DNA of 64,000 nt from contig JAIOOU010000003.1 of assembly GCA_021414245.1 (NCBI GenBank), positions 310,001-374,000 on the forward strand, read 5' to 3'. Under the pieces are notes generated by a model. That model saw only the letters and a list, made by a program, of their open reading frames with translations, ran no database searches and had not been told where the DNA came from. This stretch comes from Chloroflexota bacterium (GTDB taxonomy: Bacteria; Chloroflexota; Anaerolineae; Anaerolineales; Villigracilaceae). Positions 1 to 64,000 of this stretch are shown in pieces; the first letter of the stretch is position 1, and each line of letters opens with the position of its first letter. The position numbers and the translations under genes are program-made.

Positions 1-27
1 CGGAGCTGACCAGCTCCGTTTTTTTTT
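1..27 (+). terminator. Rho-independent terminator of a gene left of the window
   Basis: A perfect inverted repeat, CGGAGCTG (1-8) and CAGCTCCG (11-18), is followed directly by nine T residues (19-27). The stem and T-run are oriented for a plus-strand transcript that would enter from outside the window. The minus-strand operon to the right ends at 44, so it runs towards this site and might also be stopped here, but its T-run side cannot be seen. Confidence 0.85.
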
Positions 28-43
28 ATTGCTTTACGGGAAA

Positions 44-295
44 CTAACTTTTCTTCGCCCACGCCCTTCGGCCCAAAGTAAGAAAGGCGATGCCCACCCA
101 GGCAATATTCAGCCCTGCGGAGGGATAGGCTCGCAGGTAGAACGTGTTGATGATCAGGAACGTCCCGGCGATGATGTTCAGACCCTGATACCACCATGAG
201 TCGCCCTCCACCTTTTTGGCGGATATCAATCCGTATGCGATCAGATAAAGAATGGTGCCAGCCCAGCCCAGAATGTCGATCAGGGTTCGTTCCAT
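44..295 (-). CDS. Small three-helix membrane protein, CBU_0592-like
   Basis: This 83-residue protein has three hydrophobic stretches (about residues 8-26, 36-54 and 60-76) and ends in a basic tail. Size, the opening 'DILGWAGTILYLIAY' and the helix pattern resemble the CBU_0592 family of small integral membrane proteins, whose function is unknown to me. It is the last gene of a minus-strand operon and starts two bases after the stop of the MOSC gene, so it is probably co-transcribed and coupled. The family call is from memory of the sequence pattern. No catalytic motif is visible, and a link to the metabolic genes upstream is only positional. Confidence 0.7.
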   Translation of the reverse strand: MERTLIDILGWAGTILYLIAYGLISAKKVEGDSWWYQGLNIIAGTFLIINTFYLRAYPSAGLNIAWVGIAFLTLGRRAWAKKS

Positions 296-297
296 GT

Positions 298-1095
298 CTA
301 TTCCAGGATTTCGACACTCATGCCGGTCTTGATCCAGCCTTCGTTCAACGGGATGACGTTCATGCCGAACATCGCTCCGCCTTCCCGTTTGCGGTATCCA
401 CCGAGCGTCTTGAGCGGTTCCCTGCTCGTTTCGAGGGTTTCCTTGTCGATCGTGGTCACTTCACAGCGCGGACAAGGCTTGACCAGCGCCATTTCGACAT
501 CGCCGATTTTGATGCGCTTCCATGCATCCTCTGCGAAGGGTTCACAGTCCTTGACGACAAGGTTCGGGCGGAAGCGATTCATCGGCAGGGCCGAATCCAG
601 CCTTGAGTTTAAGTCTTGAAGCGATGCCTCGGAGATGATCAGGATCGGGTAGCCGTCCGCAAACCCGGTGTGGTCCTCTGCGCTGACGGCGAACTCCGGA
701 TTCAATTTGCGTTTGAATCCATCGGCGATATGCACGAGCCGCACGGAAACACCCAGCCAGTCGGAAAGCCACTGCGCGCTCTCGTCCCCCTGGTCGATGG
801 CGCTCACGCCTTTGCTTTTCCAGATATTGACGGACATGGGGATGCCTGTTTTTTGAACCGCAAACTGGATCGAATCGAAATCGGGCGCGGAGAGCGTGAC
901 CGAATCATTTTTCAAGGCAGGCGTGATCAGGGCGAGTTTTGCATGTTCGCGCTGGGTGAGAAATTCACCCTCGGGTGTGACCACCATCATGCGGCGGTCA
1001 TTTGCAAGCCCCATGCGTTCCACCTGCGATTCGGCTGTGTCGAATCCGCGGCAGGCTTTGATGGGGTAATAGGTCAGGTTGGATAAAATGGTCAT
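298..1095 (-). CDS. MOSC domain protein, YcbX/mARC-like
   Basis: The 265-residue protein has an N-terminal MOSC beta-barrel domain (about 1-110, with 'YPIKACRG' and 'NDRRMMVV') followed by a MOSC domain (about 120-262). The motif PCPRCEVTTID near residue 208 carries the Cys that binds the molybdenum cofactor in mARC and YcbX relatives. Those proteins reduce N-hydroxylated compounds. The C-terminal 2Fe-2S domain of E. coli YcbX is absent, so an external electron donor would be needed. The start overlaps the end of the upstream acyl-CoA synthetase by four bases. The domain call is secure; the substrate is unknown. Confidence 0.88.
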   Translation of the reverse strand: MTILSNLTYYPIKACRGFDTAESQVERMGLANDRRMMVVTPEGEFLTQREHAKLALITPALKNDSVTLSAPDFDSIQFAVQKTGIPMSVNIWKSKGVSAIDQGDESAQWLSDWLGVSVRLVHIADGFKRKLNPEFAVSAEDHTGFADGYPILIISEASLQDLNSRLDSALPMNRFRPNLVVKDCEPFAEDAWKRIKIGDVEMALVKPCPRCEVTTIDKETLETSREPLKTLGGYRKREGGAMFGMNVIPLNEGWIKTGMSVEILE

Positions 1096-3152
1096 GCCGA
1101 GAATTTTACCCGAACATCCAGCGCCACCGCGCCCCTGCCCAATACTCGCAGTGGATTGATCTCGATCTCCAGCACTTCCGGATGTTCATGCACGAGGGCG
1201 GATAATTTGACCAGGGCATCGATGACAGATTCCTCGTCAACGGGCGGGATGCTGCGAAAGCCCTTTAACTTTCTCCCCGCCCAGGTTTTGCGGATCATTT
1301 CCCGCGCCCCTGCCTGATTCAGCGGTGCCAATGCAAAGGCCACATCCTTGAGTCCCTCCACTTCGATGCCGCCTGAGCCGAACATCATCAGCGGTCCAAA
1401 CAACGGGTCCCGTACCGCGCCGATGATAACCTCCTGGCCTTCGGGTATCTGGCGTTGAATATGCACGCCTTCGATCTTTGCGTCCGGTCTGGCGCTGCCT
1501 GCCCGCTCCATCAACAGCGTGTAGCCATTTTGGGCTTCCTGAATGGACTTGATATTCAACAACACGCCGCCCATATCCGACTTATGTAAAATATCCGGAG
1601 ATACGATCTTCATCACAATGGGAAAGCCAAGATCGGATGCAAATGTATTTACTTCATTTGCATTGCGGGCAAGTTTGATGGGGGCGGTTTGGATGCCATA
1701 AGCCCGGATCCATTCGTCTGCAGACAAATTTTGCTTGAGGGAATCGGGACCAGGAGTTTTTGATTCCTTGTGATCGTCTGTCTCTGAAGCGAGGAATTCC
1801 CTTCTTTTGGCAAGAGCCCCCAGTGCGGATGCGGCTCTTTCTGGAAACGGATAGGTTGGGATGTTCGCGCGCTGAAAGATTTTTCCGGCTTCTTCAACAA
1901 GTGCCGAACCCATCAGTGCGATCAGAACAGGTTTGTCGAATTTTCGGATCACATCAATAATTTTTTCCGCGACTTCTTCCGTTTTGAACATCGGCGGCGG
2001 AGGCAGAATCAGCAGCACGCCATCCACCTTTTCATCCTGCAGTAAAAGCTCTAAACAGGTTGCGTATGCCTCGGGAGATGCGGAAGCCAGCATATCCACG
2101 GGGTTGTGGACGCTGGCCGAGGACGGCAAATAGGCGGATAGCGCCTTCAGGGTTGACTCTGTCAATTGTGACAAAAGCAGGCCGTTCGTTTCGAGGGAAT
2201 CGGCGGCGATGACGCCGGGTCCGCCTGCATTGGTTAAGATCGCCATGCCGCGTCCCTTTGGCAGCGGACAATTCTCGAGCGCCCGCGCCCAGTCAAACAT
2301 CTGCTCGGCGGTATCGGCGCGCAAAACGCCGGCTTTTGCGAAGGCTGCGTCAAAAGCCGCCTCGGACCCCGCCAGCGCGCCGGTATGGGAGGCGGCCGCT
2401 TTTTGCCCCGATTCGAAACGCCCGACCTTCAACGCGATGACTGGCTTTTCTCTTGTGACCTCGCACGCCGTCTGCACGAAACGAATTCCATTCGAGATGC
2501 TTTCCAAATATAGTACGATAACACGTGTATGATCATCTTCTGCAACTTCGGGCAGTACATCCGTTTCATTGACGTCGGCCTGATTGCCAAGGCTGACGAT
2601 CCGGGAGAAGCCGAAACCCTGTCCGCGGGCCCAATCAATGATCGCGGCGCAGAACGCACCTGAATGAGAGACGAAGGCAATGCCGCCCAGTGCAGGCATG
2701 GGCGGCTGAAGAAAGGTTGTGTCAAGCGGGAGATGTGTGTCCAGGGTGCCGATGCAATTGGGTCCCAGCAGGCGGACGCCATGTTTGCGCGCAACATCCA
2801 GGCATTGTTGTTCAAGGGCTGCGCCCGCCGCGCCCACTTCGCGAAATCCGGATGAGACAATGATCGCGGCTTTGATCCCGCGCTTCGCGCAATCTTCGAT
2901 CGTTTGCGGTGTGGACTGTGTCGGTACGATCAGGATCGCAAGGTCAACAGGGTCTGGCAGGTCGCTTAAGTTTGTGTATAATGGGCGTTCGAATAATTCG
3001 CCGTTTTTTTGACTTACAAAATGGATCGCGCCCCGATATCCACTGGCGATCAAGTTGCGAGCGACGCCATATCCCAGTTTTTCAGGCGAAGTGGAAGCGC
3101 CGATAACAACCACGCCAAGAGGTTGAAAGAAGGGTGTGAGGGAGGTGTCCAT
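1092..3152 (-). CDS. ADP-forming acetate/acyl-CoA synthetase, alpha-beta fusion
   Basis: This 686-residue protein has the order of single-chain NDP-forming acyl-CoA synthetases: a CoA-binding Rossmann domain (about 5-130, 'GVVVIGASTSPEKLGYG'), a succinyl-CoA-ligase-like domain with the active-site His in 'ASHTGALAGSEAAFD' (about 255-270), and a C-terminal ATP-grasp domain (about 470-680, 'SPDILHKSDMGGVLLNI'). Such enzymes interconvert an acyl-CoA, ADP and phosphate with the free acid, CoA and ATP, and act in acetate formation or fatty-acid use. The length is normal for the fused form. It lies 15 bases after the nitroreductase stop and overlaps the MOSC gene, so it belongs to one operon. No C-terminal GNAT lysine-acetyltransferase domain is present, so it is not a Pat-type enzyme. 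Confidence 0.92.
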   Translation of the reverse strand: MDTSLTPFFQPLGVVVIGASTSPEKLGYGVARNLIASGYRGAIHFVSQKNGELFERPLYTNLSDLPDPVDLAILIVPTQSTPQTIEDCAKRGIKAAIIVSSGFREVGAAGAALEQQCLDVARKHGVRLLGPNCIGTLDTHLPLDTTFLQPPMPALGGIAFVSHSGAFCAAIIDWARGQGFGFSRIVSLGNQADVNETDVLPEVAEDDHTRVIVLYLESISNGIRFVQTACEVTREKPVIALKVGRFESGQKAAASHTGALAGSEAAFDAAFAKAGVLRADTAEQMFDWARALENCPLPKGRGMAILTNAGGPGVIAADSLETNGLLLSQLTESTLKALSAYLPSSASVHNPVDMLASASPEAYATCLELLLQDEKVDGVLLILPPPPMFKTEEVAEKIIDVIRKFDKPVLIALMGSALVEEAGKIFQRANIPTYPFPERAASALGALAKRREFLASETDDHKESKTPGPDSLKQNLSADEWIRAYGIQTAPIKLARNANEVNTFASDLGFPIVMKIVSPDILHKSDMGGVLLNIKSIQEAQNGYTLLMERAGSARPDAKIEGVHIQRQIPEGQEVIIGAVRDPLFGPLMMFGSGGIEVEGLKDVAFALAPLNQAGAREMIRKTWAGRKLKGFRSIPPVDEESVIDALVKLSALVHEHPEVLEIEINPLRVLGRGAVALDVRVKFSA

Positions 3153-3167
3153 TCAACAAGTGGTTTT

Positions 3168-3683
3168 CTACCACTTCTCCCAATGCACCAATTCATCCAG
3201 CGATATACGCCCGCCCTTTTTGGGTGGCGTGGATAATTTTTCCTCCTCCAGTGCGTATCCAAATGAAAGTGCTATTCGCAAGTGCCACTCTGATGGGAAT
3301 CCCAGAATCGCGCGGGTCTTTTCAAATTCATAAAGGGAAGCGGGGCACGAACCGACTCCCAGCTCCCAGGCGGCCAGCTGCATAAAGGCTGCGGCCTGCC
3401 CCGCATCAAACATGATTTGAAATTTCCCATCCGGGTCGGGGGTCAGGATGGCCACGCATAAGGCCGCGCCCGCAATGTGCCCGGCCCACTCGCCGCATTG
3501 TGATAATGCTTTTAGTATGGTTTTATCTGTTATTGCGATGAATTGCCATGCCTGGTTGTTTTTTGACGATTGTGACCTGCGGCCCGCATTGAGAATGTCA
3601 CGGATCACATCGTCAGGCAGAAGTCTATCCTGGAATTTTCTGATTGCACGTTTTAATCGGATCGCGTCAGATACATTCATCAT
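3168..3683 (-). CDS. Nitroreductase-family flavoprotein
   Basis: The 171-residue protein opens with the family pattern 'DAIRLKRAIRKFQDR' and contains 'ILNAGRRSQSSKNNQAWQF', which together bind the FMN phosphate. The C-terminal part has the usual 'PSEWHLRIALSFGYA' strand-loop. Family members are dimeric FMN enzymes that reduce nitro, quinone or related substrates with NAD(P)H. Two Met codons (3683 and 3680) are possible starts. It is the first gene of the minus-strand operon. A perfect 14-base inverted repeat sits 46-76 bases upstream of the start and could be an operator. The substrate cannot be told from sequence. Confidence 0.9.
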   Translation of the reverse strand: MMNVSDAIRLKRAIRKFQDRLLPDDVIRDILNAGRRSQSSKNNQAWQFIAITDKTILKALSQCGEWAGHIAGAALCVAILTPDPDGKFQIMFDAGQAAAFMQLAAWELGVGSCPASLYEFEKTRAILGFPSEWHLRIALSFGYALEEEKLSTPPKKGGRISLDELVHWEKW

Positions 3684-3728
3684 TTTCCTCGTATTCGTTC
3701 AGGAGCAGGCATGCCACTCTCTTTAATT

Positions 3729-3759
3729 ACAGACACTTGCATGTAATGCAAGTGTCTGT
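3729..3759. promoter_or_regulatory. Perfect 14-bp inverted repeat, candidate operator
   Basis: ACAGACACTTGCAT (3729-3742) and its exact reverse complement (3746-3759) are separated by only GTA. On neither strand is the stem followed by a T-run, so it is a poor intrinsic terminator. It lies just upstream of the nitroreductase operon and downstream of the secreted-protein gene. The symmetry is what a dimeric repressor site looks like, or a short REP-like element. Which regulator might bind is unknown, and no regulator gene is adjacent. Confidence 0.5.
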
Positions 3760-3804
3760 GGGCAATCCATCCTCAAATTGATGCAAGGGGAAAATCCTGC
3801 GGCG

Positions 3805-4926
3805 TTATGGTGCCGGCACGTACCCTTTTAGTTCAAGAGAGTTGTCGGTCAACAGCGAAAATGGGAGTTCCAAAACTCTGAGCGAAACCGCCACGACCTG
3901 CATTTTGACCAGTCCGACTCTGGGTGCAAACCATTGAAAAGATCGTCCCTCGGCCTGCCCGCTGACCGTGATCCCGTTAACAACGGCTGTGACCTGGCCG
4001 GTCTCGGTGCAAACCACTTTAAGGGCGCGGAAAGTCCCTGCGCCGACAGTGATTGTCTCGAAGGCGGCATCCCCAGCGGCCAGGGTTTGGCAGGCGACAC
4101 TTACCGGGGCATTATTAAGCGTTACGCTGATCTGGGTACCGTTCTGATCCAGAACCGTGGTGCCGGATACTTGATACTGGCTAGACCATGACAAAGCCCA
4201 ATTGCTGTTCAGGAAGGCGGCTTCATTTGGGGCCAGTACGCCGGAAGCGTAGTTTGCCGTCATGTTGCTGTTCATGGTGCTGCCGAACAATGCGTCCACG
4301 CCGAGGAAGGGGAAGCCCCGCAGGATGTCACCGTCACATTGAACCTGGACTTGTTTCGTGGAACCGGTGGTTTGGTTGTTGACTTGAATGGTTCCCGTTG
4401 AACCGCTGACCGAATTCACGCTCATAATCAAGGTATCGGACCGATTCAGGGCAGTCGCCTGATAACGCCATTGCTGCCCCACGGCGACGGGGATCAGGAT
4501 GTTCCTGCACGGCTGCGCAATAGGGGGGACCCCCCTTGTGGCGGTGGGCGTGGGTGTATACGTCCAGATCACGGCTGAGAGAGGTGTGGGAGTCGGGGAA
4601 AGATAGCGTGCTGCGCTTGAGCCCGGTTTTGCGGTGGCATAAATGGGCGTCCCATTAAAAAGATACAGTGGCAGCGGGGTTTGAGTAGGGGTGCCAGGCT
4701 GGAGAGTTTGTGTACTGGTCGCAGTCACACTGGTTGGCGTGAGCGTGGGAGTGGACGTGGAAAGCGGCGCCACCGTAGGGAATCCCGGGTCAAAAGTGGG
4801 CATTTCCGGCAAAGGTGACAGGGCTGCTGATCCTTTCAAGATCATGAAAAGAATCGCGGCACCGATCAGCAGGATCACGATAATGATGGAGACAGCGAGG
4901 ATTAGACTGACATTCCGACGGTTCAT
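3805..4926 (-). CDS. Membrane-anchored secreted protein with Thr/Pro linker
   Basis: The chosen ATG (4926) gives 373 residues starting MNRRNVSLILAV. An upstream in-frame Met would run into the promoter and start of the divergent BY-kinase gene and place the membrane helix internally. One helix spans about residues 7-31. A Thr/Ser/Pro-rich linker follows (about 45-135, with TPTLTPT and TPTPTAT), then a globular beta-rich domain of about 230 residues. The linker resembles the one in the giant protein at 37.8 kb, suggesting an extracellular stalk. The C-terminal domain is not one I recognise. It is divergent from the polysaccharide locus and may share its control region. Confidence 0.7.
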   Translation of the reverse strand: MNRRNVSLILAVSIIIVILLIGAAILFMILKGSAALSPLPEMPTFDPGFPTVAPLSTSTPTLTPTSVTATSTQTLQPGTPTQTPLPLYLFNGTPIYATAKPGSSAARYLSPTPTPLSAVIWTYTPTPTATRGVPPIAQPCRNILIPVAVGQQWRYQATALNRSDTLIMSVNSVSGSTGTIQVNNQTTGSTKQVQVQCDGDILRGFPFLGVDALFGSTMNSNMTANYASGVLAPNEAAFLNSNWALSWSSQYQVSGTTVLDQNGTQISVTLNNAPVSVACQTLAAGDAAFETITVGAGTFRALKVVCTETGQVTAVVNGITVSGQAEGRSFQWFAPRVGLVKMQVVAVSLRVLELPFSLLTDNSLELKGYVPAP

Positions 4927-5046
4927 GAGCGAAATTGTATCATTTGTGTTGATTGTATACATTAACAGTTCAATGCAATTTTGCCTGCCTGAAGGGGTGG
5001 TGACGGAATTCCCGCGTCTTGAAATCGTTGTAACTGCAATACAATC

Positions 5047-5076
5047 TTGACCTGTCAAATCCAACCGATGTAAACT
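5047..5076 (+). promoter_or_regulatory. Candidate sigma70-type promoter of the polysaccharide locus
   Basis: TTGACC (5047-5052) and TAAACT (5071-5076) are spaced by 18 bases and lie 37 bases upstream of the BY-kinase ATG. A Shine-Dalgarno sequence AGAGGA sits at 5102-5107. The fit to consensus is 5/6 and 4/6 by eye. This is the only good candidate in the divergent intergenic region before the long plus-strand gene run. Confidence 0.45.
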
Positions 5077-5112
5077 CTGTATCGATAAATCTGAGAGGTA
5101 TAGAGGATAGCG

Positions 5113-7344
5113 ATGGAAATTAAAGATTACATTACCATGATTCGGCGCTGGGCCTGGCTTCTGGGCATTGGATTGGTGGTCGGAGCCCTGGGCGGATTCC
5201 TGGTCAGTATCTTTCAAACCCCGATCTATCAGGCTTCCACACGGATCCTGGTCTTGCGGGCCTCACAGGCTGAGAAAAATACCGACACCTACCTGAGTGA
5301 TCAGCAATTGGTGCAAACATACATCCAACTGCTGACGACCCGTCCGGTTCTGGAGGGAGCCTCGGCCCTGCTTGGATTTAATGTGGATGGCTCCCAAATC
5401 TCCGTGTCGCAGATCCGGGATGTGCAGGCCATTCAACTGACCGTGCAGGATGCGAATCCCCAGCGCGCCGCGGACATTGCCAACATCATGGTGCAGGTCT
5501 TAATTCATCAAAACGAGGTCATCCAGACCGGGCGCTATACACAGACCGAGGAAAGCATTCAGGCGCAAATTACCCAGATCGAAAATCAAATTACCCAGAT
5601 GAGTTCCGAGATCGAGAATGTCTCCACGGAAACCGTTCAACAGCAAATGACCCAGGTCGAGGGGCAGATCGCAAGCATGCAGGCCGAGGTCACCCAGCTC
5701 CAAAACGATATTCGACAACTTACTCCTCCCACAACCAATGAGCAGCAGTTGCTCCTTTCCGAAAAACAGGCCAGACTGAATCAGGTCGAGCCGGTACTTG
5801 CGCTTTCCCAGCAAATTTATGCCGATCTGCTGGTTTTGGGCAGACCTTCCACCGGCTCGGAGGATACTACTTCCAGGCTTTCCCAGCTACAGACTACGCT
5901 AAAACTCTACCAGGAAATTTATATTAATCTGTTAAATAACCTGGAAGCTATTCGCCTGGCACGATTACAAAATACACCGAATGTGGTTTCCATCGAGGCC
6001 GCTGTGGTCCCGTCGCGCCCGGTTCGCCCGAACCCGGTCACAAACACTGCCTTGAGTGCGATCGTTGGATTGCTGCTGGCCGGCGGGATTGCCTTTCTGG
6101 TTGAGTATGTGGACGACACCATCCGAACGCCCGATGATATTGAACGAATCTTGAAGCTCCCGGTCATCGGATATATTGGTGATATTCAGCAGGAGGATGG
6201 CGAAGCCGTGGATGTGCATGTCTTGAAACATCCACGCTCTCCTGTTTCAGAGGCATTTCGTTCCCTGCGCACGAATTTGGAATTTACGAATGTTGATCGG
6301 GCCCTGAAAAAGATCCTGATCACCAGTACCGGACCCGGGGAAGGAAAGACCATGATCGCTGTCAACCTTGCGGCGATCATCGCACAAGGCGGCAAGCGTG
6401 TCCTGTTGCTGGATGCCGATATGAGACGGCCGCGGGTCCACAAGATCTTCGGGATTTCCAACCGCGTGGGACTCAGCACCTTGTTTCGCGGCCATATGAC
6501 CGTTCGTTCGGCCATGCGCACCATCGAAGGCATGGAGAATGTATTTGTGATCACGAGCGGGAGCCTGCCGCCTAATCCGGCGGAATTGCTTGCATCTGCG
6601 CGCATGGACCAGATCCTGCTGGAAGCCAGTGAGAGTGTGGATGTGATCGTGGTGGACAGCCCGCCCTCGCTTGTGGCGGATTTCCAGGTTTTGGCGACGA
6701 AACTGGATGGGGTATTGATGGTCGTCCAGCCGGGGCATACGCATGCGGATGCCGCTTATGCCATGATGGAACGACTGGGCAGGGTGGATGGAAGCGTATT
6801 GGGTGTTGTCCTGAATAAAATACCCCGGGACAGCCATTTTTATGGCGGATACTATCACAACAAGTATTATGTCAATAAACGGGGTGATTATTATTATCAA
6901 TCGGAGGACGAAAACCCGCCTCAGCTTGAAGCCGATCGCCAATTGATCAAACTATTGCCTCAGGCTCAGGAGCGGCCGGTTGAAAATTTGAGGTCTCCAC
7001 AACATACAACTCCCGATAGTTTTAGTAGTGCTTTTACTGCACGCGAGCCGGTGGAAACCCGGACAGCCCATGACGAATCGGAAAGTTTCGACCCTGCTTT
7101 TGCCTTTGAAGGGGATGTCGATGGAAAGACAGATCTGGATATTCCCGAAACTGTCGAAAGTGTTTTTGAATCACGCAAGCAGGTTGTTATGCCGCAGCAG
7201 GAGGTCCCTGCCAGTGTCGAAATCATCACCAAGCCGCGCAAGCAACCGAATGAAGGCCTGCGCATGGCGGAGGCGCCCAGTTATACGATCAAGCGCTATA
7301 AATTGGAATACTGGTATGACGACGATGAAACCAGGAAGAAATAG
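5113..7344 (+). CDS. Wzz/BY-kinase fusion (polysaccharide co-polymerase with tyrosine autokinase)
   Basis: The 743-residue protein has a Wzz domain with helix 1 at about 15-35, a long periplasmic Gln-rich coiled coil (about 130-230) and helix 2 at about 312-332. A cytoplasmic BY-kinase domain follows: Walker A GPGEGKT with Lys412, and Walker A' LLLDADMRRP with Asp434/436. The Tyr cluster YGGYYHNKYY (about 577-595) is the expected autophosphorylation tail. Such proteins control chain length and export of capsule or exopolysaccharide. Unusually, about 140 residues of acidic, low-complexity sequence follow the Tyr cluster; the paralogue at 33.4 kb lacks most of it. A phosphatase gene follows at once, the usual kinase-phosphatase pairing. 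Confidence 0.93.
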   Translation: MEIKDYITMIRRWAWLLGIGLVVGALGGFLVSIFQTPIYQASTRILVLRASQAEKNTDTYLSDQQLVQTYIQLLTTRPVLEGASALLGFNVDGSQISVSQIRDVQAIQLTVQDANPQRAADIANIMVQVLIHQNEVIQTGRYTQTEESIQAQITQIENQITQMSSEIENVSTETVQQQMTQVEGQIASMQAEVTQLQNDIRQLTPPTTNEQQLLLSEKQARLNQVEPVLALSQQIYADLLVLGRPSTGSEDTTSRLSQLQTTLKLYQEIYINLLNNLEAIRLARLQNTPNVVSIEAAVVPSRPVRPNPVTNTALSAIVGLLLAGGIAFLVEYVDDTIRTPDDIERILKLPVIGYIGDIQQEDGEAVDVHVLKHPRSPVSEAFRSLRTNLEFTNVDRALKKILITSTGPGEGKTMIAVNLAAIIAQGGKRVLLLDADMRRPRVHKIFGISNRVGLSTLFRGHMTVRSAMRTIEGMENVFVITSGSLPPNPAELLASARMDQILLEASESVDVIVVDSPPSLVADFQVLATKLDGVLMVVQPGHTHADAAYAMMERLGRVDGSVLGVVLNKIPRDSHFYGGYYHNKYYVNKRGDYYYQSEDENPPQLEADRQLIKLLPQAQERPVENLRSPQHTTPDSFSSAFTAREPVETRTAHDESESFDPAFAFEGDVDGKTDLDIPETVESVFESRKQVVMPQQEVPASVEIITKPRKQPNEGLRMAEAPSYTIKRYKLEYWYDDDETRKK

Positions 7345-7379
7345 CGATCGCTTTCCGGTATTTCAGAATCATTAATCAT

Positions 7380-7847
7380 ATGACCTCAATTTTATTTGTT
7401 TGCACAGGCAACTTGTATCGCTCACCGATCGCGGCGGAAACGTTTCGGGAGCGGCTGGTTCAAGATGGACGCATCGGAAATTGGCAGGTGTCGAGCGCCG
7501 GTACCTGGACCACCTCCGGCCGCAAAGTGCCGGGCGACGCGGTGGAGATTGCCCGTTCTTTTGGGGTTAATATCAACGGGCATATGACCCGCATGCTGGA
7601 TGCACAGATGCTTGAGGACGCCGATCTGGTTCTGGTAATGGAGCAGGGACACAAGGAGTCAATTCAGGTGGAGTTCCCGTTTGCGAAACAAAAAGTACAT
7701 CTGTTGTCCCAGGTGTTGGAGGATTTTGCCTATGACATCCCCGACCCTGCCAGCGCGCGGAGCGAAGCCAGGGAGATCATCCGGGACCTGGTGGAAATGG
7801 TCCGTGCGGGTTGTGGAAATATATATCGAATCGCCGAATCAGTTTGA
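7380..7847 (+). CDS. Low-molecular-weight protein tyrosine phosphatase (Wzb-like)
   Basis: The 155-residue protein carries the P-loop CTGNLYRS with nucleophile Cys8 and Arg14, and the general-acid motif DP at Asp122-Pro123. Length and layout are those of LMW-PTPs. In polysaccharide loci these enzymes remove phosphates from the Tyr tail of the BY-kinase, so cycles of phosphorylation drive polymerisation. The P-loop residue after Gly-Asn is Leu-Tyr rather than the more common Ile-Cys, which is tolerated in the family. It sits 35 bases after the kinase gene. Confidence 0.92.
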   Translation: MTSILFVCTGNLYRSPIAAETFRERLVQDGRIGNWQVSSAGTWTTSGRKVPGDAVEIARSFGVNINGHMTRMLDAQMLEDADLVLVMEQGHKESIQVEFPFAKQKVHLLSQVLEDFAYDIPDPASARSEAREIIRDLVEMVRAGCGNIYRIAESV

Positions 7848-8018
7848 GGTTGGTCCTGATCGTGCCGGTCGCTGAAATGGTCACGCTTAAGTGGAGAATG
7901 GCGGGGGGTCGGATCCAGTTCTTTCATGGATTATTCGAATCCCGCACAGCCATCAGGGGACGGCCATTATTGTCCGTGCTATTTTCATTTTTCGGAAAGA
8001 GTCGGGAGCTGCTCAGAA

Positions 8019-8546
8019 ATGCCCGTGAATTGGTATGTGTTGCGTAGCAAACCCAACAAGGAGACCTTGCTTTGGGAGCAGTTGAATATTCGCAATGTGG
8101 AAACTTTTTATCCGCAGATTCGAGTGCAGCCTGTTAATCCGCGTGCGCGCAGGATCAAGGCATATTTCCCTGGCTATGTTTTTGTGCATCTGGACCTCGA
8201 TCAGACCGGTCTTTCCGTCCTTCAATGGATGCCCGGTGCGATCGGGTTTGTTTCATCCGGTAATCAGCCTTCGATGGTGCCCGAAGCCTTGATCCATGCC
8301 ATCAAAAAAAAGGTCGATCAGATCAACGCCGCCGGCGGCGAATTGTTTGATGGTCTAAAAAAGGGGGATCTGGTCGAGATCCAAAGCGGACCGTTCGCAG
8401 GGTATGAAGCGATTTTCGATGCGCGCCTGCCGGGCAGTGAACGGGTGCGGGTGTTGTTGAAATTGATCCAGGGACGATCTGCGAAACTCGCGAAAATGGA
8501 AATCCCGGCAGGGCTGCTCGAACGCCGAAAAAAGAGCAACAAATAA
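8019..8546 (+). CDS. NusG-like transcription antiterminator (UpxY/RfaH type)
   Basis: From ATG 8019 the protein has 175 residues: an NGN domain (about 1-105, 'NWYVLRSKPNKETLLWEQL', 'RRIKAYFPGYVFVHLDL') and a C-terminal KOW domain (about 120-170, 'LKKGDLVEIQSGPFAGYEAIF'). A longer in-frame start at 7926 adds 31 residues unlike any NusG, so it was rejected; GGGAG lies upstream of 8019. Specialised NusG paralogues at the head of polysaccharide loci help RNA polymerase read through long operons. The position here, before a very long gene run with no internal terminator seen, fits. It is not the housekeeping NusG, judged by context. Confidence 0.9.
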   Translation: MPVNWYVLRSKPNKETLLWEQLNIRNVETFYPQIRVQPVNPRARRIKAYFPGYVFVHLDLDQTGLSVLQWMPGAIGFVSSGNQPSMVPEALIHAIKKKVDQINAAGGELFDGLKKGDLVEIQSGPFAGYEAIFDARLPGSERVRVLLKLIQGRSAKLAKMEIPAGLLERRKKSNK

Positions 8547-8706
8547 TTTTGTAGAGTCCTTTTGAGCCGGGCCTGGAAGTTTGTATGGGATAATGAATAT
8601 GCAAACAGGCTTCGCATGGGAACTCTACATGCCAGGCTAGTTGACAGGTACTAAAAACGCGCTGGTTGTATTTGACATGGGGGAACCAGGGCCGACAGAC
8701 ACACAA

Positions 8707-8735
8707 CCCTTCTGACATGACCCTTGTCGGAAGGG
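8707..8735 (+). promoter_or_regulatory. Leader hairpin masking the ribosome binding site of the exporter permease
   Basis: CCCTTCTGACA (8707-8717) pairs with TGTCGGAAGGG (8725-8735) over 11 positions with one U-G wobble and a 7-base loop. The right arm contains GGAAGG, the only Shine-Dalgarno-like sequence before the TTG start at 8743. In the RNA the hairpin would hide the ribosome binding site. There is no T-run, so it is not a terminator. It might be a translational control element or a pause hairpin for the NusG-like protein encoded just upstream; both are inference. Confidence 0.5.
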
Positions 8736-8742
8736 CGGATGC

Positions 8743-9648
8743 TTGGAAAAAATATGGAATCCGCCCGCTAAGATGACCGAAATAGATAATATTCCCGACC
8801 CTGAAGATACAGACTGGTCTTTGATCATCGAGGCACAGCGCAGCCTGCTTGACCTGCGCCTGGGCGAGCTCTGGCGGTACAGGGATCTGGTCCTGTTGTT
8901 CGTGCGGCGTGATTTCGTGGCGGTTTACAAACAGACCATCCTGGGTCCCTTGTGGTATCTCATCCAGCCGCTGCTGACCACCGTTACCTTCACGGTCATT
9001 TTCGGGAATATCGCCAGCCTGCCGACGGACGGATTGCCCCAGTTTCTCTTTTACATGTCCGGCACGGTGGTGTGGTCCTACTTTGCCAGCTGTCTGACCA
9101 AAACCAGCGAGACATTTGTTCAAAATGCCAACTTGTTTGGAAAGGTCTATTTTCCACGGCTGGCAGTGCCGGTTTCCATCCTGTTCTCCAATCTGATTAC
9201 CTTCCTGATCCAATTTGCGATGTTCCTGCTCTTCCTGTTGTATTTTGTGCTACGCGGCACGTCCATTCAACCAAATTGGCTATGGATCGCGCTCTCGCCG
9301 ATCCTGATCCTGATCATGGCAGGCCTTGGCCTTGGCTTTGGCATCATAATTTCTTCCTTAACCACCAAATACCGGGACTTGCGTTTTTTGGTCACTTTCG
9401 GGGTGCAGTTGTTGATGTATGCCACCCCGGTCATTTACCCGGTCTCGTCCATTCCCCTGCGTTTCCAATGGATCGTCCTCGCCAATCCGATGACGCCCAT
9501 TATCGAGGCGTTTCGGATTGCTTTCCTCGGGGCCGGGACGGTGAATGGGACTCACCTGCTGTATAGTTTTGGTTTTATGCTGGTCGTGGTTGTTGCCGGG
9601 AGTATTATCTTCAATCGCGTCGAGCAGACGTTTATGGATACGGTATGA
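8743..9648 (+). CDS. wzm: ABC-2 polysaccharide exporter, membrane subunit
   Basis: The 301-residue protein has six hydrophobic segments and the typical opening 'LWRYRDLVLLFVRRDFVAVYKQTILGPLWYLIQPL' pattern of Wzm/TagG permeases. It moves a completed, lipid-linked polysaccharide across the inner membrane together with Wzt. The start is uncertain: TTG 8743 is preceded by GGAAGG at good spacing, while ATG 8773 (residue 11) has no clear Shine-Dalgarno. The stop overlaps the ATG of the ATPase gene by four bases, so the two subunits are translationally coupled. Confidence 0.93.
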   Translation: MEKIWNPPAKMTEIDNIPDPEDTDWSLIIEAQRSLLDLRLGELWRYRDLVLLFVRRDFVAVYKQTILGPLWYLIQPLLTTVTFTVIFGNIASLPTDGLPQFLFYMSGTVVWSYFASCLTKTSETFVQNANLFGKVYFPRLAVPVSILFSNLITFLIQFAMFLLFLLYFVLRGTSIQPNWLWIALSPILILIMAGLGLGFGIIISSLTTKYRDLRFLVTFGVQLLMYATPVIYPVSSIPLRFQWIVLANPMTPIIEAFRIAFLGAGTVNGTHLLYSFGFMLVVVVAGSIIFNRVEQTFMDTV

Positions 9649-10937
9649 GCACAGTCATCTCTGTTGAGAATCTTTCAAAAAATTATCGCCTGGGTCAGAT
9701 CGGTACCGGGACCTTCTCGCGTGACCTAGAAGTCTGGTGGGCGAAGATGCGCGGCAAGCCGAATCCCTTGCTGAGGATTGGTGATAAAGATCATGGAAAC
9801 AGGGACGATGAGGAGCTTTGGGCGCTTAAGGATGTCAGTTTTAGAGTGCAGCAGGGCGAGGTATTGGGCATTATCGGTCGGAATGGGGCAGGGAAAAGCA
9901 CTTTGCTTAAGATCCTTTCACGTGTAACCGCGCCGACTTCAGGCAGGGTAAAAGTAAAAGGCAGGATTGCCAGCCTGTTGGAAGTGGGGACGGGTTTCCA
10001 TCCGGAGTTGACTGGCCGGGAGAATATCTATCTGAATGGCGCGATCCTGGGGATGAGTCGTAAAGAGATCGAGCGCAAGTTCGATGAGATCGTGGATTTC
10101 GCTGAAGTGGAGAAGTTTATTGACACACCGGTCAAGCGCTATTCAAGCGGGATGTACGTGCGCCTGGCATTTGCCGTGGCTGCGCATTTGGATCCTGAAA
10201 TTCTGGTGGTAGATGAAGTGTTGGCAGTTGGAGATGCCGAGTTTCAAAAGAAGTGTTTGGGGAAGATGGGGGAGGTAGCTAAAGAAGGACGGACGGTTTT
10301 ATTTGTGAGCCATAATATGGCAGCTGTAAAACAGCTCTGCTCACAAGGAATATTATTAAATTTTGGTGTCATAAGAGAAATGGGGCCAGTTGATGAAGTT
10401 ATTAACCAGTATTTGGATATTTTCAACCGAACAAATAATGTAAATTTGCTCGAGAGAGCAGACCGTTTTGGAAGTAGTATATTTCGTTTTACCAAGATAC
10501 AACTTAAAAATAGTACTGGAAAGGTCGTCAATCATATTGCTTCAGATGAACCAGTCGAATTTTCTATTCAATACACATCTCCTGAAACTAAACCACTAAG
10601 AAATGTTTCAATTTCAATTCGAATTGAAGATGAGCTAGGACAATACGTTTTTACTCTTGCAACAGAATTTACTGGCAACGATTTTCCCGAACTTCCTTCA
10701 AGTGGTGTGATAGTTTGCCGGGTACCAGCTATTCAACTCGTAGCAGGTGAATATATGGTCTTTTTGTGGTGTGCAATTAATGGGGAGACAAGCGATATGA
10801 TTGAAAACGCAACTCGTTTTTATGTTGACCAATCTGATGTGTACAACTCGGGCAAGTACCCTGTTAAGCATAAGCATGGAATATTCATTGTTCCCCATTC
10901 ATGGCAGCAAATAAATCCTTTTACACTTGATCAGTAA
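9645..10937 (+). CDS. wzt: ABC polysaccharide exporter ATPase with C-terminal carbohydrate-binding domain
   Basis: The 430-residue protein has a nucleotide-binding domain (about 1-245) with Walker A GRNGAGKST (Lys84), signature YSSGMYVRLAFA, Walker B EILVVDEVLAVGD and H-loop SHNMAA. A Wzt-type C-terminal domain follows (about 265-425). In the E. coli O8/O9a systems that domain binds the modified non-reducing end of the polymer and sets export specificity. Base composition changes inside this gene at about 10.28-10.34 kb: the ATPase part matches the GC-richer flank, and the C-terminal domain matches the AT-rich cassette. This suggests recombination joined a conserved ATPase to a variable recognition domain. 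Confidence 0.93.
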   Translation: MSTVISVENLSKNYRLGQIGTGTFSRDLEVWWAKMRGKPNPLLRIGDKDHGNRDDEELWALKDVSFRVQQGEVLGIIGRNGAGKSTLLKILSRVTAPTSGRVKVKGRIASLLEVGTGFHPELTGRENIYLNGAILGMSRKEIERKFDEIVDFAEVEKFIDTPVKRYSSGMYVRLAFAVAAHLDPEILVVDEVLAVGDAEFQKKCLGKMGEVAKEGRTVLFVSHNMAAVKQLCSQGILLNFGVIREMGPVDEVINQYLDIFNRTNNVNLLERADRFGSSIFRFTKIQLKNSTGKVVNHIASDEPVEFSIQYTSPETKPLRNVSISIRIEDELGQYVFTLATEFTGNDFPELPSSGVIVCRVPAIQLVAGEYMVFLWCAINGETSDMIENATRFYVDQSDVYNSGKYPVKHKHGIFIVPHSWQQINPFTLDQ

Positions 10938-10960
10938 TTATAAAATAAAGCGAGGGTTGC

Positions 10961-11863
10961 ATGTTCTTTGGTTTGCCGCTTAGACACTTACTTTGGAATT
11001 CTTTATACAAATTAGAAAACTATCAATTTCCTGGCTCTTGGAGAATTAGAAAGCTTATCCTTAAATATTTTTTTAAGGATAAATATATTAAAACATCATA
11101 TTTAGGACACCATATTTATGTGTGCCCAACACATATAATGGGAAAAGTAGTTTTTGAAGGTGGGGTTTATGAACCAATTATTATTAAAACAATACAAACG
11201 CTTGTTGCCGCCGGTTTTTCGTTTATTGATGTTGGAGCGAACATTGGTTTGCACACTACGGCAGCAGCATTTAGGAGAATAAATAGCGATCAAATATTCA
11301 TATCTTTTGAGCCTCAAGCTGATGTTTTCTCAATATTAGAAAAAAATTGTTTAATGAACGGATTAAACTTTGTAGACCGCAGACAAGAAGGAGTTGGTGA
11401 TCAAGACACATTTCTTACTTTGAATATATCAACTACCCATAATCAAGGGAGACATTCTTTTTTACCTCGCGAAAATACCGCACCCGGTTCCGAAGTAAAG
11501 GTAGTTACTCTTGATACTTTATTCTATGCGGATGACGATGTATCTTCAAGAGATATCTTGATGAAAATAGATGCTGAAGGTTATGAATTTCCAATAATTA
11601 AAGGAGGCGTTAAGTGGTTATCAAAGGTAAAGAGTATGGCGATAATTTGCGAGATATCCCCTGATTTAATGAAGAAAAACAACATGGCTGAAAATGAGCT
11701 GGTTACCCTTATTCAGGGATGTGGATTTACAAAATTTAAAATTGTTGAGGAAGAAGGAATATCAGCCAACTCCAATACGACTCCTGTTCCGTACAATGTA
11801 ATTTTCTATAAAGGGAGTTTGGCTGAAACTATAATCTCAAAAGTTGAAACAAATACTTGCTAG
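10961..11863 (+). CDS. FkbM-family methyltransferase
   Basis: The 300-residue protein has the SAM-binding motif 'FIDVGANIGLHTTAAA' at about residues 87-102, the acidic motif 'FISFEPQADVFSILEKN', and the FkbM signature 'LMKIDAEGYEFPIIKGG' at about 202-218. FkbM enzymes O-methylate sugars and polyketides. It is the first gene after the Wzt C-terminal domain and is among the most AT-rich in the window. Since Wzt C-terminal domains often read a capped chain end, a terminal O-methyl group made here is a plausible export signal. That link is inferred from position only. Confidence 0.88.
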   Translation: MFFGLPLRHLLWNSLYKLENYQFPGSWRIRKLILKYFFKDKYIKTSYLGHHIYVCPTHIMGKVVFEGGVYEPIIIKTIQTLVAAGFSFIDVGANIGLHTTAAAFRRINSDQIFISFEPQADVFSILEKNCLMNGLNFVDRRQEGVGDQDTFLTLNISTTHNQGRHSFLPRENTAPGSEVKVVTLDTLFYADDDVSSRDILMKIDAEGYEFPIIKGGVKWLSKVKSMAIICEISPDLMKKNNMAENELVTLIQGCGFTKFKIVEEEGISANSNTTPVPYNVIFYKGSLAETIISKVETNTC

Positions 11864-11918
11864 AAAACAGTTTTTAAGAGTTATGGTATTTTAATTCCAC
11901 TTTATAATAAATCATAAT

Positions 11919-12722
11919 ATGAAAAAAAATATGTTGCGGCAATTATGGAAGCGGTTTAAACAAATTGTCATACCTGCCCGAATTGTATCAGGATACAGTT
12001 GGAAATCAGTGCAATCGGGCGTTTTCGCCGGATTGACTTTATACCTGCCAATAGAATGGGGTGAAGAGGTCATTCACGGTCAGTATGAGCAAGAATTTCT
12101 GGGAGTGATCCAGTCAATTGCGCCCAGAGGTGGCGTACTTTACGATGTCGGTGCGCATTATGGTTTATTTACAGCGGCTTGGCTACATTGCGGCGGACGA
12201 TTTGTCGAATCGTTTGAGCCTCTTGCTGAAAACCGGAACATACTAAACCAAATGTTGACCTATAATCACTGGGAAGACAAAGTGCATATCCATTCCATCG
12301 CAATTGGGCGGCATACTGGAAGTGATTGGCTGATTGCGTACCCAGGGGATAGTAGTAGGACATTTGTCCCGCAAGTAGAGGAAATCCATGCTGTGCCGGC
12401 AGGTACCTTGAAGTCAAAAATATCCATCTGGACTTTGACGGATCTGGTTTACGAGCGACAACTGGAAAATCCAGACTTGATCAAAATTGATGTAGAGGGT
12501 TTGGAGGGAGATGTGGTTGAAGGTGCAATGGCATTCCTCAGTGATAAAAAGCCCCCAGTTATGGTAGAAGTTCACAGCACACTAAATGGGTTGCGAACTG
12601 CAGATCAACTTGGTAAATTAGGGTACGAAATGCACGTATTGGGGTTGAAAGGCAAAAAAAAGTCACTGCCTCTGGCGCTGTGGATACATCCTGAAACCCA
12701 CTTGTTAAATGACCTCAATTGA
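11919..12722 (+). CDS. FkbM-family methyltransferase
   Basis: The 267-residue protein carries 'LYDVGAHYGLFTAAWLH' (SAM motif, about residue 70), 'FVESFEPLAENRNILNQML' and the FkbM signature 'LIKIDVEGLEGDVVEGAM' at about 187-204. It differs clearly from the FkbM protein upstream, so the two are not recent duplicates and may methylate different sugars or positions. The gene is 55 bases after its neighbour and its end overlaps the start of the next glycosyltransferase by 14 bases. Confidence 0.88.
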   Translation: MKKNMLRQLWKRFKQIVIPARIVSGYSWKSVQSGVFAGLTLYLPIEWGEEVIHGQYEQEFLGVIQSIAPRGGVLYDVGAHYGLFTAAWLHCGGRFVESFEPLAENRNILNQMLTYNHWEDKVHIHSIAIGRHTGSDWLIAYPGDSSRTFVPQVEEIHAVPAGTLKSKISIWTLTDLVYERQLENPDLIKIDVEGLEGDVVEGAMAFLSDKKPPVMVEVHSTLNGLRTADQLGKLGYEMHVLGLKGKKKSLPLALWIHPETHLLNDLN

Positions 12723-13971
12723 AATACTAAGAAGAAAACCGGTTTATTTCTATACAGACGCACAAATTGCGCCGGATGGTCAAGGTTCTTCGATAAGGGT
12801 ATATACAAACTTGCGAGCCTATCTAGACCTTGGATTTTATGTTGAAATCATTCAATTTGTAAATCTAAGTGATAAAGCATCTCAATTTCGTGAGGTTATA
12901 ATTCCAAATACGAAATGGGTAAGAATAGATTATTTTCCTCAGGCAACGAATATTCTTAAAAGATCGGCGTATTTTATAGGATTTCCCAAAAGCATAGTTT
13001 TGGATATTATATTTCCAATTAAACCATTTGTTGTAGAGCAAATCAGGCAACGGGATCAACTACATCCAGATGCCATTCATCATTTTGAATATGATGATTT
13101 GGCAAGCGCTGCTGTAGATTTCAAAAACATTAATTCAGTATGGAGCAATCTTGATATTTTATCAACGCGTGTAGTCTTGCTGCGGGAAATGCGGAAAGAA
13201 TTCAGTAATGAAAAAATTAACCAATCAGACCAAGCCCGCATGCAACAATTGCGAGATAGCGAAAATTTGATTGCCAGACATATCAAATTGATACTAAGCA
13301 TTGCCTCGCATGAGCATGACGAGTTTCGCAATCACCGCAAATACAAAAATGCTGAGTTTTTTCCCATGAGCTGGCCCGATGAGGATGCTCTACCCCGTCG
13401 GCGCGAATGGGTGGCGAGCGGAGTGTTGCGCCTGCTTCATCTTGGCAGTGTAGATGGCTTTCTTGGATATGATTCATTGAAGTTCATTTTGGAAAAAGTC
13501 TTTCCACTCCTCCCAAAAGATAAGTTGAATTCGATTGAACTACTGATTGTGGGACAAGTTAACGACTCAGAATATTCCCAACACATCTCCAAATTGGCCA
13601 AAGCATATCCACAAGTAAAATTACTAGGTTATGTGGAAGATTTAAAACAAATTTACAGCAAAGTTGACCTACAGGTGGTGGGTGGAACCCGTGCGACAGG
13701 TCTTCGCACAAGGATCATCGAATCGTTTGTATACGGTTTGCCGGTGCTAAGTACTTGGGAAGCCGCAAAAGGCGTTATGGCGCTTTCCGAAAATGTGAAT
13801 GTTCTGCTGGCAACTGATCCGCTGATATTTGCAAACAAGATTACCGAGGTCTTGCTGCATCCTGAACTCTTACCCGAACTCGCAAACAGAGCCCGCCAAA
13901 CCTACGATCAATACTATTCTCGTAAGGTCGCCGCGGAAAAACTTCAAACATACCTGGAGAATTACTTTTAA
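12709..13971 (+). CDS. Glycosyltransferase, GT-B fold (GT4-like)
   Basis: The 420-residue protein begins 'KPVYFYTDAQIAPDGQGSSIRVY', with the Gly-rich N-terminal loop of GT4 enzymes. It ends with a nucleotide-sugar binding half containing 'LHLGSVDGFLGYDSL', 'LLGYVEDLKQIYSKVDLQVV' and 'RTRIIESFVYGLPVLSTWEA' (about 335-355). It would transfer a sugar from a nucleotide donor to the growing lipid-linked chain at the inner face of the membrane. Donor and linkage cannot be read from the sequence. The start overlaps the FkbM gene by 14 bases. Confidence 0.85.
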   Translation: MTSIEILRRKPVYFYTDAQIAPDGQGSSIRVYTNLRAYLDLGFYVEIIQFVNLSDKASQFREVIIPNTKWVRIDYFPQATNILKRSAYFIGFPKSIVLDIIFPIKPFVVEQIRQRDQLHPDAIHHFEYDDLASAAVDFKNINSVWSNLDILSTRVVLLREMRKEFSNEKINQSDQARMQQLRDSENLIARHIKLILSIASHEHDEFRNHRKYKNAEFFPMSWPDEDALPRRREWVASGVLRLLHLGSVDGFLGYDSLKFILEKVFPLLPKDKLNSIELLIVGQVNDSEYSQHISKLAKAYPQVKLLGYVEDLKQIYSKVDLQVVGGTRATGLRTRIIESFVYGLPVLSTWEAAKGVMALSENVNVLLATDPLIFANKITEVLLHPELLPELANRARQTYDQYYSRKVAAEKLQTYLENYF

Positions 13972-13976
13972 TTCCT

Positions 13977-15008
13977 ATGCCTCGCACTGGTAAACACCCC
14001 TTAAAAATGACAAGTGCCAGCCTCGAACATCAACACAGGCAGATCACGATCACCACCATTGTCCATATCCCGATGTTGGCAGGTTATTGGGAGGAAAGTC
14101 TAAGTGTAATGCGCCTTTTCATTGAAAGCCTCTATGCCAGCACAAACCTGCCGTTTGACCTGATGGTCTTTGACAACAACAGTTGCGTGCAGGTGCAGGA
14201 TTATTTGCTCGATCTGCGCCGCCACGAAAAAATTCAATATCTAATCCTGTCAGAATACAATTTAAAAAAATTAGGCGCCATGAATCATTTATTCGCTTGT
14301 GCGCCAGGGGATTATGTGGCATTTGCAGACAGCGATGTTTATTTCCTACCGGGCTGGTTGGAAGCCAGTCTTGAGATTCTAAAAACATTCCCTGAAGCTG
14401 GGCAAGTCAGTGCCATTCCAACGATTGACAAAACTCATCACTATGTCGAACATACTCTCCAGGGTATTCTTGCAAACAAAGATCTGTCCATGGAACGCGG
14501 GGATAATCTGATTCCAGAGCAATACGTTGAAGCCCACAGGCTAAGCATTGGGCAGGAAAAAGGAGATTATATGAAATCCGTCGAACCGCGCAGCGATATT
14601 CGTATCATTCGGGCGGGCGTGAGTGCATATGTTTCAGCTCAAGATTTTCAATTCACCACTCGTAAAGAAGTTATCCAGAAGGTTCTTCCCTTGAAAGTTC
14701 GACAAAAAAGTGATTATTACGATCCAATATATAGCCCCGTTTTTGAGGCAAAGATTGATGAATTGAGATACTGGCGCTTGTCAACGACTAAGTATTTGAT
14801 TCATCATATCGGTAACCATATACCAGATCTGCAAACAGAATTAGAAGGCGTGGTGGATCCGATCATTAAGAGTAATTCATCGAGATCATCCGAGGAAAAA
14901 AGCCTATTTCCCCGCTGGCGCGATCGAATCCTTGCAAGCAAGCCTGTTCGTAGTGTGCTCAAGCGAATATATGCATGGACATACACCTTGTTGTTTGAGA
15001 GAAAATGA
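13977..15008 (+). CDS. Glycosyltransferase, GT-A fold (GT2-like)
   Basis: The 343-residue protein has the GT-A pattern: an N-terminal strand 'ITITTIVHIPML', the nucleotide-binding 'LMVFDNNSCVQVQDYL', and a DxD motif in 'GDYVAFADSDVYFLPGWLEASL' (about residue 117). The C-terminal half, about 170 residues, is not typical of GT2 and ends in a basic stretch that could sit on the membrane. The donor sugar is unknown. Its stop overlaps the next start by four bases. Confidence 0.8.
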   Translation: MPRTGKHPLKMTSASLEHQHRQITITTIVHIPMLAGYWEESLSVMRLFIESLYASTNLPFDLMVFDNNSCVQVQDYLLDLRRHEKIQYLILSEYNLKKLGAMNHLFACAPGDYVAFADSDVYFLPGWLEASLEILKTFPEAGQVSAIPTIDKTHHYVEHTLQGILANKDLSMERGDNLIPEQYVEAHRLSIGQEKGDYMKSVEPRSDIRIIRAGVSAYVSAQDFQFTTRKEVIQKVLPLKVRQKSDYYDPIYSPVFEAKIDELRYWRLSTTKYLIHHIGNHIPDLQTELEGVVDPIIKSNSSRSSEEKSLFPRWRDRILASKPVRSVLKRIYAWTYTLLFERK

Positions 15009-16144
15009 AAATTGCGTTTGCCACCATCGGAGATGTTAGAGATATTCGCAGAGGCTCTGGCACTCCCTATTACTTATGGCAGGAACTTAAAAAACAAGGA
15101 TGCACTGTTCATTTGATAGGACCAGTCAAGATAGATACTCCGCTTCCAACACGATTTCTTAAATACGTTAGCGCCAAATCAGGCAAGAAATATGTTTCAT
15201 ATCTCGACCCCTTTGTAGGAAAAGTAATTGGCAAGAAAGTGAGCCAAACGCTGGTTCAACTGGATTACGATATTATATTAACCAATGATTATTGTATCGC
15301 AGGATATACACAAACGAAAAAGCCAATCATTTTATACACAGATGCATTCTTTCCACATAATTACTCCGAGAATATTCACCCGTGGCTTGCAAATCTTTCC
15401 AGTATAGGGGTGTATTTTTATCAAAGAACAACAGCCCGGGGAATAAAGCATGCTTACAAATGTTTTTTTGCGAGCCAATATGCTATGGAGGAAGCAAAAA
15501 AATATAAAGTGTCAAGAAATAAAGCTTTTTCGGTCATTCCCTACGGTGCAAACATTGAACAGCCTATCAATTTTTCGCCAAAAACAGCAAATGATTTTCT
15601 ACAAAAGAAAGGGATAGACCTTCTTTTTATTGGCAAAGATTGGAAACTTAAAGGTGGGGATGTTGCTGTAAAAACCGCCAGAGTACTCAATGAAAGGGGT
15701 ATAAATGCCTGTTTGAATGTGGTTGGCATAGATTTATCAGATAGTGTCCGCGATAGTTTTGTAAAGTTTTACGGTTTGCTAAATAAAGACAGCATTATAG
15801 ATAGAAAGCAACTTGAAGGATTGTTTTCCACTTGTGATGTCTTGATAGTGCCAAGTAAAGCGGAAGGCTACGGCTTAGTATTTGTAGAAGCGGCTGCTTA
15901 TGGTTTGCCTTCCCTCGCCTATAAATCCAGCGGTGTGATGACCGCGGTTCAAGATGGCCGAAGCGGAATTCTGTTTGCTTTAGCTGAGGATGAAATCGCC
16001 TTTGCCAACCAGATAGAATTCTGGTACAAGCGACCTGAAGTGTACGCTAATCTGTCAAATGGCGCTCGACGGTATTACGAACAGACCGCAAATTGGAAGA
16101 ACGCCGTTAAAAAATTGATAAAAGAAATGGAAAAAACATTATGA
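15005..16144 (+). CDS. Glycosyltransferase, GT4 family
   Basis: The 379-residue protein opens 'KIAFATIGDVRDIRRGSGTPYYLW' and has the E-x7-E donor-site motif EGYGLVFVE in 'VPSKAEGYGLVFVEAAAYG' (about 286-304), followed by the Gly-x-Leu-Pro loop. These mark a retaining GT4 enzyme of the GT-B fold. Length is normal. Stop-start overlaps of four bases on both sides place it in a coupled series. Substrate unknown. Confidence 0.88.
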   Translation: MKIAFATIGDVRDIRRGSGTPYYLWQELKKQGCTVHLIGPVKIDTPLPTRFLKYVSAKSGKKYVSYLDPFVGKVIGKKVSQTLVQLDYDIILTNDYCIAGYTQTKKPIILYTDAFFPHNYSENIHPWLANLSSIGVYFYQRTTARGIKHAYKCFFASQYAMEEAKKYKVSRNKAFSVIPYGANIEQPINFSPKTANDFLQKKGIDLLFIGKDWKLKGGDVAVKTARVLNERGINACLNVVGIDLSDSVRDSFVKFYGLLNKDSIIDRKQLEGLFSTCDVLIVPSKAEGYGLVFVEAAAYGLPSLAYKSSGVMTAVQDGRSGILFALAEDEIAFANQIEFWYKRPEVYANLSNGARRYYEQTANWKNAVKKLIKEMEKTL

Positions 16145-16851
16145 ACGCGATAAAGAACACTATCATTCAGGAGTCTCGGAAATGGTTCGATGTTGCATCT
16201 CGCGAAGCGCTGGATGCTGCGATTGAAGAAATTCGTACGGATGTTTTTGCGGCGCAAGTCCTTGCCTCTTTGAGCGGAAAGTACGTTCCATGGACCATGC
16301 CTGCCTTACGCCCCGGCGCGATGGCTACTATTTTGAACGACATTGTGATTAATCATAGAAAGACGATTGTCGAATGCGGCGGAGGTGTCTCGACTATTTA
16401 TATTTCCCGTTTGCTAAAACAAATTGGCAGCGGTCATTTATATACCATTGAGCATGATGTAAATTGGATTGGAACACTAAAAGAACAGGTTGCCAGTGAA
16501 AAGGAATTTGTCACTTTTATTCATGCGCCTATGCGGCCGCTACAAAAAATCCGAACGGGCGAATGGTACGATGAAACTGTTGTAACGGAAGCGTTACGCG
16601 GCGTTCTCATTGACATGCTGGTCGTAGATGGACCTAATGAAACGGTCGACGATTTGCAAATTCGTTACGCCGCTCTGCCTATCCTAAAATCGTTTTTTGC
16701 CGAAAAATATTCGCTTACACTGGATGATGTAAATCGCAAAGGCGAGAAGTTTATTTTAGCGGAATGGAAAAAACAGGTGAATCTCAATTTTCACATCGTC
16801 AGCAATATGGCGATCGGATTGCAGCCTAACGCTTATAAAAGTTTTATCTGA
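16141..16851 (+). CDS. Class I SAM-dependent methyltransferase-like protein
   Basis: The 236-residue protein has 'TIVECGGGVSTIYISRLLKQ' (about residues 77-96), a glycine-rich SAM-binding loop, followed by 'GHLYTIEHDVNWIGTL' with the acidic residue that holds the SAM ribose. A later 'IDMLVVDGPNE' resembles the metal-binding strand of catechol-type O-methyltransferases. It probably methylates a sugar of the polymer. Base composition is less AT-rich than neighbouring genes, which could mean a separate origin. It is not an FkbM protein, since the Asp-x-Glu-Gly signature is missing. Confidence 0.72.
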   Translation: MNAIKNTIIQESRKWFDVASREALDAAIEEIRTDVFAAQVLASLSGKYVPWTMPALRPGAMATILNDIVINHRKTIVECGGGVSTIYISRLLKQIGSGHLYTIEHDVNWIGTLKEQVASEKEFVTFIHAPMRPLQKIRTGEWYDETVVTEALRGVLIDMLVVDGPNETVDDLQIRYAALPILKSFFAEKYSLTLDDVNRKGEKFILAEWKKQVNLNFHIVSNMAIGLQPNAYKSFI

Positions 16852-18002
16852 TGAAAGTTCTTTATGCCACCTATCGGTATAATCCGACGGATCTCGATTT
16901 AGGGAGCAGTTTGGATTACGAATGTTACACTGCAATGTTGCACGCTGGAATAGAAGTAAAAGTCCTTGGACCGGTCACGGATCAAACGTTGTTATTTGAG
17001 AGAATAGAGCAAAAACTTGGGAGTATATATAAAAAAATCACTGGAAAAAGTTCTCTTAAGTTTCCATTGTCCACAGTCTGGCGCGCCTCCATGCTGCTTA
17101 ATCATGCCGTAAGGATCTGGAAACCAGATGTGGTTTTTTCACTCTTCCCTTCTTTCTTTGTGTTTTACAAAGGAAATGTGCCATTTGTATGGGAATTGGA
17201 TACCACCTTCATCGGGCAGGAGGCCGAATGGCCTTTGTATGGAAATTTGGCATTAAATATTTCTATATGGGAAGAAAAAAAAGCCCTTTCCAAGGCGGAT
17301 AAAGTGATCACAATGAGCAAGTGGTCAAAGGATATTCTCATCAATGAATATGGAGTGCCATGTGAAAACATTGAAATTATTCCTATGTCTGCCGCCTTAC
17401 CTGAAGACATTATCCCTGCCTTTATTAACTTTAAAGAAGAAAAACGTTTGGAGATACCCCTTAGAATCCTTTTGGTCGGGCGGGTTTATGAAAGGAAAGG
17501 AATAGACATTGCCATAGAAGTCGTAAAGATACTAAACCATCAAGGAATCCCAACCATCTTGACTATATGTGGAGTCAACGAGAAATCAAACGATCTTTTT
17601 GCTTTTACCAACTTCGTCGGACCTTATCGAAAGAACGATCCTGAACAGCTGCGAGATTATGCCGGCTGGTATAAATGGGCGAATTTTTTACTTCACCCGG
17701 CGCGCTTTGAAGCAGCTGGGATTGTACCCTCCGAAGCTGCCGCCTTTGGAACACCGACCATTACTAACGACACAGGCGGACTTGCTACCACCGTCAAGCA
17801 CGGAGAATCGGGAATTGTCCTGCCGCGCAACAGTCCGCCAGAGGGATACACCGCTGCCATCAGCGACCTCATCGCCCATCCTGAAAAATACTATGCCCTG
17901 TGTAAATCTACACGCCAAAGGTACGAGCGTGAACTGAATAGCCGCATGGCGGGTGAGCGCTTAGCGCAAATCCTAAAAGATGTGGTCAATGAACGCAAAT
18001 AA
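16851..18002 (+). CDS. Glycosyltransferase, GT4 family
   Basis: The 383-residue protein has an N-terminal GT-B half and a C-terminal half with 'ILLVGRVYERKGIDIAIEVV' and the E-x7-E motif EAAGIVPSE in 'HPARFEAAGIVPSEAAAFG' (about 282-300). 'NDTGGLATTV' follows, as in sucrose-synthase-like GT4 enzymes. It shares one base with the upstream stop (TGATG) and overlaps the next gene. Donor and acceptor are unknown. Confidence 0.87.
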   Translation: MKVLYATYRYNPTDLDLGSSLDYECYTAMLHAGIEVKVLGPVTDQTLLFERIEQKLGSIYKKITGKSSLKFPLSTVWRASMLLNHAVRIWKPDVVFSLFPSFFVFYKGNVPFVWELDTTFIGQEAEWPLYGNLALNISIWEEKKALSKADKVITMSKWSKDILINEYGVPCENIEIIPMSAALPEDIIPAFINFKEEKRLEIPLRILLVGRVYERKGIDIAIEVVKILNHQGIPTILTICGVNEKSNDLFAFTNFVGPYRKNDPEQLRDYAGWYKWANFLLHPARFEAAGIVPSEAAAFGTPTITNDTGGLATTVKHGESGIVLPRNSPPEGYTAAISDLIAHPEKYYALCKSTRQRYERELNSRMAGERLAQILKDVVNERK

Positions 18003-19404
18003 TCATAAATCTCATATTGTTCTAATCATTGCCCGTGGAGAAGCCGTCCGTAATTTCTTATACTCAGACACATTGAACAAACTTAAAGAAAACGCCAAAG
18101 TTACCCTCCTTTCAGTCATCACAGATGAAAAATTTATCCAAAGATTTAGAGATCAAGTAGATGAGATCATTGAATTGCCGGAATACTTGGAGAGCAGGAT
18201 CGTGCTCTATCTTAGGGAAGTAATTAATTACGCCCACTACCGCTGGCTTTGGACGAAAAAAGTCAAGAACAAATGGGAGATTTTGGATTCCGGTGCGATT
18301 TCATTGGTGGAAAAGATCAAACATGTGTTATGGAAAACCATAATCTACCTGCTTGCAAACCGATTTTCCCTATCCACCCTTTCTTTTCTAGAAAACGAAT
18401 TGAGCATTTGGCTCAAGCCAACTAGCGATTTTGATGAATTGTTTGATCGCATCAAGCCTGACCTGGTCTTTAATTGCTCTCATATCCATGCACCTCGCGG
18501 CGAACTTCCGGTGCGAATCGCCCACAAGATGGGGATCCCCACTGCGGCCTTTATTTTTTCATGGGATAATCTTTCCTCACGCGGACGTATTCTGCCACCT
18601 TACGATCACTATCTGGTCTGGCATCAGTCTATGCATGATCAGCTGCTAAAGTTATACCCATCCATCAAACCCGAAATGGTGACGATTGCTGGGACCCCAC
18701 AATTTGATTTTCACTTTAATCAACGTTTTTTATTATCACGAGAAGAGATATGCGGAATCTTAGGATTGGATCCTTTGCGTCCTTTCATTCTCTATACAAC
18801 TGGGATGGATCAGGATTTTCCTGAAGAATACCGTCACGTTCAAAGTGTGATCAATATCTTACAAGAGATTGACCTGAAAAAAGCTCAACTGGTTGTCCGC
18901 GCTTACGCTAAAGGTACAAGCGCTGAAATGAAAGATCTGGCATGGCAATCAATTCCCAGTGTAGTATTTCCTCCCATATTGTGGGACGAAAAATGGTTCA
19001 CTCCAGCGTATGAGGATTTATCCATTTATACTAGCTTGCTTCATCACTGTTCACTTGGAATCAATCCTGCATCCACGGTCTCTTTAGAACTGCTTATGCT
19101 TGATAAGCCAGTGATTAATATTGGCTTCGATCCTCCCGGAAGTAACCTGCCCCATTGCCTTCGCTGGAAGAGGCATATTGATTTTGATCATTATCAGGTA
19201 GTTGCAGAGAGTGGTGCTGTTATGATAGCTTATTCACAACAGGATATGAAAGAAATGATCAAATGCGCACTTAATTTCCCCGGCGAGTTTAAAGAAAAAC
19301 GCAAAGATTTTATTGCAGGAACATTCGGCCATACTTTAGATGGTCAATCTGGAAAGCGAGCGGCGATAAAACTCCTTGAGATTGCAAACCGAAACGAAAA
19401 ATGA
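17980..19404 (+). CDS. Glycosyltransferase-like protein of the GT-B / CDP-glycerol transferase type
   Basis: This 474-residue protein was not assigned firmly. It opens 'HIVLIIARGEAVRNFLYSDTL', and the central 'VRIAHKMGIPTAAFIFSWDNLSSRG' followed by 'YLVWHQSMHDQLLKLYP' resembles the acceptor/donor interface of UDP-GlcNAc-2-epimerase-like and CDP-glycerol transferase-like proteins. 'INPASTVSLELLMLDKPVINIGF' (about 366-388) looks like their donor-site helix. A role in transferring a sugar or polyol phosphate fits the context. ATG 17989 is an equally likely start. The first 23 bases overlap the previous gene. Confidence 0.6.
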   Translation: MWSMNANNHKSHIVLIIARGEAVRNFLYSDTLNKLKENAKVTLLSVITDEKFIQRFRDQVDEIIELPEYLESRIVLYLREVINYAHYRWLWTKKVKNKWEILDSGAISLVEKIKHVLWKTIIYLLANRFSLSTLSFLENELSIWLKPTSDFDELFDRIKPDLVFNCSHIHAPRGELPVRIAHKMGIPTAAFIFSWDNLSSRGRILPPYDHYLVWHQSMHDQLLKLYPSIKPEMVTIAGTPQFDFHFNQRFLLSREEICGILGLDPLRPFILYTTGMDQDFPEEYRHVQSVINILQEIDLKKAQLVVRAYAKGTSAEMKDLAWQSIPSVVFPPILWDEKWFTPAYEDLSIYTSLLHHCSLGINPASTVSLELLMLDKPVINIGFDPPGSNLPHCLRWKRHIDFDHYQVVAESGAVMIAYSQQDMKEMIKCALNFPGEFKEKRKDFIAGTFGHTLDGQSGKRAAIKLLEIANRNEK

Positions 19405-20636
19405 TAGGGGTAAATATTTTATTTATTGCAACTTCCAGTAATGCCAGTTCCGGCGGTGGCAGAACACGTATTGTAGATGTGGCGCTTGAAACAAAAAAAA
19501 ATAATTTTGAGCCGAAGATCCTTTGTTTTATTCCGGGTTCCCAGGTTGTGTCAGGATTAATATTTCTCGCTGACGGTAAAGCGCGGCTTGAGAAAGAATC
19601 GGGAGCCAAAGTTTATTATGTTCCGGCGTTGCCGTTCACACGGATTGTGTTGATCGACTGGCTCAACAACTGGTATTGCGGGCTCGTTATATTTTTATTG
19701 TGCCGTTGGTTTGATATAAAAGTTGTTTATGGGCATGGCACGAAGGCGAGCAATTTGGCCGTCTTTGCGAAAAAATTTCGGAAAAAGATTAAGGTGCTTG
19801 CAGATATCCAGGGAGCTATCGCGGAAGAAGATATGTACTACCGCGGAATTGACACGGCAGATATGTTCTCTAGGCGCATCGAGCAAAATGAGGCAATAAC
19901 ATTTGCAAACGCCGATCGGTTGCTCTTTGTATCAAGAGCCATGCAGGTACATTATGAAAAAAAATACAAAATTGCGATTAGAAATTGTGCCGTAATACCA
20001 TGTGCAACCCGAAAAATCTTCACCTTTCACGCCCAGCTAAGGGATCAATTAAGGCGCGAGTATGGGCTGATGGATAAATTGGTTTTTTGTTACATCGGCT
20101 CAATTGAATCTTATCAAATGCCAAAGCAGATGTGTGAGCTGTTTAAAAAGATTACTGAAAGGTTCCCATCTGCGTTTTTTCTCGTCCTTTCCCATCAGGC
20201 GAGCGTTTTTAAGAATTACTTACGAGCCGCTGCAATCTCCGATGAAGCTTACAAAGTCTTAACCGTTGAGCATGAAAAAGTGGTTGAACTTCTGCAAATA
20301 GCTGACATTGGATTCCTTCTGAGAGATAATTCTATTGTGAATCGCGTTGCTTCGCCCACAAAATTTGCCGAATACGTATCATGCGGATTGCCAGTGTTGA
20401 CCACTGATTTTGTGGGAGATTTCAGCAAAATGGTGAAAGAACATGATCTCGGACACATCATAGATCTCGCAGACTTAAGTGTGAATGAGCGCTTGGTAAC
20501 CTTCATTAACAATGTTCAGGAAAAAAGGTTTGAATATGCCCTGAGATGTTCAACGTACATACGAGAAAATTTATTATGGGATATCCACGGAAAACATCTA
20601 TCTAAGATTTTTACCGATCTATATGAGTCAAAATGA
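19401..20636 (+). CDS. Glycosyltransferase, GT4-like
   Basis: The 411-residue protein has the N-terminal loop 'SNASSGGGRTRIVDVALETKK', a helix pair 'KVVYGHGTKASNLAVFAKKF', and a C-terminal donor domain with 'FCYIGSIESYQMPKQMCELF' and 'FAEYVSCGLPVLTTDFVGD' (about 320-338). The E-x7-E motif is degenerate, so it may be a divergent GT4 or a retaining enzyme with an altered donor. It is coupled on both sides by ATGA overlaps. Confidence 0.8.
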   Translation: MIGVNILFIATSSNASSGGGRTRIVDVALETKKNNFEPKILCFIPGSQVVSGLIFLADGKARLEKESGAKVYYVPALPFTRIVLIDWLNNWYCGLVIFLLCRWFDIKVVYGHGTKASNLAVFAKKFRKKIKVLADIQGAIAEEDMYYRGIDTADMFSRRIEQNEAITFANADRLLFVSRAMQVHYEKKYKIAIRNCAVIPCATRKIFTFHAQLRDQLRREYGLMDKLVFCYIGSIESYQMPKQMCELFKKITERFPSAFFLVLSHQASVFKNYLRAAAISDEAYKVLTVEHEKVVELLQIADIGFLLRDNSIVNRVASPTKFAEYVSCGLPVLTTDFVGDFSKMVKEHDLGHIIDLADLSVNERLVTFINNVQEKRFEYALRCSTYIRENLLWDIHGKHLSKIFTDLYESK

Positions 20637-21787
20637 ATCTGTTAATTATTTCCCATAAAGAAACATGGAAAGACCCTAACTCATCATCTGGGTATTCCAC
20701 GATCGGTGGGTTTTCATTTCAAATGAAAGCGATCTCAGAAAACTTTGACGAAACCATTGTCATGGTTCCAATACAGAACACGCCTCTGCCTTCTGGATCG
20801 AAGCATTTGACCGGTCATAATCTTAGTATTGTTCCATTACAAGAGCCAAAAGGCAAGGACTTGGAACGAAAACTCCAAATGCTGGCATGGATACCGCGCA
20901 ATCTACCAAACTTGTGGCAACAAGTGCAGCATGCGGACGCAGTCCATGCACCGGTTGGCGGTGATATTGGCACGCTTGGTATTTTGATCGCACTCGCGCA
21001 GCGTAAACCGCTTTTTGTTCGTCACTGCGGAACCTGGGGCGTACCTGCATCCACAGTAGATTATTACCTGCAGAGATTTCTCGAACGCATTGCGGGCGGG
21101 CGCAATGTTGTTATGGCAACAGGCGGTGCAGAAACCGCGCCATCAAAAAAAAACCCCAACATCAAATGGATCTTTTCAACTTCATTATCCCAAAAGGAAT
21201 TTGATTTGCTCCCAACCGCACAGCCTTGGCAGCCCGGAGTCCCTCTACGCCTCGTAACAGTTAGCAGGCTTGTGCCAGGGAAGAATATCTCAGCCATCCT
21301 CCATGCGCTGCCTTCCATTCAGAAGATTTTTCCCGACGTCATTCTTGAGATAGTTGGGGATGGAGAATCTTTATCCGAATTAAAAAAATTGGCTGATGAA
21401 TTAAAAATATCAGACAGGCTTGTGTTTCATGGTAGTGTTTCTCAACCTGAAGTTCTGCGCATCCTTTTAACCTCACACATCTTTGTTTTTCCTACTTTCA
21501 GCGAAGGCTTTCCCAAAGCACTGCTGGAAGCCATGTCATGCGGGTTGCCTAGCGTCGCAACAAACACGTCGGTGATACCTACTTTAATTCAAGATTGCGG
21601 AGTAATTATGAATGACCCTACATCAGAATGTATAGCCAATAGCGTGCTTGCTCTGTTGAAGGATCCGAGCCAATTAATAGTTATGTCGCATCTTGCTCGA
21701 AAGAGCGCGGAATTTTATACGTTGGAAAAATGGCGTGATACGATTCGGGAAGAACTACAATCGGCATGGGGAATTCTGAAAAAATGA
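20633..21787 (+). CDS. Glycosyltransferase, GT4 family
   Basis: The 384-residue protein contains 'RLVTVSRLVPGKNISAILHAL', 'LEIVGDGESLSELKKLADEL' and the E-x7-E motif EGFPKALLE in 'FPTFSEGFPKALLEAMSCG' (about 285-303). These are strong signs of a retaining GT4 enzyme. The central Ala/Gly-rich 'VHAPVGGDIGTLGILIALAQ' suits an acceptor-binding membrane-side helix. Its stop lies in an ATGA overlap with the deacetylase gene that follows. Confidence 0.9.
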   Translation: MNLLIISHKETWKDPNSSSGYSTIGGFSFQMKAISENFDETIVMVPIQNTPLPSGSKHLTGHNLSIVPLQEPKGKDLERKLQMLAWIPRNLPNLWQQVQHADAVHAPVGGDIGTLGILIALAQRKPLFVRHCGTWGVPASTVDYYLQRFLERIAGGRNVVMATGGAETAPSKKNPNIKWIFSTSLSQKEFDLLPTAQPWQPGVPLRLVTVSRLVPGKNISAILHALPSIQKIFPDVILEIVGDGESLSELKKLADELKISDRLVFHGSVSQPEVLRILLTSHIFVFPTFSEGFPKALLEAMSCGLPSVATNTSVIPTLIQDCGVIMNDPTSECIANSVLALLKDPSQLIVMSHLARKSAEFYTLEKWRDTIREELQSAWGILKK

Positions 21788-22620
21788 ATTTCTATATACA
21801 ACAAATACTTTTTTACACAGGCATTCCTTTTCTTGTCGGTAAATATTGGGCGCAACGCAAGCGATTTGTGGTGATGTTTCATGGAATATCCACCCGCAAA
21901 TATGATCATATACCACACAGCGCACAGCCGCATCTTTCTGCCGCCGACCTTGAGATTATTCTTCAATGGATCAAGCCACGCTTCGATATTCTCTCTCCAT
22001 ATGAATTCTTCAATACCGAAAAACCTGGCATCCTGCTCACCTTTGATGATGGCTTCTCCAACAACGAAACGAACGCATTACCGTTGCTGGAAAGTTTCCA
22101 AGCTCCGGCAATTTTTTTTATCACAATGCAACATGTGACCCACCCGCGCAACTGGTTGCCAGCTACTCAAAGTCAAGCATTGAGCTACTGGAGCGAAACA
22201 TCAGAAGTGGAGAATAGCTTCGCAGTTGATCTTTTCGACGGCATGAACGTCGATCAACTACTACGTTGCGCAAACCACCCTCTCATCACAATCGGTTCGC
22301 ATACGCTTTCGCATCCATTCCTGACACAATCAGACCCTTTCACACTTGCCTTTGAAATCAACGAATCAAAACGGCTGCTCGAATCGCTTATCAGAAGACC
22401 AGTTGACTTTTTTGCCTATCCAACTGGCGATTATAACTGGACTGTAATGGACGCTGTAAAAAACGCAGGCTATCATGCTGCATTTGCAGTCGACAGCCTG
22501 GAGCTTGGTTCTCCTCTTTTCGAGATTTCCCGCATTGGTTTATACCAAACCAATTTTGCTTATCTAACCCTAAAACTAAGCGGATTACACCGGGCGCCGT
22601 TGCCGTTCATTAATTTCTAA
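21784..22620 (+). CDS. Polysaccharide deacetylase (NodB homology, CE4)
   Basis: From ATG 21784, which forms an ATGA overlap with the previous stop, the protein has 278 residues; an in-frame start six codons earlier is less likely. The NodB motif 1 is 'ILLTFDDGFSNN' (about 81-92) and motif 2 is 'GSHTLSHPF' (about 169-177), giving the Asp and two His that bind the metal. 'FAYPTGDYNW' matches motif 3. It would remove N- or O-acetyl groups from the polymer or a lipid-linked intermediate. No signal peptide is present, so it may act in the cytoplasm during assembly. Confidence 0.9.
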   Translation: MNFYIQQILFYTGIPFLVGKYWAQRKRFVVMFHGISTRKYDHIPHSAQPHLSAADLEIILQWIKPRFDILSPYEFFNTEKPGILLTFDDGFSNNETNALPLLESFQAPAIFFITMQHVTHPRNWLPATQSQALSYWSETSEVENSFAVDLFDGMNVDQLLRCANHPLITIGSHTLSHPFLTQSDPFTLAFEINESKRLLESLIRRPVDFFAYPTGDYNWTVMDAVKNAGYHAAFAVDSLELGSPLFEISRIGLYQTNFAYLTLKLSGLHRAPLPFINF

Positions 22621-22621
22621 T

Positions 22622-23767
22622 ATGCGAAAAAAAATAAAGATCGTTTACATAATCGGACAATTAGGGTTAGGTGGCAGCGAGCGCCAGCTATTTTTATTAT
22701 TAAAACATCTAGACCAAGAAAGATTTGAGGCAATCATTATTGTGTTTAACCCCAGCGCTTACGTGACACTGGATAATGCCATGAGGCATTTAGGGTACCA
22801 GGTTTTTGCAGTGCCACAGAATTATCGGCGCGTCATTCAGCGCTTGATTTATATTTACAAATTATTGTGCCAGATAAGGCCAGATATAGTTCACTCATGG
22901 ACGATACACGACAATCCATATGCTGGAATTGCTGGCTTGCTGGCTGGTGTCACTATACGATGGGGATCAGTTAGAGACTCCATCTTTGCCAAAGGATTTG
23001 ATGATTTACCTACTTGCTATAAATGGCTATCTCTAAATGTTGTGAATAAACTTGTAGTTAATGCAGAGTCTATTTACAAGGAATTGTTGGACAAAGGCGT
23101 GATCCCGAGCAAGATTAGCGTACTGCCTAATTGTGTAGAAACATCCACCGGGGCAAATCCCGAATTGACATTGCTTGATTTGTCTGGCTTCGGTATACCG
23201 GTGAAAAAGGCGTTGGTAGGTTTGGTGGGGAACCTCAGGAAAAAGAAAAATCATTTAATGTTCATTGAGAGCATGGCGCAGGTTATTCGGGAATACCCAG
23301 ATACATACGGAATAATTATCGGACAATCTATACCGGACGAGATGGAATATTATCAGATCTTAAGAAGAAAATTATCTGAACCAGAATTAGCTAGGCGTGT
23401 GTTTCTCATGGGATTCCGGAATGATGTTGTTGAATTAATGGAGCGCATAACTATATTCTGTATGACTTCGGACTACGAAGGCACTCCAAACGCTATTTTG
23501 GAAGCTATGGCCGCGTCAAAGCCTGTTGTGGCAACAAGAGTTGGCGGTATCCCATATATTGTTGAAGACAATGTCAGTGGATTTTTAGTAGAGCCTGGTG
23601 ACGCGCGCCAGATGGCAAAAGCCATTAGTAAACTTCTGCAAGATCCCCTATTGGCCAACGACATGGGTCGTGCGGGTCGAAAGTTCGTTGAAACTCGTTT
23701 TTCTTGCGAACAGGTGATAACCCAGTTGCAAGAAATGTATCTTGAAGCCGTCAATGTTAATCGATAA
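22622..23767 (+). CDS. Glycosyltransferase, GT4 family
   Basis: The 381-residue protein begins 'KIKIVYIIGQLGLGGSERQLF', the classic GT4 N-terminus. It also has 'LVGLVGNLRKKKNHLMFIESM' and the E-x7-E motif EGTPNAILE in 'TSDYEGTPNAILEAMAASK' (about 281-299), followed by 'ATRVGGIPYIVED'. It is the most canonical GT4 of the cassette. It starts one base after the deacetylase stop. Confidence 0.92.
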   Translation: MRKKIKIVYIIGQLGLGGSERQLFLLLKHLDQERFEAIIIVFNPSAYVTLDNAMRHLGYQVFAVPQNYRRVIQRLIYIYKLLCQIRPDIVHSWTIHDNPYAGIAGLLAGVTIRWGSVRDSIFAKGFDDLPTCYKWLSLNVVNKLVVNAESIYKELLDKGVIPSKISVLPNCVETSTGANPELTLLDLSGFGIPVKKALVGLVGNLRKKKNHLMFIESMAQVIREYPDTYGIIIGQSIPDEMEYYQILRRKLSEPELARRVFLMGFRNDVVELMERITIFCMTSDYEGTPNAILEAMAASKPVVATRVGGIPYIVEDNVSGFLVEPGDARQMAKAISKLLQDPLLANDMGRAGRKFVETRFSCEQVITQLQEMYLEAVNVNR

Positions 23768-24815
23768 AACATCAATTGAGATTTGTACTGCGAAGGAAAT
23801 CGATCCTGTTGAATTGGAATCTTTCCTGGCGCGTATGTATCCTCCATCAAAAAGCGCTTTCTTACATAACCATGGGAATTGGCAGCATAATCAGGAGGAC
23901 CGCTGGCTCTTATTGAAAAACAACAGGATTATTGGCTATTGCGCTGTGATTCCAACCAAAATACAAATTCAAGGAATTGTAACGCCTGCCCTATGGTGGG
24001 TTGATTTAATCATTGACCCTGAATTCCGCGGCTGCGGATACCAAACCCTTTTCGATCAAAAGATTCTACGTATTGCAGATCTCAAGCTAGGCTTTCCCAA
24101 TGAACTTGCCGCAAAGATACACAAAAAACATCGTTGGGGCGTCCGTGATGATATGGAAATTCGCCTCCTGCCTTTGCATCCCTCCCGCATTGGGGCAGTG
24201 CGTCGGGCTTCCGGATCGGCAGGTTTATTACTTCGGCTCATTGCCAACTTTATCTCTCCGGTTATTACCTTTTACTTCAAGATAGTATTATCTTTATCTA
24301 AACCCAAAAATATTTTCCGTATGAATAATGTGGACATCCAGATGTTGGAAAGTATTTACAATTATTTTAAACGCGAAGATATAGTTACAACACTTCGCGA
24401 TACTGCCTATTTCTATTGGAGATACTTGGATGCCCCATATGCAAGTGAACTTGCGTTTTACATTGTTGGACCAAAAAATGCTCCAACACATTTTCTCATT
24501 GCTCGTCATGTTCCAGCCAAACCGGATAAACCTCCGAACTCACGTATTCTGGATGTTTTTGGAGACTTCCAAGATTCAAATAAATTACTTGAACTATTCA
24601 AACTTGTAACAATGGACGCCATCGAAAATGGTTCAGTACAGGTTACAATCATGATTACACTCCCTGAATTAAAGAAAACGGCAATGCGGGCTGGCTTTTG
24701 GGCATCTGCAAAAATGCGGTTCTGTTGGATGAGCGAATCTAAACAACAAATGCTAGATCTTTCTAGACGCGTGTATTGGACTCTTGGTGACAGCGATAAT
24801 GATGAATCGAATTAG
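23754..24815 (+). CDS. GNAT-fold N-acyltransferase
   Basis: From ATG 23754 the protein has 353 residues; a TTG four codons earlier is also possible. 'DRWLLLKNNRIIGYCAVIP' and 'WWVDLIIDPEFRGCGYQTLFDQKIL' (about 75-125) match the central GNAT strands and the acetyl-CoA loop, with RGCGYQ as an altered R/Q-x-x-G-x-G/A motif. About 200 further residues may form a second degenerate GNAT domain. In this context it could acylate the amino sugar made by the dehydratase/aminotransferase pair at 30.5-33.4 kb. Confidence 0.72.
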   Translation: MLIDKTSIEICTAKEIDPVELESFLARMYPPSKSAFLHNHGNWQHNQEDRWLLLKNNRIIGYCAVIPTKIQIQGIVTPALWWVDLIIDPEFRGCGYQTLFDQKILRIADLKLGFPNELAAKIHKKHRWGVRDDMEIRLLPLHPSRIGAVRRASGSAGLLLRLIANFISPVITFYFKIVLSLSKPKNIFRMNNVDIQMLESIYNYFKREDIVTTLRDTAYFYWRYLDAPYASELAFYIVGPKNAPTHFLIARHVPAKPDKPPNSRILDVFGDFQDSNKLLELFKLVTMDAIENGSVQVTIMITLPELKKTAMRAGFWASAKMRFCWMSESKQQMLDLSRRVYWTLGDSDNDESN

Positions 24816-24818
24816 ATT

Positions 24819-26210
24819 ATGACATACTCCCGATATAGGTCTTTAAGCCGCAATCCTGAGGCGCAAAAAGAGGTCGATACACAAAGCGAATCCACAGGCG
24901 GGATGATGTTCTTTATTCTCCTGCATATTCCATTGGCTATTCTATTTAAACAAAACTCGATTTTCCCAACAATTCATGCCCTTGCTTCGCTGGGCTTGGG
25001 TTTGTTTTGGTTGATGAATGATCGTACTCCCAGGCGAGTCATTCTTATGATCGCTTATATCACAGGTGCGGAATTATTATGGCGTGGGGCAAATGCACAT
25101 GTGTTTTACGAATTCGGAAAATACGCCGTTATCCTTTTGTTAATCCTGTTAATCATGAAATATCATGTTCTTAAAAATGCCTCAAAATGGCCAATATGGT
25201 ATTTTCTTCTATTGACCCCGTCCATATTGGTTATGCCTTTTTTTGACAGAGAAGCGATATCCTTTAATTTAGCGGGTCCACTTGCATTGGCAATTGCTAA
25301 CCTGTTTTTTAGTACCCAAACGATCTCCTTGGATCAATTGCGCAATTTTCTGGTGGCGATCCTTGCGCCCGCTGTTGGGTTGGGTGGTTTGGTATTTTTT
25401 GGAATTGTAACAACAGAGAGTATAAACTTTTCACTAGGCTCCAATTTTCAAGCCTCGGCAGATTTTGGTCCAAATCAAGTATCTTCAATTATTGCTATAG
25501 GCGCACTTGTTGCTTTGTATTTTGTCTTTATTGAACAGAGAACTCTTTATCGCTATCTCTTTGTTGGTATTTCTCTTTGGTTGCTGGCACAAGCGGCACT
25601 CACATTTTCTCGAGGCGGTGTTTGGACAACAATTGGAGCTGCCTTTACAAGCGGGTTTTATTTATTACGAGATCGGCGCACGAGGGCCGTTTTCGTTTTC
25701 ACAGGTATCATCTTCACTGTACTGAGTTACTTTGTTGTCATCCCTTTTTTGGACGGTCTTTCGCAAAATAGATTAAGCGCACGCTTCAGCAGCATGGATT
25801 CTACAGGCCGGTACGAAATTGCTCAGGCTGATCTTATTGTTTTTCAAAAATTTCCACTTTTTGGGGTTGGACCTGGCCAATCCAATGTCTATCACGCGCT
25901 CACCTTTCGCATCACAGATTCCCATACTGAATATACACGAATGCTGGCGGAACATGGCAGTTTGGGATTACTGGCATTAATCATTTTAGCAATTGCATCC
26001 ATCGAGCGATTTACGGCAAAAACTCCTCCACTATCAAAAGCCTTTAAAGCAGGCATGACTATGTGGGCGCTGCTATATATGATTCATGCTTCAACCCGTC
26101 TTGTGGCGCCTTCTGTCTTTTTCGGACTGGCCAGTGCAAATTTTGCTTTGTCTCAAAACAAACCCCAGCAAAAAAACATCATAACGCCATTGGGAACACG
26201 CCTTCGTTAA
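24819..26210 (+). CDS. O-antigen polymerase/ligase-like membrane protein (Wzy/WaaL)
   Basis: The 463-residue protein has about ten to twelve hydrophobic segments and the PF04932-type loop 'LFGVGPGQSNVYHALTF...HTEYTRMLAEHGSLGLLAL' (about residues 348-385), whose His and Arg serve catalysis in Wzy and WaaL. It could polymerise repeat units or ligate the chain to an anchor outside the inner membrane. No Wzx flippase is visible in the window while a Wzm/Wzt pair is, so ligation seems more likely than Wzy-type polymerisation. Confidence 0.82.
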   Translation: MTYSRYRSLSRNPEAQKEVDTQSESTGGMMFFILLHIPLAILFKQNSIFPTIHALASLGLGLFWLMNDRTPRRVILMIAYITGAELLWRGANAHVFYEFGKYAVILLLILLIMKYHVLKNASKWPIWYFLLLTPSILVMPFFDREAISFNLAGPLALAIANLFFSTQTISLDQLRNFLVAILAPAVGLGGLVFFGIVTTESINFSLGSNFQASADFGPNQVSSIIAIGALVALYFVFIEQRTLYRYLFVGISLWLLAQAALTFSRGGVWTTIGAAFTSGFYLLRDRRTRAVFVFTGIIFTVLSYFVVIPFLDGLSQNRLSARFSSMDSTGRYEIAQADLIVFQKFPLFGVGPGQSNVYHALTFRITDSHTEYTRMLAEHGSLGLLALIILAIASIERFTAKTPPLSKAFKAGMTMWALLYMIHASTRLVAPSVFFGLASANFALSQNKPQQKNIITPLGTRLR

Positions 26211-27175
26211 TGAATATATTAATTGTTACAACAGAATGGGCGCGTTTTGAAGGGGATAACGCCGGAATCCATGTGCTAAACCAAGTCAATCGTTTAAGAC
26301 AAGCCGGGTTAACAGTTGATGTTTTTCCATTTCGTGGGCGTAAAAACCCCTTCGCATACTGGCAGGCGCGTCAAAATTTTAAAAAAATTGATATTTCAAA
26401 ATATGATGTCATCCACGCACATCATGGTCAAGCAGGTCTAATTGCTTTGGCGCAGAATCAGCGCCCGGTGGTTGTCACGTTTCATGGAAGCGACTTACAA
26501 GGAATACGTAATCAACTAGGAGGATTGACCGCCTTGGGAAGAGTTTTACGGCTTTCCAGTCAATGGGTTGCGTGCCGTGCAAATGAAATAATTCTTGTTG
26601 CAGACCATCTTGCGAAGCATATCCATAATCGCCCTTACCATCTCATTCCAGCTGGAGTAGACTTGAATTTATTTCATCCGATATCGATGGAGAAAGCCCG
26701 TGCTCGGCTGGGATTTGCCACGAATGCACGCTTAATATTGTTTGTGGGTGATCCTGAAAGAACTGAAAAGCGTTTTTGGCTTGCAAAAAAAGCTGTGGAG
26801 TTTTTGCGTGAAAAGTTTTTTGCGCAAATTGTTATTGCAAATGGAGTATTTCCAGAAAAAATGCCTTTATATATGAATGCCTGTAATGTCCTTTTAGTTA
26901 CATCTTCAACAGAGGGCTCGCCAAATGCCATTAAAGAAGCCTTGGCCTGCAATTTGCCAATAGTTTCGACTGATGTTGGAGATATACGTCAACGTTTAGA
27001 TACTATTGAAGGTTGTGTAATTTGCGCGAATGATAAACCAGAAACAATTGCGAAGGCCATAGCTCAAGTGTTTATTAATAACAAACATATTGATGGCCGC
27101 AATGCTGTTCAAAATTTGGATGAAGATATTCTTGTTCAAAAAGTCATTGCCGTTTATCAAAAAGCTATTCTCTGA
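26210..27175 (+). CDS. Glycosyltransferase, GT4 family
   Basis: From ATG 26210, which shares one base with the upstream TAA, the protein has 321 residues. A longer frame reaching back to 26063 would lie inside the membrane-protein gene and was rejected. 'MNILIVTTEWARFEGDNAG' is the N-terminal loop, 'LFVGDPERTEKRFWLAKKAV' the donor-side strand, and EGSPNAIKE (about 239-247) the E-x7-E motif. It is somewhat shorter than its GT4 neighbours. It is the last strongly AT-rich gene of the cassette. Confidence 0.88.
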   Translation: MNILIVTTEWARFEGDNAGIHVLNQVNRLRQAGLTVDVFPFRGRKNPFAYWQARQNFKKIDISKYDVIHAHHGQAGLIALAQNQRPVVVTFHGSDLQGIRNQLGGLTALGRVLRLSSQWVACRANEIILVADHLAKHIHNRPYHLIPAGVDLNLFHPISMEKARARLGFATNARLILFVGDPERTEKRFWLAKKAVEFLREKFFAQIVIANGVFPEKMPLYMNACNVLLVTSSTEGSPNAIKEALACNLPIVSTDVGDIRQRLDTIEGCVICANDKPETIAKAIAQVFINNKHIDGRNAVQNLDEDILVQKVIAVYQKAIL

Positions 27176-28203
27176 TGAACATTTCTGTTATTCTTCCTGT
27201 TCGAAATGAATCTACCTACATCGAAAGGGGGTTGCAGGCAATTGTCGAGCAGGATTATCCCCTTGGATCTGTGGAGATCTTGATTGCTGACGGCATGTCC
27301 ACCGATGATACCCGCCCGATAATTTTGCAGTTTTCCAGCGACCATCCTCAATTAAAGATTCTGTTACTGGATAACCCTGGAAAAATTGTGCCAACTGGAA
27401 TGAATATTGCATTGCGACATGCGAAGGGCGAGGTCGTCATTCGTGTGGATGGTCATTGTTTGATAGCACCGGATTACGTTCGCCGGTGTGTAGAGCACAT
27501 TCGAATAGATGGAGTGGATGGGGTGGGCGGACCGATGGAGACGATTGGGGAGACTTCACTTGCCCGGACAATTGCAGTTGGAATGAGCTCACCCTTTGGG
27601 GTGGGAAATTCCGCCTTCCGCACGATGTCCGGTAAAAGCATCTTGGCAGATACTGTGCCATTCCCGGCGTATACGCGTCAGATCATTGAGCGAGCCGGTT
27701 TCTATGATGAAGAACTGGTTCGGAATCAGGATGATGAATATAACTATCGGATCCGTGAATTGGGAGGCAGGATCTTATTGGCCGAGGATGTGCATTCTTC
27801 GTACTTTAGCCGTTCTTCGTTAAAAGGCCTTTGGCGTCAATATTACCAATACGGTTACTGGAAGGTCAGGGTCCTGCAAAAACATCCGCGCCAAATGAGT
27901 CTGCGCCAGTTCGTACCGCCTGTATTTGTATTTGCTTTGTTGGGATCAGGTCTTGCGGCCCTTTTTTCTCAACTTCGCCCGCTGGCATGGATCGTTCCCT
28001 CCTTTTACTTGGTGGTTAACATCCTGGTGTCGATCTGGACTGCTTCAAAACGCGGCTGGCAACATGTATTTTATTTGCCCATGATATTTATGATATTGCA
28101 CCTGAGCTATGGGTCGGGCTTTCTGGTCGGTCTCGTTAAATTCTGGAATCGTTGGAACGATAAGATCGGGAAAGTGCCTGCGTGGTCAAATGAACCCGGC
28201 TGA
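27175..28203 (+). CDS. Glycosyltransferase family 2 with C-terminal membrane helices (ExoA-like)
   Basis: The 342-residue protein has a GT-A domain: 'ISVILPVRNESTYIERGL', 'ILIADGMSTDDTRPII', a DxD-type 'VIRVDGHCLIAPDYV' (about 86-100), and 'ERAGFYDEELVRNQDDEYNYRI', where the ED-like pair acts as base. Three hydrophobic segments at the C-terminus (about 245-320) anchor it. ExoA of succinoglycan synthesis has this layout. GC content is back to the level of the flanks, so the cassette's right edge lies at its start. Confidence 0.9.
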   Translation: MNISVILPVRNESTYIERGLQAIVEQDYPLGSVEILIADGMSTDDTRPIILQFSSDHPQLKILLLDNPGKIVPTGMNIALRHAKGEVVIRVDGHCLIAPDYVRRCVEHIRIDGVDGVGGPMETIGETSLARTIAVGMSSPFGVGNSAFRTMSGKSILADTVPFPAYTRQIIERAGFYDEELVRNQDDEYNYRIRELGGRILLAEDVHSSYFSRSSLKGLWRQYYQYGYWKVRVLQKHPRQMSLRQFVPPVFVFALLGSGLAALFSQLRPLAWIVPSFYLVVNILVSIWTASKRGWQHVFYLPMIFMILHLSYGSGFLVGLVKFWNRWNDKIGKVPAWSNEPG

Positions 28204-28903
28204 TGATCTTGCCCGCCTGCGGGATGAGTACGAAGACCGCAAGCGCCGCTTTGCCGGCCGGGATCTATATTCCTGGTTCAATCAAGCGCACCTGTTTGCA
28301 ATCCATCAACGCCAGCGTGGGGTCCTGGGGATACTTAAACAGAATGGATTTACAGATCTCGCAGAACGCTCGATTCTTGAGGTTGGCTGCGGGGCAGGAG
28401 GAGTTTTAACGGAATACCTTGGATTTGGCGCCCGACCCGAAAACCTGCATGGCGTGGATCTGCTTTTGGATCGGCTGCATTTGGCCGGTCAAATCCTGCC
28501 CGGTTCGGGAATGATCAATGCGGACGGTCAAACTCTTCCATACCCTTCCCGCACTTTTGACCTGGTACTGCAATCGACGGCCTTGTCCTCCGTGCTGGAT
28601 TCAACCATTCGCCATAAGATTTGTTTTGAAATGGCACGCGTCCTTAAACCCGATGGCATGATTATCTGGTATGACTTTTGGCTGAACCCGGCCAACCCGC
28701 AAACCCGGGGCATCCGCCCGGCGGAAATCCGAAGCCTGTTTCCAAATTGCACCTTTCAGTTTCGCAAGATCACGCTCGCTCCGCCCCTTGCGCGACGCGT
28801 GGTCCCAATTTCCTGGGGACTGGCGTTGTTGCTGGAGGGATTTCGGGTATTGAACACCCATTACCTGGTGGCGATCCGTCCCAAAAACGAAAGCAAATTG
28901 TAA
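28190..28903 (+). CDS. SAM-dependent methyltransferase (Methyltransf_11/25 type)
   Basis: From ATG 28190 the protein has 237 residues; the frame extends upstream only inside the GT2 gene. 'ILEVGCGAGGVLTEYLGFG' (about 60-78) is SAM motif I, 'LHGVDLLLDRL' motif II, and 'LPYPSRTFDLVLQSTALS' the motif IV strand. Probably it methylates a sugar or the lipid-linked intermediate. It overlaps the GT2 stop by 14 bases. Confidence 0.83.
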   Translation: MNPADDLARLRDEYEDRKRRFAGRDLYSWFNQAHLFAIHQRQRGVLGILKQNGFTDLAERSILEVGCGAGGVLTEYLGFGARPENLHGVDLLLDRLHLAGQILPGSGMINADGQTLPYPSRTFDLVLQSTALSSVLDSTIRHKICFEMARVLKPDGMIIWYDFWLNPANPQTRGIRPAEIRSLFPNCTFQFRKITLAPPLARRVVPISWGLALLLEGFRVLNTHYLVAIRPKNESKL

Positions 28904-28941
28904 TTAACATATTTTTATTCTGTGCTACTCTTGTCCCAGCC

Positions 28942-30495
28942 ATGGAACGAGCGACTCAACCTCTCCCCATCTCTTCCACCCCTTCGACTGCGAACTCCTC
29001 TGAGTGGATTTTTCAACCGTTGAACGGGTTGGTCAAGCGTGCTTTTGACATTACCACATCCCTGATCGGGATTATTTTGCTTTCCCCCTTTCTTGCTGCA
29101 ATTGCCTTCTTGATCAAACGCGAATCCCCCGGTCCCATATTTTATGGCGGCTGGCGGATGGGAAAAGGTGAAAAACCATTCCGCATCTGGAAATTTCGGA
29201 CGATGTACGAAGCGCCATCCAGTTATGCCGGCCCATCGGTAACCGCAACCGGGGATGTCCGCATTACACCTTTTGGCCACTGGCTGCGCGATACAAAGGT
29301 CAATGAGCTGCCGCAATTGTGGAATGTGTTGATGGGGGACATGAGTTTCGTGGGTCCCCGCCCGGAGGATGTGGACATCGCTGCCAAGTGGGATGCGGAG
29401 GCGCGCCGGGAGATTCTGTCTGTCCGGCCCGGCATTACCAGCCCTGCCAGCATTGTTTATCACGATGAAGAGCGCCTGTTGAAGGGCACTGACTTTATGA
29501 CAACCTATTACCAGCAGATTCTGCCGGATAAAATGCGCCTCGACCGGATCTATGTGCGGCATCATACCCTGCTCAGTGACCTGGATATCATCTTTTGGAC
29601 CCTGGCCGTTTTGCTGCCGCGGCTTGCCTCAACGCGCATCCCTGAGGGAAATCTGTTTGGCGGGCCGATCTCGCGTTTCGTACGTTTCAATATATCCTGG
29701 CTGTTGATCGACTTTTTGGTGGCCTTGTTGGGCATTGCATTGGTGGGGATTATTTGGAGAAGCGCCGGCCCCCTTGAGCTGGGCCTGGGAAGGGCGATCA
29801 TACTGGCTGTCGTGCTCGCAGCCTCATTTGGTATTATTAATACCGCAATGGGTTTAAACCGGGTGGTCTGGTCGCGCGCCGTGCCGGAGGACATGTTTGG
29901 GATCGTCTTTTCCACAGGTGTGGTTACGGCCATCATTTCCATTGTTCAGGTAACTGCGCAAAGAGTGAACCTTTTACCGCCATTGCCTTCAGAATTGATA
30001 TTTACCATCGGGCTTGTTGTCTTGATCGGCGTGGTGGCGGCGCGTTATCGCTGGCGCCTGTTGACTGGCTTCGCGAGTTTCTGGCTGTCCCGGCGCAATT
30101 CATTTGCCGTTGGGGAGCGGGTGCTCATTCTCGGTTCCGGGGATGAATCCCAGTTTGCCACCTGGCTGCTTCAGCGGGATATTTTTCAGCGGGCATTTAC
30201 GGTCATCGGCATTGTGGATGACGATCCGCGCAAACAAGGCCTGCGCTTTGATGGCTCGTGGGTGATCGGGACCTCCGCGGACCTGGCAATGTTGGTCAAA
30301 AAGCATGATGTTGGATTGGTCATGTTTGCAGTCCCCGGATTGAACCCGGAGGAACATAAGCGCGTCATGCGATCCTGTATTAATTTGAATGTCCGCATCC
30401 TGTTGATCTCGGATATGATGCGGGCTTTGCAATTCTGGCTGACCAATACCGGGAAGGTCGAAGAAAAGTTGAATTTTGTGGTTGAAAAAGAATGA
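28942..30495 (+). CDS. Phosphoglycosyl transferase with permuted domain order
   Basis: From ATG 28942 the protein has 517 residues. The polyprenyl-phosphate sugar-1-phosphate transferase domain comes first (about 28-220): helix 'VKRAFDITTSLIGIILLSPF', 'KFRTMYEAP', 'ELPQLWNVLMGDMSFVGPRP' and 'SVRPGITSPASIVYHDEE'. Four membrane helices (about 245-385) and a CoA-binding-like Rossmann domain ('GERVLILGSGDESQFATWL', about 390-510) follow. In WcaJ-type enzymes the order is the reverse, with the catalytic domain last. It would start synthesis of the lipid-linked glycan. Catalytic motifs look intact. Confidence 0.88.
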   Translation: MERATQPLPISSTPSTANSSEWIFQPLNGLVKRAFDITTSLIGIILLSPFLAAIAFLIKRESPGPIFYGGWRMGKGEKPFRIWKFRTMYEAPSSYAGPSVTATGDVRITPFGHWLRDTKVNELPQLWNVLMGDMSFVGPRPEDVDIAAKWDAEARREILSVRPGITSPASIVYHDEERLLKGTDFMTTYYQQILPDKMRLDRIYVRHHTLLSDLDIIFWTLAVLLPRLASTRIPEGNLFGGPISRFVRFNISWLLIDFLVALLGIALVGIIWRSAGPLELGLGRAIILAVVLAASFGIINTAMGLNRVVWSRAVPEDMFGIVFSTGVVTAIISIVQVTAQRVNLLPPLPSELIFTIGLVVLIGVVAARYRWRLLTGFASFWLSRRNSFAVGERVLILGSGDESQFATWLLQRDIFQRAFTVIGIVDDDPRKQGLRFDGSWVIGTSADLAMLVKKHDVGLVMFAVPGLNPEEHKRVMRSCINLNVRILLISDMMRALQFWLTNTGKVEEKLNFVVEKE

Positions 30496-31487
30496 GCGAG
30501 TTTTGGCGGGGCAAAAAAGTATTGATCACGGGTGCCGGCGGTTTTATCGGCAGTCACCTGGTGGAAAGTCTCCATGAACAAGGCGCGCAGGTTCGCGCCT
30601 TTGTTCGTTATAACTCCAGAAATGATCCCGGTTTACTGTCCGTCCTGCCGGCGCAGGTATTGGCCGATGTGGAAATCATCGGCGGGGATTTGCGGGACCT
30701 GAATGCCATTCAAACGGCCATGCACGGGGTCAGCCATGTATTTCATCTTGGGGCATTGATCGCCATTCCGTATTCCTACCTGCATCCGGCCGAAGTGGTT
30801 GAGGCAAACATCATCGGGACCTTGAACATCCTGCTTGCAGCGCGGGATGCGGGAGTGGAACGTCTGGTGCACACCTCCACGAGTGAGGTGTATGGCACGG
30901 CACTGCGTGTTCCGATCGATGAAAGCCATCCTTTGCAGGGTCAATCGCCCTATTCCGCCAGCAAGATCGGTGCGGATAAATTGGCCGAGAGTTTTTATCT
31001 TTCCTACCAGCTTCCCGTCGTTACCTTACGGCCCTTCAACACCTTTGGCCCGCGACAGTCGGCACGGGCGGTTTTGCCGACCATTATTTCCCAGGCCTTG
31101 GTGGATAAAACCATTCGATTGGGTAATCTCGATGCGAAGCGCGACTTTACCTATGTCACGGATACGGTGCGGGGATTTCTGGCGGCTGGATCAGTTGTCG
31201 GCGTGGAGGGAGGCGTATTCAATCTTGGGACCGGCCGAGAGATTCGCATTGGTGATGCCGCGGATCTGATCGCCCTGAAAGTTGGTCATCAAGTCGACAT
31301 TGTGGTCGACCCGACCCGCCTGCGTCCGCAAAAATCCGAGGTCCTTCGCCTGGTGTCGGATAACACGCACGCGCGAGATATTTTGGGTTGGTCGCCTCAA
31401 ATTGAACTCGAAGCCGGATTGGATCACTCCATCGCCTGGGTGCGGGACAATCTCAGGCGCTATAAACCGGGGACCTATGAAATATAA
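30492..31487 (+). CDS. NAD-dependent nucleotide-sugar 4,6-dehydratase, LegB-like
   Basis: The 331-residue short-chain dehydrogenase has 'VLITGAGGFIGSHLVESL' (NAD binding) and 'SPYSASKIGADKLAESF' with the catalytic Tyr-x3-Lys. Long stretches ('ALIAIPYSYLHPAEVVEANI', 'HTSTSEVYGTA', 'RPFNTFGPRQSARAVLPTI') match what I recall of LegB-type 4,6-dehydratases of the UDP-GlcNAc group. With the aminotransferase downstream it would give a 4-amino-4,6-dideoxyhexose. No legionaminate synthase is nearby, so the product is probably a bacillosamine-like amino sugar. Confidence 0.87.
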   Translation: MSEFWRGKKVLITGAGGFIGSHLVESLHEQGAQVRAFVRYNSRNDPGLLSVLPAQVLADVEIIGGDLRDLNAIQTAMHGVSHVFHLGALIAIPYSYLHPAEVVEANIIGTLNILLAARDAGVERLVHTSTSEVYGTALRVPIDESHPLQGQSPYSASKIGADKLAESFYLSYQLPVVTLRPFNTFGPRQSARAVLPTIISQALVDKTIRLGNLDAKRDFTYVTDTVRGFLAAGSVVGVEGGVFNLGTGREIRIGDAADLIALKVGHQVDIVVDPTRLRPQKSEVLRLVSDNTHARDILGWSPQIELEAGLDHSIAWVRDNLRRYKPGTYEI

Positions 31488-31502
31488 CCATTGGAGGTCC
31501 AA

Positions 31503-32225
31503 TTGACGCTGAAGGCAGTTGTGCTGGCCGGCGGACGGGGAACCCGGCTTGCGCCGTATACAAGTATTCTCCCCAAACCGCTCATGCCGATCGGGGACAT
31601 GCCGATCCTTGAAGTGATGCTGCTGCAAATGAAACGCGCCGGTGTGGAGGAAGTGGTCCTGACGGTCGGGCATCTCGCCAGCCTGTTACGCGCTTATTTC
31701 GGGTATGGTGAGCAATGGAATGTAAATATTCATTATAGTTACGAAGATGCGCCGTTGGGTACAGCCGGGCCGCTTGCCCTGGTCAAAAGCCTGGATGATA
31801 CTTTTCTGGTCACCAACGGGGATGTGCTCACGACTCTCAACTTGAAGGACCTGCTTGAATTTCATGCGAAAGAGGGCGGTATTGCCACGATTGCGGTCCA
31901 TCAGCGGCAGGTCCGCATTGACCTGGGCGTTGTGGAGTCCGGCGCCGATCACGGCATTACCGGATATATCGAAAAGCCGGCCTTTGATTACACAGTCAGC
32001 ATGGGAATTTATGTGTTCGACCCGCGGGTGCTCGCCTATATTCCGGAAGGGGAGTATCTGGATTTTCCCAACCTTGTCTTGAAACTCATTGCGGCCGGCG
32101 AAAGAGTGGTCGCGTTTCCCTTTAACGGATATTGGATGGATCTGGGCCGGCCGGACGATTACGAGCAGGCCAACAAGGACTTTAATAAAATGAAAACTCA
32201 ATTTCTTCCGGATGAATTATCATGA
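31503..32225 (+). CDS. Sugar-1-phosphate nucleotidyltransferase
   Basis: The start is taken as TTG 31503 because GGAGG at 31493-31497 lies five bases upstream; a TTG at 31491 would put the Shine-Dalgarno inside the gene. The 240-residue protein begins TLKAVVLAGGRGTRLAPYT, the NTP-binding signature of the RmlA/GlmU-type family, followed by 'LPKPLMPIGDMPILE'. 'FLVTNGDVLTTL' holds the metal-binding Asp. It activates a sugar phosphate as an NDP-sugar, likely the substrate of the adjacent dehydratase. It lacks a left-handed beta-helix acyltransferase domain. Confidence 0.9.
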   Translation: MTLKAVVLAGGRGTRLAPYTSILPKPLMPIGDMPILEVMLLQMKRAGVEEVVLTVGHLASLLRAYFGYGEQWNVNIHYSYEDAPLGTAGPLALVKSLDDTFLVTNGDVLTTLNLKDLLEFHAKEGGIATIAVHQRQVRIDLGVVESGADHGITGYIEKPAFDYTVSMGIYVFDPRVLAYIPEGEYLDFPNLVLKLIAAGERVVAFPFNGYWMDLGRPDDYEQANKDFNKMKTQFLPDELS

Positions 32226-33370
32226 ACTGGCGCGTACCGTTGGCGGATATTGATTTTGGTCCGCAAGAGGAGGCTGCCGTCCTTGAGGTTTTGCGCAGCC
32301 GCTGGTTGAGTATGGGGGAGGTCACCAGGCAGTTTGAAAAGGAATTTGCAGAATTTGTCGGCACGAAACATGCGCTTGCTGTGACCAATGCCACGGCTGC
32401 CTTGCATCTGGCTTGTGCGGCCGTCGGGCTGGGTCCTGGCGACGAGGTGATCGTTCCATCCCTGACTTTTGTCGCCTCCGCCAATGCCATTCGGTATACT
32501 GGTGCGACCCCTGTGTTTGCAGATATTGAAAGTCTCGGCGATCTCAACATTTCCCCCTCCTCGATCGAATCCCTCGTTACAGAAAAGACCAAAGCGATTC
32601 TGGTCGTGCATTATGCGGGGTTTGCCTGTGATATGCGTACGATCGCGGAAATCGCGCAGCGGCATGATCTGGTTGTATTGGAGGATTCGGCGCACGCCAT
32701 CGGGTCGAAACTGGATGGACGCTGCCTGGGAACTCATGGACGGATTGGATGTTATAGTTTTTTCTCGAACAAAAATATGACCACCGGAGAAGGTGGCATG
32801 CTGGCGACTGACGATGATTCTCTGGCGGAACGACTGCGGATTTTGCGTTCGCATGGCATGACCTCCCTGAGTTGGGACCGTCACAAGGGGCACGCCGCCA
32901 CCTATGACGTGGTTGACCTTGGCTATAATTACCGCATCGATGAGATGCGCTCCGCTCTGGGGCGGGTTCAATTGGGCAGATTGCCGGCATGGAATAAGCG
33001 GCGCCGCGAATTGACGACTTTGTACCGCGAGTTATTATCTGAACTGGTTCCTGAGATTCAAATGCCTTTTGCTGAAATACGGGGAACATCCTGTTATCAT
33101 ATCCTCCCGGTCCTGCTCCCGGACCGGCTCGACCGGGCTGGATTTATGGAAGCCATGAAGGCCCAGGGGATACAAACCAGTATTCATTATCCGCCAGTGC
33201 ACCGTTTTCAAATCTATGAAGCAGATTGGCTGGCCAGAGCTCATCCCCTGCCCCTGACAGAAGAGGCTTCGGCGCGACAAGTCACTCTCCCGCTGTATGG
33301 CAGCATGAGCGGGGAGCAGGTCGAGTGGGTGGTACGTGCGGCCGAACAGGCTCTAAGGGAAATTTCATAA
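32222..33370 (+). CDS. DegT/DnrJ/EryC1-type nucleotide-sugar aminotransferase
   Basis: The 382-residue PLP enzyme has 'HALAVTNATAALHLACAAVG' (phosphate-binding region), 'VVLEDSAHAIGS' with the Asp that contacts the PLP ring, and the Schiff-base Lys184 in 'YSFFSNKNMTTGEGGM'. 'YNYRIDEMRSALGRVQL' is also typical. It would transaminate the 4-keto group made by the LegB-like dehydratase. The start forms an ATGA overlap with the nucleotidyltransferase, supporting one pathway. Confidence 0.93.
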   Translation: MNWRVPLADIDFGPQEEAAVLEVLRSRWLSMGEVTRQFEKEFAEFVGTKHALAVTNATAALHLACAAVGLGPGDEVIVPSLTFVASANAIRYTGATPVFADIESLGDLNISPSSIESLVTEKTKAILVVHYAGFACDMRTIAEIAQRHDLVVLEDSAHAIGSKLDGRCLGTHGRIGCYSFFSNKNMTTGEGGMLATDDDSLAERLRILRSHGMTSLSWDRHKGHAATYDVVDLGYNYRIDEMRSALGRVQLGRLPAWNKRRRELTTLYRELLSELVPEIQMPFAEIRGTSCYHILPVLLPDRLDRAGFMEAMKAQGIQTSIHYPPVHRFQIYEADWLARAHPLPLTEEASARQVTLPLYGSMSGEQVEWVVRAAEQALREIS

Positions 33371-33371
33371 T

Positions 33372-35291
33372 ATGGATATAACTACTTATTTATCGATTGC
33401 CCGCCGCTGGGCCTGGCTTCTGGCCTTGGGCCTTGGGCTGGGCTTTGTTGGCGGCTTTGTTGTTGCCCGCCTGCAGACTCCGATTTATCAGGCCAGTACG
33501 AGGGTGATCGCTTCACGCGCCTCCATGCAGGCAGCCTCCAATGCGGGTTCAACATCTTATGGCGATGGGTTTTACTATATCAGCGACCAGCAGCTCATGC
33601 AGACTTATATTGAATTGCTGAAATCTTCAAGTATCTTTGACAAGGCCTCACAAGCTCTGGGGTATCCGGTCTCAGCGGGCCAGGTGCAAGCCACCCAGGT
33701 GAATGACACCCGAATTTTAAGCATTATCGTGGAAGATACGGACCCCCAACGCGCAGCCGATATCGCCAATGCGGTTGTGGCTGCCTTGATTCTGCAGAAT
33801 GAAGAGATTGAAGCCAGCCGGTATAAAGCCTCCGATGAAAGTTTGCAGATCCAGATACAACAGGTGGAAAGTCAAATTGCCACGTACCAATCGACCCTGG
33901 ATGATCAGGCCAGCATCACATTAAGTGAACAGCTTGCGCAGGTGAAAGCGCAGATGGAGCCCCTGCAAACCGAAGTAACACAATTAAAAAAGGACATTGC
34001 AATCCTTTCGCCCGCTTTCACCGTTGAGCAAAAATCCAAGGTTGCCGAATTAAATGCGCGTCTCGATCAGATCCAGCCATTGCTGGACCTGTACCAGAAA
34101 ATATATACGGACCTTGTTGTCGTTGGGGCCTCGGGTACCACTCAAAATGATAATGCTTTGACCACCCGTTTGCAGTCCACCCTGGTCCTGTATCAACAGA
34201 TTTATCTTAATTTGATCAATACCAGGGAGGCGATTCGTCTTTCGCGCCTTCAAAACTCGCAGAGCATCGATCAGATCCAGGTGGCAATTGTCCCGGCGTC
34301 TCCGATACGTCCCAAACCCTTGACCAGCGCCTTTTTGGCCGGTGTGGTTGGTTTAATACTTGCCGCCGGGGTTATCTTCCTGATCGAATATTTGGACGAT
34401 ACTCTGAAGGCCCCCGAGGATGTGGAACGTATCCTTGGCATTCCCTTGATCGGTTATATCTCGGAAATGGATGCGCTGGAAAACGACAAACAGGAAGTCC
34501 ATGTATCCAAACAGCCGCGTTCGCCGGCCTCAGAGGCCTTTCGTTCCTTGAGAACCAATCTGGAATTTGCTGCTGTTGACAAGCCGTTGCGGATCATCCT
34601 GGTTACAGGGGCCGAAGCTGGGGACGGAAAGACAACCGTTTCTGCGAACCTTGCGGCCATCTTTGCACTGGCTGGTAAAAGGGTAATGTTGTTGGATTGC
34701 GATCTCAGGCGGCCGCGGGTTCATCATTTCCTTAATATCAAGAATCGGACGGGCATGTCCGACCTTTTCAGGGACAGCCTGGATATAGATTCGGTCACGC
34801 AGCAATGGACAAATTCAGCTTCAACTTCCGTTTCTGTGATCACAAGTGGCAGCCTGCCGCCCAACCCGGCTGAATTACTGGGCTCGCAAAAAATGGATCA
34901 GATCTTGGCGGAGTTGTCCATTCGTGCGGATGTGATCGTGATTGACAGCCCGCCCTCCATGGTCTCGGATGCCCAGATTCTGGCTGCCAAAGTGGATGGG
35001 GTTTTGCTGGTTTTGCAGCCCGGAAAGACGCACATCGGTGCTGCACGTTCCCTGCGTGAACAACTTGAGAGGGCCGGGGCCCGCATCGTTGGGGCCGTTT
35101 TCAACCGGATTACACGTCAAAGCGGATATTATTACAGCGGGTATCGTTACTATTCCCCTTATTATGGTGAGAGTGATAAATACCCGGTCAATGATGACCA
35201 AAATCCTGAAAGGGCGGCAGTGGTTGTTAAAGGGAAGGAAAAGCCTAAAAGCCGCTCCAAGTCGGCCGTTCCCCTGAAACACAAGGAATGA
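33372..35291 (+). CDS. Second Wzz/BY-kinase fusion
   Basis: The 639-residue paralogue of the 5.1 kb gene has helix 1 at about 15-35, a coiled coil (about 160-220), helix 2 at about 318-338, and a kinase domain with Walker A 'GAEAGDGKTTVS' (Lys420) and 'MLLDCDLRRP'. The Tyr cluster 'GYYYSGYRYYSPYYGE' follows; only about 40 residues come after it. Walker A lacks the usual Pro-Gly-Glu. It begins one base after the aminotransferase stop. Two co-polymerases in one locus could set two chain-length classes or serve two polymers. Confidence 0.93.
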   Translation: MDITTYLSIARRWAWLLALGLGLGFVGGFVVARLQTPIYQASTRVIASRASMQAASNAGSTSYGDGFYYISDQQLMQTYIELLKSSSIFDKASQALGYPVSAGQVQATQVNDTRILSIIVEDTDPQRAADIANAVVAALILQNEEIEASRYKASDESLQIQIQQVESQIATYQSTLDDQASITLSEQLAQVKAQMEPLQTEVTQLKKDIAILSPAFTVEQKSKVAELNARLDQIQPLLDLYQKIYTDLVVVGASGTTQNDNALTTRLQSTLVLYQQIYLNLINTREAIRLSRLQNSQSIDQIQVAIVPASPIRPKPLTSAFLAGVVGLILAAGVIFLIEYLDDTLKAPEDVERILGIPLIGYISEMDALENDKQEVHVSKQPRSPASEAFRSLRTNLEFAAVDKPLRIILVTGAEAGDGKTTVSANLAAIFALAGKRVMLLDCDLRRPRVHHFLNIKNRTGMSDLFRDSLDIDSVTQQWTNSASTSVSVITSGSLPPNPAELLGSQKMDQILAELSIRADVIVIDSPPSMVSDAQILAAKVDGVLLVLQPGKTHIGAARSLREQLERAGARIVGAVFNRITRQSGYYYSGYRYYSPYYGESDKYPVNDDQNPERAAVVVKGKEKPKSRSKSAVPLKHKE

Positions 35292-35538
35292 TTTTTACTC
35301 TGCTGGTTATCGATTTTAATGAGTGGATTTGGGCAGCTTGAATAAGATCAGAAAACTCAACTCGGTCTGCCCTCATTTTGGATGGAAGGATGATCAACAT
35401 ACCTCATCCGGATTTCCCTCGAATCTGAATTACTGCCACCTGGCTGTCCCAATTGCCGCCCCTCGATTTAATCACCAGGAGGTGTACTGTCTGACCCGGG
35501 AGCATATTCAATGTCCGCTGTTCGTTAATCGACAGCCC

Positions 35539-36228
35539 ATGTCCATGCCGGATGAGATCCGAGTTCTCCAGGTGGACAAACCAAAGCCTCGTCGGACCCT
35601 GGCGCTGGTCATCCTATTTTTGGTTTTAGTTTTGGCCTTTTGGGCAATTGCCGGGACGACTCAATCCATCGGGAAAAATGGCAGCCCTACGTTGTTCGCG
35701 GCCACCCGCCCCACTTTGAACGCTTCTACGGTTGTGAGTTCGTCGAATCTCCTTGCTACACTGACTCCCATTCCAATATTCACCCAGATTCCTGTATTGA
35801 TGGAGGTCACGGTGACCACACCTTCACCGATTCGCGCAGCTTCGAAACACGAATTGGAGGCGCTCATCGGAACGGATTATCAGTTTATTATGCACATTGT
35901 TCAGGCGGGGGAGACTCTCGATCAACTTGCGCAGCAATACCATACTAATGTGGCTGCGATAGAAACCATTAACTACTTCCAAAATAGCCCTGGTTGGTCC
36001 GGCACCCTGCTGGTGATTCCGGTCGGATTCACAGATGTCACCATGCTGCCCAGTTTTGTGGTGTATCAGGTTGCTGAAAAGGACAGGGGGACCACGATTG
36101 AGGAGCTGGCGGGGAGTTTAAAGGTTTCCCCATTGGATCTAAAATACTACAATGATTGGATGAACGAAGGAGACCGCCCGCTCGTCGGCGATTTGATCCT
36201 TGTCCCACGGCGCAGGCCCATGCAATGA
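35539..36228 (+). CDS. Membrane-anchored protein with two LysM-like domains
   Basis: From ATG 35539 the protein has 229 residues; a GTG at 35323 would add 72 Cys-containing residues with no family features. One helix (about 20-40) is followed by a Thr-rich linker. A LysM domain ('FIMHIVQAGETLDQLAQQYHT', about 115-160) and a second, weaker one ('FVVYQVAEKDRGTTIEELAG', about 175-225) then occur. LysM domains bind peptidoglycan or chitin-like glycans, so it may hold the surface polymer or its machinery near the wall. No Shine-Dalgarno supports either start. Confidence 0.78.
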   Translation: MSMPDEIRVLQVDKPKPRRTLALVILFLVLVLAFWAIAGTTQSIGKNGSPTLFAATRPTLNASTVVSSSNLLATLTPIPIFTQIPVLMEVTVTTPSPIRAASKHELEALIGTDYQFIMHIVQAGETLDQLAQQYHTNVAAIETINYFQNSPGWSGTLLVIPVGFTDVTMLPSFVVYQVAEKDRGTTIEELAGSLKVSPLDLKYYNDWMNEGDRPLVGDLILVPRRRPMQ

Positions 36229-36287
36229 GCGCGCCATTTTTGAAACCATTATACATATCCATCGTTATTTGTTTTGTTACCCCTATC

Positions 36288-36307
36288 AACCGCCGACCAG
36301 GGCGGTT
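36288..36307 (+). promoter_or_regulatory. Short hairpin just upstream of the nucleotidyltransferase gene
   Basis: AACCGCC (36288-36294) and GGCGGTT (36301-36307) form a 7-base stem with a GACCAG loop, nine bases before the ATG at 36317. It is followed by TCGTAATTT, a weak T-run. It could be a weak terminator closing the polysaccharide run or a leader element; the sequence does not decide. Confidence 0.35.
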
Positions 36308-36316
36308 TCGTAATTT

Positions 36317-37519
36317 ATGACGCCCATTGAAATCAGTGATCTCACCATTAGCCAAATGATCGGCAGTCGTGCCGAAGAGCTGAATACAGCTTCTTTCTCC
36401 TTAGCTGATTGGGGAGTCTTTCTGGAGACTGTGCGGCGTGGGGGAGTTGGTCCGCTGCTTTTTTGGAGATACTCAAAATCGGGAATGCTTTCACAGTTTC
36501 CGGAACATATTCAGGACGCCCTGCGGAAAATATATGCCGATACGTGGATGCAAAATCAGAAGATCCTCGCTGAATTGGAGGTCATTTCCAGGTTGTACAA
36601 GGAATCCGGAATTCCAGTTGTGTTATTGAAGGGTATTTGTTATGTATTGATGATCTATCCGGATGTTGGGCTGCGTCCAATGGGCGATTTGGATTTATTG
36701 GTTCCCGGGGAAAAGTTGGTTGAAGCGGTGCAAATAGCAAAAACACTGGGATATACGGAAAGGATTCCTGATGCCTCACCGGGTCTGGCGGCGCTGCTCA
36801 ATCATGAGGTATGTCTCCAAAAGGAAGGCGAACAGTCGATTACCTTGGAAATACATCACAGCCTGGTGGCGGATAGGTCTTTTGTCTTTTCTGTAGCTGT
36901 GGATTGGTTTTGGCGGCAGACTGAAATAATGGCTTCGGTCAATCAAACCAGATTTGGCGGTCTGTATATGCTTACACCCACAGCGCAGATTCTATATGCC
37001 GCTTCACACGCGATGCTGCAGCACGGTGGCAGGTCCGCGCCGTTGCGTTGGTATTACGACCTGGATCAGTTGATACGCTTTTATCATGAAAGTATCGACT
37101 GGAATTTGCTTTTTTCCCAGGCGAAGGTCTTTGAATGGGGGTCTGCGCTTGCAGCCGCCCTGGAACAAACCTGCCTGTATTTTGAAACGCCCATACCTAA
37201 AGATGTGCGCATAGCCTTGAGTGAGCTGACTGATCGTCATCAGCCATTGGTCGCGCTCTTATGGAAAAGAACATCATCCCATACTCTTGTAGAGTATCAG
37301 AAATTAATAAAATTGACCGGATATGCACGGTTTCGATTGGTCCTGGCATTGATTGCTCCCAGTCCGGAGTATATGTATTGGAGGTATCGGCAGGCAAGAG
37401 CCTGGTCCCTTCCACTTTATTACTTCCTGCGATGGTGGGGGATTTTTCTGGATCTCCTTTTTACAGGGGTTCTGCTAATTCGGGGGAAAAAGGGAAATGA
37501 CCAGGCAGGAGGGTCATAG
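36317..37519 (+). CDS. PF14907-type nucleotidyltransferase family protein
   Basis: The 400-residue protein has 'VVLLKGICYVLMIYPDVGLRPMGDLDLLV' features: the Lys-Gly of the family and the metal-binding pair Asp124-x-Asp126 in MGDLDLLV. 'HYSLVADRS'-like and 'HAMLQHGG' regions further along also match 'uncharacterised nucleotidyltransferase' proteins. I recall these next to lasso-peptide and other RiPP genes, where their role is unsettled; nucleotidyl or glycosyl tailoring has been suggested for relatives. Here it precedes the lasso genes on the same strand, separated by the giant-protein gene. Confidence 0.82.
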   Translation: MTPIEISDLTISQMIGSRAEELNTASFSLADWGVFLETVRRGGVGPLLFWRYSKSGMLSQFPEHIQDALRKIYADTWMQNQKILAELEVISRLYKESGIPVVLLKGICYVLMIYPDVGLRPMGDLDLLVPGEKLVEAVQIAKTLGYTERIPDASPGLAALLNHEVCLQKEGEQSITLEIHHSLVADRSFVFSVAVDWFWRQTEIMASVNQTRFGGLYMLTPTAQILYAASHAMLQHGGRSAPLRWYYDLDQLIRFYHESIDWNLLFSQAKVFEWGSALAAALEQTCLYFETPIPKDVRIALSELTDRHQPLVALLWKRTSSHTLVEYQKLIKLTGYARFRLVLALIAPSPEYMYWRYRQARAWSLPLYYFLRWWGIFLDLLFTGVLLIRGKKGNDQAGGS

Positions 37520-37633
37520 CCATCATTTTTAGGTAAAAAGGGTGGGTTAGCCCCGGACCGACACGAGGAAAATTCACAAGATATGTTTGGACAAATTTGC
37601 AAGGTTCCTTAACAATTATGTCGGCTTTTTCCC

Positions 37634-37662
37634 TTGTTGATAGATTGACTTGCACATAAAAT
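37634..37662 (+). promoter_or_regulatory. Candidate promoter of the giant-protein/lasso operon
   Basis: TTGTTG (37634-37639) and TAAAAT (37657-37662) have a 17-base spacer. The site lies about 120 bases before the ATG at 37783, in the 263-base gap between the nucleotidyltransferase and the giant gene. The -10 box matches consensus at 5/6; the -35 box is weaker. Apart from this and the hairpin at 37701-37720, nothing else is seen in the gap. Confidence 0.35.
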
Positions 37663-37700
37663 TGAACTGGAGTGTCGTGTTCAAGAAATACCATTTTGTC

Positions 37701-37720
37701 AATAGGGGTTTCCCCCTATT
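37701..37720 (+). promoter_or_regulatory. Perfect 8-bp hairpin in the giant-gene leader
   Basis: AATAGGGG (37701-37708) pairs with CCCCTATT (37713-37720) across a TTTC loop. No T-run follows. It lies in the untranslated leader, about 60 bases upstream of the ATG, and may stabilise the message or bind a protein. Confidence 0.45.
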
Positions 37721-37782
37721 CATATTTAAGGAATATTCTGCAACGTTTTTTTTGTCATCATCTCTTCGAAGGATTTTACATT

Positions 37783-40700
37783 ATGCATCAATCGTTTTCA
37801 AATCATTACAATCGCCCATTCATCATCTGTGTTATCTTGTTGACAGTTGTTTATTCCACTTTTGCTCTTCCACAATCGGCATTGGCTTCGCCAACCTATG
37901 TGCTCGATAATTTTACAACTGCAGCATACACCAACCAGAACGGAACCTCCAATTGGGCAGCTAACTGGATCGAAACGAATGATGATGGATCTGCTACTAC
38001 CGGCGATGTTCTTGTGACCGCTGGAGCATTGCGGTTGAATAATTCCGTTGCGACGGCGGCATTTGAAAGTGTTGAACGCGAGATTAATATGCCGATCAAT
38101 GCCACTGCCACCTTCACATTTGATCATACCGAAACCAATTTGGAGGCGGGTGATAATCTGGTTGTCGAGATTTATGATGGTGATACTGCCCTATGGACCA
38201 CGCTTCAGGCATTCAACGGTGCCGTTGCCAATGCGTCCCATACATACGACATCAGCGCCTATCGCTCTGCCAACACCCGCATTCGTTTTCGGATTACGGG
38301 CGGTTATACGGTAAATAATGAATTTTTCAATGCGGACAATGTTCGCGTTGATTACTGGTTCCCGGCCACACATGGCTCAACCAGTGTTTTTCCAACGGTG
38401 CAAACTTACTACATTCCGGTTCCAGAGGACCAGGGCCTGTTGATGCTTGATGCCGTTAATGCGGACGCGGTCAACCCCATGGTTCTTTATGTATCGATCA
38501 CGGTCAACTCGGATGATACGATTATTTATTATGATCAATGGGAGGATGATTTTGAGGCGGAGGTTGCAGATCCCCGGCAGAATACAACCGAAGTATGGGG
38601 CGACAATAACCCTGCGAACGGCATTCCTCCTGGCTATACATCAGATGTTCTTGTGGCCGGAAGCATCATCATATTGAATAATAATGTTGCGACAACATCG
38701 CTTAGCCTGATCGATTTCGATGGCGGCGACAAGATTGCCTCGACGGATGCCATCTCCGTTACGCGCACCTCCTGGGCCAGCGGGTCAGGCACATTGCATG
38801 GTGGATCAGTGGAAATGCTGGATACCTCAGTTTGGGGTACACGTTATGATGTTCCGGCGGATGCTGGCGATCAGGCTAATGATTTTGATTATGCCGGTAT
38901 CGCTGTCATGGCGAGCCAGGACAACACCCAGATTTCAAGAAATGGAACCTTTGTTGCCACTATAAATGAAGGTCAAAGTTACTTGTTTAATGACAATGTC
39001 AACGGGGGGGATCAAATCACTTCGTCCGCACCGGTTCAGGCAAACTTTTTGACCGGTGATATCGGCAGTAATTATGAGTCCTCCTGGTATACACTTTATC
39101 CTTACAATTTATTAAGCAGCAGTTATTATGCGCCCGTGGATAGCACAGGCGCCATTAATACCGCAGTTTATTTGCAAAACCCGGGTTCGTCCTCGATTAC
39201 CGTGCATTGGACGACCACAGCCGGCCCGCAGGCTGATGTGGTCGTAGCAGCCGGTGCCACCGCCAGGGTGATCATGCCAAATACGGGAACAGCAGCGCAT
39301 TTTTATACCGGAACCGGACTAACCACTGATCCTCACTTCCAGGCGATTTCCGCCATCAATTCAGGGGGACAGGCAAATGACTGGGGATATACATTGATAC
39401 CAGCCAATCAATTAACCCAGCAAGCTCAAGTTGGTTGGGGTGTTGGCCGTGATCCCACAAGTGCAGTTAATCCTGCTGAAGATGGGAGCCCGGTATGGAT
39501 TACACCTGTTGGTTCGGGAACGATGAACGTCTGTATTGATTATGATGGTGATGCACTGGGTGCGCTTACCGATGCCAATGGCCGTAATTACGACCAATTA
39601 TTGAGTCTTGGCAATTTACAAAGATCAAAGGTGTACGACTCCGATGGGGATCAGACTGGTATGCTTGTATATCTCTGTAACGGAAGCGAAACCGGAAATA
39701 TTAATAAAATAGCTGTCGCATGGGGACAGGATCCGGCAACCGCCTCTGCCGGGGCGCCTGGTTTGGATGTCGGTACAAGTGTTCCACCTCTTCCGAATTT
39801 TACATCCATTAAAGGCGCGGAACTGGTCATTGACCTCAACAGCGATACGTTGTTTGATGTAGGGGAAACATTTGAATATCAAATCCAGATTAATAATGTC
39901 GGCGCCTTGCCGATTCCGGCAAACACCATTACCGTTTCGGATATTGTCCCGGCCTATACGCTATATGTGCCGAACAGCACCAGTATCACCAATAGCTTTA
40001 CGGGTATCACGACTGCGATTCCAGATGCTGGATCAACTGCACTTCCTCTGGATGAAGGCGGCTATTTAATTCCGCAGCAACTCTGGATTGGGGAACAATT
40101 TACGGTTGTATTCCGGGTAAAAATTGACGCAAGCCTGCCAGGTTTAACCAGAATTCAAAATAATGCCGTAGTTAATGGCCTTGATTTATTGTACGATCCG
40201 ACAGTCGAGATCCTGGTGCAACCCCCGGATTTAAACTCCAGGATAGGCGATTTCATTTGGTTGGATCTGGATGGCGATGGGGTTCAGGATGCCGGCGAAC
40301 CCGGCATACCCGGCGTAACGGTTGAATTGCAGGATGGCACATGTACTCCGAATAGCACCTGTTTAACCGATGTGACCGATTCAAATGGCGAATATGGCTT
40401 TCCAAACTTGATCAATAATACATATACGGTCGTGGTGAAATCCAGTTCATTACCGGGTGGTTTAACCCAGACAGGTGACCCTGATGGAACCGTTAATAAT
40501 CAACATACTGTGGTATTAACCAACCTCAACAAGCCTTATTTGACAGCAGATTTCGGCTATCAGGGCAATGTTTCCATAGGCGATTTTGTTTGGTACGATA
40601 TTGACCAGGATGGAATTCAGGATGGTGGTGCAGAAGTCGGTCTTGGTGGTGTGGCGATCAATCTGACCTGGGCTGGTTTGGACGGCAACCTGGCTACGGT

Positions 40701-43700
40701 CGCCGACAACCTGACCTTTAGCACCGTCACCAATAGCGCAGGCGCGTATGGGTTTAGCCAGCTGCCTGCTGGTACTTACCGTGTGAATCTTGACGAAACC
40801 ACCCTGCCGACAAATTATCTCCAAACGACTTCCGATCCGCTTACGCTGACCAGCCTTGCGGCTGGAACGAACTACACCACGGCAGATTTTGGGGCGGCGC
40901 TGGGTGCAACCATTGGGGACTATGTCTGGAATGATATGGACAATGATGGAGTCCAGGATGGTACGGAATCCGGACTCTCTGGGGTTAGGGTTTTTATCGA
41001 CGCCAATGCAAACGGAACTTATGACGTCGGCGAGCTCAATAGTACAACGAATGCAAACGGCGGATATACCATCGCCGGTTTAAGCGCGGGCACATATTCT
41101 GTCCGCGTGGATGCGACCACTGTCCCGGCGGGGTACACTCTGACGACTGCAAACAATCCGCTTTCCGTCACTCTATCAGCCGGCCAGGTTTACACCACGG
41201 CGGATTTTGGTTACCGGGTAAATGCACTATCGATCTCCAAGACTTCCAGCGCGGCTGGAACCACGAGACCCGGTAATACAATAACATATACGATTACTGC
41301 AACGAATAATACGGGGGCTTTACAAACTGGAATTGCGATTACTGATGCACTGCCAGCAGGTACAACATTTGTATCCGGTTCTGTTTCAGGATACAAGCAG
41401 TTTGAATACCGAGACAATTACAATACTGGTGGAGGTTATAACCAAACTGCAGGGCTCTCCGATTGGAGCGCGCAGGCCTGGACTGAGAATAATGATAATA
41501 ATAATTCAACAACAGGAACTATATTCATAGCAGCCAACGAATTAAACATGCTGAATCCGACCGGAGACTCTATTCAACGGATAATTCCTGGGAATCTTAG
41601 CGGTCAAGCGGTGTCGCTTGAGATTGATTATCGAGAAACAGGAACTTGGGAGAATACGGCCGGTACTGATGAATTCTTTGTGGAAGTATGGAATGGTACT
41701 GCATGGGTGGCTGTGATTAGCCTCCAGGATGATTTTGGAGATCCCGCTGCTCAGATTGTCGATATTTCAAGCTATGCAAACGCAAATACACAAATTCGCA
41801 TCCGAAGCACTGCTGACGGAAGTGGAGCTGGAGATGAAACGGTATTTGTTGACTATGTGCGTGTCTATTACACTACAAATGTTGTAGGTGGTGCAATTCA
41901 TTCACCATCAAATATTATTATTGCTGGTGATAATTTTGCGCTTACACCGGGCCAGTCTATGACGGTTACCTATCAAGTTACGGTAGATAATCCGGTTGCC
42001 GGTGGTTTGACGGCCATTAACAACACTGTTCAAATTACCAGCACCCAGCAATTAACCCCTCAACGGGCAACAACGACCGATAACTTAATGGCTCTCATCA
42101 GCGACTTCGTCTGGACGGACGCGGATATTGATGGCATCCAGGATGCGGGCGAATTGGGACGTGCAGGGGTGGTCGTAAATCTGTTGGATAGCGGCGGGAA
42201 TCCGGTTGACAGCGACCTGAACACGGCGGGCATTCAACCTACAACCACCACCACGAACGCAGGCGGTTTATATAGTTTTATTGTCCCGGCAGGAACATAT
42301 ATTATTGAATTTGTAAAACCAAGCGGGTATGATATCTCACCGGCTGATCAAGGCGCAGATGACACCAAGGACAGCGACGCAAGTAATAGTACAAGCCGTA
42401 CTGCGGCGATAACTGTTGCGGCTGGAGCTACGAATACGACTGTAGATGCAGGGTTATACTCCAAAGGTTCGATTAGTGATTTCGTGTGGAACGATCTGGA
42501 CGGGGACGGTGTCCAGGACGGCGGGTCAGAAGTCGGATTGGCGGGGGTGCGGGTCTATATCGACAGCAATGCCAATGGCAGCTACGACGTTGGCGAGCCG
42601 ACCAGCACGACAGCCGCCGGGGGGCTGTATTCGATCGGTAATCTGGCAGCCGGCACCTATGATGTCCGGGTGGATACCACGACCCTTCCAGCAGGGTTTG
42701 TTGAGACCTATGATCTGGATGGCACTGGCACCTTGAACCGGGCTAGTGTCACGGTCACTGCCGGACAGACTCGAACGGATGTTGATTTTGGTTATCAACA
42801 ACCAAGGAATTTTGGTCATTTGCCATCATCCTATCTGGGGATGAACCTTCTCGCTGATGGCGGTGCATATCACCTTACGGGATCCACATATCTTGGCGCG
42901 TCAGTTACCACAGCAACGGATGGAATTAATACAGCAACCTATACCAACAAGACATCTGACGATGGGGTTACTTGGACGCCAAGTGTGGCCTGGTCAGTGG
43001 CTTCCGGCGGCTCTGTCAACATTACGGTAACATGCCCGTCAGCCCCGTGCTACCTGAATGCCTGGTTTGACTGGAACAAGGACAATGATTTCAATGACGC
43101 GGGCGAACAGATATTCACAAATCGAACGGTTACCAACGGGCTCCAGACGCTCACTTTTAGTATTCCGAATATTGCCGTTTTAGATGGCTCAACCCTTTAT
43201 TCCCGCTTTAGGATTTATCCGACACAGCCTGTAAATCCCCAGCCAAATGGGCAGGCTTTTGCCCTCGATGGAGTCACCCCGCTGGTTGGTGAGATCGAAG
43301 ATCCGTTCTTCCAGATAGTCGGAGGAAGCGTTCCAACCCCGGTGACTGTGTCCTACTTCTACGCGGTTCGAGACAGCAAAGGCAGGAATGGTGATACTGT
43401 AACTTTCAATTGGTCAACTGCCACCGAAACCGGTAATGTTGGCTTCAACATCTATGTCAAATCAGGCCAACAATTGACTCAGATCAATAAGACCCTGATT
43501 CCGTCCAGGGTGATTGATTCACTTGATCGCCAGGATTACACCTTTAGCGGAACCGTTAAAGGCAATACTTTCTTTATTGAAGATGTCAGTGTTCTTGGGG
43601 AAACCGAACGGCATGGCCCATTCAAGCTCGGCGAGAAGTACGGAAGTCAGATGGATGCGGATAAGATCAATCAGGCTGCTGTCCAGGCTGAACATCAGAA

Positions 43701-46449
43701 AAAATATGCAGATCATCAGGATGATCTGATCCAGGGAATGACTGTGCCGGATGCGGTGCTTGAAGCCGCGGCTCAGGCCATATCGGCAAGAGGAACCGTG
43801 GCTCCGACCTTAACATCCACCAAGGCGCCGACCTCAACGCCCACGAAGAACAAAACAAAGGCACCCACTGCCACAAAGGCAAGGAAGCAAACCGCAACTG
43901 CGACTGCAACCAGGACCAGGGTGCCTACTGCAACTCCGACAAAAACAAGGACGCCGGTGGTTTCGCCAACAAAAACAAAAATTGCCACCAGTACGGCATC
44001 CCAAACGTCAACGGCGCCTGTTTCTCCATCAGCGACCTCAACAGCTACACCCACGTATACGGTGACAGTTGAACCGACCGGAACCCTCGATCCGGCGTTT
44101 TCTCCCGAACCGACTTCGAATGATCCAACCGCGACATTGCTTGTGGATGGCACTTCAACGGAAACGCTTGAGCCGACTGCAACAAATACGATCGAGCCCT
44201 CCCCGACTGCCACGGTTGAATTCACTGCAACGAATACAGCGGAATCAGCAGTGTCCCCGACAGTTGAATCCACAGCGACGATTGCCGTAGAGTCCACTGC
44301 CACCCATACGGCTGAACCGACCTCGACTGCAACTGCAAGCGCCATCCCCACATCGACTCCGACCGCCACGCTTCAGCCTACTGCTATTCCTGAACCTGTG
44401 GATCAACTGTCGATTACATTTAATTTCAAGGTTCGTAAGACCGGCATATATCGTGTCACCTACGAGACATTGCGCGATGCAGGCCTTGATCTGGCTGGCG
44501 TGCCGGGAACAAATATAACCCTCTATAATCAGGGGCGAACAGTGCCTGTTTATGTTCACCCGGACACGGATCTGTTCGGTCCTGGCGGATATATTGAGTT
44601 TTATGCCGAGGCTCTCGATACGAACTATACAGATACCAATATTTACACGCTTCAGGTAAGCAGTGCGCCGATCGGAAAGATACCGGATGTCGATGCCGGC
44701 CCCGGCCTTGATCTCACTTCGCCGCTTTCCTATACTGAGACCTTGCGGATCAATAATCAACGGGCTTATTCCAATTATGCCCCCGGGTCGGATGTTTGGT
44801 ATGACACCTCGATGCTGGCTTATACCACTCCAAAGAGCTGGAGTTTTACATTCCAAATCAGCGGGCTTGCTGACCCTGCCGCCACTGCGGATCTGGAGTT
44901 GGTGCTGTGGGGTGGGACCAACTGGCCGCAGAACCCTGATCATCATGTGGTCGTGAGCGTCAATGGCATTGCGCTGGCAGATCAGACTTTTGACGGATCC
45001 ATTGAAAAGACAATGAAGATTGCCCTTCCTGCCGGCACTCTCCATGAAGGATCCAATACACTTAAACTAACCCTGCCTGGGGATACCGGGGTTAGCTATG
45101 ATTTGATCAACCTCGATAAGTTCAGTGTCAAATACCAACGCTTGTTCAGGGCGCAGGATGGAAGATTAAACTTCACATCCACAGCTCAGGTGTTCAGTGT
45201 TGCCAATCTGCCCAGTGCAAATGTGGTGGTTTACCGCATGGATGATGCCGGATTGGTGCGTCTTGAAAATATCAATGTACAGGCCGCTGGTGGTTCTTAT
45301 ACTGCCACTTTTGCGGGAACGGACCATGCCTCGACCTATTGGGTGACAGCCACAGAGGCGCTCTACACTCCGGTTCTGGAAGCCACCCGCCTCAAGGTGG
45401 ACCTAAATCATGCCGCCCAATACCTCATCATTTCCCACCCTGATTTCATTTCTGGTCTGCAGCCTTTGATTCAGGCCCGTCAGGCACAGGGATTTACGGT
45501 CAGTGTGGTGGATGTAACCGACCTGTATACCCAGTATAGTTATGGCATATTCGACCCGCAAGCCATCAAAAAGTATATTAATTATGCCGCGAAAAACCTT
45601 GGGACTCAGTACGTGCTTCTGGTTGGCGGCGATACCTATGATTACCGAAATTATCTTGGCAGAAACAGCATTAGTTTCATTCCCTCCTTGTACGTAACCA
45701 CAGGTGACATTGCGAAGTTTGTCCCTGCAGATCCGCTTTATGCGGACCTGGACGGAAATAATGTGCCTGACCTTGCGATAGGGCGTTTCCCGGTTCGCAC
45801 GCAGGCCGAACTTGCCATGATCGTCAATAAAACACTGGCGTATGGGTCGAAGGATTATGGCCGCACTGCGGTGTTCGCCTCAGATGCTTATGATGGCGTC
45901 GTCTCATTCAAGGATATCAGCAACACGCTGGTAACGGGTTTGCCCGCGGACTGGTCCGCCCAAAGCATTCATCTTGATGATACAACGGTGACTCTTGCCC
46001 AGCAGCAATTGCTTTCTGCCATGAATGGCGGCACGGCCTTGGTTACTTTTACGGGCCATTCAGGGCCAACAACATGGACCTTCAGCAACCTGTTTACCAC
46101 GAAAAACGCTGCCGCCCTGACAAATGCCGGGCGTCCGTTTGTGGCGATCCAGTGGGGTTGCTGGAATACCTATTATGTTGACCCCGTAAATAATTATCTG
46201 GTCCAAAGCCTGCTGTTCTCCGGGGATAAGGGCGCGGCAGCTGTGATGGGAGCTTCCACTCTCACAGATTCTGATTCAGAGAAATTGCTCGGTGTTTTGC
46301 TCACTCCAAAGATGACGACCCCCGGCAAACCCATTGGCCTGGCTTTGCAGCAGGCAAAGTATGAACTGGCTCTTTCCCACCCTGAACTTTTGGATGTTTT
46401 ACTCGGCTGGAGTTTGATGGGTGATCCGGCTCTGGTCATTCAACCGTAG
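37783..46449 (+). CDS. Giant secreted SdrD-B repeat protein with C-terminal C25 gingipain-like peptidase
   Basis: ATG 37783 (GAAGGA at 37768-37773) gives 2,888 residues with a signal peptide ending at about ALA-SP (residue 33). In order: a beta-sandwich domain (about 40-200), an adhesin-like region (about 210-680), a DUF11-like domain, five SdrD-B repeats ('IGDFxWxDxDxDGxQD', starting near 820, 930, 1043, 1437 and 1562), a GEVED-like domain (about 1675-1848), a Thr/Pro linker (about 2005-2205) and a C25 peptidase domain (about 2206-2888). Catalytic His2759 (TGHSG) and Cys2793 (WGCWN) are present. No sorting signal or C-terminal helix is seen. The lasso cyclase starts 32 bases downstream, so it may share that operon. 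Confidence 0.88.
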   Translation: MHQSFSNHYNRPFIICVILLTVVYSTFALPQSALASPTYVLDNFTTAAYTNQNGTSNWAANWIETNDDGSATTGDVLVTAGALRLNNSVATAAFESVEREINMPINATATFTFDHTETNLEAGDNLVVEIYDGDTALWTTLQAFNGAVANASHTYDISAYRSANTRIRFRITGGYTVNNEFFNADNVRVDYWFPATHGSTSVFPTVQTYYIPVPEDQGLLMLDAVNADAVNPMVLYVSITVNSDDTIIYYDQWEDDFEAEVADPRQNTTEVWGDNNPANGIPPGYTSDVLVAGSIIILNNNVATTSLSLIDFDGGDKIASTDAISVTRTSWASGSGTLHGGSVEMLDTSVWGTRYDVPADAGDQANDFDYAGIAVMASQDNTQISRNGTFVATINEGQSYLFNDNVNGGDQITSSAPVQANFLTGDIGSNYESSWYTLYPYNLLSSSYYAPVDSTGAINTAVYLQNPGSSSITVHWTTTAGPQADVVVAAGATARVIMPNTGTAAHFYTGTGLTTDPHFQAISAINSGGQANDWGYTLIPANQLTQQAQVGWGVGRDPTSAVNPAEDGSPVWITPVGSGTMNVCIDYDGDALGALTDANGRNYDQLLSLGNLQRSKVYDSDGDQTGMLVYLCNGSETGNINKIAVAWGQDPATASAGAPGLDVGTSVPPLPNFTSIKGAELVIDLNSDTLFDVGETFEYQIQINNVGALPIPANTITVSDIVPAYTLYVPNSTSITNSFTGITTAIPDAGSTALPLDEGGYLIPQQLWIGEQFTVVFRVKIDASLPGLTRIQNNAVVNGLDLLYDPTVEILVQPPDLNSRIGDFIWLDLDGDGVQDAGEPGIPGVTVELQDGTCTPNSTCLTDVTDSNGEYGFPNLINNTYTVVVKSSSLPGGLTQTGDPDGTVNNQHTVVLTNLNKPYLTADFGYQGNVSIGDFVWYDIDQDGIQDGGAEVGLGGVAINLTWAGLDGNLATVADNLTFSTVTNSAGAYGFSQLPAGTYRVNLDETTLPTNYLQTTSDPLTLTSLAAGTNYTTADFGAALGATIGDYVWNDMDNDGVQDGTESGLSGVRVFIDANANGTYDVGELNSTTNANGGYTIAGLSAGTYSVRVDATTVPAGYTLTTANNPLSVTLSAGQVYTTADFGYRVNALSISKTSSAAGTTRPGNTITYTITATNNTGALQTGIAITDALPAGTTFVSGSVSGYKQFEYRDNYNTGGGYNQTAGLSDWSAQAWTENNDNNNSTTGTIFIAANELNMLNPTGDSIQRIIPGNLSGQAVSLEIDYRETGTWENTAGTDEFFVEVWNGTAWVAVISLQDDFGDPAAQIVDISSYANANTQIRIRSTADGSGAGDETVFVDYVRVYYTTNVVGGAIHSPSNIIIAGDNFALTPGQSMTVTYQVTVDNPVAGGLTAINNTVQITSTQQLTPQRATTTDNLMALISDFVWTDADIDGIQDAGELGRAGVVVNLLDSGGNPVDSDLNTAGIQPTTTTTNAGGLYSFIVPAGTYIIEFVKPSGYDISPADQGADDTKDSDASNSTSRTAAITVAAGATNTTVDAGLYSKGSISDFVWNDLDGDGVQDGGSEVGLAGVRVYIDSNANGSYDVGEPTSTTAAGGLYSIGNLAAGTYDVRVDTTTLPAGFVETYDLDGTGTLNRASVTVTAGQTRTDVDFGYQQPRNFGHLPSSYLGMNLLADGGAYHLTGSTYLGASVTTATDGINTATYTNKTSDDGVTWTPSVAWSVASGGSVNITVTCPSAPCYLNAWFDWNKDNDFNDAGEQIFTNRTVTNGLQTLTFSIPNIAVLDGSTLYSRFRIYPTQPVNPQPNGQAFALDGVTPLVGEIEDPFFQIVGGSVPTPVTVSYFYAVRDSKGRNGDTVTFNWSTATETGNVGFNIYVKSGQQLTQINKTLIPSRVIDSLDRQDYTFSGTVKGNTFFIEDVSVLGETERHGPFKLGEKYGSQMDADKINQAAVQAEHQKKYADHQDDLIQGMTVPDAVLEAAAQAISARGTVAPTLTSTKAPTSTPTKNKTKAPTATKARKQTATATATRTRVPTATPTKTRTPVVSPTKTKIATSTASQTSTAPVSPSATSTATPTYTVTVEPTGTLDPAFSPEPTSNDPTATLLVDGTSTETLEPTATNTIEPSPTATVEFTATNTAESAVSPTVESTATIAVESTATHTAEPTSTATASAIPTSTPTATLQPTAIPEPVDQLSITFNFKVRKTGIYRVTYETLRDAGLDLAGVPGTNITLYNQGRTVPVYVHPDTDLFGPGGYIEFYAEALDTNYTDTNIYTLQVSSAPIGKIPDVDAGPGLDLTSPLSYTETLRINNQRAYSNYAPGSDVWYDTSMLAYTTPKSWSFTFQISGLADPAATADLELVLWGGTNWPQNPDHHVVVSVNGIALADQTFDGSIEKTMKIALPAGTLHEGSNTLKLTLPGDTGVSYDLINLDKFSVKYQRLFRAQDGRLNFTSTAQVFSVANLPSANVVVYRMDDAGLVRLENINVQAAGGSYTATFAGTDHASTYWVTATEALYTPVLEATRLKVDLNHAAQYLIISHPDFISGLQPLIQARQAQGFTVSVVDVTDLYTQYSYGIFDPQAIKKYINYAAKNLGTQYVLLVGGDTYDYRNYLGRNSISFIPSLYVTTGDIAKFVPADPLYADLDGNNVPDLAIGRFPVRTQAELAMIVNKTLAYGSKDYGRTAVFASDAYDGVVSFKDISNTLVTGLPADWSAQSIHLDDTTVTLAQQQLLSAMNGGTALVTFTGHSGPTTWTFSNLFTTKNAAALTNAGRPFVAIQWGCWNTYYVDPVNNYLVQSLLFSGDKGAAAVMGASTLTDSDSEKLLGVLLTPKMTTPGKPIGLALQQAKYELALSHPELLDVLLGWSLMGDPALVIQP
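40237..42798 (+). repeat. Five SdrD-B repeats, with a DUF11 domain split by an inserted domain
   Basis: Repeats start near 40240, 40573, 40912, 42096 and 42471 and share the codons for a Gly/Ser-Asp-Phe/Tyr-x-Trp opening and a Ca-binding-like Asp-x-Asp-x-Asp-Gly loop. Between repeats 3 and 4 a DUF11-like domain begins at about 41220. It is interrupted at about 41395-41880 by a jelly-roll-like domain resembling the protein's own N-terminal domain (both end in a DYVRVYY / NVRVDYW strand), then resumes. Confidence 0.7.
43800..44397 (+). repeat. Thr/Pro/Ala-rich low-complexity coding repeat
   Basis: About 200 residues consist almost only of Thr, Pro, Ala, Ser, Val and Glu, with recurrent TPT, TAT and EPT units. 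It separates the GEVED-like part from the C25 domain. Such stretches serve as extended, often O-glycosylated stalks. Repetitive codons make the region prone to slippage and assembly error. Confidence 0.8.
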
Positions 46450-46480
46450 GCCGGGTTGTGAAAAATTGACGAGGAATGAT

Positions 46481-48319
46481 TTGAGTGCATTTGCTGTTTT
46501 ATTTGATCGATCCAGCGAACCGGATCCGCAGGTATTTAATGCCATGATGGGAAGATTGCGCCATCGCGGACCGGATGGATGCGATACCGCTTCAACAGCA
46601 AATGTCACCATGGGTCACTTCCATTTTTGGACCACCCCGGAAGAGATTGGTGAGCATCAGCCTCTTTCCGTGAACAGCTGGCCTTTTAAAATTGTCCTTG
46701 ATGGAAGGATCGATAATCGACAGGAACTCCTTGATCGATTGAGCATGCCCCTGGATGCCGGCAGGATATTGTCCGATGCGGCACTTATATTGCATGCCTA
46801 TGCCCGTTGGGGCGGGGATTGTTTTAAATACCTTGTCGGTGAATATGCATTGGCGCTCTTTGACGAACAACTCGGCGAACTCCTGGTGACCAGGGATGCG
46901 CTGGGAGATCGGACCGTGTTTTATTCGGTTCATGGGACGCGCGTTGCAGTTGCTTCTGAACCCTGGGCAGTTGCAGCCGCTGATGGTCTGCCTGTGCAGA
47001 TGAATGATGTTGCAGTGGCTCATTATTTCGCTTTGAGAGCATCCCCAAATGGTCAAACGATGTTCAAGCATGTGTATGAACTTTCTCCTGCAACCATCCT
47101 GGTGATCAATGCTGGCGGCGAGTACTCCCGCCAATACTGGCAGGCTGATCCAACGGTCCGATCGTCCGGCAAATCAGATGTGGATTATGCCGAGGAGTTT
47201 CTGTCCCTTCTGGAGCAAAGCGTACGTTGTCGCTTGCGGTCTCCGCTGCCCGTGGGGGTCATGATGAGTGGAGGGCTGGATTCAACATCGGTGGCCGCCA
47301 TGGCAGCGGGCATGATCGCGCCGGAAACGCTGACAACACTCTCATATGTCTTTGATGAATTGAAGGACTGTGATGAAAGAATATATATTGATGCTGTAAA
47401 AGAACGATGGTCAATCCGGTCGATCCAAATCTTGTGCGACGACGCCTGGCCGTACAGGGAGTGGGAAAAATGGACCCCGAATCCAAATGATCCGGCTGCA
47501 AACCCGTATTATTCCCTTCACGATCGTGTTTATGAACATGCGCGAGCGGAGGGGATCGGCGTTTTGCTGACCGGCAGTTTCGGTGACCATCTTTATAACG
47601 CAGCTTCCGAGTGGCTGGCCGATCTTGTTTTTGAAGGGCGCTGGTTGGATGCCTGTCGGCAATTAAACATCCAAATTCGCAGCAAGGGTTTTTCGCGGAC
47701 CTTGAGGGCTGTATATATTCGGGATGTGGCCAGGCGGGTTGTCAGGAAGTTTTCAGGCCTGCAAAATTCACACCCCGCTTCCTTTTCACCCGCATGGTTG
47801 ACAGATCATACAAAGGAGCTTCTTTCTTCGAAGGATGATTTGGCTGACCCGGTTTTGGAGCGGTATGATATCCTTCTAGGTTCGCTGACCGCCTATAGCT
47901 GCTCTCACGAATTTTTCAATCTCAGTCACTCAGGGCTTGAAATTCGCTCTCCGTATCGTGATCGTCGTTTGATAGAATATGTGATCACTCTTCCGGCATA
48001 TCAGTTGTATTCCCGGGGGCGCCACAAGCATATTTTGAGGAATGCAATGAAGGATATTCTTCCGGAATCTGTCCGGAACAGAACCCAGCCTACCTCAATG
48101 ATCCCATTGTTCGTTCGCGGTCTTGAGCGTGAAAAAGACAGTCTTCAACTTCGTGCTCTCGATCCGGATGCGGTCTGGCGAAAATATATAAAGGCTGACT
48201 GGCTTTTGACCCATTGGAATACGGGATTGGAACCGGACCAGGATGGGCCTGAAGCCATGGTGTTCTGGATGTGTAGTGCATTTGAAGCATGGCAAAAATC
48301 GATTTTTTCTTCCAATTAA
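46481..48319 (+). CDS. Lasso-peptide macrocyclase (asparagine-synthase-like, C protein)
   Basis: TTG 46481 is chosen because GAGGAA lies 6-7 bases upstream; longer starts run into the giant gene. The 612-residue protein has a glutaminase-like N-domain (about 1-200, 'RLRHRGPDGCDTAS') in which residue 2 is Ser, not the nucleophilic Cys, so ammonia release from Gln is unlikely. The synthetase domain has the ATP pyrophosphatase loop SGGLDS (263-268) and 'LLTGSFGDHLYN' in place of the usual GGxGGDE. Lasso C proteins adenylate the Asp/Glu side chain and close the ring. The precursor gene follows after 12 bases. Confidence 0.88.
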   Translation: MSAFAVLFDRSSEPDPQVFNAMMGRLRHRGPDGCDTASTANVTMGHFHFWTTPEEIGEHQPLSVNSWPFKIVLDGRIDNRQELLDRLSMPLDAGRILSDAALILHAYARWGGDCFKYLVGEYALALFDEQLGELLVTRDALGDRTVFYSVHGTRVAVASEPWAVAAADGLPVQMNDVAVAHYFALRASPNGQTMFKHVYELSPATILVINAGGEYSRQYWQADPTVRSSGKSDVDYAEEFLSLLEQSVRCRLRSPLPVGVMMSGGLDSTSVAAMAAGMIAPETLTTLSYVFDELKDCDERIYIDAVKERWSIRSIQILCDDAWPYREWEKWTPNPNDPAANPYYSLHDRVYEHARAEGIGVLLTGSFGDHLYNAASEWLADLVFEGRWLDACRQLNIQIRSKGFSRTLRAVYIRDVARRVVRKFSGLQNSHPASFSPAWLTDHTKELLSSKDDLADPVLERYDILLGSLTAYSCSHEFFNLSHSGLEIRSPYRDRRLIEYVITLPAYQLYSRGRHKHILRNAMKDILPESVRNRTQPTSMIPLFVRGLEREKDSLQLRALDPDAVWRKYIKADWLLTHWNTGLEPDQDGPEAMVFWMCSAFEAWQKSIFSSN

Positions 48320-48331
48320 TTTTAGGTGATT

Positions 48332-48523
48332 ATGTTTAGTAAATCTGATAATTCTATCTGCCCGGGGCGGGAAACCGATCCAGAGAGGGCCCCCTCCCGC
48401 AAACCATATGCCAAACCTGTTTTGGAAAAATTGGATGACCTCCGCGCGCTGACCCTGGGGGGCTCTCCCGGTATGGGCGATAGTGGACCGCTTCCCATTC
48501 CACAGGTCTCGAAACCATTTTAA
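48332..48523 (+). CDS. Lasso-peptide precursor (A peptide)
   Basis: From ATG 48332 (AGGTG just upstream) the peptide has 63 residues. The leader (1-42) contains Tyr26, Pro29 and Leu31 at positions -17, -14 and -12, and Thr41 at -2, the positions of the known YxxPxL...T leader signature; the usual Gly at -8 is Asp35. The core (43-63, 21 residues) starts GGSPGMGD, giving a Gly1-Asp8 ring. Its tail has prolines at 53, 55, 57 and 62 and ends in Phe63. Gene order A-K-B1-B2 after C supports the call. Ring size and topology are predicted, not shown. Confidence 0.88.
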   Translation: MFSKSDNSICPGRETDPERAPSRKPYAKPVLEKLDDLRALTLGGSPGMGDSGPLPIPQVSKPF

Positions 48524-48538
48524 GACCAGACTAGCTAT

Positions 48539-49399
48539 ATGTTCCATTATCATCCTGCAGGACAGGATTATCAATTTTCATTTCCGGTATCTGAACTTGA
48601 TCCATTTGAACCAGCGAATCGTGCTCCTTCTTTGACCCGGTCTTCTCTGGATGTTTTTTCAAACCGTGAACCGGTTTTGGTTTCCAGTTCGAAGGGATGG
48701 GTTGGCGGAGCGGAAAGAGTTGTGGAGGTATACGATACTGATCGCGGGAAGCAGCTGCAAGTCCAGGGATGCGGCCGGTTCTTCATCAACGAGGATGACG
48801 GGGAGATTGGTAAATTAAATCGACAGCTGGAATTTACGGATCTTGATCGTGAAATCCTGCTTGGCCCGGTGTTGGTCCTGGCTCTTGCGACCCGTGGAGT
48901 TTGGTGTCTTCATGCCAGCGCGGCAATGTTTCGGGACAAAGTGATTGTTTTTCTGGGGGAATCCGGTCGGGGAAAATCGACTCTTGCCGGATATTTGGCT
49001 CAGAATACGGAATGGCAGCTGGTTGCTGATGATATTCTTCCCGTAAGCATGGGTCGTGGAGAGGTGTTTGTGCTGCCGCACTTTCCACAACTAAAATATG
49101 CAAAGGACGCCCAGCCGGGTTCCCGTTTACCGGATCAACTTTCATTGAAGATGGTTTGTGAACTGAATCATGGTGGTTCAGATCAAATGCCCGCGCTTCA
49201 CTCTCTATCCGTGGCTGGAGCTGTTCATGCATGGCTGCGGAATACTGCAGGGGCCCGCATGTTTAATTCGCAACTGCTTGCAAAACATTTGGAGTTTTCA
49301 ACAAGGGCAGCCGAGCAACTCTCCGCATTTAAACTGGTTTATCCTCATCGGGAGAATGCCCTCGAGGAGACCAGGAGTATCCTCGAAAAACTATGTTGA
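48539..49399 (+). CDS. HprK-like kinase of lasso clusters (K protein)
   Basis: The 286-residue protein has a C-terminal kinase domain related to HPr kinase: 'GVWCLHASAAMFRDKVIVFLGESGRGKSTLAGYL' features with Walker A at 140-148, and 'WQLVADDILPV', whose Asp pair acts in catalysis. In the paeninodin type of lasso cluster a homologue (PadeK-like) phosphorylates the C-terminal Ser of the precursor. Here the precursor ends in Phe, with Ser only at core positions 3, 9 and 18, so the target may differ. It lacks the N-terminal domain and HPr signature of true HprK/P. It starts 15 bases after the precursor stop. Confidence 0.83.
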   Translation: MFHYHPAGQDYQFSFPVSELDPFEPANRAPSLTRSSLDVFSNREPVLVSSSKGWVGGAERVVEVYDTDRGKQLQVQGCGRFFINEDDGEIGKLNRQLEFTDLDREILLGPVLVLALATRGVWCLHASAAMFRDKVIVFLGESGRGKSTLAGYLAQNTEWQLVADDILPVSMGRGEVFVLPHFPQLKYAKDAQPGSRLPDQLSLKMVCELNHGGSDQMPALHSLSVAGAVHAWLRNTAGARMFNSQLLAKHLEFSTRAAEQLSAFKLVYPHRENALEETRSILEKLC

Positions 49400-49674
49400 C
49401 ACTCAACTCCAGGCTCCGTATACCGGCCCATGTTTCCTTTTCGGTGGTCGGGGAGGATGCCTTCCTGCTGAATACCCGTACGAACAAGTATTTTAGCCTG
49501 GCAAAAGTTGGCGCGCGCCTGTGGGAATTGTTGAATGCCGGTTCTTCGTTGCAGGATGGATTTCTACAGCTTTCGGCGGAATATGATGTCAGTCCGGCCC
49601 GGTTGGAGAATGATATATTGGAGTTGGTAAGGAATTTGGCGGAGAATGAACTTGTTGAGATTGTTCAGGACTAG
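49393..49674 (+). CDS. PqqD-like RiPP recognition element (lasso B1 protein)
   Basis: The 93-residue protein matches the PqqD fold: 'AFLLNTRTNKYFSLAKVGARLWELL', the conserved beta-wing and Tyr-x-Leu plus Gly-x-x-x-Trp helix, then 'VSPARLENDILELVRNLAENELVE'. In lasso systems B1 binds the leader through its Tyr/Pro motif and hands it to B2. The start overlaps the kinase stop by seven bases and its end overlaps B2 by 29 bases, so stoichiometric, coupled synthesis is likely. Confidence 0.9.
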   Translation: MLTLNSRLRIPAHVSFSVVGEDAFLLNTRTNKYFSLAKVGARLWELLNAGSSLQDGFLQLSAEYDVSPARLENDILELVRNLAENELVEIVQD

Positions 49675-50122
49675 ATTTGCGCAGGCCCGAAAACTTTCGT
49701 TTTCGGACTGGTTGATTCTTGCGGATGCATGGGTGTTGTTGGCTGGGATTCATGTGGCTCTCGGCCGGGTGAGCTATGAGCGCATGATGATTTCGGCCCC
49801 GCAGTCTTTGCGCGTTGCCTCTGATCCGGACGGCAAGGCCATGGCTCTTGCCGACAGGCTGCAATGGCTGGTGGAGTCCGCCGCGCGATTGCATTTATTC
49901 CGAGCCACCTGCCTTGTCAAGGCCATTGCCCTATTTAGAATTCTTGGCAAAAGAAACATCCCTGCCAGAGTTAGAATTGGAGCGCGCAGGATGGGTGCCT
50001 CGGTTTTTGCCCATGCCTGGGTGGAGGTCGATCAGAGGCCGGTGGGAGAGGCCGATGATATTGCCCAAAGATTTCCAATCCTTGAATTCTCCGCCGGTCC
50101 CGGCGGCCAGGTTTTCATATAA
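49646..50122 (+). CDS. Lasso leader peptidase (transglutaminase-like B2 protein)
   Basis: The 158-residue protein has the PF13471-type layout: an N-terminal helix pair, the nucleophile Cys89 in 'LFRATCLVKAIAL' and His123 in 'SVFAHAWVEVD'. A nearby Asp (129 or 137) could complete the Cys-His-Asp triad. B2 enzymes cut the leader after the Thr-x pair, here between Leu42 and Gly43 of the precursor. The size is normal for a stand-alone B2. The start within B1 is supported by GGAG close upstream, though spacing is short. Confidence 0.9.
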   Translation: MNLLRLFRTRFAQARKLSFSDWLILADAWVLLAGIHVALGRVSYERMMISAPQSLRVASDPDGKAMALADRLQWLVESAARLHLFRATCLVKAIALFRILGKRNIPARVRIGARRMGASVFAHAWVEVDQRPVGEADDIAQRFPILEFSAGPGGQVFI

Positions 50123-50130
50123 GACACGAT

Positions 50131-52713
50131 ATGTCTTCCGATTCGAATCAACTAAAAACGCTTAAATATATCCTGGAGAATTGTCTGCATCCGGAGCTTT
50201 TTGATTTGCACCCCTGGGCTCAACGTCCCTTTGTGATGGAAACCCTGGCCGAATTCCCCGATCAGGCGGGAAAAAATCCCAGCCGGCATCTGGTTGCGGC
50301 GTTGGCTGGATTGTTTGTTCAGATGATGCCGAGCACTCCACCCAAACATGGAAAACGTCTGGATACCCGTTGGGGGGAGTTCGGGATTTTAGCCGCGCAA
50401 TATTTTGCGCCGTTGTTGTATGGAGCGCCCTTTCCGGCCTCTTTACGGGATGCATGGGGGCGGATTGATGAAAGCATTCTTTACTTCATTTCTGCCAATC
50501 AGGGAATTCCGGTCTCCCAGGAGGAAAAGGAAACCTATAAGTTGGTTGGAAATGAATTGGAAATTGCCCCCAACAGTACCATCAGCGACTGGCATAGAAA
50601 AGGATTGCAGCGGTTGAATGACTTGATCACGGCCAGGGAAAACTATCTGTCCGCTTCTTTGTCGGCAAAAAATAAGAACCTGTCGGACGAACAGCTGAAG
50701 GTTGGGGAGGAATCGCCTCCCAAGTCCGCGGAAAGAGTTCCGAAAACCAGAAAAATCCGGCCTGGCGGCCGTCGTGTAAGGGTCCTGCTGGTAGTACTGT
50801 TTGTGGTCAGTCTTTTGTTGGCAGGCGGGCTCAAAGCCTGGAAAATCTATGGTCTTGCCCAACAGGTTCGAATGGATGCATTGGGTCTGCGGGAAATAAT
50901 CGCAGGCCCGGCGCCGCGATTGGAAAAAATGGAGGAAATTGGCCCGGCTCTAAAAACCTTGAGAAAAGATTTTTCGAGACTTAAAGCCCAGGTAGAGCCA
51001 TTTTTTTGGATCGGACCCTGGATGAGCTGGGTGCCGGTCCATGGGAATGACCTGGTTTCCATTGAAGATCTCGCCGTGCTTGCTGATTCCATGCTGGCGG
51101 CCGGGGATTATACGTATCAGGCGGCCTTGCCGGCTCTGACCGATAACGATCTGGCCAGTCTTGACCCGGCCCGCCTGACCGAATTGTTGAATCAAGCCAG
51201 GCCGAGGCTGTTGGATTCCCGGAATGCGCTGGACCAGGCTGTGGCGGCGCGCGGCCGTTTGACGACTGGTGATCTTTCGCCTGAGATAAGGGACTTGATT
51301 ATCAATGATCTCGATCCAGTAATTGCCTTGATGGGAGATGGATTGACGGTTGCCCTGGCGTTCCCGCGTCTGATGGGCGCAAGTGAGGAAGGACCAAAAA
51401 CCTATCTCCTTTTGGTTCAGAACGAGGATGAATTAAGACCCACCGGCGGCTTTATCACCGCCGCAGGCACACTGCTGGTAAAGGATGGCCGCATCAGCAG
51501 CTTGAATTTTAAAAGTTCGGAGTACTTTGATAATTGGGATAAGCCCTATCCGGTTGCCCCGTGGCAGCTGAGTCAATATATGAACAGCCGGGTTTTGATC
51601 TTTCGTGATGCAAACTGGTTTACCAATTATCCAACCGCGGCCCTGTATGCCGAATACCTTTATTCCTATACAAGCGATCATTCCGTTGACGGAGTCATTG
51701 CATTTGACCAGCAGATGCTTGTCAAGGTGTTGAGCGCCACCGGACCCATTAAGGTGGAAGGTGTGCCCTACCCGATTGACGCTGCCAATGTGGTCGACTA
51801 TATGAGAGAGGCCAAAACACCCACGCCCGAAGATCTTGCCTCGCCCGATTGGAACAATAAAGTATTTATTAATAAAATTTCCCGCGCCTTGATCTCCAAA
51901 ATCTTCAGCGGGGATGTGGAATGGGATCAGCTCTCAAAAGTGCTGCTGGACTCATTGAATGAACATCATTTGTTGATCCAGCTGGATGACCCGGAGATGA
52001 CCTCCCTCCTGAAGCGTTTTCACTGGGACGGCTCGGTCCGCCCCGGGAATGGTGATTTTTTAATGGTCGTGGATTCAAATATCGGATTTAATAAAACCAA
52101 TGCTGTCGTGGAATCCAGCATATCTTATGATGTTGATCTGGCCAAATTGCAATCTCCCACCGCCTCCCTGACGATTTTTCATAAAAACAATGCGGAGGAA
52201 ATCGTTTTTTGCAAACATTGGAACAAGGTCCGGGCGGAAGGGGAACAGGGCTATCCGATCACAGACTGCTATTGGAACTACCTGCGTGTTTATATGAAGG
52301 AAAGGACAAGGCTCTTGGATGCAACCCCCCAGGTGGTGCCTGACAATTGGATGATCCTGAAACAGAAAAATCCCGGGCAGGTGGATATCCTGAAGGAGGA
52401 GATCGATGGGGTTCAGGCTTTTGGCACGCTGCAGGTTTTGCTGGGCGGACAATCCCTTTCGACCACTTTTCATTTTGCCCTGCCTGCAGATATTTTAAGT
52501 ATGCAGCCGGATTCGGATCATGTGGATTATCATCTTAAAATTCAGAAACAGCCCGGCACCCTTGGCGTCCCGATCACCATCCGCATTCATCTTCCCAAGG
52601 GCACGCTGATTCAATCTTCCCCGTCCGAAGCAATTGTTCAGGGGAACAGCATCCTTTACAAGACAGATCTGACCACTGACATTGAAATAGACGTTGTCTT
52701 TTCTCCGCCCTAA
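50131..52713 (+). CDS. DUF4012 membrane protein with unknown cytoplasmic N-domain
   Basis: The 860-residue protein has a cytoplasmic region (about 1-200, Lys-rich towards the end), one membrane helix (about 214-237) and a large outer part with the DUF4012 domain ('YLLLVQNEDELRPTGGFITAAG', about 424-600 and beyond). DUF4012 proteins occur in surface-polysaccharide and wall loci of Chloroflexota and Actinobacteria; their function is unknown to me. The first 160 residues match nothing I know. The gene starts eight bases after B2, so it may be the last member of the lasso operon. Confidence 0.78.
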   Translation: MSSDSNQLKTLKYILENCLHPELFDLHPWAQRPFVMETLAEFPDQAGKNPSRHLVAALAGLFVQMMPSTPPKHGKRLDTRWGEFGILAAQYFAPLLYGAPFPASLRDAWGRIDESILYFISANQGIPVSQEEKETYKLVGNELEIAPNSTISDWHRKGLQRLNDLITARENYLSASLSAKNKNLSDEQLKVGEESPPKSAERVPKTRKIRPGGRRVRVLLVVLFVVSLLLAGGLKAWKIYGLAQQVRMDALGLREIIAGPAPRLEKMEEIGPALKTLRKDFSRLKAQVEPFFWIGPWMSWVPVHGNDLVSIEDLAVLADSMLAAGDYTYQAALPALTDNDLASLDPARLTELLNQARPRLLDSRNALDQAVAARGRLTTGDLSPEIRDLIINDLDPVIALMGDGLTVALAFPRLMGASEEGPKTYLLLVQNEDELRPTGGFITAAGTLLVKDGRISSLNFKSSEYFDNWDKPYPVAPWQLSQYMNSRVLIFRDANWFTNYPTAALYAEYLYSYTSDHSVDGVIAFDQQMLVKVLSATGPIKVEGVPYPIDAANVVDYMREAKTPTPEDLASPDWNNKVFINKISRALISKIFSGDVEWDQLSKVLLDSLNEHHLLIQLDDPEMTSLLKRFHWDGSVRPGNGDFLMVVDSNIGFNKTNAVVESSISYDVDLAKLQSPTASLTIFHKNNAEEIVFCKHWNKVRAEGEQGYPITDCYWNYLRVYMKERTRLLDATPQVVPDNWMILKQKNPGQVDILKEEIDGVQAFGTLQVLLGGQSLSTTFHFALPADILSMQPDSDHVDYHLKIQKQPGTLGVPITIRIHLPKGTLIQSSPSEAIVQGNSILYKTDLTTDIEIDVVFSPP

Positions 52714-52797
52714 ATCCAAATCCGTTTCAAATCCGAAGCTGAATGCCGGCTTTTGGACTTAGAATGAACGGGTATTTATGCAAACAGGAGTAGTTGA

Positions 52798-53829
52798 ATG
52801 AAAAAGTATCTTAAATTTTTGGCAGTTCCCGGATTTGTAATTGCCATTCTTGGAGCTGCGTGGAATGCTCCGGTTTGGGCAAGTTCCACGGATTCATTAA
52901 GCCAGCCTTCGGCGGACTTCCAGCCGCTTTCGGAGATTACTATTACCGAATCCGGCAGTTACACCGTGGGCGGCCTTTGTCAATTGAATGTCGTTTACAC
53001 ACATACAGGTGCAAGTGTGAAGGCTGCCATTGATGTGCCTGCAAGCGAGTCCCGAAAGGTACCTTATTCCTATGATGATGAACTTTACCTTGCCGGATGC
53101 CATATTGTTCATTACACAAAAGGGGAGGTCACGCCGGAAATAAGCCCGGCGTATGGTAGCTGGGAGGTATGTTTTGGCGACCGCCCGGATATGCAGTTGA
53201 CCGTTTATTATTATGCCGATCAACCTGAAAGCGGTTCAGCAGTTTGGCTGCCCCTGACCACAACCTTGAAGGATGGTTTTGCCTGTGCTCCTGCCAATTT
53301 CAGCGGAGTATATGCCCCGGGCGGCAGGCGCATTACAACGGCCGGCGGACCCGGTTCTGATGACGGAGTGGTGACAACGGATACGGCTGGCGGCACCGTC
53401 CGGCCGCCGTCAGCAGATTTGACCGTCACGGAATCCGGAGCTTATGCGGTTGGGGGTGTTTGTACGATGATCGTGGATTACAAAGTGCCCAATCTTGCGA
53501 CCGGCATCCATGTTGAGGGAAATGTTGAGATATCGGCAAATGTCCCTTATCCGGACAATGAGGGGTTGCTCTATCTTCCCGGTTGTCATGTATTTCATTA
53601 TAAAGAGTCAAAATTGGTTACGGATGTGACTCCGGATGAAGGCGATTGGAAGATATGTTTTGCCGCCATTCCAAACAAGGAGACCACCATCTATTTTTAT
53701 TATGCAAATGATGATGCTCCGAAGTCGGCCAAACCGGATTGGGCTCCTCTTGAGACGACCGTTGAAAATGGAATGGCATGCGCACCTTTGACCGACCACA
53801 CGGGAGTTTATGCCCCAACCGGTAAATAG
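52798..53829 (+). CDS. Secreted protein of two tandem Cys-rich repeats
   Basis: AGGAG at 52786-52790 supports ATG 52798. The 343-residue protein has a signal peptide (about 1-28, ending AAWNAPVWA-S). Two similar units follow (about 45-180 and 205-343). Each has 'TESGxYxVGGxC', 'GCHxxHY', 'W(E/K)(V/I)CF' and 'ACAP', so four Cys at matching positions that could make two disulfides per unit, and each ends in 'GVYAP'. I recognise no family. A terminator follows, so it ends a transcription unit. An extracellular binding or structural role is a guess. Confidence 0.75.
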   Translation: MKKYLKFLAVPGFVIAILGAAWNAPVWASSTDSLSQPSADFQPLSEITITESGSYTVGGLCQLNVVYTHTGASVKAAIDVPASESRKVPYSYDDELYLAGCHIVHYTKGEVTPEISPAYGSWEVCFGDRPDMQLTVYYYADQPESGSAVWLPLTTTLKDGFACAPANFSGVYAPGGRRITTAGGPGSDDGVVTTDTAGGTVRPPSADLTVTESGAYAVGGVCTMIVDYKVPNLATGIHVEGNVEISANVPYPDNEGLLYLPGCHVFHYKESKLVTDVTPDEGDWKICFAAIPNKETTIYFYYANDDAPKSAKPDWAPLETTVENGMACAPLTDHTGVYAPTGK

Positions 53830-53854
53830 AATTAAGCCAATGTTCAAATCAATG

Positions 53855-53893
53855 CGGCAGGACAGGACGACGGTCTTTGTCCTGCCGTTATTT
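53855..53893 (+). terminator. Rho-independent terminator after the Cys-rich secreted protein
   Basis: CGGCAGGACA (53855-53864) and TGTCCTGCCG (53878-53887) form a perfect 10-base stem with a 13-base loop, followed by TTATTT. It ends only five bases before the next ATG (53898), so any promoter for that gene must lie within or before the hairpin, or expression depends on read-through. Confidence 0.75.
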
Positions 53894-53897
53894 AACC

Positions 53898-55412
53898 ATG
53901 AAGAACACGGATAATTTTTTTCGGTTTGTTCCCCCGGGTATTCTGGCGGTCTCCCTTGGTCTGGTCTACTTGAACAGCATGGCACCCGGGTTGACATGGG
54001 CAAATTACGGATCGGACGGCGGGGATTTGATTACAGCAGCAGCGACTGGTGGGGTGGCTCACCCGACCGGATATCCGGTTTATCTCGTGCTTGCCTGGCT
54101 GTTTCAAAAAATTCCGTTAGGTTCCCTTGCCTATAGGACCAGCCTGCTCTCCGCGGTGGCGACTGTGCTGGCCGCTTTGTTTGTTTATGAACTGACGATC
54201 CGGTCCTTCTTAACGCGGGGAGGTTCCCGCGACTGGTTAAGTGGTCTGGCTTCAGCTTTTGCTTTCGGTCTTTCACCCCTGATCTGGTCTCAAGCCGTGA
54301 TCACGGAAGTCTATGCTTTGCACGCATTATTTATAACCCTCATCCTTTATTTATCCTCAAACGGACTCTTTTCGAATGAGCCCGGAAAATACCGGGGTTG
54401 TGTGTTCGGATTTGTGTTTGGCCTGGCAATGGGAAATCATATTACGACTGTTCTGCTTTTGCCAATCCTCGTTGCTCCGGGGCCCGTTCGCATTGTGGAT
54501 GCCCCTGAATTAAATCGTGAACCGTTCTCGGGATATCCTGCAAATCTCCGAGCGCGATTGATGGGTTTGGGGGTTGGGCTTCTTGTCTATCTGATTTTGC
54601 CTTTGCGCGCCCTTTTTCAACCGGCCCTAAACTGGGGAAATCCCTCAACACTTCGCGGTTTTGCCTGGCTGGTTACTGGACAACTCTACCAAAACCAGAT
54701 CTCCGGCCTGTCACTTTCAGAAATTTGGCCAAGAGTTCAGTCGAGTGCGGCCCTGTTGGTTGGTCAGTTTGGGATACCCGGTCTGGTCGTCGGTTTGATC
54801 GGTTTGTTGGTTTTCCCCCAGACATCGAGTTTATATCGAAATACGTTATGGGCTGCCCTGGTGTTCGCCCTGTTTGCGATTGTGTATGCGACTGCTGATT
54901 CCTTTGTGTATTTAATACCTGTTTTTATGTGCTTTTCGATCTGGATCGGTTTTGGGCTGAATGGCTTGATGGAAATGACTGGATTGCGATCTTCCCGGCT
55001 TGGGATTGCAGCAGGAATTTTCTTCCTTTTCTTCCTCTGGATGTATGCAGGAAAAAATTGGCATCAAGTGGATGCCTCCCGGGATTTCCGGGCGGAGCGA
55101 TTCGGCGAGCAGATCCTTGTGAAAGCTCCTGAAAATGCGATCGTGTTTGCGAAAGGGGACAAGGCCGTCTTTACTTTGTGGTATTTTCACTTAGCCCTTA
55201 AAAAACGCCCGGACCTGATTGTTGTGGCATCCGACCTGCTTCATTTTGATTGGTATCAAAAATCCCTGCTTGGGACGTATCCGCAATTGAACCTGCCCGG
55301 TCCTTTTCCTTTTACAGAAACTGTGGTTTTGGCCAATTCAGCGCATCCCGTTTGTTACGTTGAATATATTCAATTGCCGGATATCCTCTGTCCATCCCCC
55401 AGGGGACCCTGA
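53898..55412 (+). CDS. DUF2723 membrane glycosyltransferase-like protein
   Basis: From ATG 53898 the protein has 504 residues; a TTG seven codons upstream lies inside the terminator stem and was rejected. It has about ten to eleven hydrophobic segments. The motif 'APGLTWANYGSDGGDLITAAATGGVAHPTGYPVY' features, read in parts at about 27-60, mark DUF2723 (GT117-like, protein O-mannosyltransferase-type GT-C fold), with the acidic pair in the first outer loop. A soluble C-terminal part holds 'ENAIVFAKGDKAVFTLWYF'. It may glycosylate a secreted protein such as the Thr-rich ones here; that is inference. Confidence 0.85.
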   Translation: MKNTDNFFRFVPPGILAVSLGLVYLNSMAPGLTWANYGSDGGDLITAAATGGVAHPTGYPVYLVLAWLFQKIPLGSLAYRTSLLSAVATVLAALFVYELTIRSFLTRGGSRDWLSGLASAFAFGLSPLIWSQAVITEVYALHALFITLILYLSSNGLFSNEPGKYRGCVFGFVFGLAMGNHITTVLLLPILVAPGPVRIVDAPELNREPFSGYPANLRARLMGLGVGLLVYLILPLRALFQPALNWGNPSTLRGFAWLVTGQLYQNQISGLSLSEIWPRVQSSAALLVGQFGIPGLVVGLIGLLVFPQTSSLYRNTLWAALVFALFAIVYATADSFVYLIPVFMCFSIWIGFGLNGLMEMTGLRSSRLGIAAGIFFLFFLWMYAGKNWHQVDASRDFRAERFGEQILVKAPENAIVFAKGDKAVFTLWYFHLALKKRPDLIVVASDLLHFDWYQKSLLGTYPQLNLPGPFPFTETVVLANSAHPVCYVEYIQLPDILCPSPRGP

Positions 55413-55442
55413 TTATCATCAGTGCAGGGATAATAATCAGGG
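55407..55442 (+). terminator. Inverted repeat between convergent genes, likely terminator
   Basis: CCCTGATTAT (55407-55416) and ATAATCAGGG (55433-55442) form a perfect 10-base stem with a 16-base loop; the left arm includes the stop codon of the DUF2723 gene. A short TTTT follows at 55446-55449. It separates convergent transcription units and may act on both strands. Confidence 0.6.
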
Positions 55443-55472
55443 ACGTTTTAGGTGTATTCCACGCCTGTATTA

Positions 55473-56462
55473 TTAATTCTCATTCTCGATCATCTCCAAA
55501 AATAACGTGGTCAGCGCGGGATCGAAATGGGAACCGCTTTGGGTGCGAATATATTCCAGTGCCTCCGGTCTGCGCATTGCATTTCGATAGGGCCGATCCG
55601 AACGAAGCGCATCCCAAACATCCACCAGGGCAAAAAGACGGGCTGCAATGGGTATTTCCGCGCCTTTCAAACCTTGTGGATATCCACTGCCATCCCATTT
55701 TTCATGGTGACAATAGGGAATGTCGATTGCAGGCTGGAGATAATCAATAGGCAGGATCATCTCCCGGGCGTATTGGGGGTGCATTTTCATGATTCGCCAT
55801 TCCTCTTCGGTTAATTTGTCGGGCTTGAACAAAATGGCATCGGGAACGCCGAGTTTTCCAATGTCGTGCAGGAGGGAGCCGCGCCGGATATGTATTAATT
55901 CAGTGTCGCTCATTCCGGCCAGCCGGGCAAGCTTTTCGGTCAGGGTGGTGACTCGCTGGGTATGGCCCTCCGTTTCCTTGTCGCGAAGATCCATTGCACG
56001 AGACCAGCCTTCGATTGTGGCATCATATGCAGACAACAACTGTTGATGGGCTTGCTCAATGTTGATGCGATCATCCAGTAACTTTCGATAACGGTTTAAT
56101 CGGGTGATGCCGAGCAGCCTGGCCCGCAATTCATGCCTGTCATAGGGTTTCGTGATGTAATCGTCTGCGCCGCTTTCAAGCCCGATCATGAAGGACTGCC
56201 GGTCGTCCAGCGCGGTGAGCATGATGATCGGGATCTCTGCCAGGGAAACATCGCTCCTGATCCTCCTGCACACTTCAAATCCGTCCATGCCCGGCATCAT
56301 GACATCCAGCAGGATGACATCCGGCTGGATGTCACGTGCCTTGATCAGCGCCTCGTGGCCGTTTCCTGCTGTTTCAAGCTGATAGCCCTGTCCCTCCAAA
56401 ATGGACTCAAGGGTGTGCCTTCCGGCTGGTTCATCATCTACGATTAAGATTATGCTTGGCAT
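55473..56462 (-). CDS. Response regulator with HD-GYP domain
   Basis: ATG 56462 is chosen because AAGGAG lies six bases upstream; a Met six codons earlier lacks this. The 329-residue protein has a receiver domain (about 1-120, 'ILIVDDEPAGRHTLE', phospho-Asp in 'VILLDVMMPGMDG') and an HD-GYP domain (about 150-325) with 'LLHDIGKLG', 'HHEKWDGSGYPQG' and the metal-ligand His/Asp set. HD-GYP proteins hydrolyse c-di-GMP. A terminator lies between it and the NarL gene upstream, so it may have its own promoter or depend on read-through. c-di-GMP output would fit control of the surface polymers. Confidence 0.92.
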   Translation of the reverse strand: MPSIILIVDDEPAGRHTLESILEGQGYQLETAGNGHEALIKARDIQPDVILLDVMMPGMDGFEVCRRIRSDVSLAEIPIIMLTALDDRQSFMIGLESGADDYITKPYDRHELRARLLGITRLNRYRKLLDDRINIEQAHQQLLSAYDATIEGWSRAMDLRDKETEGHTQRVTTLTEKLARLAGMSDTELIHIRRGSLLHDIGKLGVPDAILFKPDKLTEEEWRIMKMHPQYAREMILPIDYLQPAIDIPYCHHEKWDGSGYPQGLKGAEIPIAARLFALVDVWDALRSDRPYRNAMRRPEALEYIRTQSGSHFDPALTTLFLEMIENEN

Positions 56463-56479
56463 AATTGCTCCTTGTTTCA

Positions 56480-56515
56480 AAACAAAATGGCAGGAGACCG
56501 CAGGCGTCTCCCGCC
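56480..56515 (-). terminator. Intrinsic terminator of the NarL-type regulator gene
   Basis: On the minus strand a stem GGCGGGAGAC / GTCTCCTGCC (56515 down to 56489, one mismatch) is followed by ATTTTGTTT (56488-56480). It lies between the NarL-type gene and the HD-GYP gene. Confidence 0.7.
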
Positions 56516-56536
56516 CCGGATCCGTCCATTTTTATG

Positions 56537-57187
56537 CTATAGATTCTTGTCGATCAAGCCGTGTTTGATGGCCAGCCTCACCAGCCCGGCCAGATTGCGG
56601 ACATGTAGTTTTTCCATGAGATTTGCGCGATGTTTTTCAACCGTTTTTTCGCTGATGAAAAGAAGTTTTCCGATCTCGCTACTGGTATGTTCCTCGGCGA
56701 TCAATTGAAGGATCTCCTTCTCACGGGGGGATAGAACAAACAATGGGTCCCCCGCTTCAGTTGCATGCGGATGGATCGCGCTTTCCACCACAATGGATGA
56801 AATGACGGTGCTCAGGTAGGTTTCCCCCCGGGCGACCGCGCGGATGGCCCACAGTAATTCCTCGCTGACGGATGTCTTCAGTACGTAGCCTTTCACACCG
56901 CTGTGCAGAGCCTGGTGTACCAGTCCTTCATCTGAATACATGGACAATAACAGGATGTTGACCGGCAATTTCAGGTCACGGATTTGTTCGGCTGCCTGTA
57001 TGCCGTTCAGACGGGGCATCATGATGTCCATGACGATCACATCCGGTTTCAATTCGGTGGCCAGATCGATGGCTTCCTGCCCATTGGCGCCTTCGCCGAT
57101 GATATTAATATCGCTGGCGCGCTCAAGCAGGGCATGTAATCCGGCCCTGACCATGGAATGGTCATCCACCAGGAGGATTCGGATCAT
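56537..57187 (-). CDS. NarL/FixJ-type response regulator
   Basis: The 216-residue protein has a receiver domain (about 1-120, 'RILLVDDHSMVRAGL', phospho-Asp in 'DVIVMDIMMPRLNG') and a LuxR-type HTH (about 150-212, 'LSPREKEILQLIAE', 'SEIGKLLFISEKTVEKHRANL'). It overlaps the upstream sensor by four bases, and that sensor has a HisKA_3 domain, the normal partner of NarL regulators. So they form a cognate pair with high likelihood. Targets are unknown. Confidence 0.93.
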   Translation of the reverse strand: MIRILLVDDHSMVRAGLHALLERASDINIIGEGANGQEAIDLATELKPDVIVMDIMMPRLNGIQAAEQIRDLKLPVNILLLSMYSDEGLVHQALHSGVKGYVLKTSVSEELLWAIRAVARGETYLSTVISSIVVESAIHPHATEAGDPLFVLSPREKEILQLIAEEHTSSEIGKLLFISEKTVEKHRANLMEKLHVRNLAGLVRLAIKHGLIDKNL

Positions 57188-58254
57188 GTTTCCTCCCTGA
57201 GCGGATGAATATTTTCCAGCGGCAGACGGGCGGTCAAAATGGTGCCATTCGTCGCAGATGACCTGATCTCCAAATCACCGTCCACAATCATCAAGCGTTC
57301 TTTTAACCCGAGAATTCCAAGCCCGTTCCGGGATTTATCCCCATCGGTTGCAAAGCCGACGCCGTTATCCTGAATCGTCAGGATTATGCAGACATCCTCG
57401 ATCGTCAATTCCACCCATACCTGACTTGCAGAGGAATGCTTGATCACGTTTGTGAGGGCTTCCTGCAGGATGCGATAAAGCGTGATGGAATATACGGCAG
57501 ACATCTCCGGGAGAGTTGCGGCAGCCTCAAATACGACCGGCAATCCCGTGCGCAGGCTGAATTCGCGGCTGTATGTTTCAAGAGCCGAACGCAGTCCCAG
57601 TGTGTCCAATAGTGTTGGGCGCAGATCCTGTGCAAGCGCATGCATTTTTTTGATGGTCTGGCTGGTATCGGCGATCAACACGTCCAGTTTTTCGATTAAT
57701 AACTCTGGCCGCATGGGCAGTTCAGATTGCAGGTTGCGCAGGCTTAACGTATGGGCAATCAAGACCTGCCCAAGGTCGTCGTGTAATTCACGTGAAAGCC
57801 TGATCCTTTCCTCCTCCTGTGCGTTGACAACCCGTTCGGCCATCAGTCGCAGATCATCCCGTTGAGTGAGCAAGGTGCGATAACGGTTGAGGCGCGTGAT
57901 GGTGCCCACGCGCAAACGCAGTTCCTGCCGGTCCACTGGTTTGCTGAGGAAATCGTCTGCACCGGATTCTATGCCGAGCAGCCGCGAGGAGCGGTCATCC
58001 AGGGCGGTGAGAATAATGATCGGCACTTCGGCAAGTTTCGGCGTAGACCGGATGCGGCGGCATACTTCAAATCCATCCATGCCGGGCATCATCACGTCCA
58101 GCAAAATCAAGTCCGGCTGTAGTTGATCCGCCATTCGTAATGCAGTGGCTCCGTTGTCGGCAGACGAGATTTCATAGTTTTGACCATCCAGGATCGACGA
58201 CAGGGTTTCCATGCTAAGTGCATCGTCGTCAACAAGCAGGATTTTACTTTTCAT
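57184..58254 (-). CDS. Receiver-histidine kinase fusion (HisKA_3 type)
   Basis: ATG 58254 (AGGGAG seven bases upstream) gives 356 residues. A receiver domain (about 1-120, phospho-Asp in 'LILLDVMMPGMDG') comes first, then a HisKA_3 domain with the phospho-His in 'RLSRELHDDLGQVL' (about 160), and a HATPase domain (about 260-352) with 'LTNVIKHSSASQVWVELT' and 'DNGVGFATDGDKSRNGLGILGL'. There is no sensor or membrane domain. Its input is therefore likely a phosphoryl group from the large hybrid kinase just upstream, with output to the NarL regulator, forming a relay. Confidence 0.92.
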   Translation of the reverse strand: MKSKILLVDDDALSMETLSSILDGQNYEISSADNGATALRMADQLQPDLILLDVMMPGMDGFEVCRRIRSTPKLAEVPIIILTALDDRSSRLLGIESGADDFLSKPVDRQELRLRVGTITRLNRYRTLLTQRDDLRLMAERVVNAQEEERIRLSRELHDDLGQVLIAHTLSLRNLQSELPMRPELLIEKLDVLIADTSQTIKKMHALAQDLRPTLLDTLGLRSALETYSREFSLRTGLPVVFEAAATLPEMSAVYSITLYRILQEALTNVIKHSSASQVWVELTIEDVCIILTIQDNGVGFATDGDKSRNGLGILGLKERLMIVDGDLEIRSSATNGTILTARLPLENIHPLREET

Positions 58255-61200
58255 TTGATTTCTCCCTGGTAGGCCCAAGATATTTTTCAATCATATCTGC
58301 GAGATTCTGCAATTGGATCGGTTTGCTCAAATAGTCATTCATGCCCGCGGCGAGGCACCTTTCCATGTCGCCGGACATGGCAAGGGCGGTCAGGGCGATT
58401 ATAGGTGTGATTTTCAGGGATGGGTCCAGACGGATCTTCTCAGTCGCTTCGAGTCCGTTCATGACCGGCATCATCACATCCATCAGGATCAGATCGGGAT
58501 GTTCCTGCGAGGCCAGTTCCAGGCCTTCGGCGCCATTTTGAGCCAGGATCACTTCATAGCCTTTATAACGCAAATACTCACTGATCAGCTGGACGACCAC
58601 GTCTGTATCCTCCACGAGCAGGATCCTGCCATTGCGATTCTTATCCGACCGTTGGATTGGCAGCATGGAAATCGGTGCGGTCCCCTTTGAGAGGATTGCC
58701 TGTGCTTCGGGCGGCCAGGGTAGTGTGATGGTAAAGCGGCTCCCGCTGCCCGAAGCACTTTCAACGCGAATGCGTCCGCCGTGCATGTTTGCGATTTGTG
58801 CCACCAAAGCCAGTCCCAGGCCCGTGCCCTGGTATTCGCGGGTGAGGCCGGCATCCAGTTGTACGAACGGCTTGAAGATACGCTGGATGTCTTGCTGTGC
58901 GATTCCAATCCCCTGGTCCCAAACGGTAAATTCAACCTCGTTCCTTTCCGGGAATCCGGTGACATCCAGACCAATCCGGCTTCCAGGCGGGGTAAATTTA
59001 ACTGCGTTGCTAAGCAGGTTTACCAGGCATTGTTTCATGCGGCGTTCATCGCATGAAACAATGTGGACTTGTCCGTCCAAATTGAACGAAACGTTAAGGG
59101 ACTTTTTCTGTCCGAGTTCCCTGACCAGGCGAAGGCTGGACTCGCAAATTTTTCCAACAGCTACATGATGGATATCGAGTTCCATTCGTCCCGCCTCGAT
59201 CTTGGAGAGATCGAGAATGTCGTTGATGAGCTCCAGCAAATGGCGGCCGCTTTCGCGAATGATCCCGATGTATTTTTGCTGCTTTTCGTTGAGGACTCCG
59301 GCGATCTGCTCCTCCAGACTCTCGGAAATGCCCAGGATGGAATTGAGCGGAGTGCGCAGTTCATGGCTCATGGTCGCAAGAAATTCATTTTTGATCCGCA
59401 GAGCCCGTTCCATTTCGGATTTGGCCAGGCGCTGGGTTTCCTCCGCCCGTTTATGCTGGGTGATATCATGGGAGGTGTTGAGAATGAGCTGCCTGCCGAA
59501 CGTGACGATCGGATAGGAATGGAATTCAAGTGTTTTGATTCGTTCACCACGTTTGTAATATTGAAGTTCAACAGGCTGCGCGGCATGACCCTGCAGAATC
59601 TCCGCCAGATATATTTCCCTCTTTGCCAGTTCCGTCTCGGGGTAGATCCCTAGTTCAGAAATACGTTTGCCCCGGGCCTCATCCCGGAGGATTCCGTATT
59701 CCTTTTCAAACATTTCATTGACATCGACGATTTTCCCATCCAAATTCGCCTCGGTTACAGATACCGGATCCTGAACCGCATCGAACAGCAGGCGGGCGTA
59801 CGCTTCGCTTTCACGCAGGGATTGTTCGATCTGTTTTCGATCTGTTATATCCATATTAATGCCGATGATCCGGTCGGGGATGCCATCCTCTGAAAAGACC
59901 GTGATCGAGTTTGAATGGATATCCCTCGTGGAACCATTTGGCAGGAGGATGCGATACTCATTATTTATTAGCAGGCTTTGAGTAAAAGCCAGCTGCTTGT
60001 TGATTTGAGATTTTTCCAGGTCGTCCGGATGAATAAGTTGCGCCCAGGACTCTGAGGTTCCGTCAAAATCGCCAAATGGGATCTGATGGATGATGTGCAT
60101 CCGTTCATCCCAGATCACCCTGTTGCTCCGGGGATTGTATTCCCAGACCCCGATCTGGCCCGCCATGGCAGCCAGTTCGAGGCGGCGCTTGGTGGCTTCG
60201 ATCTGGACCGTGCGTTCCGCCACCCGGTGTTCAAGATCAATATTTAATTTACGAACCTCCTCCTCGGCACGATGCCGTTCATCCAATCCTTTCTGCAAGA
60301 GCAGGTAGAGGCGTGCGTTAACAAAGGAGATGGCTGCCTGATTTGCAAGGGTGGTCAGTGTGTGTTCGTCCCGCTGGGAGAAGGCATTTTCCTGTTCACT
60401 TTCCACGGCGATCGAACCGATGATTTCATCGCCGCTTCGAATGGGAACGTATAATCCGGATTTTATGCCGGGGTATGTTTCAAGGTAACGCGGATCATCC
60501 TTTAATTTTCCGATGCGAACCACTTCCCCATGCCTGATCACCCAGCCGCTCAAGCCCTTGTCGGGGGTACTAATGGACTGATTGATCCGTTTGATCTGTT
60601 CGTTGGTTTGGGCTTCACTGGAGCCGGGCGAGTTAAGCGCAAGCAGCTCCAGGTGGTCGGTTTCAGCGTCATAGAGGCGGATTGCAGCGTGATGCCAGTC
60701 CAGTTTTTGATCGATGACTTCAACCATTCGCCGGGCTATTTGTTTTGGTTCCAGCAGCCGGCTGATGGCCAGTCCGTTCTCATAGAGGGCTTCGAGCTCG
60801 GCCAGCTGGTATTTGATCTGCATCTCGGCTTGTTTGCGTTCGGTGATATCTTCCACCATCCCAACACCGAATGAAAATATTCCATCCTTCCCCCGTATAA
60901 TGGATGTGACCAGCTTGACCCAGATGGTGTGCCCATCCTTGTGAATAAAACGTTTTTCAATTTGATAGCTTTCACGCTTTCCAGAAATCAGCTCCTGCCA
61001 AAGCGCCCAGTCAATATTGGCGTCATCCGGGTGGGTGAAGTCTGTGAAGATCATTTTGCTTAGTTCCTGCTCGTCATAGCCCAGAAGCTCATGTAACGCC
61101 GGATTTTGTCTTACGGGATGTCCCGTCTCATCCACGAGCGCCATCCCAATGGCGGCTCCCTCAAAGATTGCGCGGAATTGTGCCTCGCTGGTCCTTAAAG

Positions 61201-64000
61201 CTTCCTCCGCCTGTTCGCGTTCGGTGATATCGCGGATGTTCAGGACGATGCCCCGCACAGCAGGTTCGTTGAGCAAATTCGTGCCAATGGTGTCAAGAAT
61301 GTGCCAGGATCCATCCCGATGACGACCACGTGCTTGGATGCTCTCGGTGGAGACTCCCGGTTCCTGCAGGCGGGACGTCAGGGCATCCAGTACCTCGGGA
61401 AGATCGTCCGGGTGCACCCAATCCGTAAAAGGTATTCCTGTAACCTCGGTTGAGTCGTAACCAAGAATTCTGCTGGCGGATGGGCTTGCAAACTGGATCA
61501 ATCCCTGTGGGTCGATCACGACGATTAGATCGCCGGTATTCGCGATCAGTGCCCGGAAACGTTTTTCGCTTTGCTGCAGGGCTTCCTCTCCAAGCTTGCG
61601 CTCTGTGATATCCATGGTGGTGACAATGACTTTTGAAAAATCTTCCTCGTAGCCGGGAGCCACGGACCAGCTCAGGCTGATTTGAATGGGTTTGCCCCGG
61701 ACAGTCCTGTCAATACCCTCCCAGGTATGGCTGAGCTTCCCTTCCGAGATTGCGATCAAAGCGTCGTTAAGATGCTCCACTTCGTTTTCCGTCAGACCTT
61801 CATCCATGCTCTTATAAAGATCTTCCTTGGTTTCAGCCATGTACATCTTGAGGGTGGCCTGGTTCACATTTAATATCTTGATCATCGTGGCGCAGGCAAG
61901 GAAGGCTTCCGGATTGCTCTTGAAATATCTGCGCAGATCGGTGATGCCCTGCCTTTTCAGGTCATCCAGGTAGCTTTTGGCCTCGGAAAAATCCTCCTCC
62001 CAGATCGAAATTGGCATGTCTTCAAAGAGGGCCCGATAATTCTGTTCACTTTTCCGCAGTCTCTGTTCTGATTCCTCGCGTTTCGTGATGTCATTTGCAA
62101 GTACAAGTATGGCTTGCCGTCCGGAAAATTCCACTTTATGGGCGATGATTTCCACAAAAATTACAGAGCCATCCTTTTTAACGTGGTGCCAGGTCTCTAT
62201 TTCCTCGATCCCGCTTCTGAGCTTTGAAGCATATTCCAGAAACTGTTGGATTTCTTCCTGTGGACGGATGTCTGCCACGGTCATGGATAAGAATTCCTCG
62301 GTGGAATAACCATAATGATTTATGGTTGCATCATTTACTTGCAGGAACTTGAGGGTCTCCAAATCGTAGATCCACATTGGCAATGGGTTGTTTTTGAACA
62401 ACAGCCGGTATTTTTCCTCGCTGTCGCGCAGCATTTCCTCCATTTGTTTTCGTTCTGTGATGTTTTCGTGCGAAACAACAACCCAGGTCCGCCCGGTGTT
62501 TTCAAAACTTGTGATGCGTGCAACGAACCAGCGTTTCTGGTCCTGGGCATGACAGGGGTATTCAATCCGGGCTTCGTCCTTTGTGCCATTCAGTGCTTTC
62601 CGGATCGCTCCTGCTACAAGTGCCGCTGCACTGGCGGAAGTCTCCTCTGCCGAATCGCAGATATCCAGATAGTTTGTCCCGATGCAGTGATTGGCATGAA
62701 CCAGGTTGTTTTGGGCCCCGAAATTCCGCCAGGCCGAGTTGACTTGAACGATCGTTCCCTTATTGTCAAGAATGGCGATGTGAGCTGAAAGCGCATCCTG
62801 GACACTCTGCAGGAAGCCCCCTGCATTTTGCAATCCTTCTTCTGCCAGCTTTCTCTTAGTAATGTCCGTGGCGATTCCTGCAATACTTTTCAATCCGCCT
62901 GTGGTGTCGTATATGGGAAAAGCTCGATCCCATACCCAGTGTGTCGAGCCATCTGCATGTTTGACGCGGTACTCCATTTCGGTCTTTTCCCCGCGGGCCT
63001 GTTTTTTTAGCACCGCTTCAACCATTGGCTGGTCTGCAGGGTCGATGCTATCAATAAAATCATCCACGTCCTTTAACGAACGTCCCCAGACTTTTTTATG
63101 ACCAGGGCTGATGTATTGATCGATTTTGCTTATTGGTTCTGTGATCCAGAAAACTTCTTCGATATTATTAACAAGATCCTTGAAGAGCTGCTCTGAATTA
63201 TGCAGTTCCTCCTCCATTCTTTTACGCTCTGTGATATCCCGGTAATTTACGACAATGGCCTGGATACTGGGTATATCCAGCATGTTACTCGCAATCGCTT
63301 CCGCCCAGCGCCAAGTTCCATCGTTGTGTTTCAACCGAAAGATTCCGGACTTCCGGGTGCCGGGTTTTTGGGTTAGATCTGTGAATAAATCCTGGATTTT
63401 CTCGACGTCGTCCGGGTGCAATAATTCAAGGATATTACGCCCAATGAAATCATTTGGGGCATAATCCAGATTGCGTATGACGGAAGGACTCTCCCATATC
63501 AAAGTCCCGTCCGCTTTAAGCAGGGATATATCATCCAGGCCATTCTCGATCAGAGCGCGAAAACGTTGTTCGCTGGCAAGCACGGCGTCCTGAGCCATTT
63601 TACGATCAGTGATATCGATCATGGTTGACAGGATCGCAGATTGACCGTTGTATTCAATTTGATCTGTGAATAATTGGACCCATGCTGTTGAGCCATCCTT
63701 GCGCAGGATTCTGGTTTCCAAATAAGGCTGAACCCATTCACCCGCCTCGCGTTTTTTCATGCGTTCTTTGGAAAGAGCGCGATCATCCGGATGGGTAATG
63801 GCAAGGATTTGCCGGTCCGACATGGCCTTAAGCTCCTGATATGTATATCCATGTATTTTACTTAGGGCCGGATTAGCATATACGATTTTTCCTTCCTGAA
63901 AAATCGCAACCCCCTGAATTGAATTCTCCACGAGGACACGATTGATCGATTCGATTTGCCTTCTCTCCCTCCTTATTTTCGCCTGTTCAAGCTCACGTTC
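58244..64000 (-). CDS. Multi-PAS hybrid histidine kinase, N-terminus outside the window
   Basis: The frame is open to the right edge (reads ERELEQAKIRRERRQ at the edge), so the gene is partial; 1,918 residues are visible. They hold eight PAS/PAC units, a GAF domain (about 1070-1250), two more PAS units, a HisKA domain (phospho-His about 1546 in 'ATMSHELRTPLNS'), HATPase ('DQGIGIAQQDIQRIF', 'GTGLGLALV') and a C-terminal receiver ('LILMDVMMPVMNG'). Each PAS ends in a 'DITxRK' motif. No membrane helix is visible, so it may be a cytoplasmic sensor of small ligands or redox. It overlaps the next gene by 11 bases and probably leads the relay. Confidence 0.92.
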   Translation of the reverse strand, partial: ERELEQAKIRRERRQIESINRVLVENSIQGVAIFQEGKIVYANPALSKIHGYTYQELKAMSDRQILAITHPDDRALSKERMKKREAGEWVQPYLETRILRKDGSTAWVQLFTDQIEYNGQSAILSTMIDITDRKMAQDAVLASEQRFRALIENGLDDISLLKADGTLIWESPSVIRNLDYAPNDFIGRNILELLHPDDVEKIQDLFTDLTQKPGTRKSGIFRLKHNDGTWRWAEAIASNMLDIPSIQAIVVNYRDITERKRMEEELHNSEQLFKDLVNNIEEVFWITEPISKIDQYISPGHKKVWGRSLKDVDDFIDSIDPADQPMVEAVLKKQARGEKTEMEYRVKHADGSTHWVWDRAFPIYDTTGGLKSIAGIATDITKRKLAEEGLQNAGGFLQSVQDALSAHIAILDNKGTIVQVNSAWRNFGAQNNLVHANHCIGTNYLDICDSAEETSASAAALVAGAIRKALNGTKDEARIEYPCHAQDQKRWFVARITSFENTGRTWVVVSHENITERKQMEEMLRDSEEKYRLLFKNNPLPMWIYDLETLKFLQVNDATINHYGYSTEEFLSMTVADIRPQEEIQQFLEYASKLRSGIEEIETWHHVKKDGSVIFVEIIAHKVEFSGRQAILVLANDITKREESEQRLRKSEQNYRALFEDMPISIWEEDFSEAKSYLDDLKRQGITDLRRYFKSNPEAFLACATMIKILNVNQATLKMYMAETKEDLYKSMDEGLTENEVEHLNDALIAISEGKLSHTWEGIDRTVRGKPIQISLSWSVAPGYEEDFSKVIVTTMDITERKLGEEALQQSEKRFRALIANTGDLIVVIDPQGLIQFASPSASRILGYDSTEVTGIPFTDWVHPDDLPEVLDALTSRLQEPGVSTESIQARGRHRDGSWHILDTIGTNLLNEPAVRGIVLNIRDITEREQAEEALRTSEAQFRAIFEGAAIGMALVDETGHPVRQNPALHELLGYDEQELSKMIFTDFTHPDDANIDWALWQELISGKRESYQIEKRFIHKDGHTIWVKLVTSIIRGKDGIFSFGVGMVEDITERKQAEMQIKYQLAELEALYENGLAISRLLEPKQIARRMVEVIDQKLDWHHAAIRLYDAETDHLELLALNSPGSSEAQTNEQIKRINQSISTPDKGLSGWVIRHGEVVRIGKLKDDPRYLETYPGIKSGLYVPIRSGDEIIGSIAVESEQENAFSQRDEHTLTTLANQAAISFVNARLYLLLQKGLDERHRAEEEVRKLNIDLEHRVAERTVQIEATKRRLELAAMAGQIGVWEYNPRSNRVIWDERMHIIHQIPFGDFDGTSESWAQLIHPDDLEKSQINKQLAFTQSLLINNEYRILLPNGSTRDIHSNSITVFSEDGIPDRIIGINMDITDRKQIEQSLRESEAYARLLFDAVQDPVSVTEANLDGKIVDVNEMFEKEYGILRDEARGKRISELGIYPETELAKREIYLAEILQGHAAQPVELQYYKRGERIKTLEFHSYPIVTFGRQLILNTSHDITQHKRAEETQRLAKSEMERALRIKNEFLATMSHELRTPLNSILGISESLEEQIAGVLNEKQQKYIGIIRESGRHLLELINDILDLSKIEAGRMELDIHHVAVGKICESSLRLVRELGQKKSLNVSFNLDGQVHIVSCDERRMKQCLVNLLSNAVKFTPPGSRIGLDVTGFPERNEVEFTVWDQGIGIAQQDIQRIFKPFVQLDAGLTREYQGTGLGLALVAQIANMHGGRIRVESASGSGSRFTITLPWPPEAQAILSKGTAPISMLPIQRSDKNRNGRILLVEDTDVVVQLISEYLRYKGYEVILAQNGAEGLELASQEHPDLILMDVMMPVMNGLEATEKIRLDPSLKITPIIALTALAMSGDMERCLAAGMNDYLSKPIQLQNLADMIEKYLGPTREKSNEK

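What the first reader, a model, noticed from the sequence alone, without database searches (positions are those of the whole stretch)
46481..50122. Complete lasso-peptide gene set C-A-K-B1-B2 with a new-looking core peptide
Five contiguous genes match the lasso set, and the 63-residue precursor has Tyr -17, Pro -14, Leu -12 and Thr -2 of the known leader rule. The core begins with Gly and has Asp at position 8, so an eight-residue ring is predicted, with a 13-residue tail rich in Pro and ending in Phe. I do not recall a described lasso peptide with this core, and few from this phylum. That the peptide is made and threaded is inference.
Basis: partly seen in the sequence, partly recalled or inferred. 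Interest (0 to 1): 0.9.

Follow-up and report, generated by a model that had tools for sequence, protein, structure and literature searches.

The report
Lasso peptide paired with gingipain-like protease
A bacterium carries the genes for a knotted (lasso) peptide right behind the gene of a giant secreted gingipain-type protease, and close relatives of this protease often sit beside the same kind of peptide in distant bacteria, which points to an unsuspected working partnership.

Summary
In detail: C-A-K-B1-B2 lie where stated, with the leader residues and core GGSPGMGDSGPLPIPQVSKPF as described. The lasso reading holds, but the finding was drawn too narrowly. Directly upstream is a 2925-residue, apparently secreted protein ending in a Peptidase C25 domain with the gingipain fold, preceded by an N-type nucleotidyltransferase. 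This C25 subfamily occurs in 19 of 152 genomes of the family; all 19 hold the lasso kinase. In a second collection, 36 of 53 C25 loci (38-78% identity) have lasso A or C beside them, including Acidobacteria and Proteobacteria, in several gene orders; of 25 remoter C25 loci 2 do, plus 1 with B1 and K. The ring, roughly G-G-S-P-G-x-G-[DE]-S-G, is kept across phyla while tails vary. The kinase probably acts on ring Ser3, as BsfK does. Most likely mechanism: a phosphorylated lasso peptide that is the dedicated ligand, perhaps inhibitor, of the co-encoded protease. The genetic partnership is shown; threading, phosphorylation and inhibition are inferred. I found no description of the pairing in the open library searched.

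The parts
36317..37516 (+). N: PF14907 nucleotidyltransferase-like protein (399 aa), directly upstream of the C25 gene; homologues lie near other lasso genes of the class
   Evidence: Pfam E 6e-47; homologues in loci L050, L088, L143, L148, L168 and others
37672..46449 (+). Giant protein, 2925 aa: signal-peptide-like N-terminus (by eye), SdrD_B repeats, DUF11, GEVED, Thr/Pro-rich linker, C-terminal Peptidase C25
   Evidence: Pfam; such a gene in 18 of 21 lasso loci, window included
45421..46446 (+). C25 (gingipain-fold) catalytic domain; His213 and Cys247 of the domain invariant in 42 of 42 aligned copies
46481..48319 (+). C: asparagine-synthetase-like lasso cyclase, TTG start; SGGLDS motif kept, Ser (not Cys) after the start in 16 of 16
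48332..48523 (+). A: lasso precursor, 63 aa
48332..48457 (+). leader, 42 aa, with Y-17, P-14, L-12, R-5, T-2, L-1
48458..48520 (+). core GGSPGMGDSGPLPIPQVSKPF; predicted ring Gly1-Asp8; conserved Ser3 and Ser9
48539..49399 (+). K: HprK/PEPCK-fold peptide kinase; H, P-loop and DD motif invariant in 28 of 28
49393..49674 (+). B1: PqqD-like leader-binding protein (RRE)
49646..50122 (+). B2: lasso leader peptidase; Cys and His in 17 of 17

Best explanation
The stretch is an operon-like unit N - C25 - C - A - K - B1 - B2. B1 binds the leader, K phosphorylates the core (most likely Ser3 in the ring), B2 removes the leader after Leu -1, and C joins Gly1 to Asp8 to give an eight-residue-ring lasso peptide; N may add a sugar to the phosphate. 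The peptide is the dedicated partner of the giant gingipain-fold C25 protease encoded just upstream: its conserved ring is most likely the part that meets the conserved protease domain, and I commit to it acting as that protease's inhibitor or regulator, in the way co-transcribed cytosolic inhibitors guard some secreted cysteine proteases (recalled analogy). Shown: gene identities, conserved motifs, and the linkage and co-occurrence with C25 across phyla. Inferred: secretion, threading, Ser3 phosphorylation, ring-protease contact. Inhibition itself is the least certain step (about 0.4).
For: Lasso set. C25 in the family: 19 of 152 genomes have it, all 19 have K; 3 genomes have a strong K without C25 (Fisher p 2e-21, relatedness not corrected). 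20 of 22 C25 copies lie beside A, C or K. Class sample of 396: all 8 genomes with C25 at 49% identity or more have a family precursor, against 3 weak cases among the other 388. Second collection: 36 of 53 loci with A or C beside C25, against 2 of 25 remoter C25 loci by the same rule, 3 of 25 if any lasso gene counts. Orders differ: C25-C-A-K-B1-B2, C-C25-A-K-B1-B2, C25-A-C-K, C25-A-C-C25-K, C-A-K-C25; in L200 and L206 some or all lasso genes are on the other strand. One C25 copy is followed by its own precursor with no enzyme found in the 12 kb fetched (L105). Ten of the 17 unlinked C25 loci were followed to their genomes: 7 carry a family precursor elsewhere. C25 Cys and His invariant in 42 of 42. 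Ser/Thr3 in 43 of 44 precursors, Arg -5 in 41 of 44. No transporter was recognised among the ORFs Pfam-scanned between 28678 and 63931 (a 216-aa ORF at 56540-57187 was not scanned).
Against: No experiment. 17 of 53 C25 loci show no A or C beside them (5 of them have under 1.4 kb downstream of C25), and in three genomes with such a lone C25 no family precursor was found at E 0.01 (G560, G564, G568); G312, with C25 at 39-45% identity, has none either. G525 and G527 have precursor and kinase without C25 (G527 shows no C either). The residue aligned with the Arg-binding Asp of gingipain R varies (Asp in 9 of 42), so what the protease cuts is unknown. The tails vary so much that a target other than C25 is possible. 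Linkage does not tell inhibitor from substrate. The precursor profile was built from precursors of the K-positive family genomes, so it favours C25-linked ones.
Confidence: 0.55

Rival explanations
1. The C25 protease acts on the peptide rather than the peptide on the protease: after export it trims the long variable tail, or cuts the ring or loop to use up or switch off the signal.
For: Catalytic Cys/His invariant; predicted tails run from 8 to 40 residues in the family; Arg -5 of the leader goes with C25 presence, 41 of 44 against 3 of 16 other lasso precursors.
Against: The leader should be removed in the cytosol by B2, and a B2 is present in 20 of 22 family genomes tested, so a leader residue cannot easily serve a secreted enzyme; I saw no conserved cleavage-like motif in the tails (by eye); Arg specificity of C25 not supported.
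Confidence: 0.27
2. An ordinary exported lasso antibiotic or signal whose genes merely travel with a surface-protein/polysaccharide locus; no functional link to C25.
For: The window lies beside polysaccharide genes, Wzz and DUF4012; in the family several downstream neighbours are also shared, e.g. the DUF4012 gene in 11 of 21 loci.
Against: In other phyla C25 and the lasso genes stay together in different gene orders, and 7 of 10 followed genomes with unlinked C25 still carry the precursor; the C25 gene lies inside the lasso set in G019, G473 and G206.
Confidence: 0.12
3. The peptide is made and phosphorylated but not threaded: a branched macrolactam, or in some members a linear phosphopeptide.
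For: G022 keeps A, K, B1, B2 and C25, but its precursor has no Asp/Glu at 7-9 and the genome shows no close relative of C (best 31% identity; 87% complete). G472 and G527 also show no C at E 1e-20 although their precursors have an acceptor (all are draft genomes).
Against: 43 of 44 precursors have an acceptor at 8 or 9, and C lies beside A in most of the loci that reach far enough.
Confidence: 0.06

Closest known systems
Bradymonas sediminis bsf lasso cluster (BsfK; Duan et al. 2023, PMC10368454, passages and sections 10 and 22 read)
   Same: A, B1, B2, C, K and an N gene; K shares the kinase motif with BsfK, which acts on core Ser3, helped by B1; Ser3 (Thr3 in one relative) conserved; ring Gly1-Asp8
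   Different: Ile instead of Thr at -2; has an ABC transporter; [quoted passage not shown] core GTSGNEVD... shares little beyond Gly1, Ser3 and Asp8
Paeninodin / ThcoK / SyanK C-terminally phosphorylated lasso peptides (PMC9266682, passages read)
   Same: lasso set plus HprK-like kinase acting on the precursor
   Different: they use a C-terminal Ser; here 0 of 21 family precursors and 3 of 44 overall end in Ser
Pseudomycoidin (psmK, psmN; PMC9266682, passages read)
   Same: kinase plus nucleotidyltransferase-like gene, so phosphate plus hexose is possible here too
   Different: C-terminal Ser target; no C25 link in the passages seen; homology of N to PsmN not tested by sequence
Gingipains R and K (Peptidase C25)
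   Same: full catalytic fold (Z 39.7 and 36.5), catalytic His and Cys
   Different: about 19% identity; domain sits at the end of a giant SdrD_B/DUF11 protein; Arg-binding Asp position not conserved; no lasso partner known to me
Staphostatin-staphopain operons (recalled, no call)
   Same: a secreted cysteine protease co-transcribed with a small guard inhibitor; offered as analogy only
   Different: the staphostatin is an unmodified protein, here a RiPP

Membership tests
Lasso peptide biosynthetic cluster | C (Asn-synthetase-like), B1 (PqqD/RRE) and B2 (transglutaminase-like peptidase) next to a precursor | tested here: met
   B2 Cys/His 17 of 17; C is below the NCBIfam lasso-cyclase cut-off
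Lasso peptide biosynthetic cluster | Leader YxxPxL with Thr -2, core starting with a small residue, Asp/Glu at 7-9 | tested here: met
   window: all; 44 precursors: Y 44, P 44, L 40, T 42, acceptor at 8 or 9 in 43
Lasso peptide biosynthetic cluster | Threaded macrolactam product | not testable with these tools
   needs mass spectrometry and NMR
PadeK-type lasso kinase system | C-terminal Ser on the precursor | tested here: not met
   window ends in Phe; 0 of 21 in the family end in Ser
HprK-like lasso kinase (BsfK-like) | H, P-loop GxSGxGKS and DD motif with HprK/PEPCK fold | tested here: met
   invariant in 28 of 28; fold hits PEPCK and HprK
HprK-like lasso kinase (BsfK-like) | Ser/Thr at core position 3 as target | tested here: met
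   residue present in 43 of 44; phosphorylation itself not testable here
Peptidase C25 (gingipain) | C25 domain with catalytic His and Cys | tested here: met
   Pfam E 1e-70, RgpB Z 39.7, His and Cys 42 of 42
Peptidase C25 (gingipain) | Arg-specific S1 pocket (Asp163 of RgpB; role recalled) | tested here: inconclusive
   aligned position is Asp in 9 of 42, Asp in the window

The most novel reading that the evidence does not exclude
A cross-phylum family of ring-phosphorylated lasso peptides exists whose job is to control a co-encoded giant secreted gingipain-type cysteine protease: the conserved G-G-S-P-G-x-G-[DE]-S-G ring fits the protease domain, and phosphorylation (and perhaps a sugar) switches or tunes it. 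It would be, as far as I know, the first lasso peptide whose native target is a protease encoded in its own operon.
Probability: 0.33. Interest if true: 0.92.

Novelty: new variant of a known kind. Interest (0 to 1): 0.76.

Why it matters
What most lasso peptides do for their makers is largely unknown (general knowledge, no call). Here genetics names a candidate partner protein, so the question becomes a direct binding and enzyme assay. It would tie a well-studied peptide scaffold to the control of gingipain-type proteases, give a genome-mining handle (C25 next to A and C) that works across phyla, and offer a natural set of conserved rings with tails of very different length. Eleven of 44 predicted cores exceed 33 residues, the largest total length named in the review passages I read (PMC13352647); whether those tails are trimmed is unknown.

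Tried and rejected

Arg -5 as a C25 cleavage site: attractive because the two C25-less family members (L092, L096) lack it, but three precursors without this C25 also have it (L161 twice, counted by spacing from Tyr; L167), three C25-linked ones lack it (L195, L200, L206), the leader is cytosolic, and the Arg-pocket residue is not conserved. Kept only as a correlation. The comparison set of 16 holds 14 precursors I judged genuine from the pattern hits, plus L092 and L096. Dropped before counting: L010 (two), L052 (two chance hits), a second L138 hit, L145, L146; L148 (all hits), L153 (both), L165 (both), L160 and the first L158 hit. None of the dropped hits has Arg -5.

C25 as a replacement for B2: rejected, since 20 of 22 family genomes and 18 of 25 others hold a lasso B2 somewhere.

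C-terminal Ser as kinase target: rejected.

Literature: searches returned no paper that, from listing, abstract start or the passages I read, links lasso peptides with gingipain or C25, or prints this ring; most listed papers I did not open. The library lacks most subscription journals, so this is weak evidence of absence. The primary papers on paeninodin and pseudomycoidin are not held.

Full report
CHECK. Pfam and NCBIfam give Asn_synthase/GATase for C (best NCBIfam family: lasso cyclase, below its cut-off), PqqD for B1, and lasso_biosyn_B2 above its cut-off for B2; K gets only weak HprK-type hits. The genome holds one more Asn_synthase protein on another contig and only one lasso B2. The precursor is 63 aa with Y-17, P-14, L-12, T-2 and core GGSPGMGDSGPLPIPQVSKPF.

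RELATIVES IN THE FAMILY. A search with K over the 152 genomes held for the family gave 36 genomes at E 1e-3, of which 22 are strong (E 1e-30 or better). Of the 21 loci with a family precursor, window included, 11 show C-A-K-B1-B2 uninterrupted, two (L047/L110, L094) have the C25 gene between C and A, and eight are incomplete or rearranged, some at contig ends (L048, L087, L088, L089, L090, L096, L099, L101). I read 21 precursors; all 20 relatives had a tblastn hit to the window precursor (E 0.002 or better). Y-17, P-14, L-12, T-2, L-1 and G1 are present in all 21 (the read-out pattern itself demanded Y, P, an L-type residue and T). Asp or Glu stands at 8 or 9 in 20; Ser or Thr at 3 in 21; Ser follows the acceptor in 19 of 20. 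None ends in Ser. Core length runs from 16 to 48. L048 (genome G022) has no acceptor, and that genome shows no close relative of C. B2 keeps Cys and His in 17 of 17, C keeps SGGLDS in 16 of 16, and K keeps the H/P-loop/DD motif that Duan et al. list, in 21 of 21 and in a wider set in 28 of 28.

THE KINASE. Its model (mean pLDDT 93) matches PEPCK and HprK structures. PadeK, ThcoK and SyanK phosphorylate a C-terminal Ser (PMC9266682, passages); that residue is missing here. BsfK phosphorylates core Ser3, with B1 helping, and one natural relative has Thr3 (PMC10368454, passages and section 22). Ser3/Thr3 is present in 43 of 44 precursors from C25 genomes; the exception, L200, has Asp3. Ser3 is therefore the best guess; Ser9 (42 of 43 have Ser or Thr after the acceptor) is the alternative. 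A PF14907 nucleotidyltransferase gene lies at 36317-37516, with homologues near lasso genes in other loci; in pseudomycoidin a nucleotidyltransferase-like gene is linked to hexose on the phosphoserine (PMC9266682, passages).

THE PARTNER. Clustering ORFs of the 21 loci showed a giant ORF next to or inside the lasso set in 18 of 21, window included. In the window it is 2925 aa with SdrD_B repeats, DUF11, GEVED and a C-terminal Peptidase C25 domain. That domain searched in the same 152 genomes is found in 19, with 22 copies (the window's own and 21 others at 63-78% identity); all 19 are strong K genomes, and three strong K genomes lack it (G507, G525, G527). 20 of 22 copies lie beside A, C or K (exceptions G007:C1 in L104 and the second copy of G522 in L106). 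The C25 gene lies between C and A in G019 and G473 and between C and K in G206. In G019 a second C25 copy is followed by a second precursor, with no lasso enzyme found in the 12 kb fetched (L105).

BEYOND THE FAMILY. In 396 genomes sampled from the class, C25 in general is common (218 genomes at E 1e-10), but copies at 49% identity or more occur in 8 genomes, and G312 has copies at 39-45%. All nine have a lasso B2 in the genome. The five of the eight outside the family have A and C directly beside C25 (L133, L134, L136, L137, L138, and for the L137 precursor), G312 does not (L139-L141). Precursor profile search of the class sample: 11 genomes at E 1e-3, namely the 8 C25 genomes plus G117, G118 and G211 with weak scores. 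The profile was built from precursors of K-positive family genomes, so it favours C25-linked ones.

Of 53 at 38-78% identity, 36 have A and/or C beside C25. By record titles these are 26 Chloroflexi/Anaerolineae-type loci (17 of them organisms already seen above), 6 Acidobacteria and 4 Proteobacteria. In L200 and L206 lasso genes lie on the strand opposite to C25. Of the 17 others, five have under 1.4 kb downstream of the C25 gene. Of 25 loci at 25-32% identity, two have C and K near (L242, L244) and one B1 and K (L225). Of the 17 unlinked loci, ten were followed to their genomes: seven carry a family precursor elsewhere (G559, which by its coordinates is G007, and G561, G562, G563, G565, G566, G567), and in three none was found (G560, G564, G568). 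A lasso B2 is found in 18 of 25 genomes tested from this scan.

PRECURSORS AS A SET. Over 44 precursors from genomes with this C25: Y-17 44, P-14 44, G-8 43, R-5 41, T-2 42, L or M at -1 43, G1 39 (S 4, A 1), S/T3 43, G5 38, acceptor at 8 or 9 43. The two family precursors from C25-less genomes lack R-5. Among 16 lasso precursors without this C25 (14 chosen by me, plus those two), 3 have R-5 (Fisher p 5e-8; relatedness not corrected). Eleven of 44 predicted cores exceed 33 residues; a recent review passage gives 33 as the total length of the longest-tailed example (PMC13352647, passages).

THE PROTEASE. Its model (mean pLDDT 93) aligns best with gingipain R (Z 39.7, 312 residues, 2.2 A) and gingipain K (36.5), then PorU (18.7). 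His213 and Cys247 are invariant in 42 of 42, while the position aligned with the Arg-binding Asp of gingipain R (role recalled) is Asp in only 9 of 42. Many complete ORFs begin with signal-peptide-like stretches, judged by eye.

HOW IT WORKS. Shown: a full lasso set with an HprK-type kinase, and a phylogenetically broad partnership with a C25 protease that keeps its catalytic residues. Inferred from Duan et al.: Ser3 phosphorylation. Inferred from family knowledge: leader removal after Leu -1 and Gly1-Asp8 closure. Inferred and least certain: the ring is the protease ligand and inhibits or regulates it. For this speak the co-conservation of ring and catalytic domain against variable tails, the C25-precursor pair without enzymes beside it, and the lack of a recognised transporter in the scanned stretch. 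The chief rival is that C25 processes the peptide.

NOVELTY. As a lasso cluster it is a member of a known kind. The C25 partnership and the cross-phylum ring family are, as far as searches 22-24, 31, 32, 42, 59, 71 and 96 can tell, undescribed; these searches cover open-licence papers only. Hence new variant of a known kind.

Noticed in passing
L048 / G022:C53: Family precursor without any Asp/Glu at 7-9 (GTSTGGGW...), in a genome with K, B1, B2 and C25 but no close C: decay, or a linear phosphopeptide.
   Followed up: partly
L053 (G117) and L150 (G235): Other lasso sets of the class with a C25 gene of a different subfamily in or beside them.
   Followed up: partly
L225, L242, L244: Remote C25 genes (26-27% identity) near lasso-type K with C or B1, in Desulforapulum and Acidobacteria records: the link may be older or recurrent.
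   Followed up: no
L200: Holophagae precursor with Asp at core position 3 instead of Ser, possibly mimicking a phosphate.
   Followed up: no
window 28678-35288 and 50131-55412: Surface-polysaccharide genes (sugar transferase, GDP-Man dehydratase-like, DegT, Wzz) upstream; DUF4012 and a TMEM260-like O-mannosyltransferase downstream, which might glycosylate the Thr/Pro-rich stalk of the C25 protein.
   Followed up: no
window 55476-63931: Group of response-regulator and sensor-kinase genes, one with many PAS domains, on the minus strand.
   Followed up: no
L148, L153, L165: Small ORFs with a W..P.[LV] leader-like part ending in TESG, TASG or TETG near lasso-type genes, perhaps another peptide family.
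   Followed up: no
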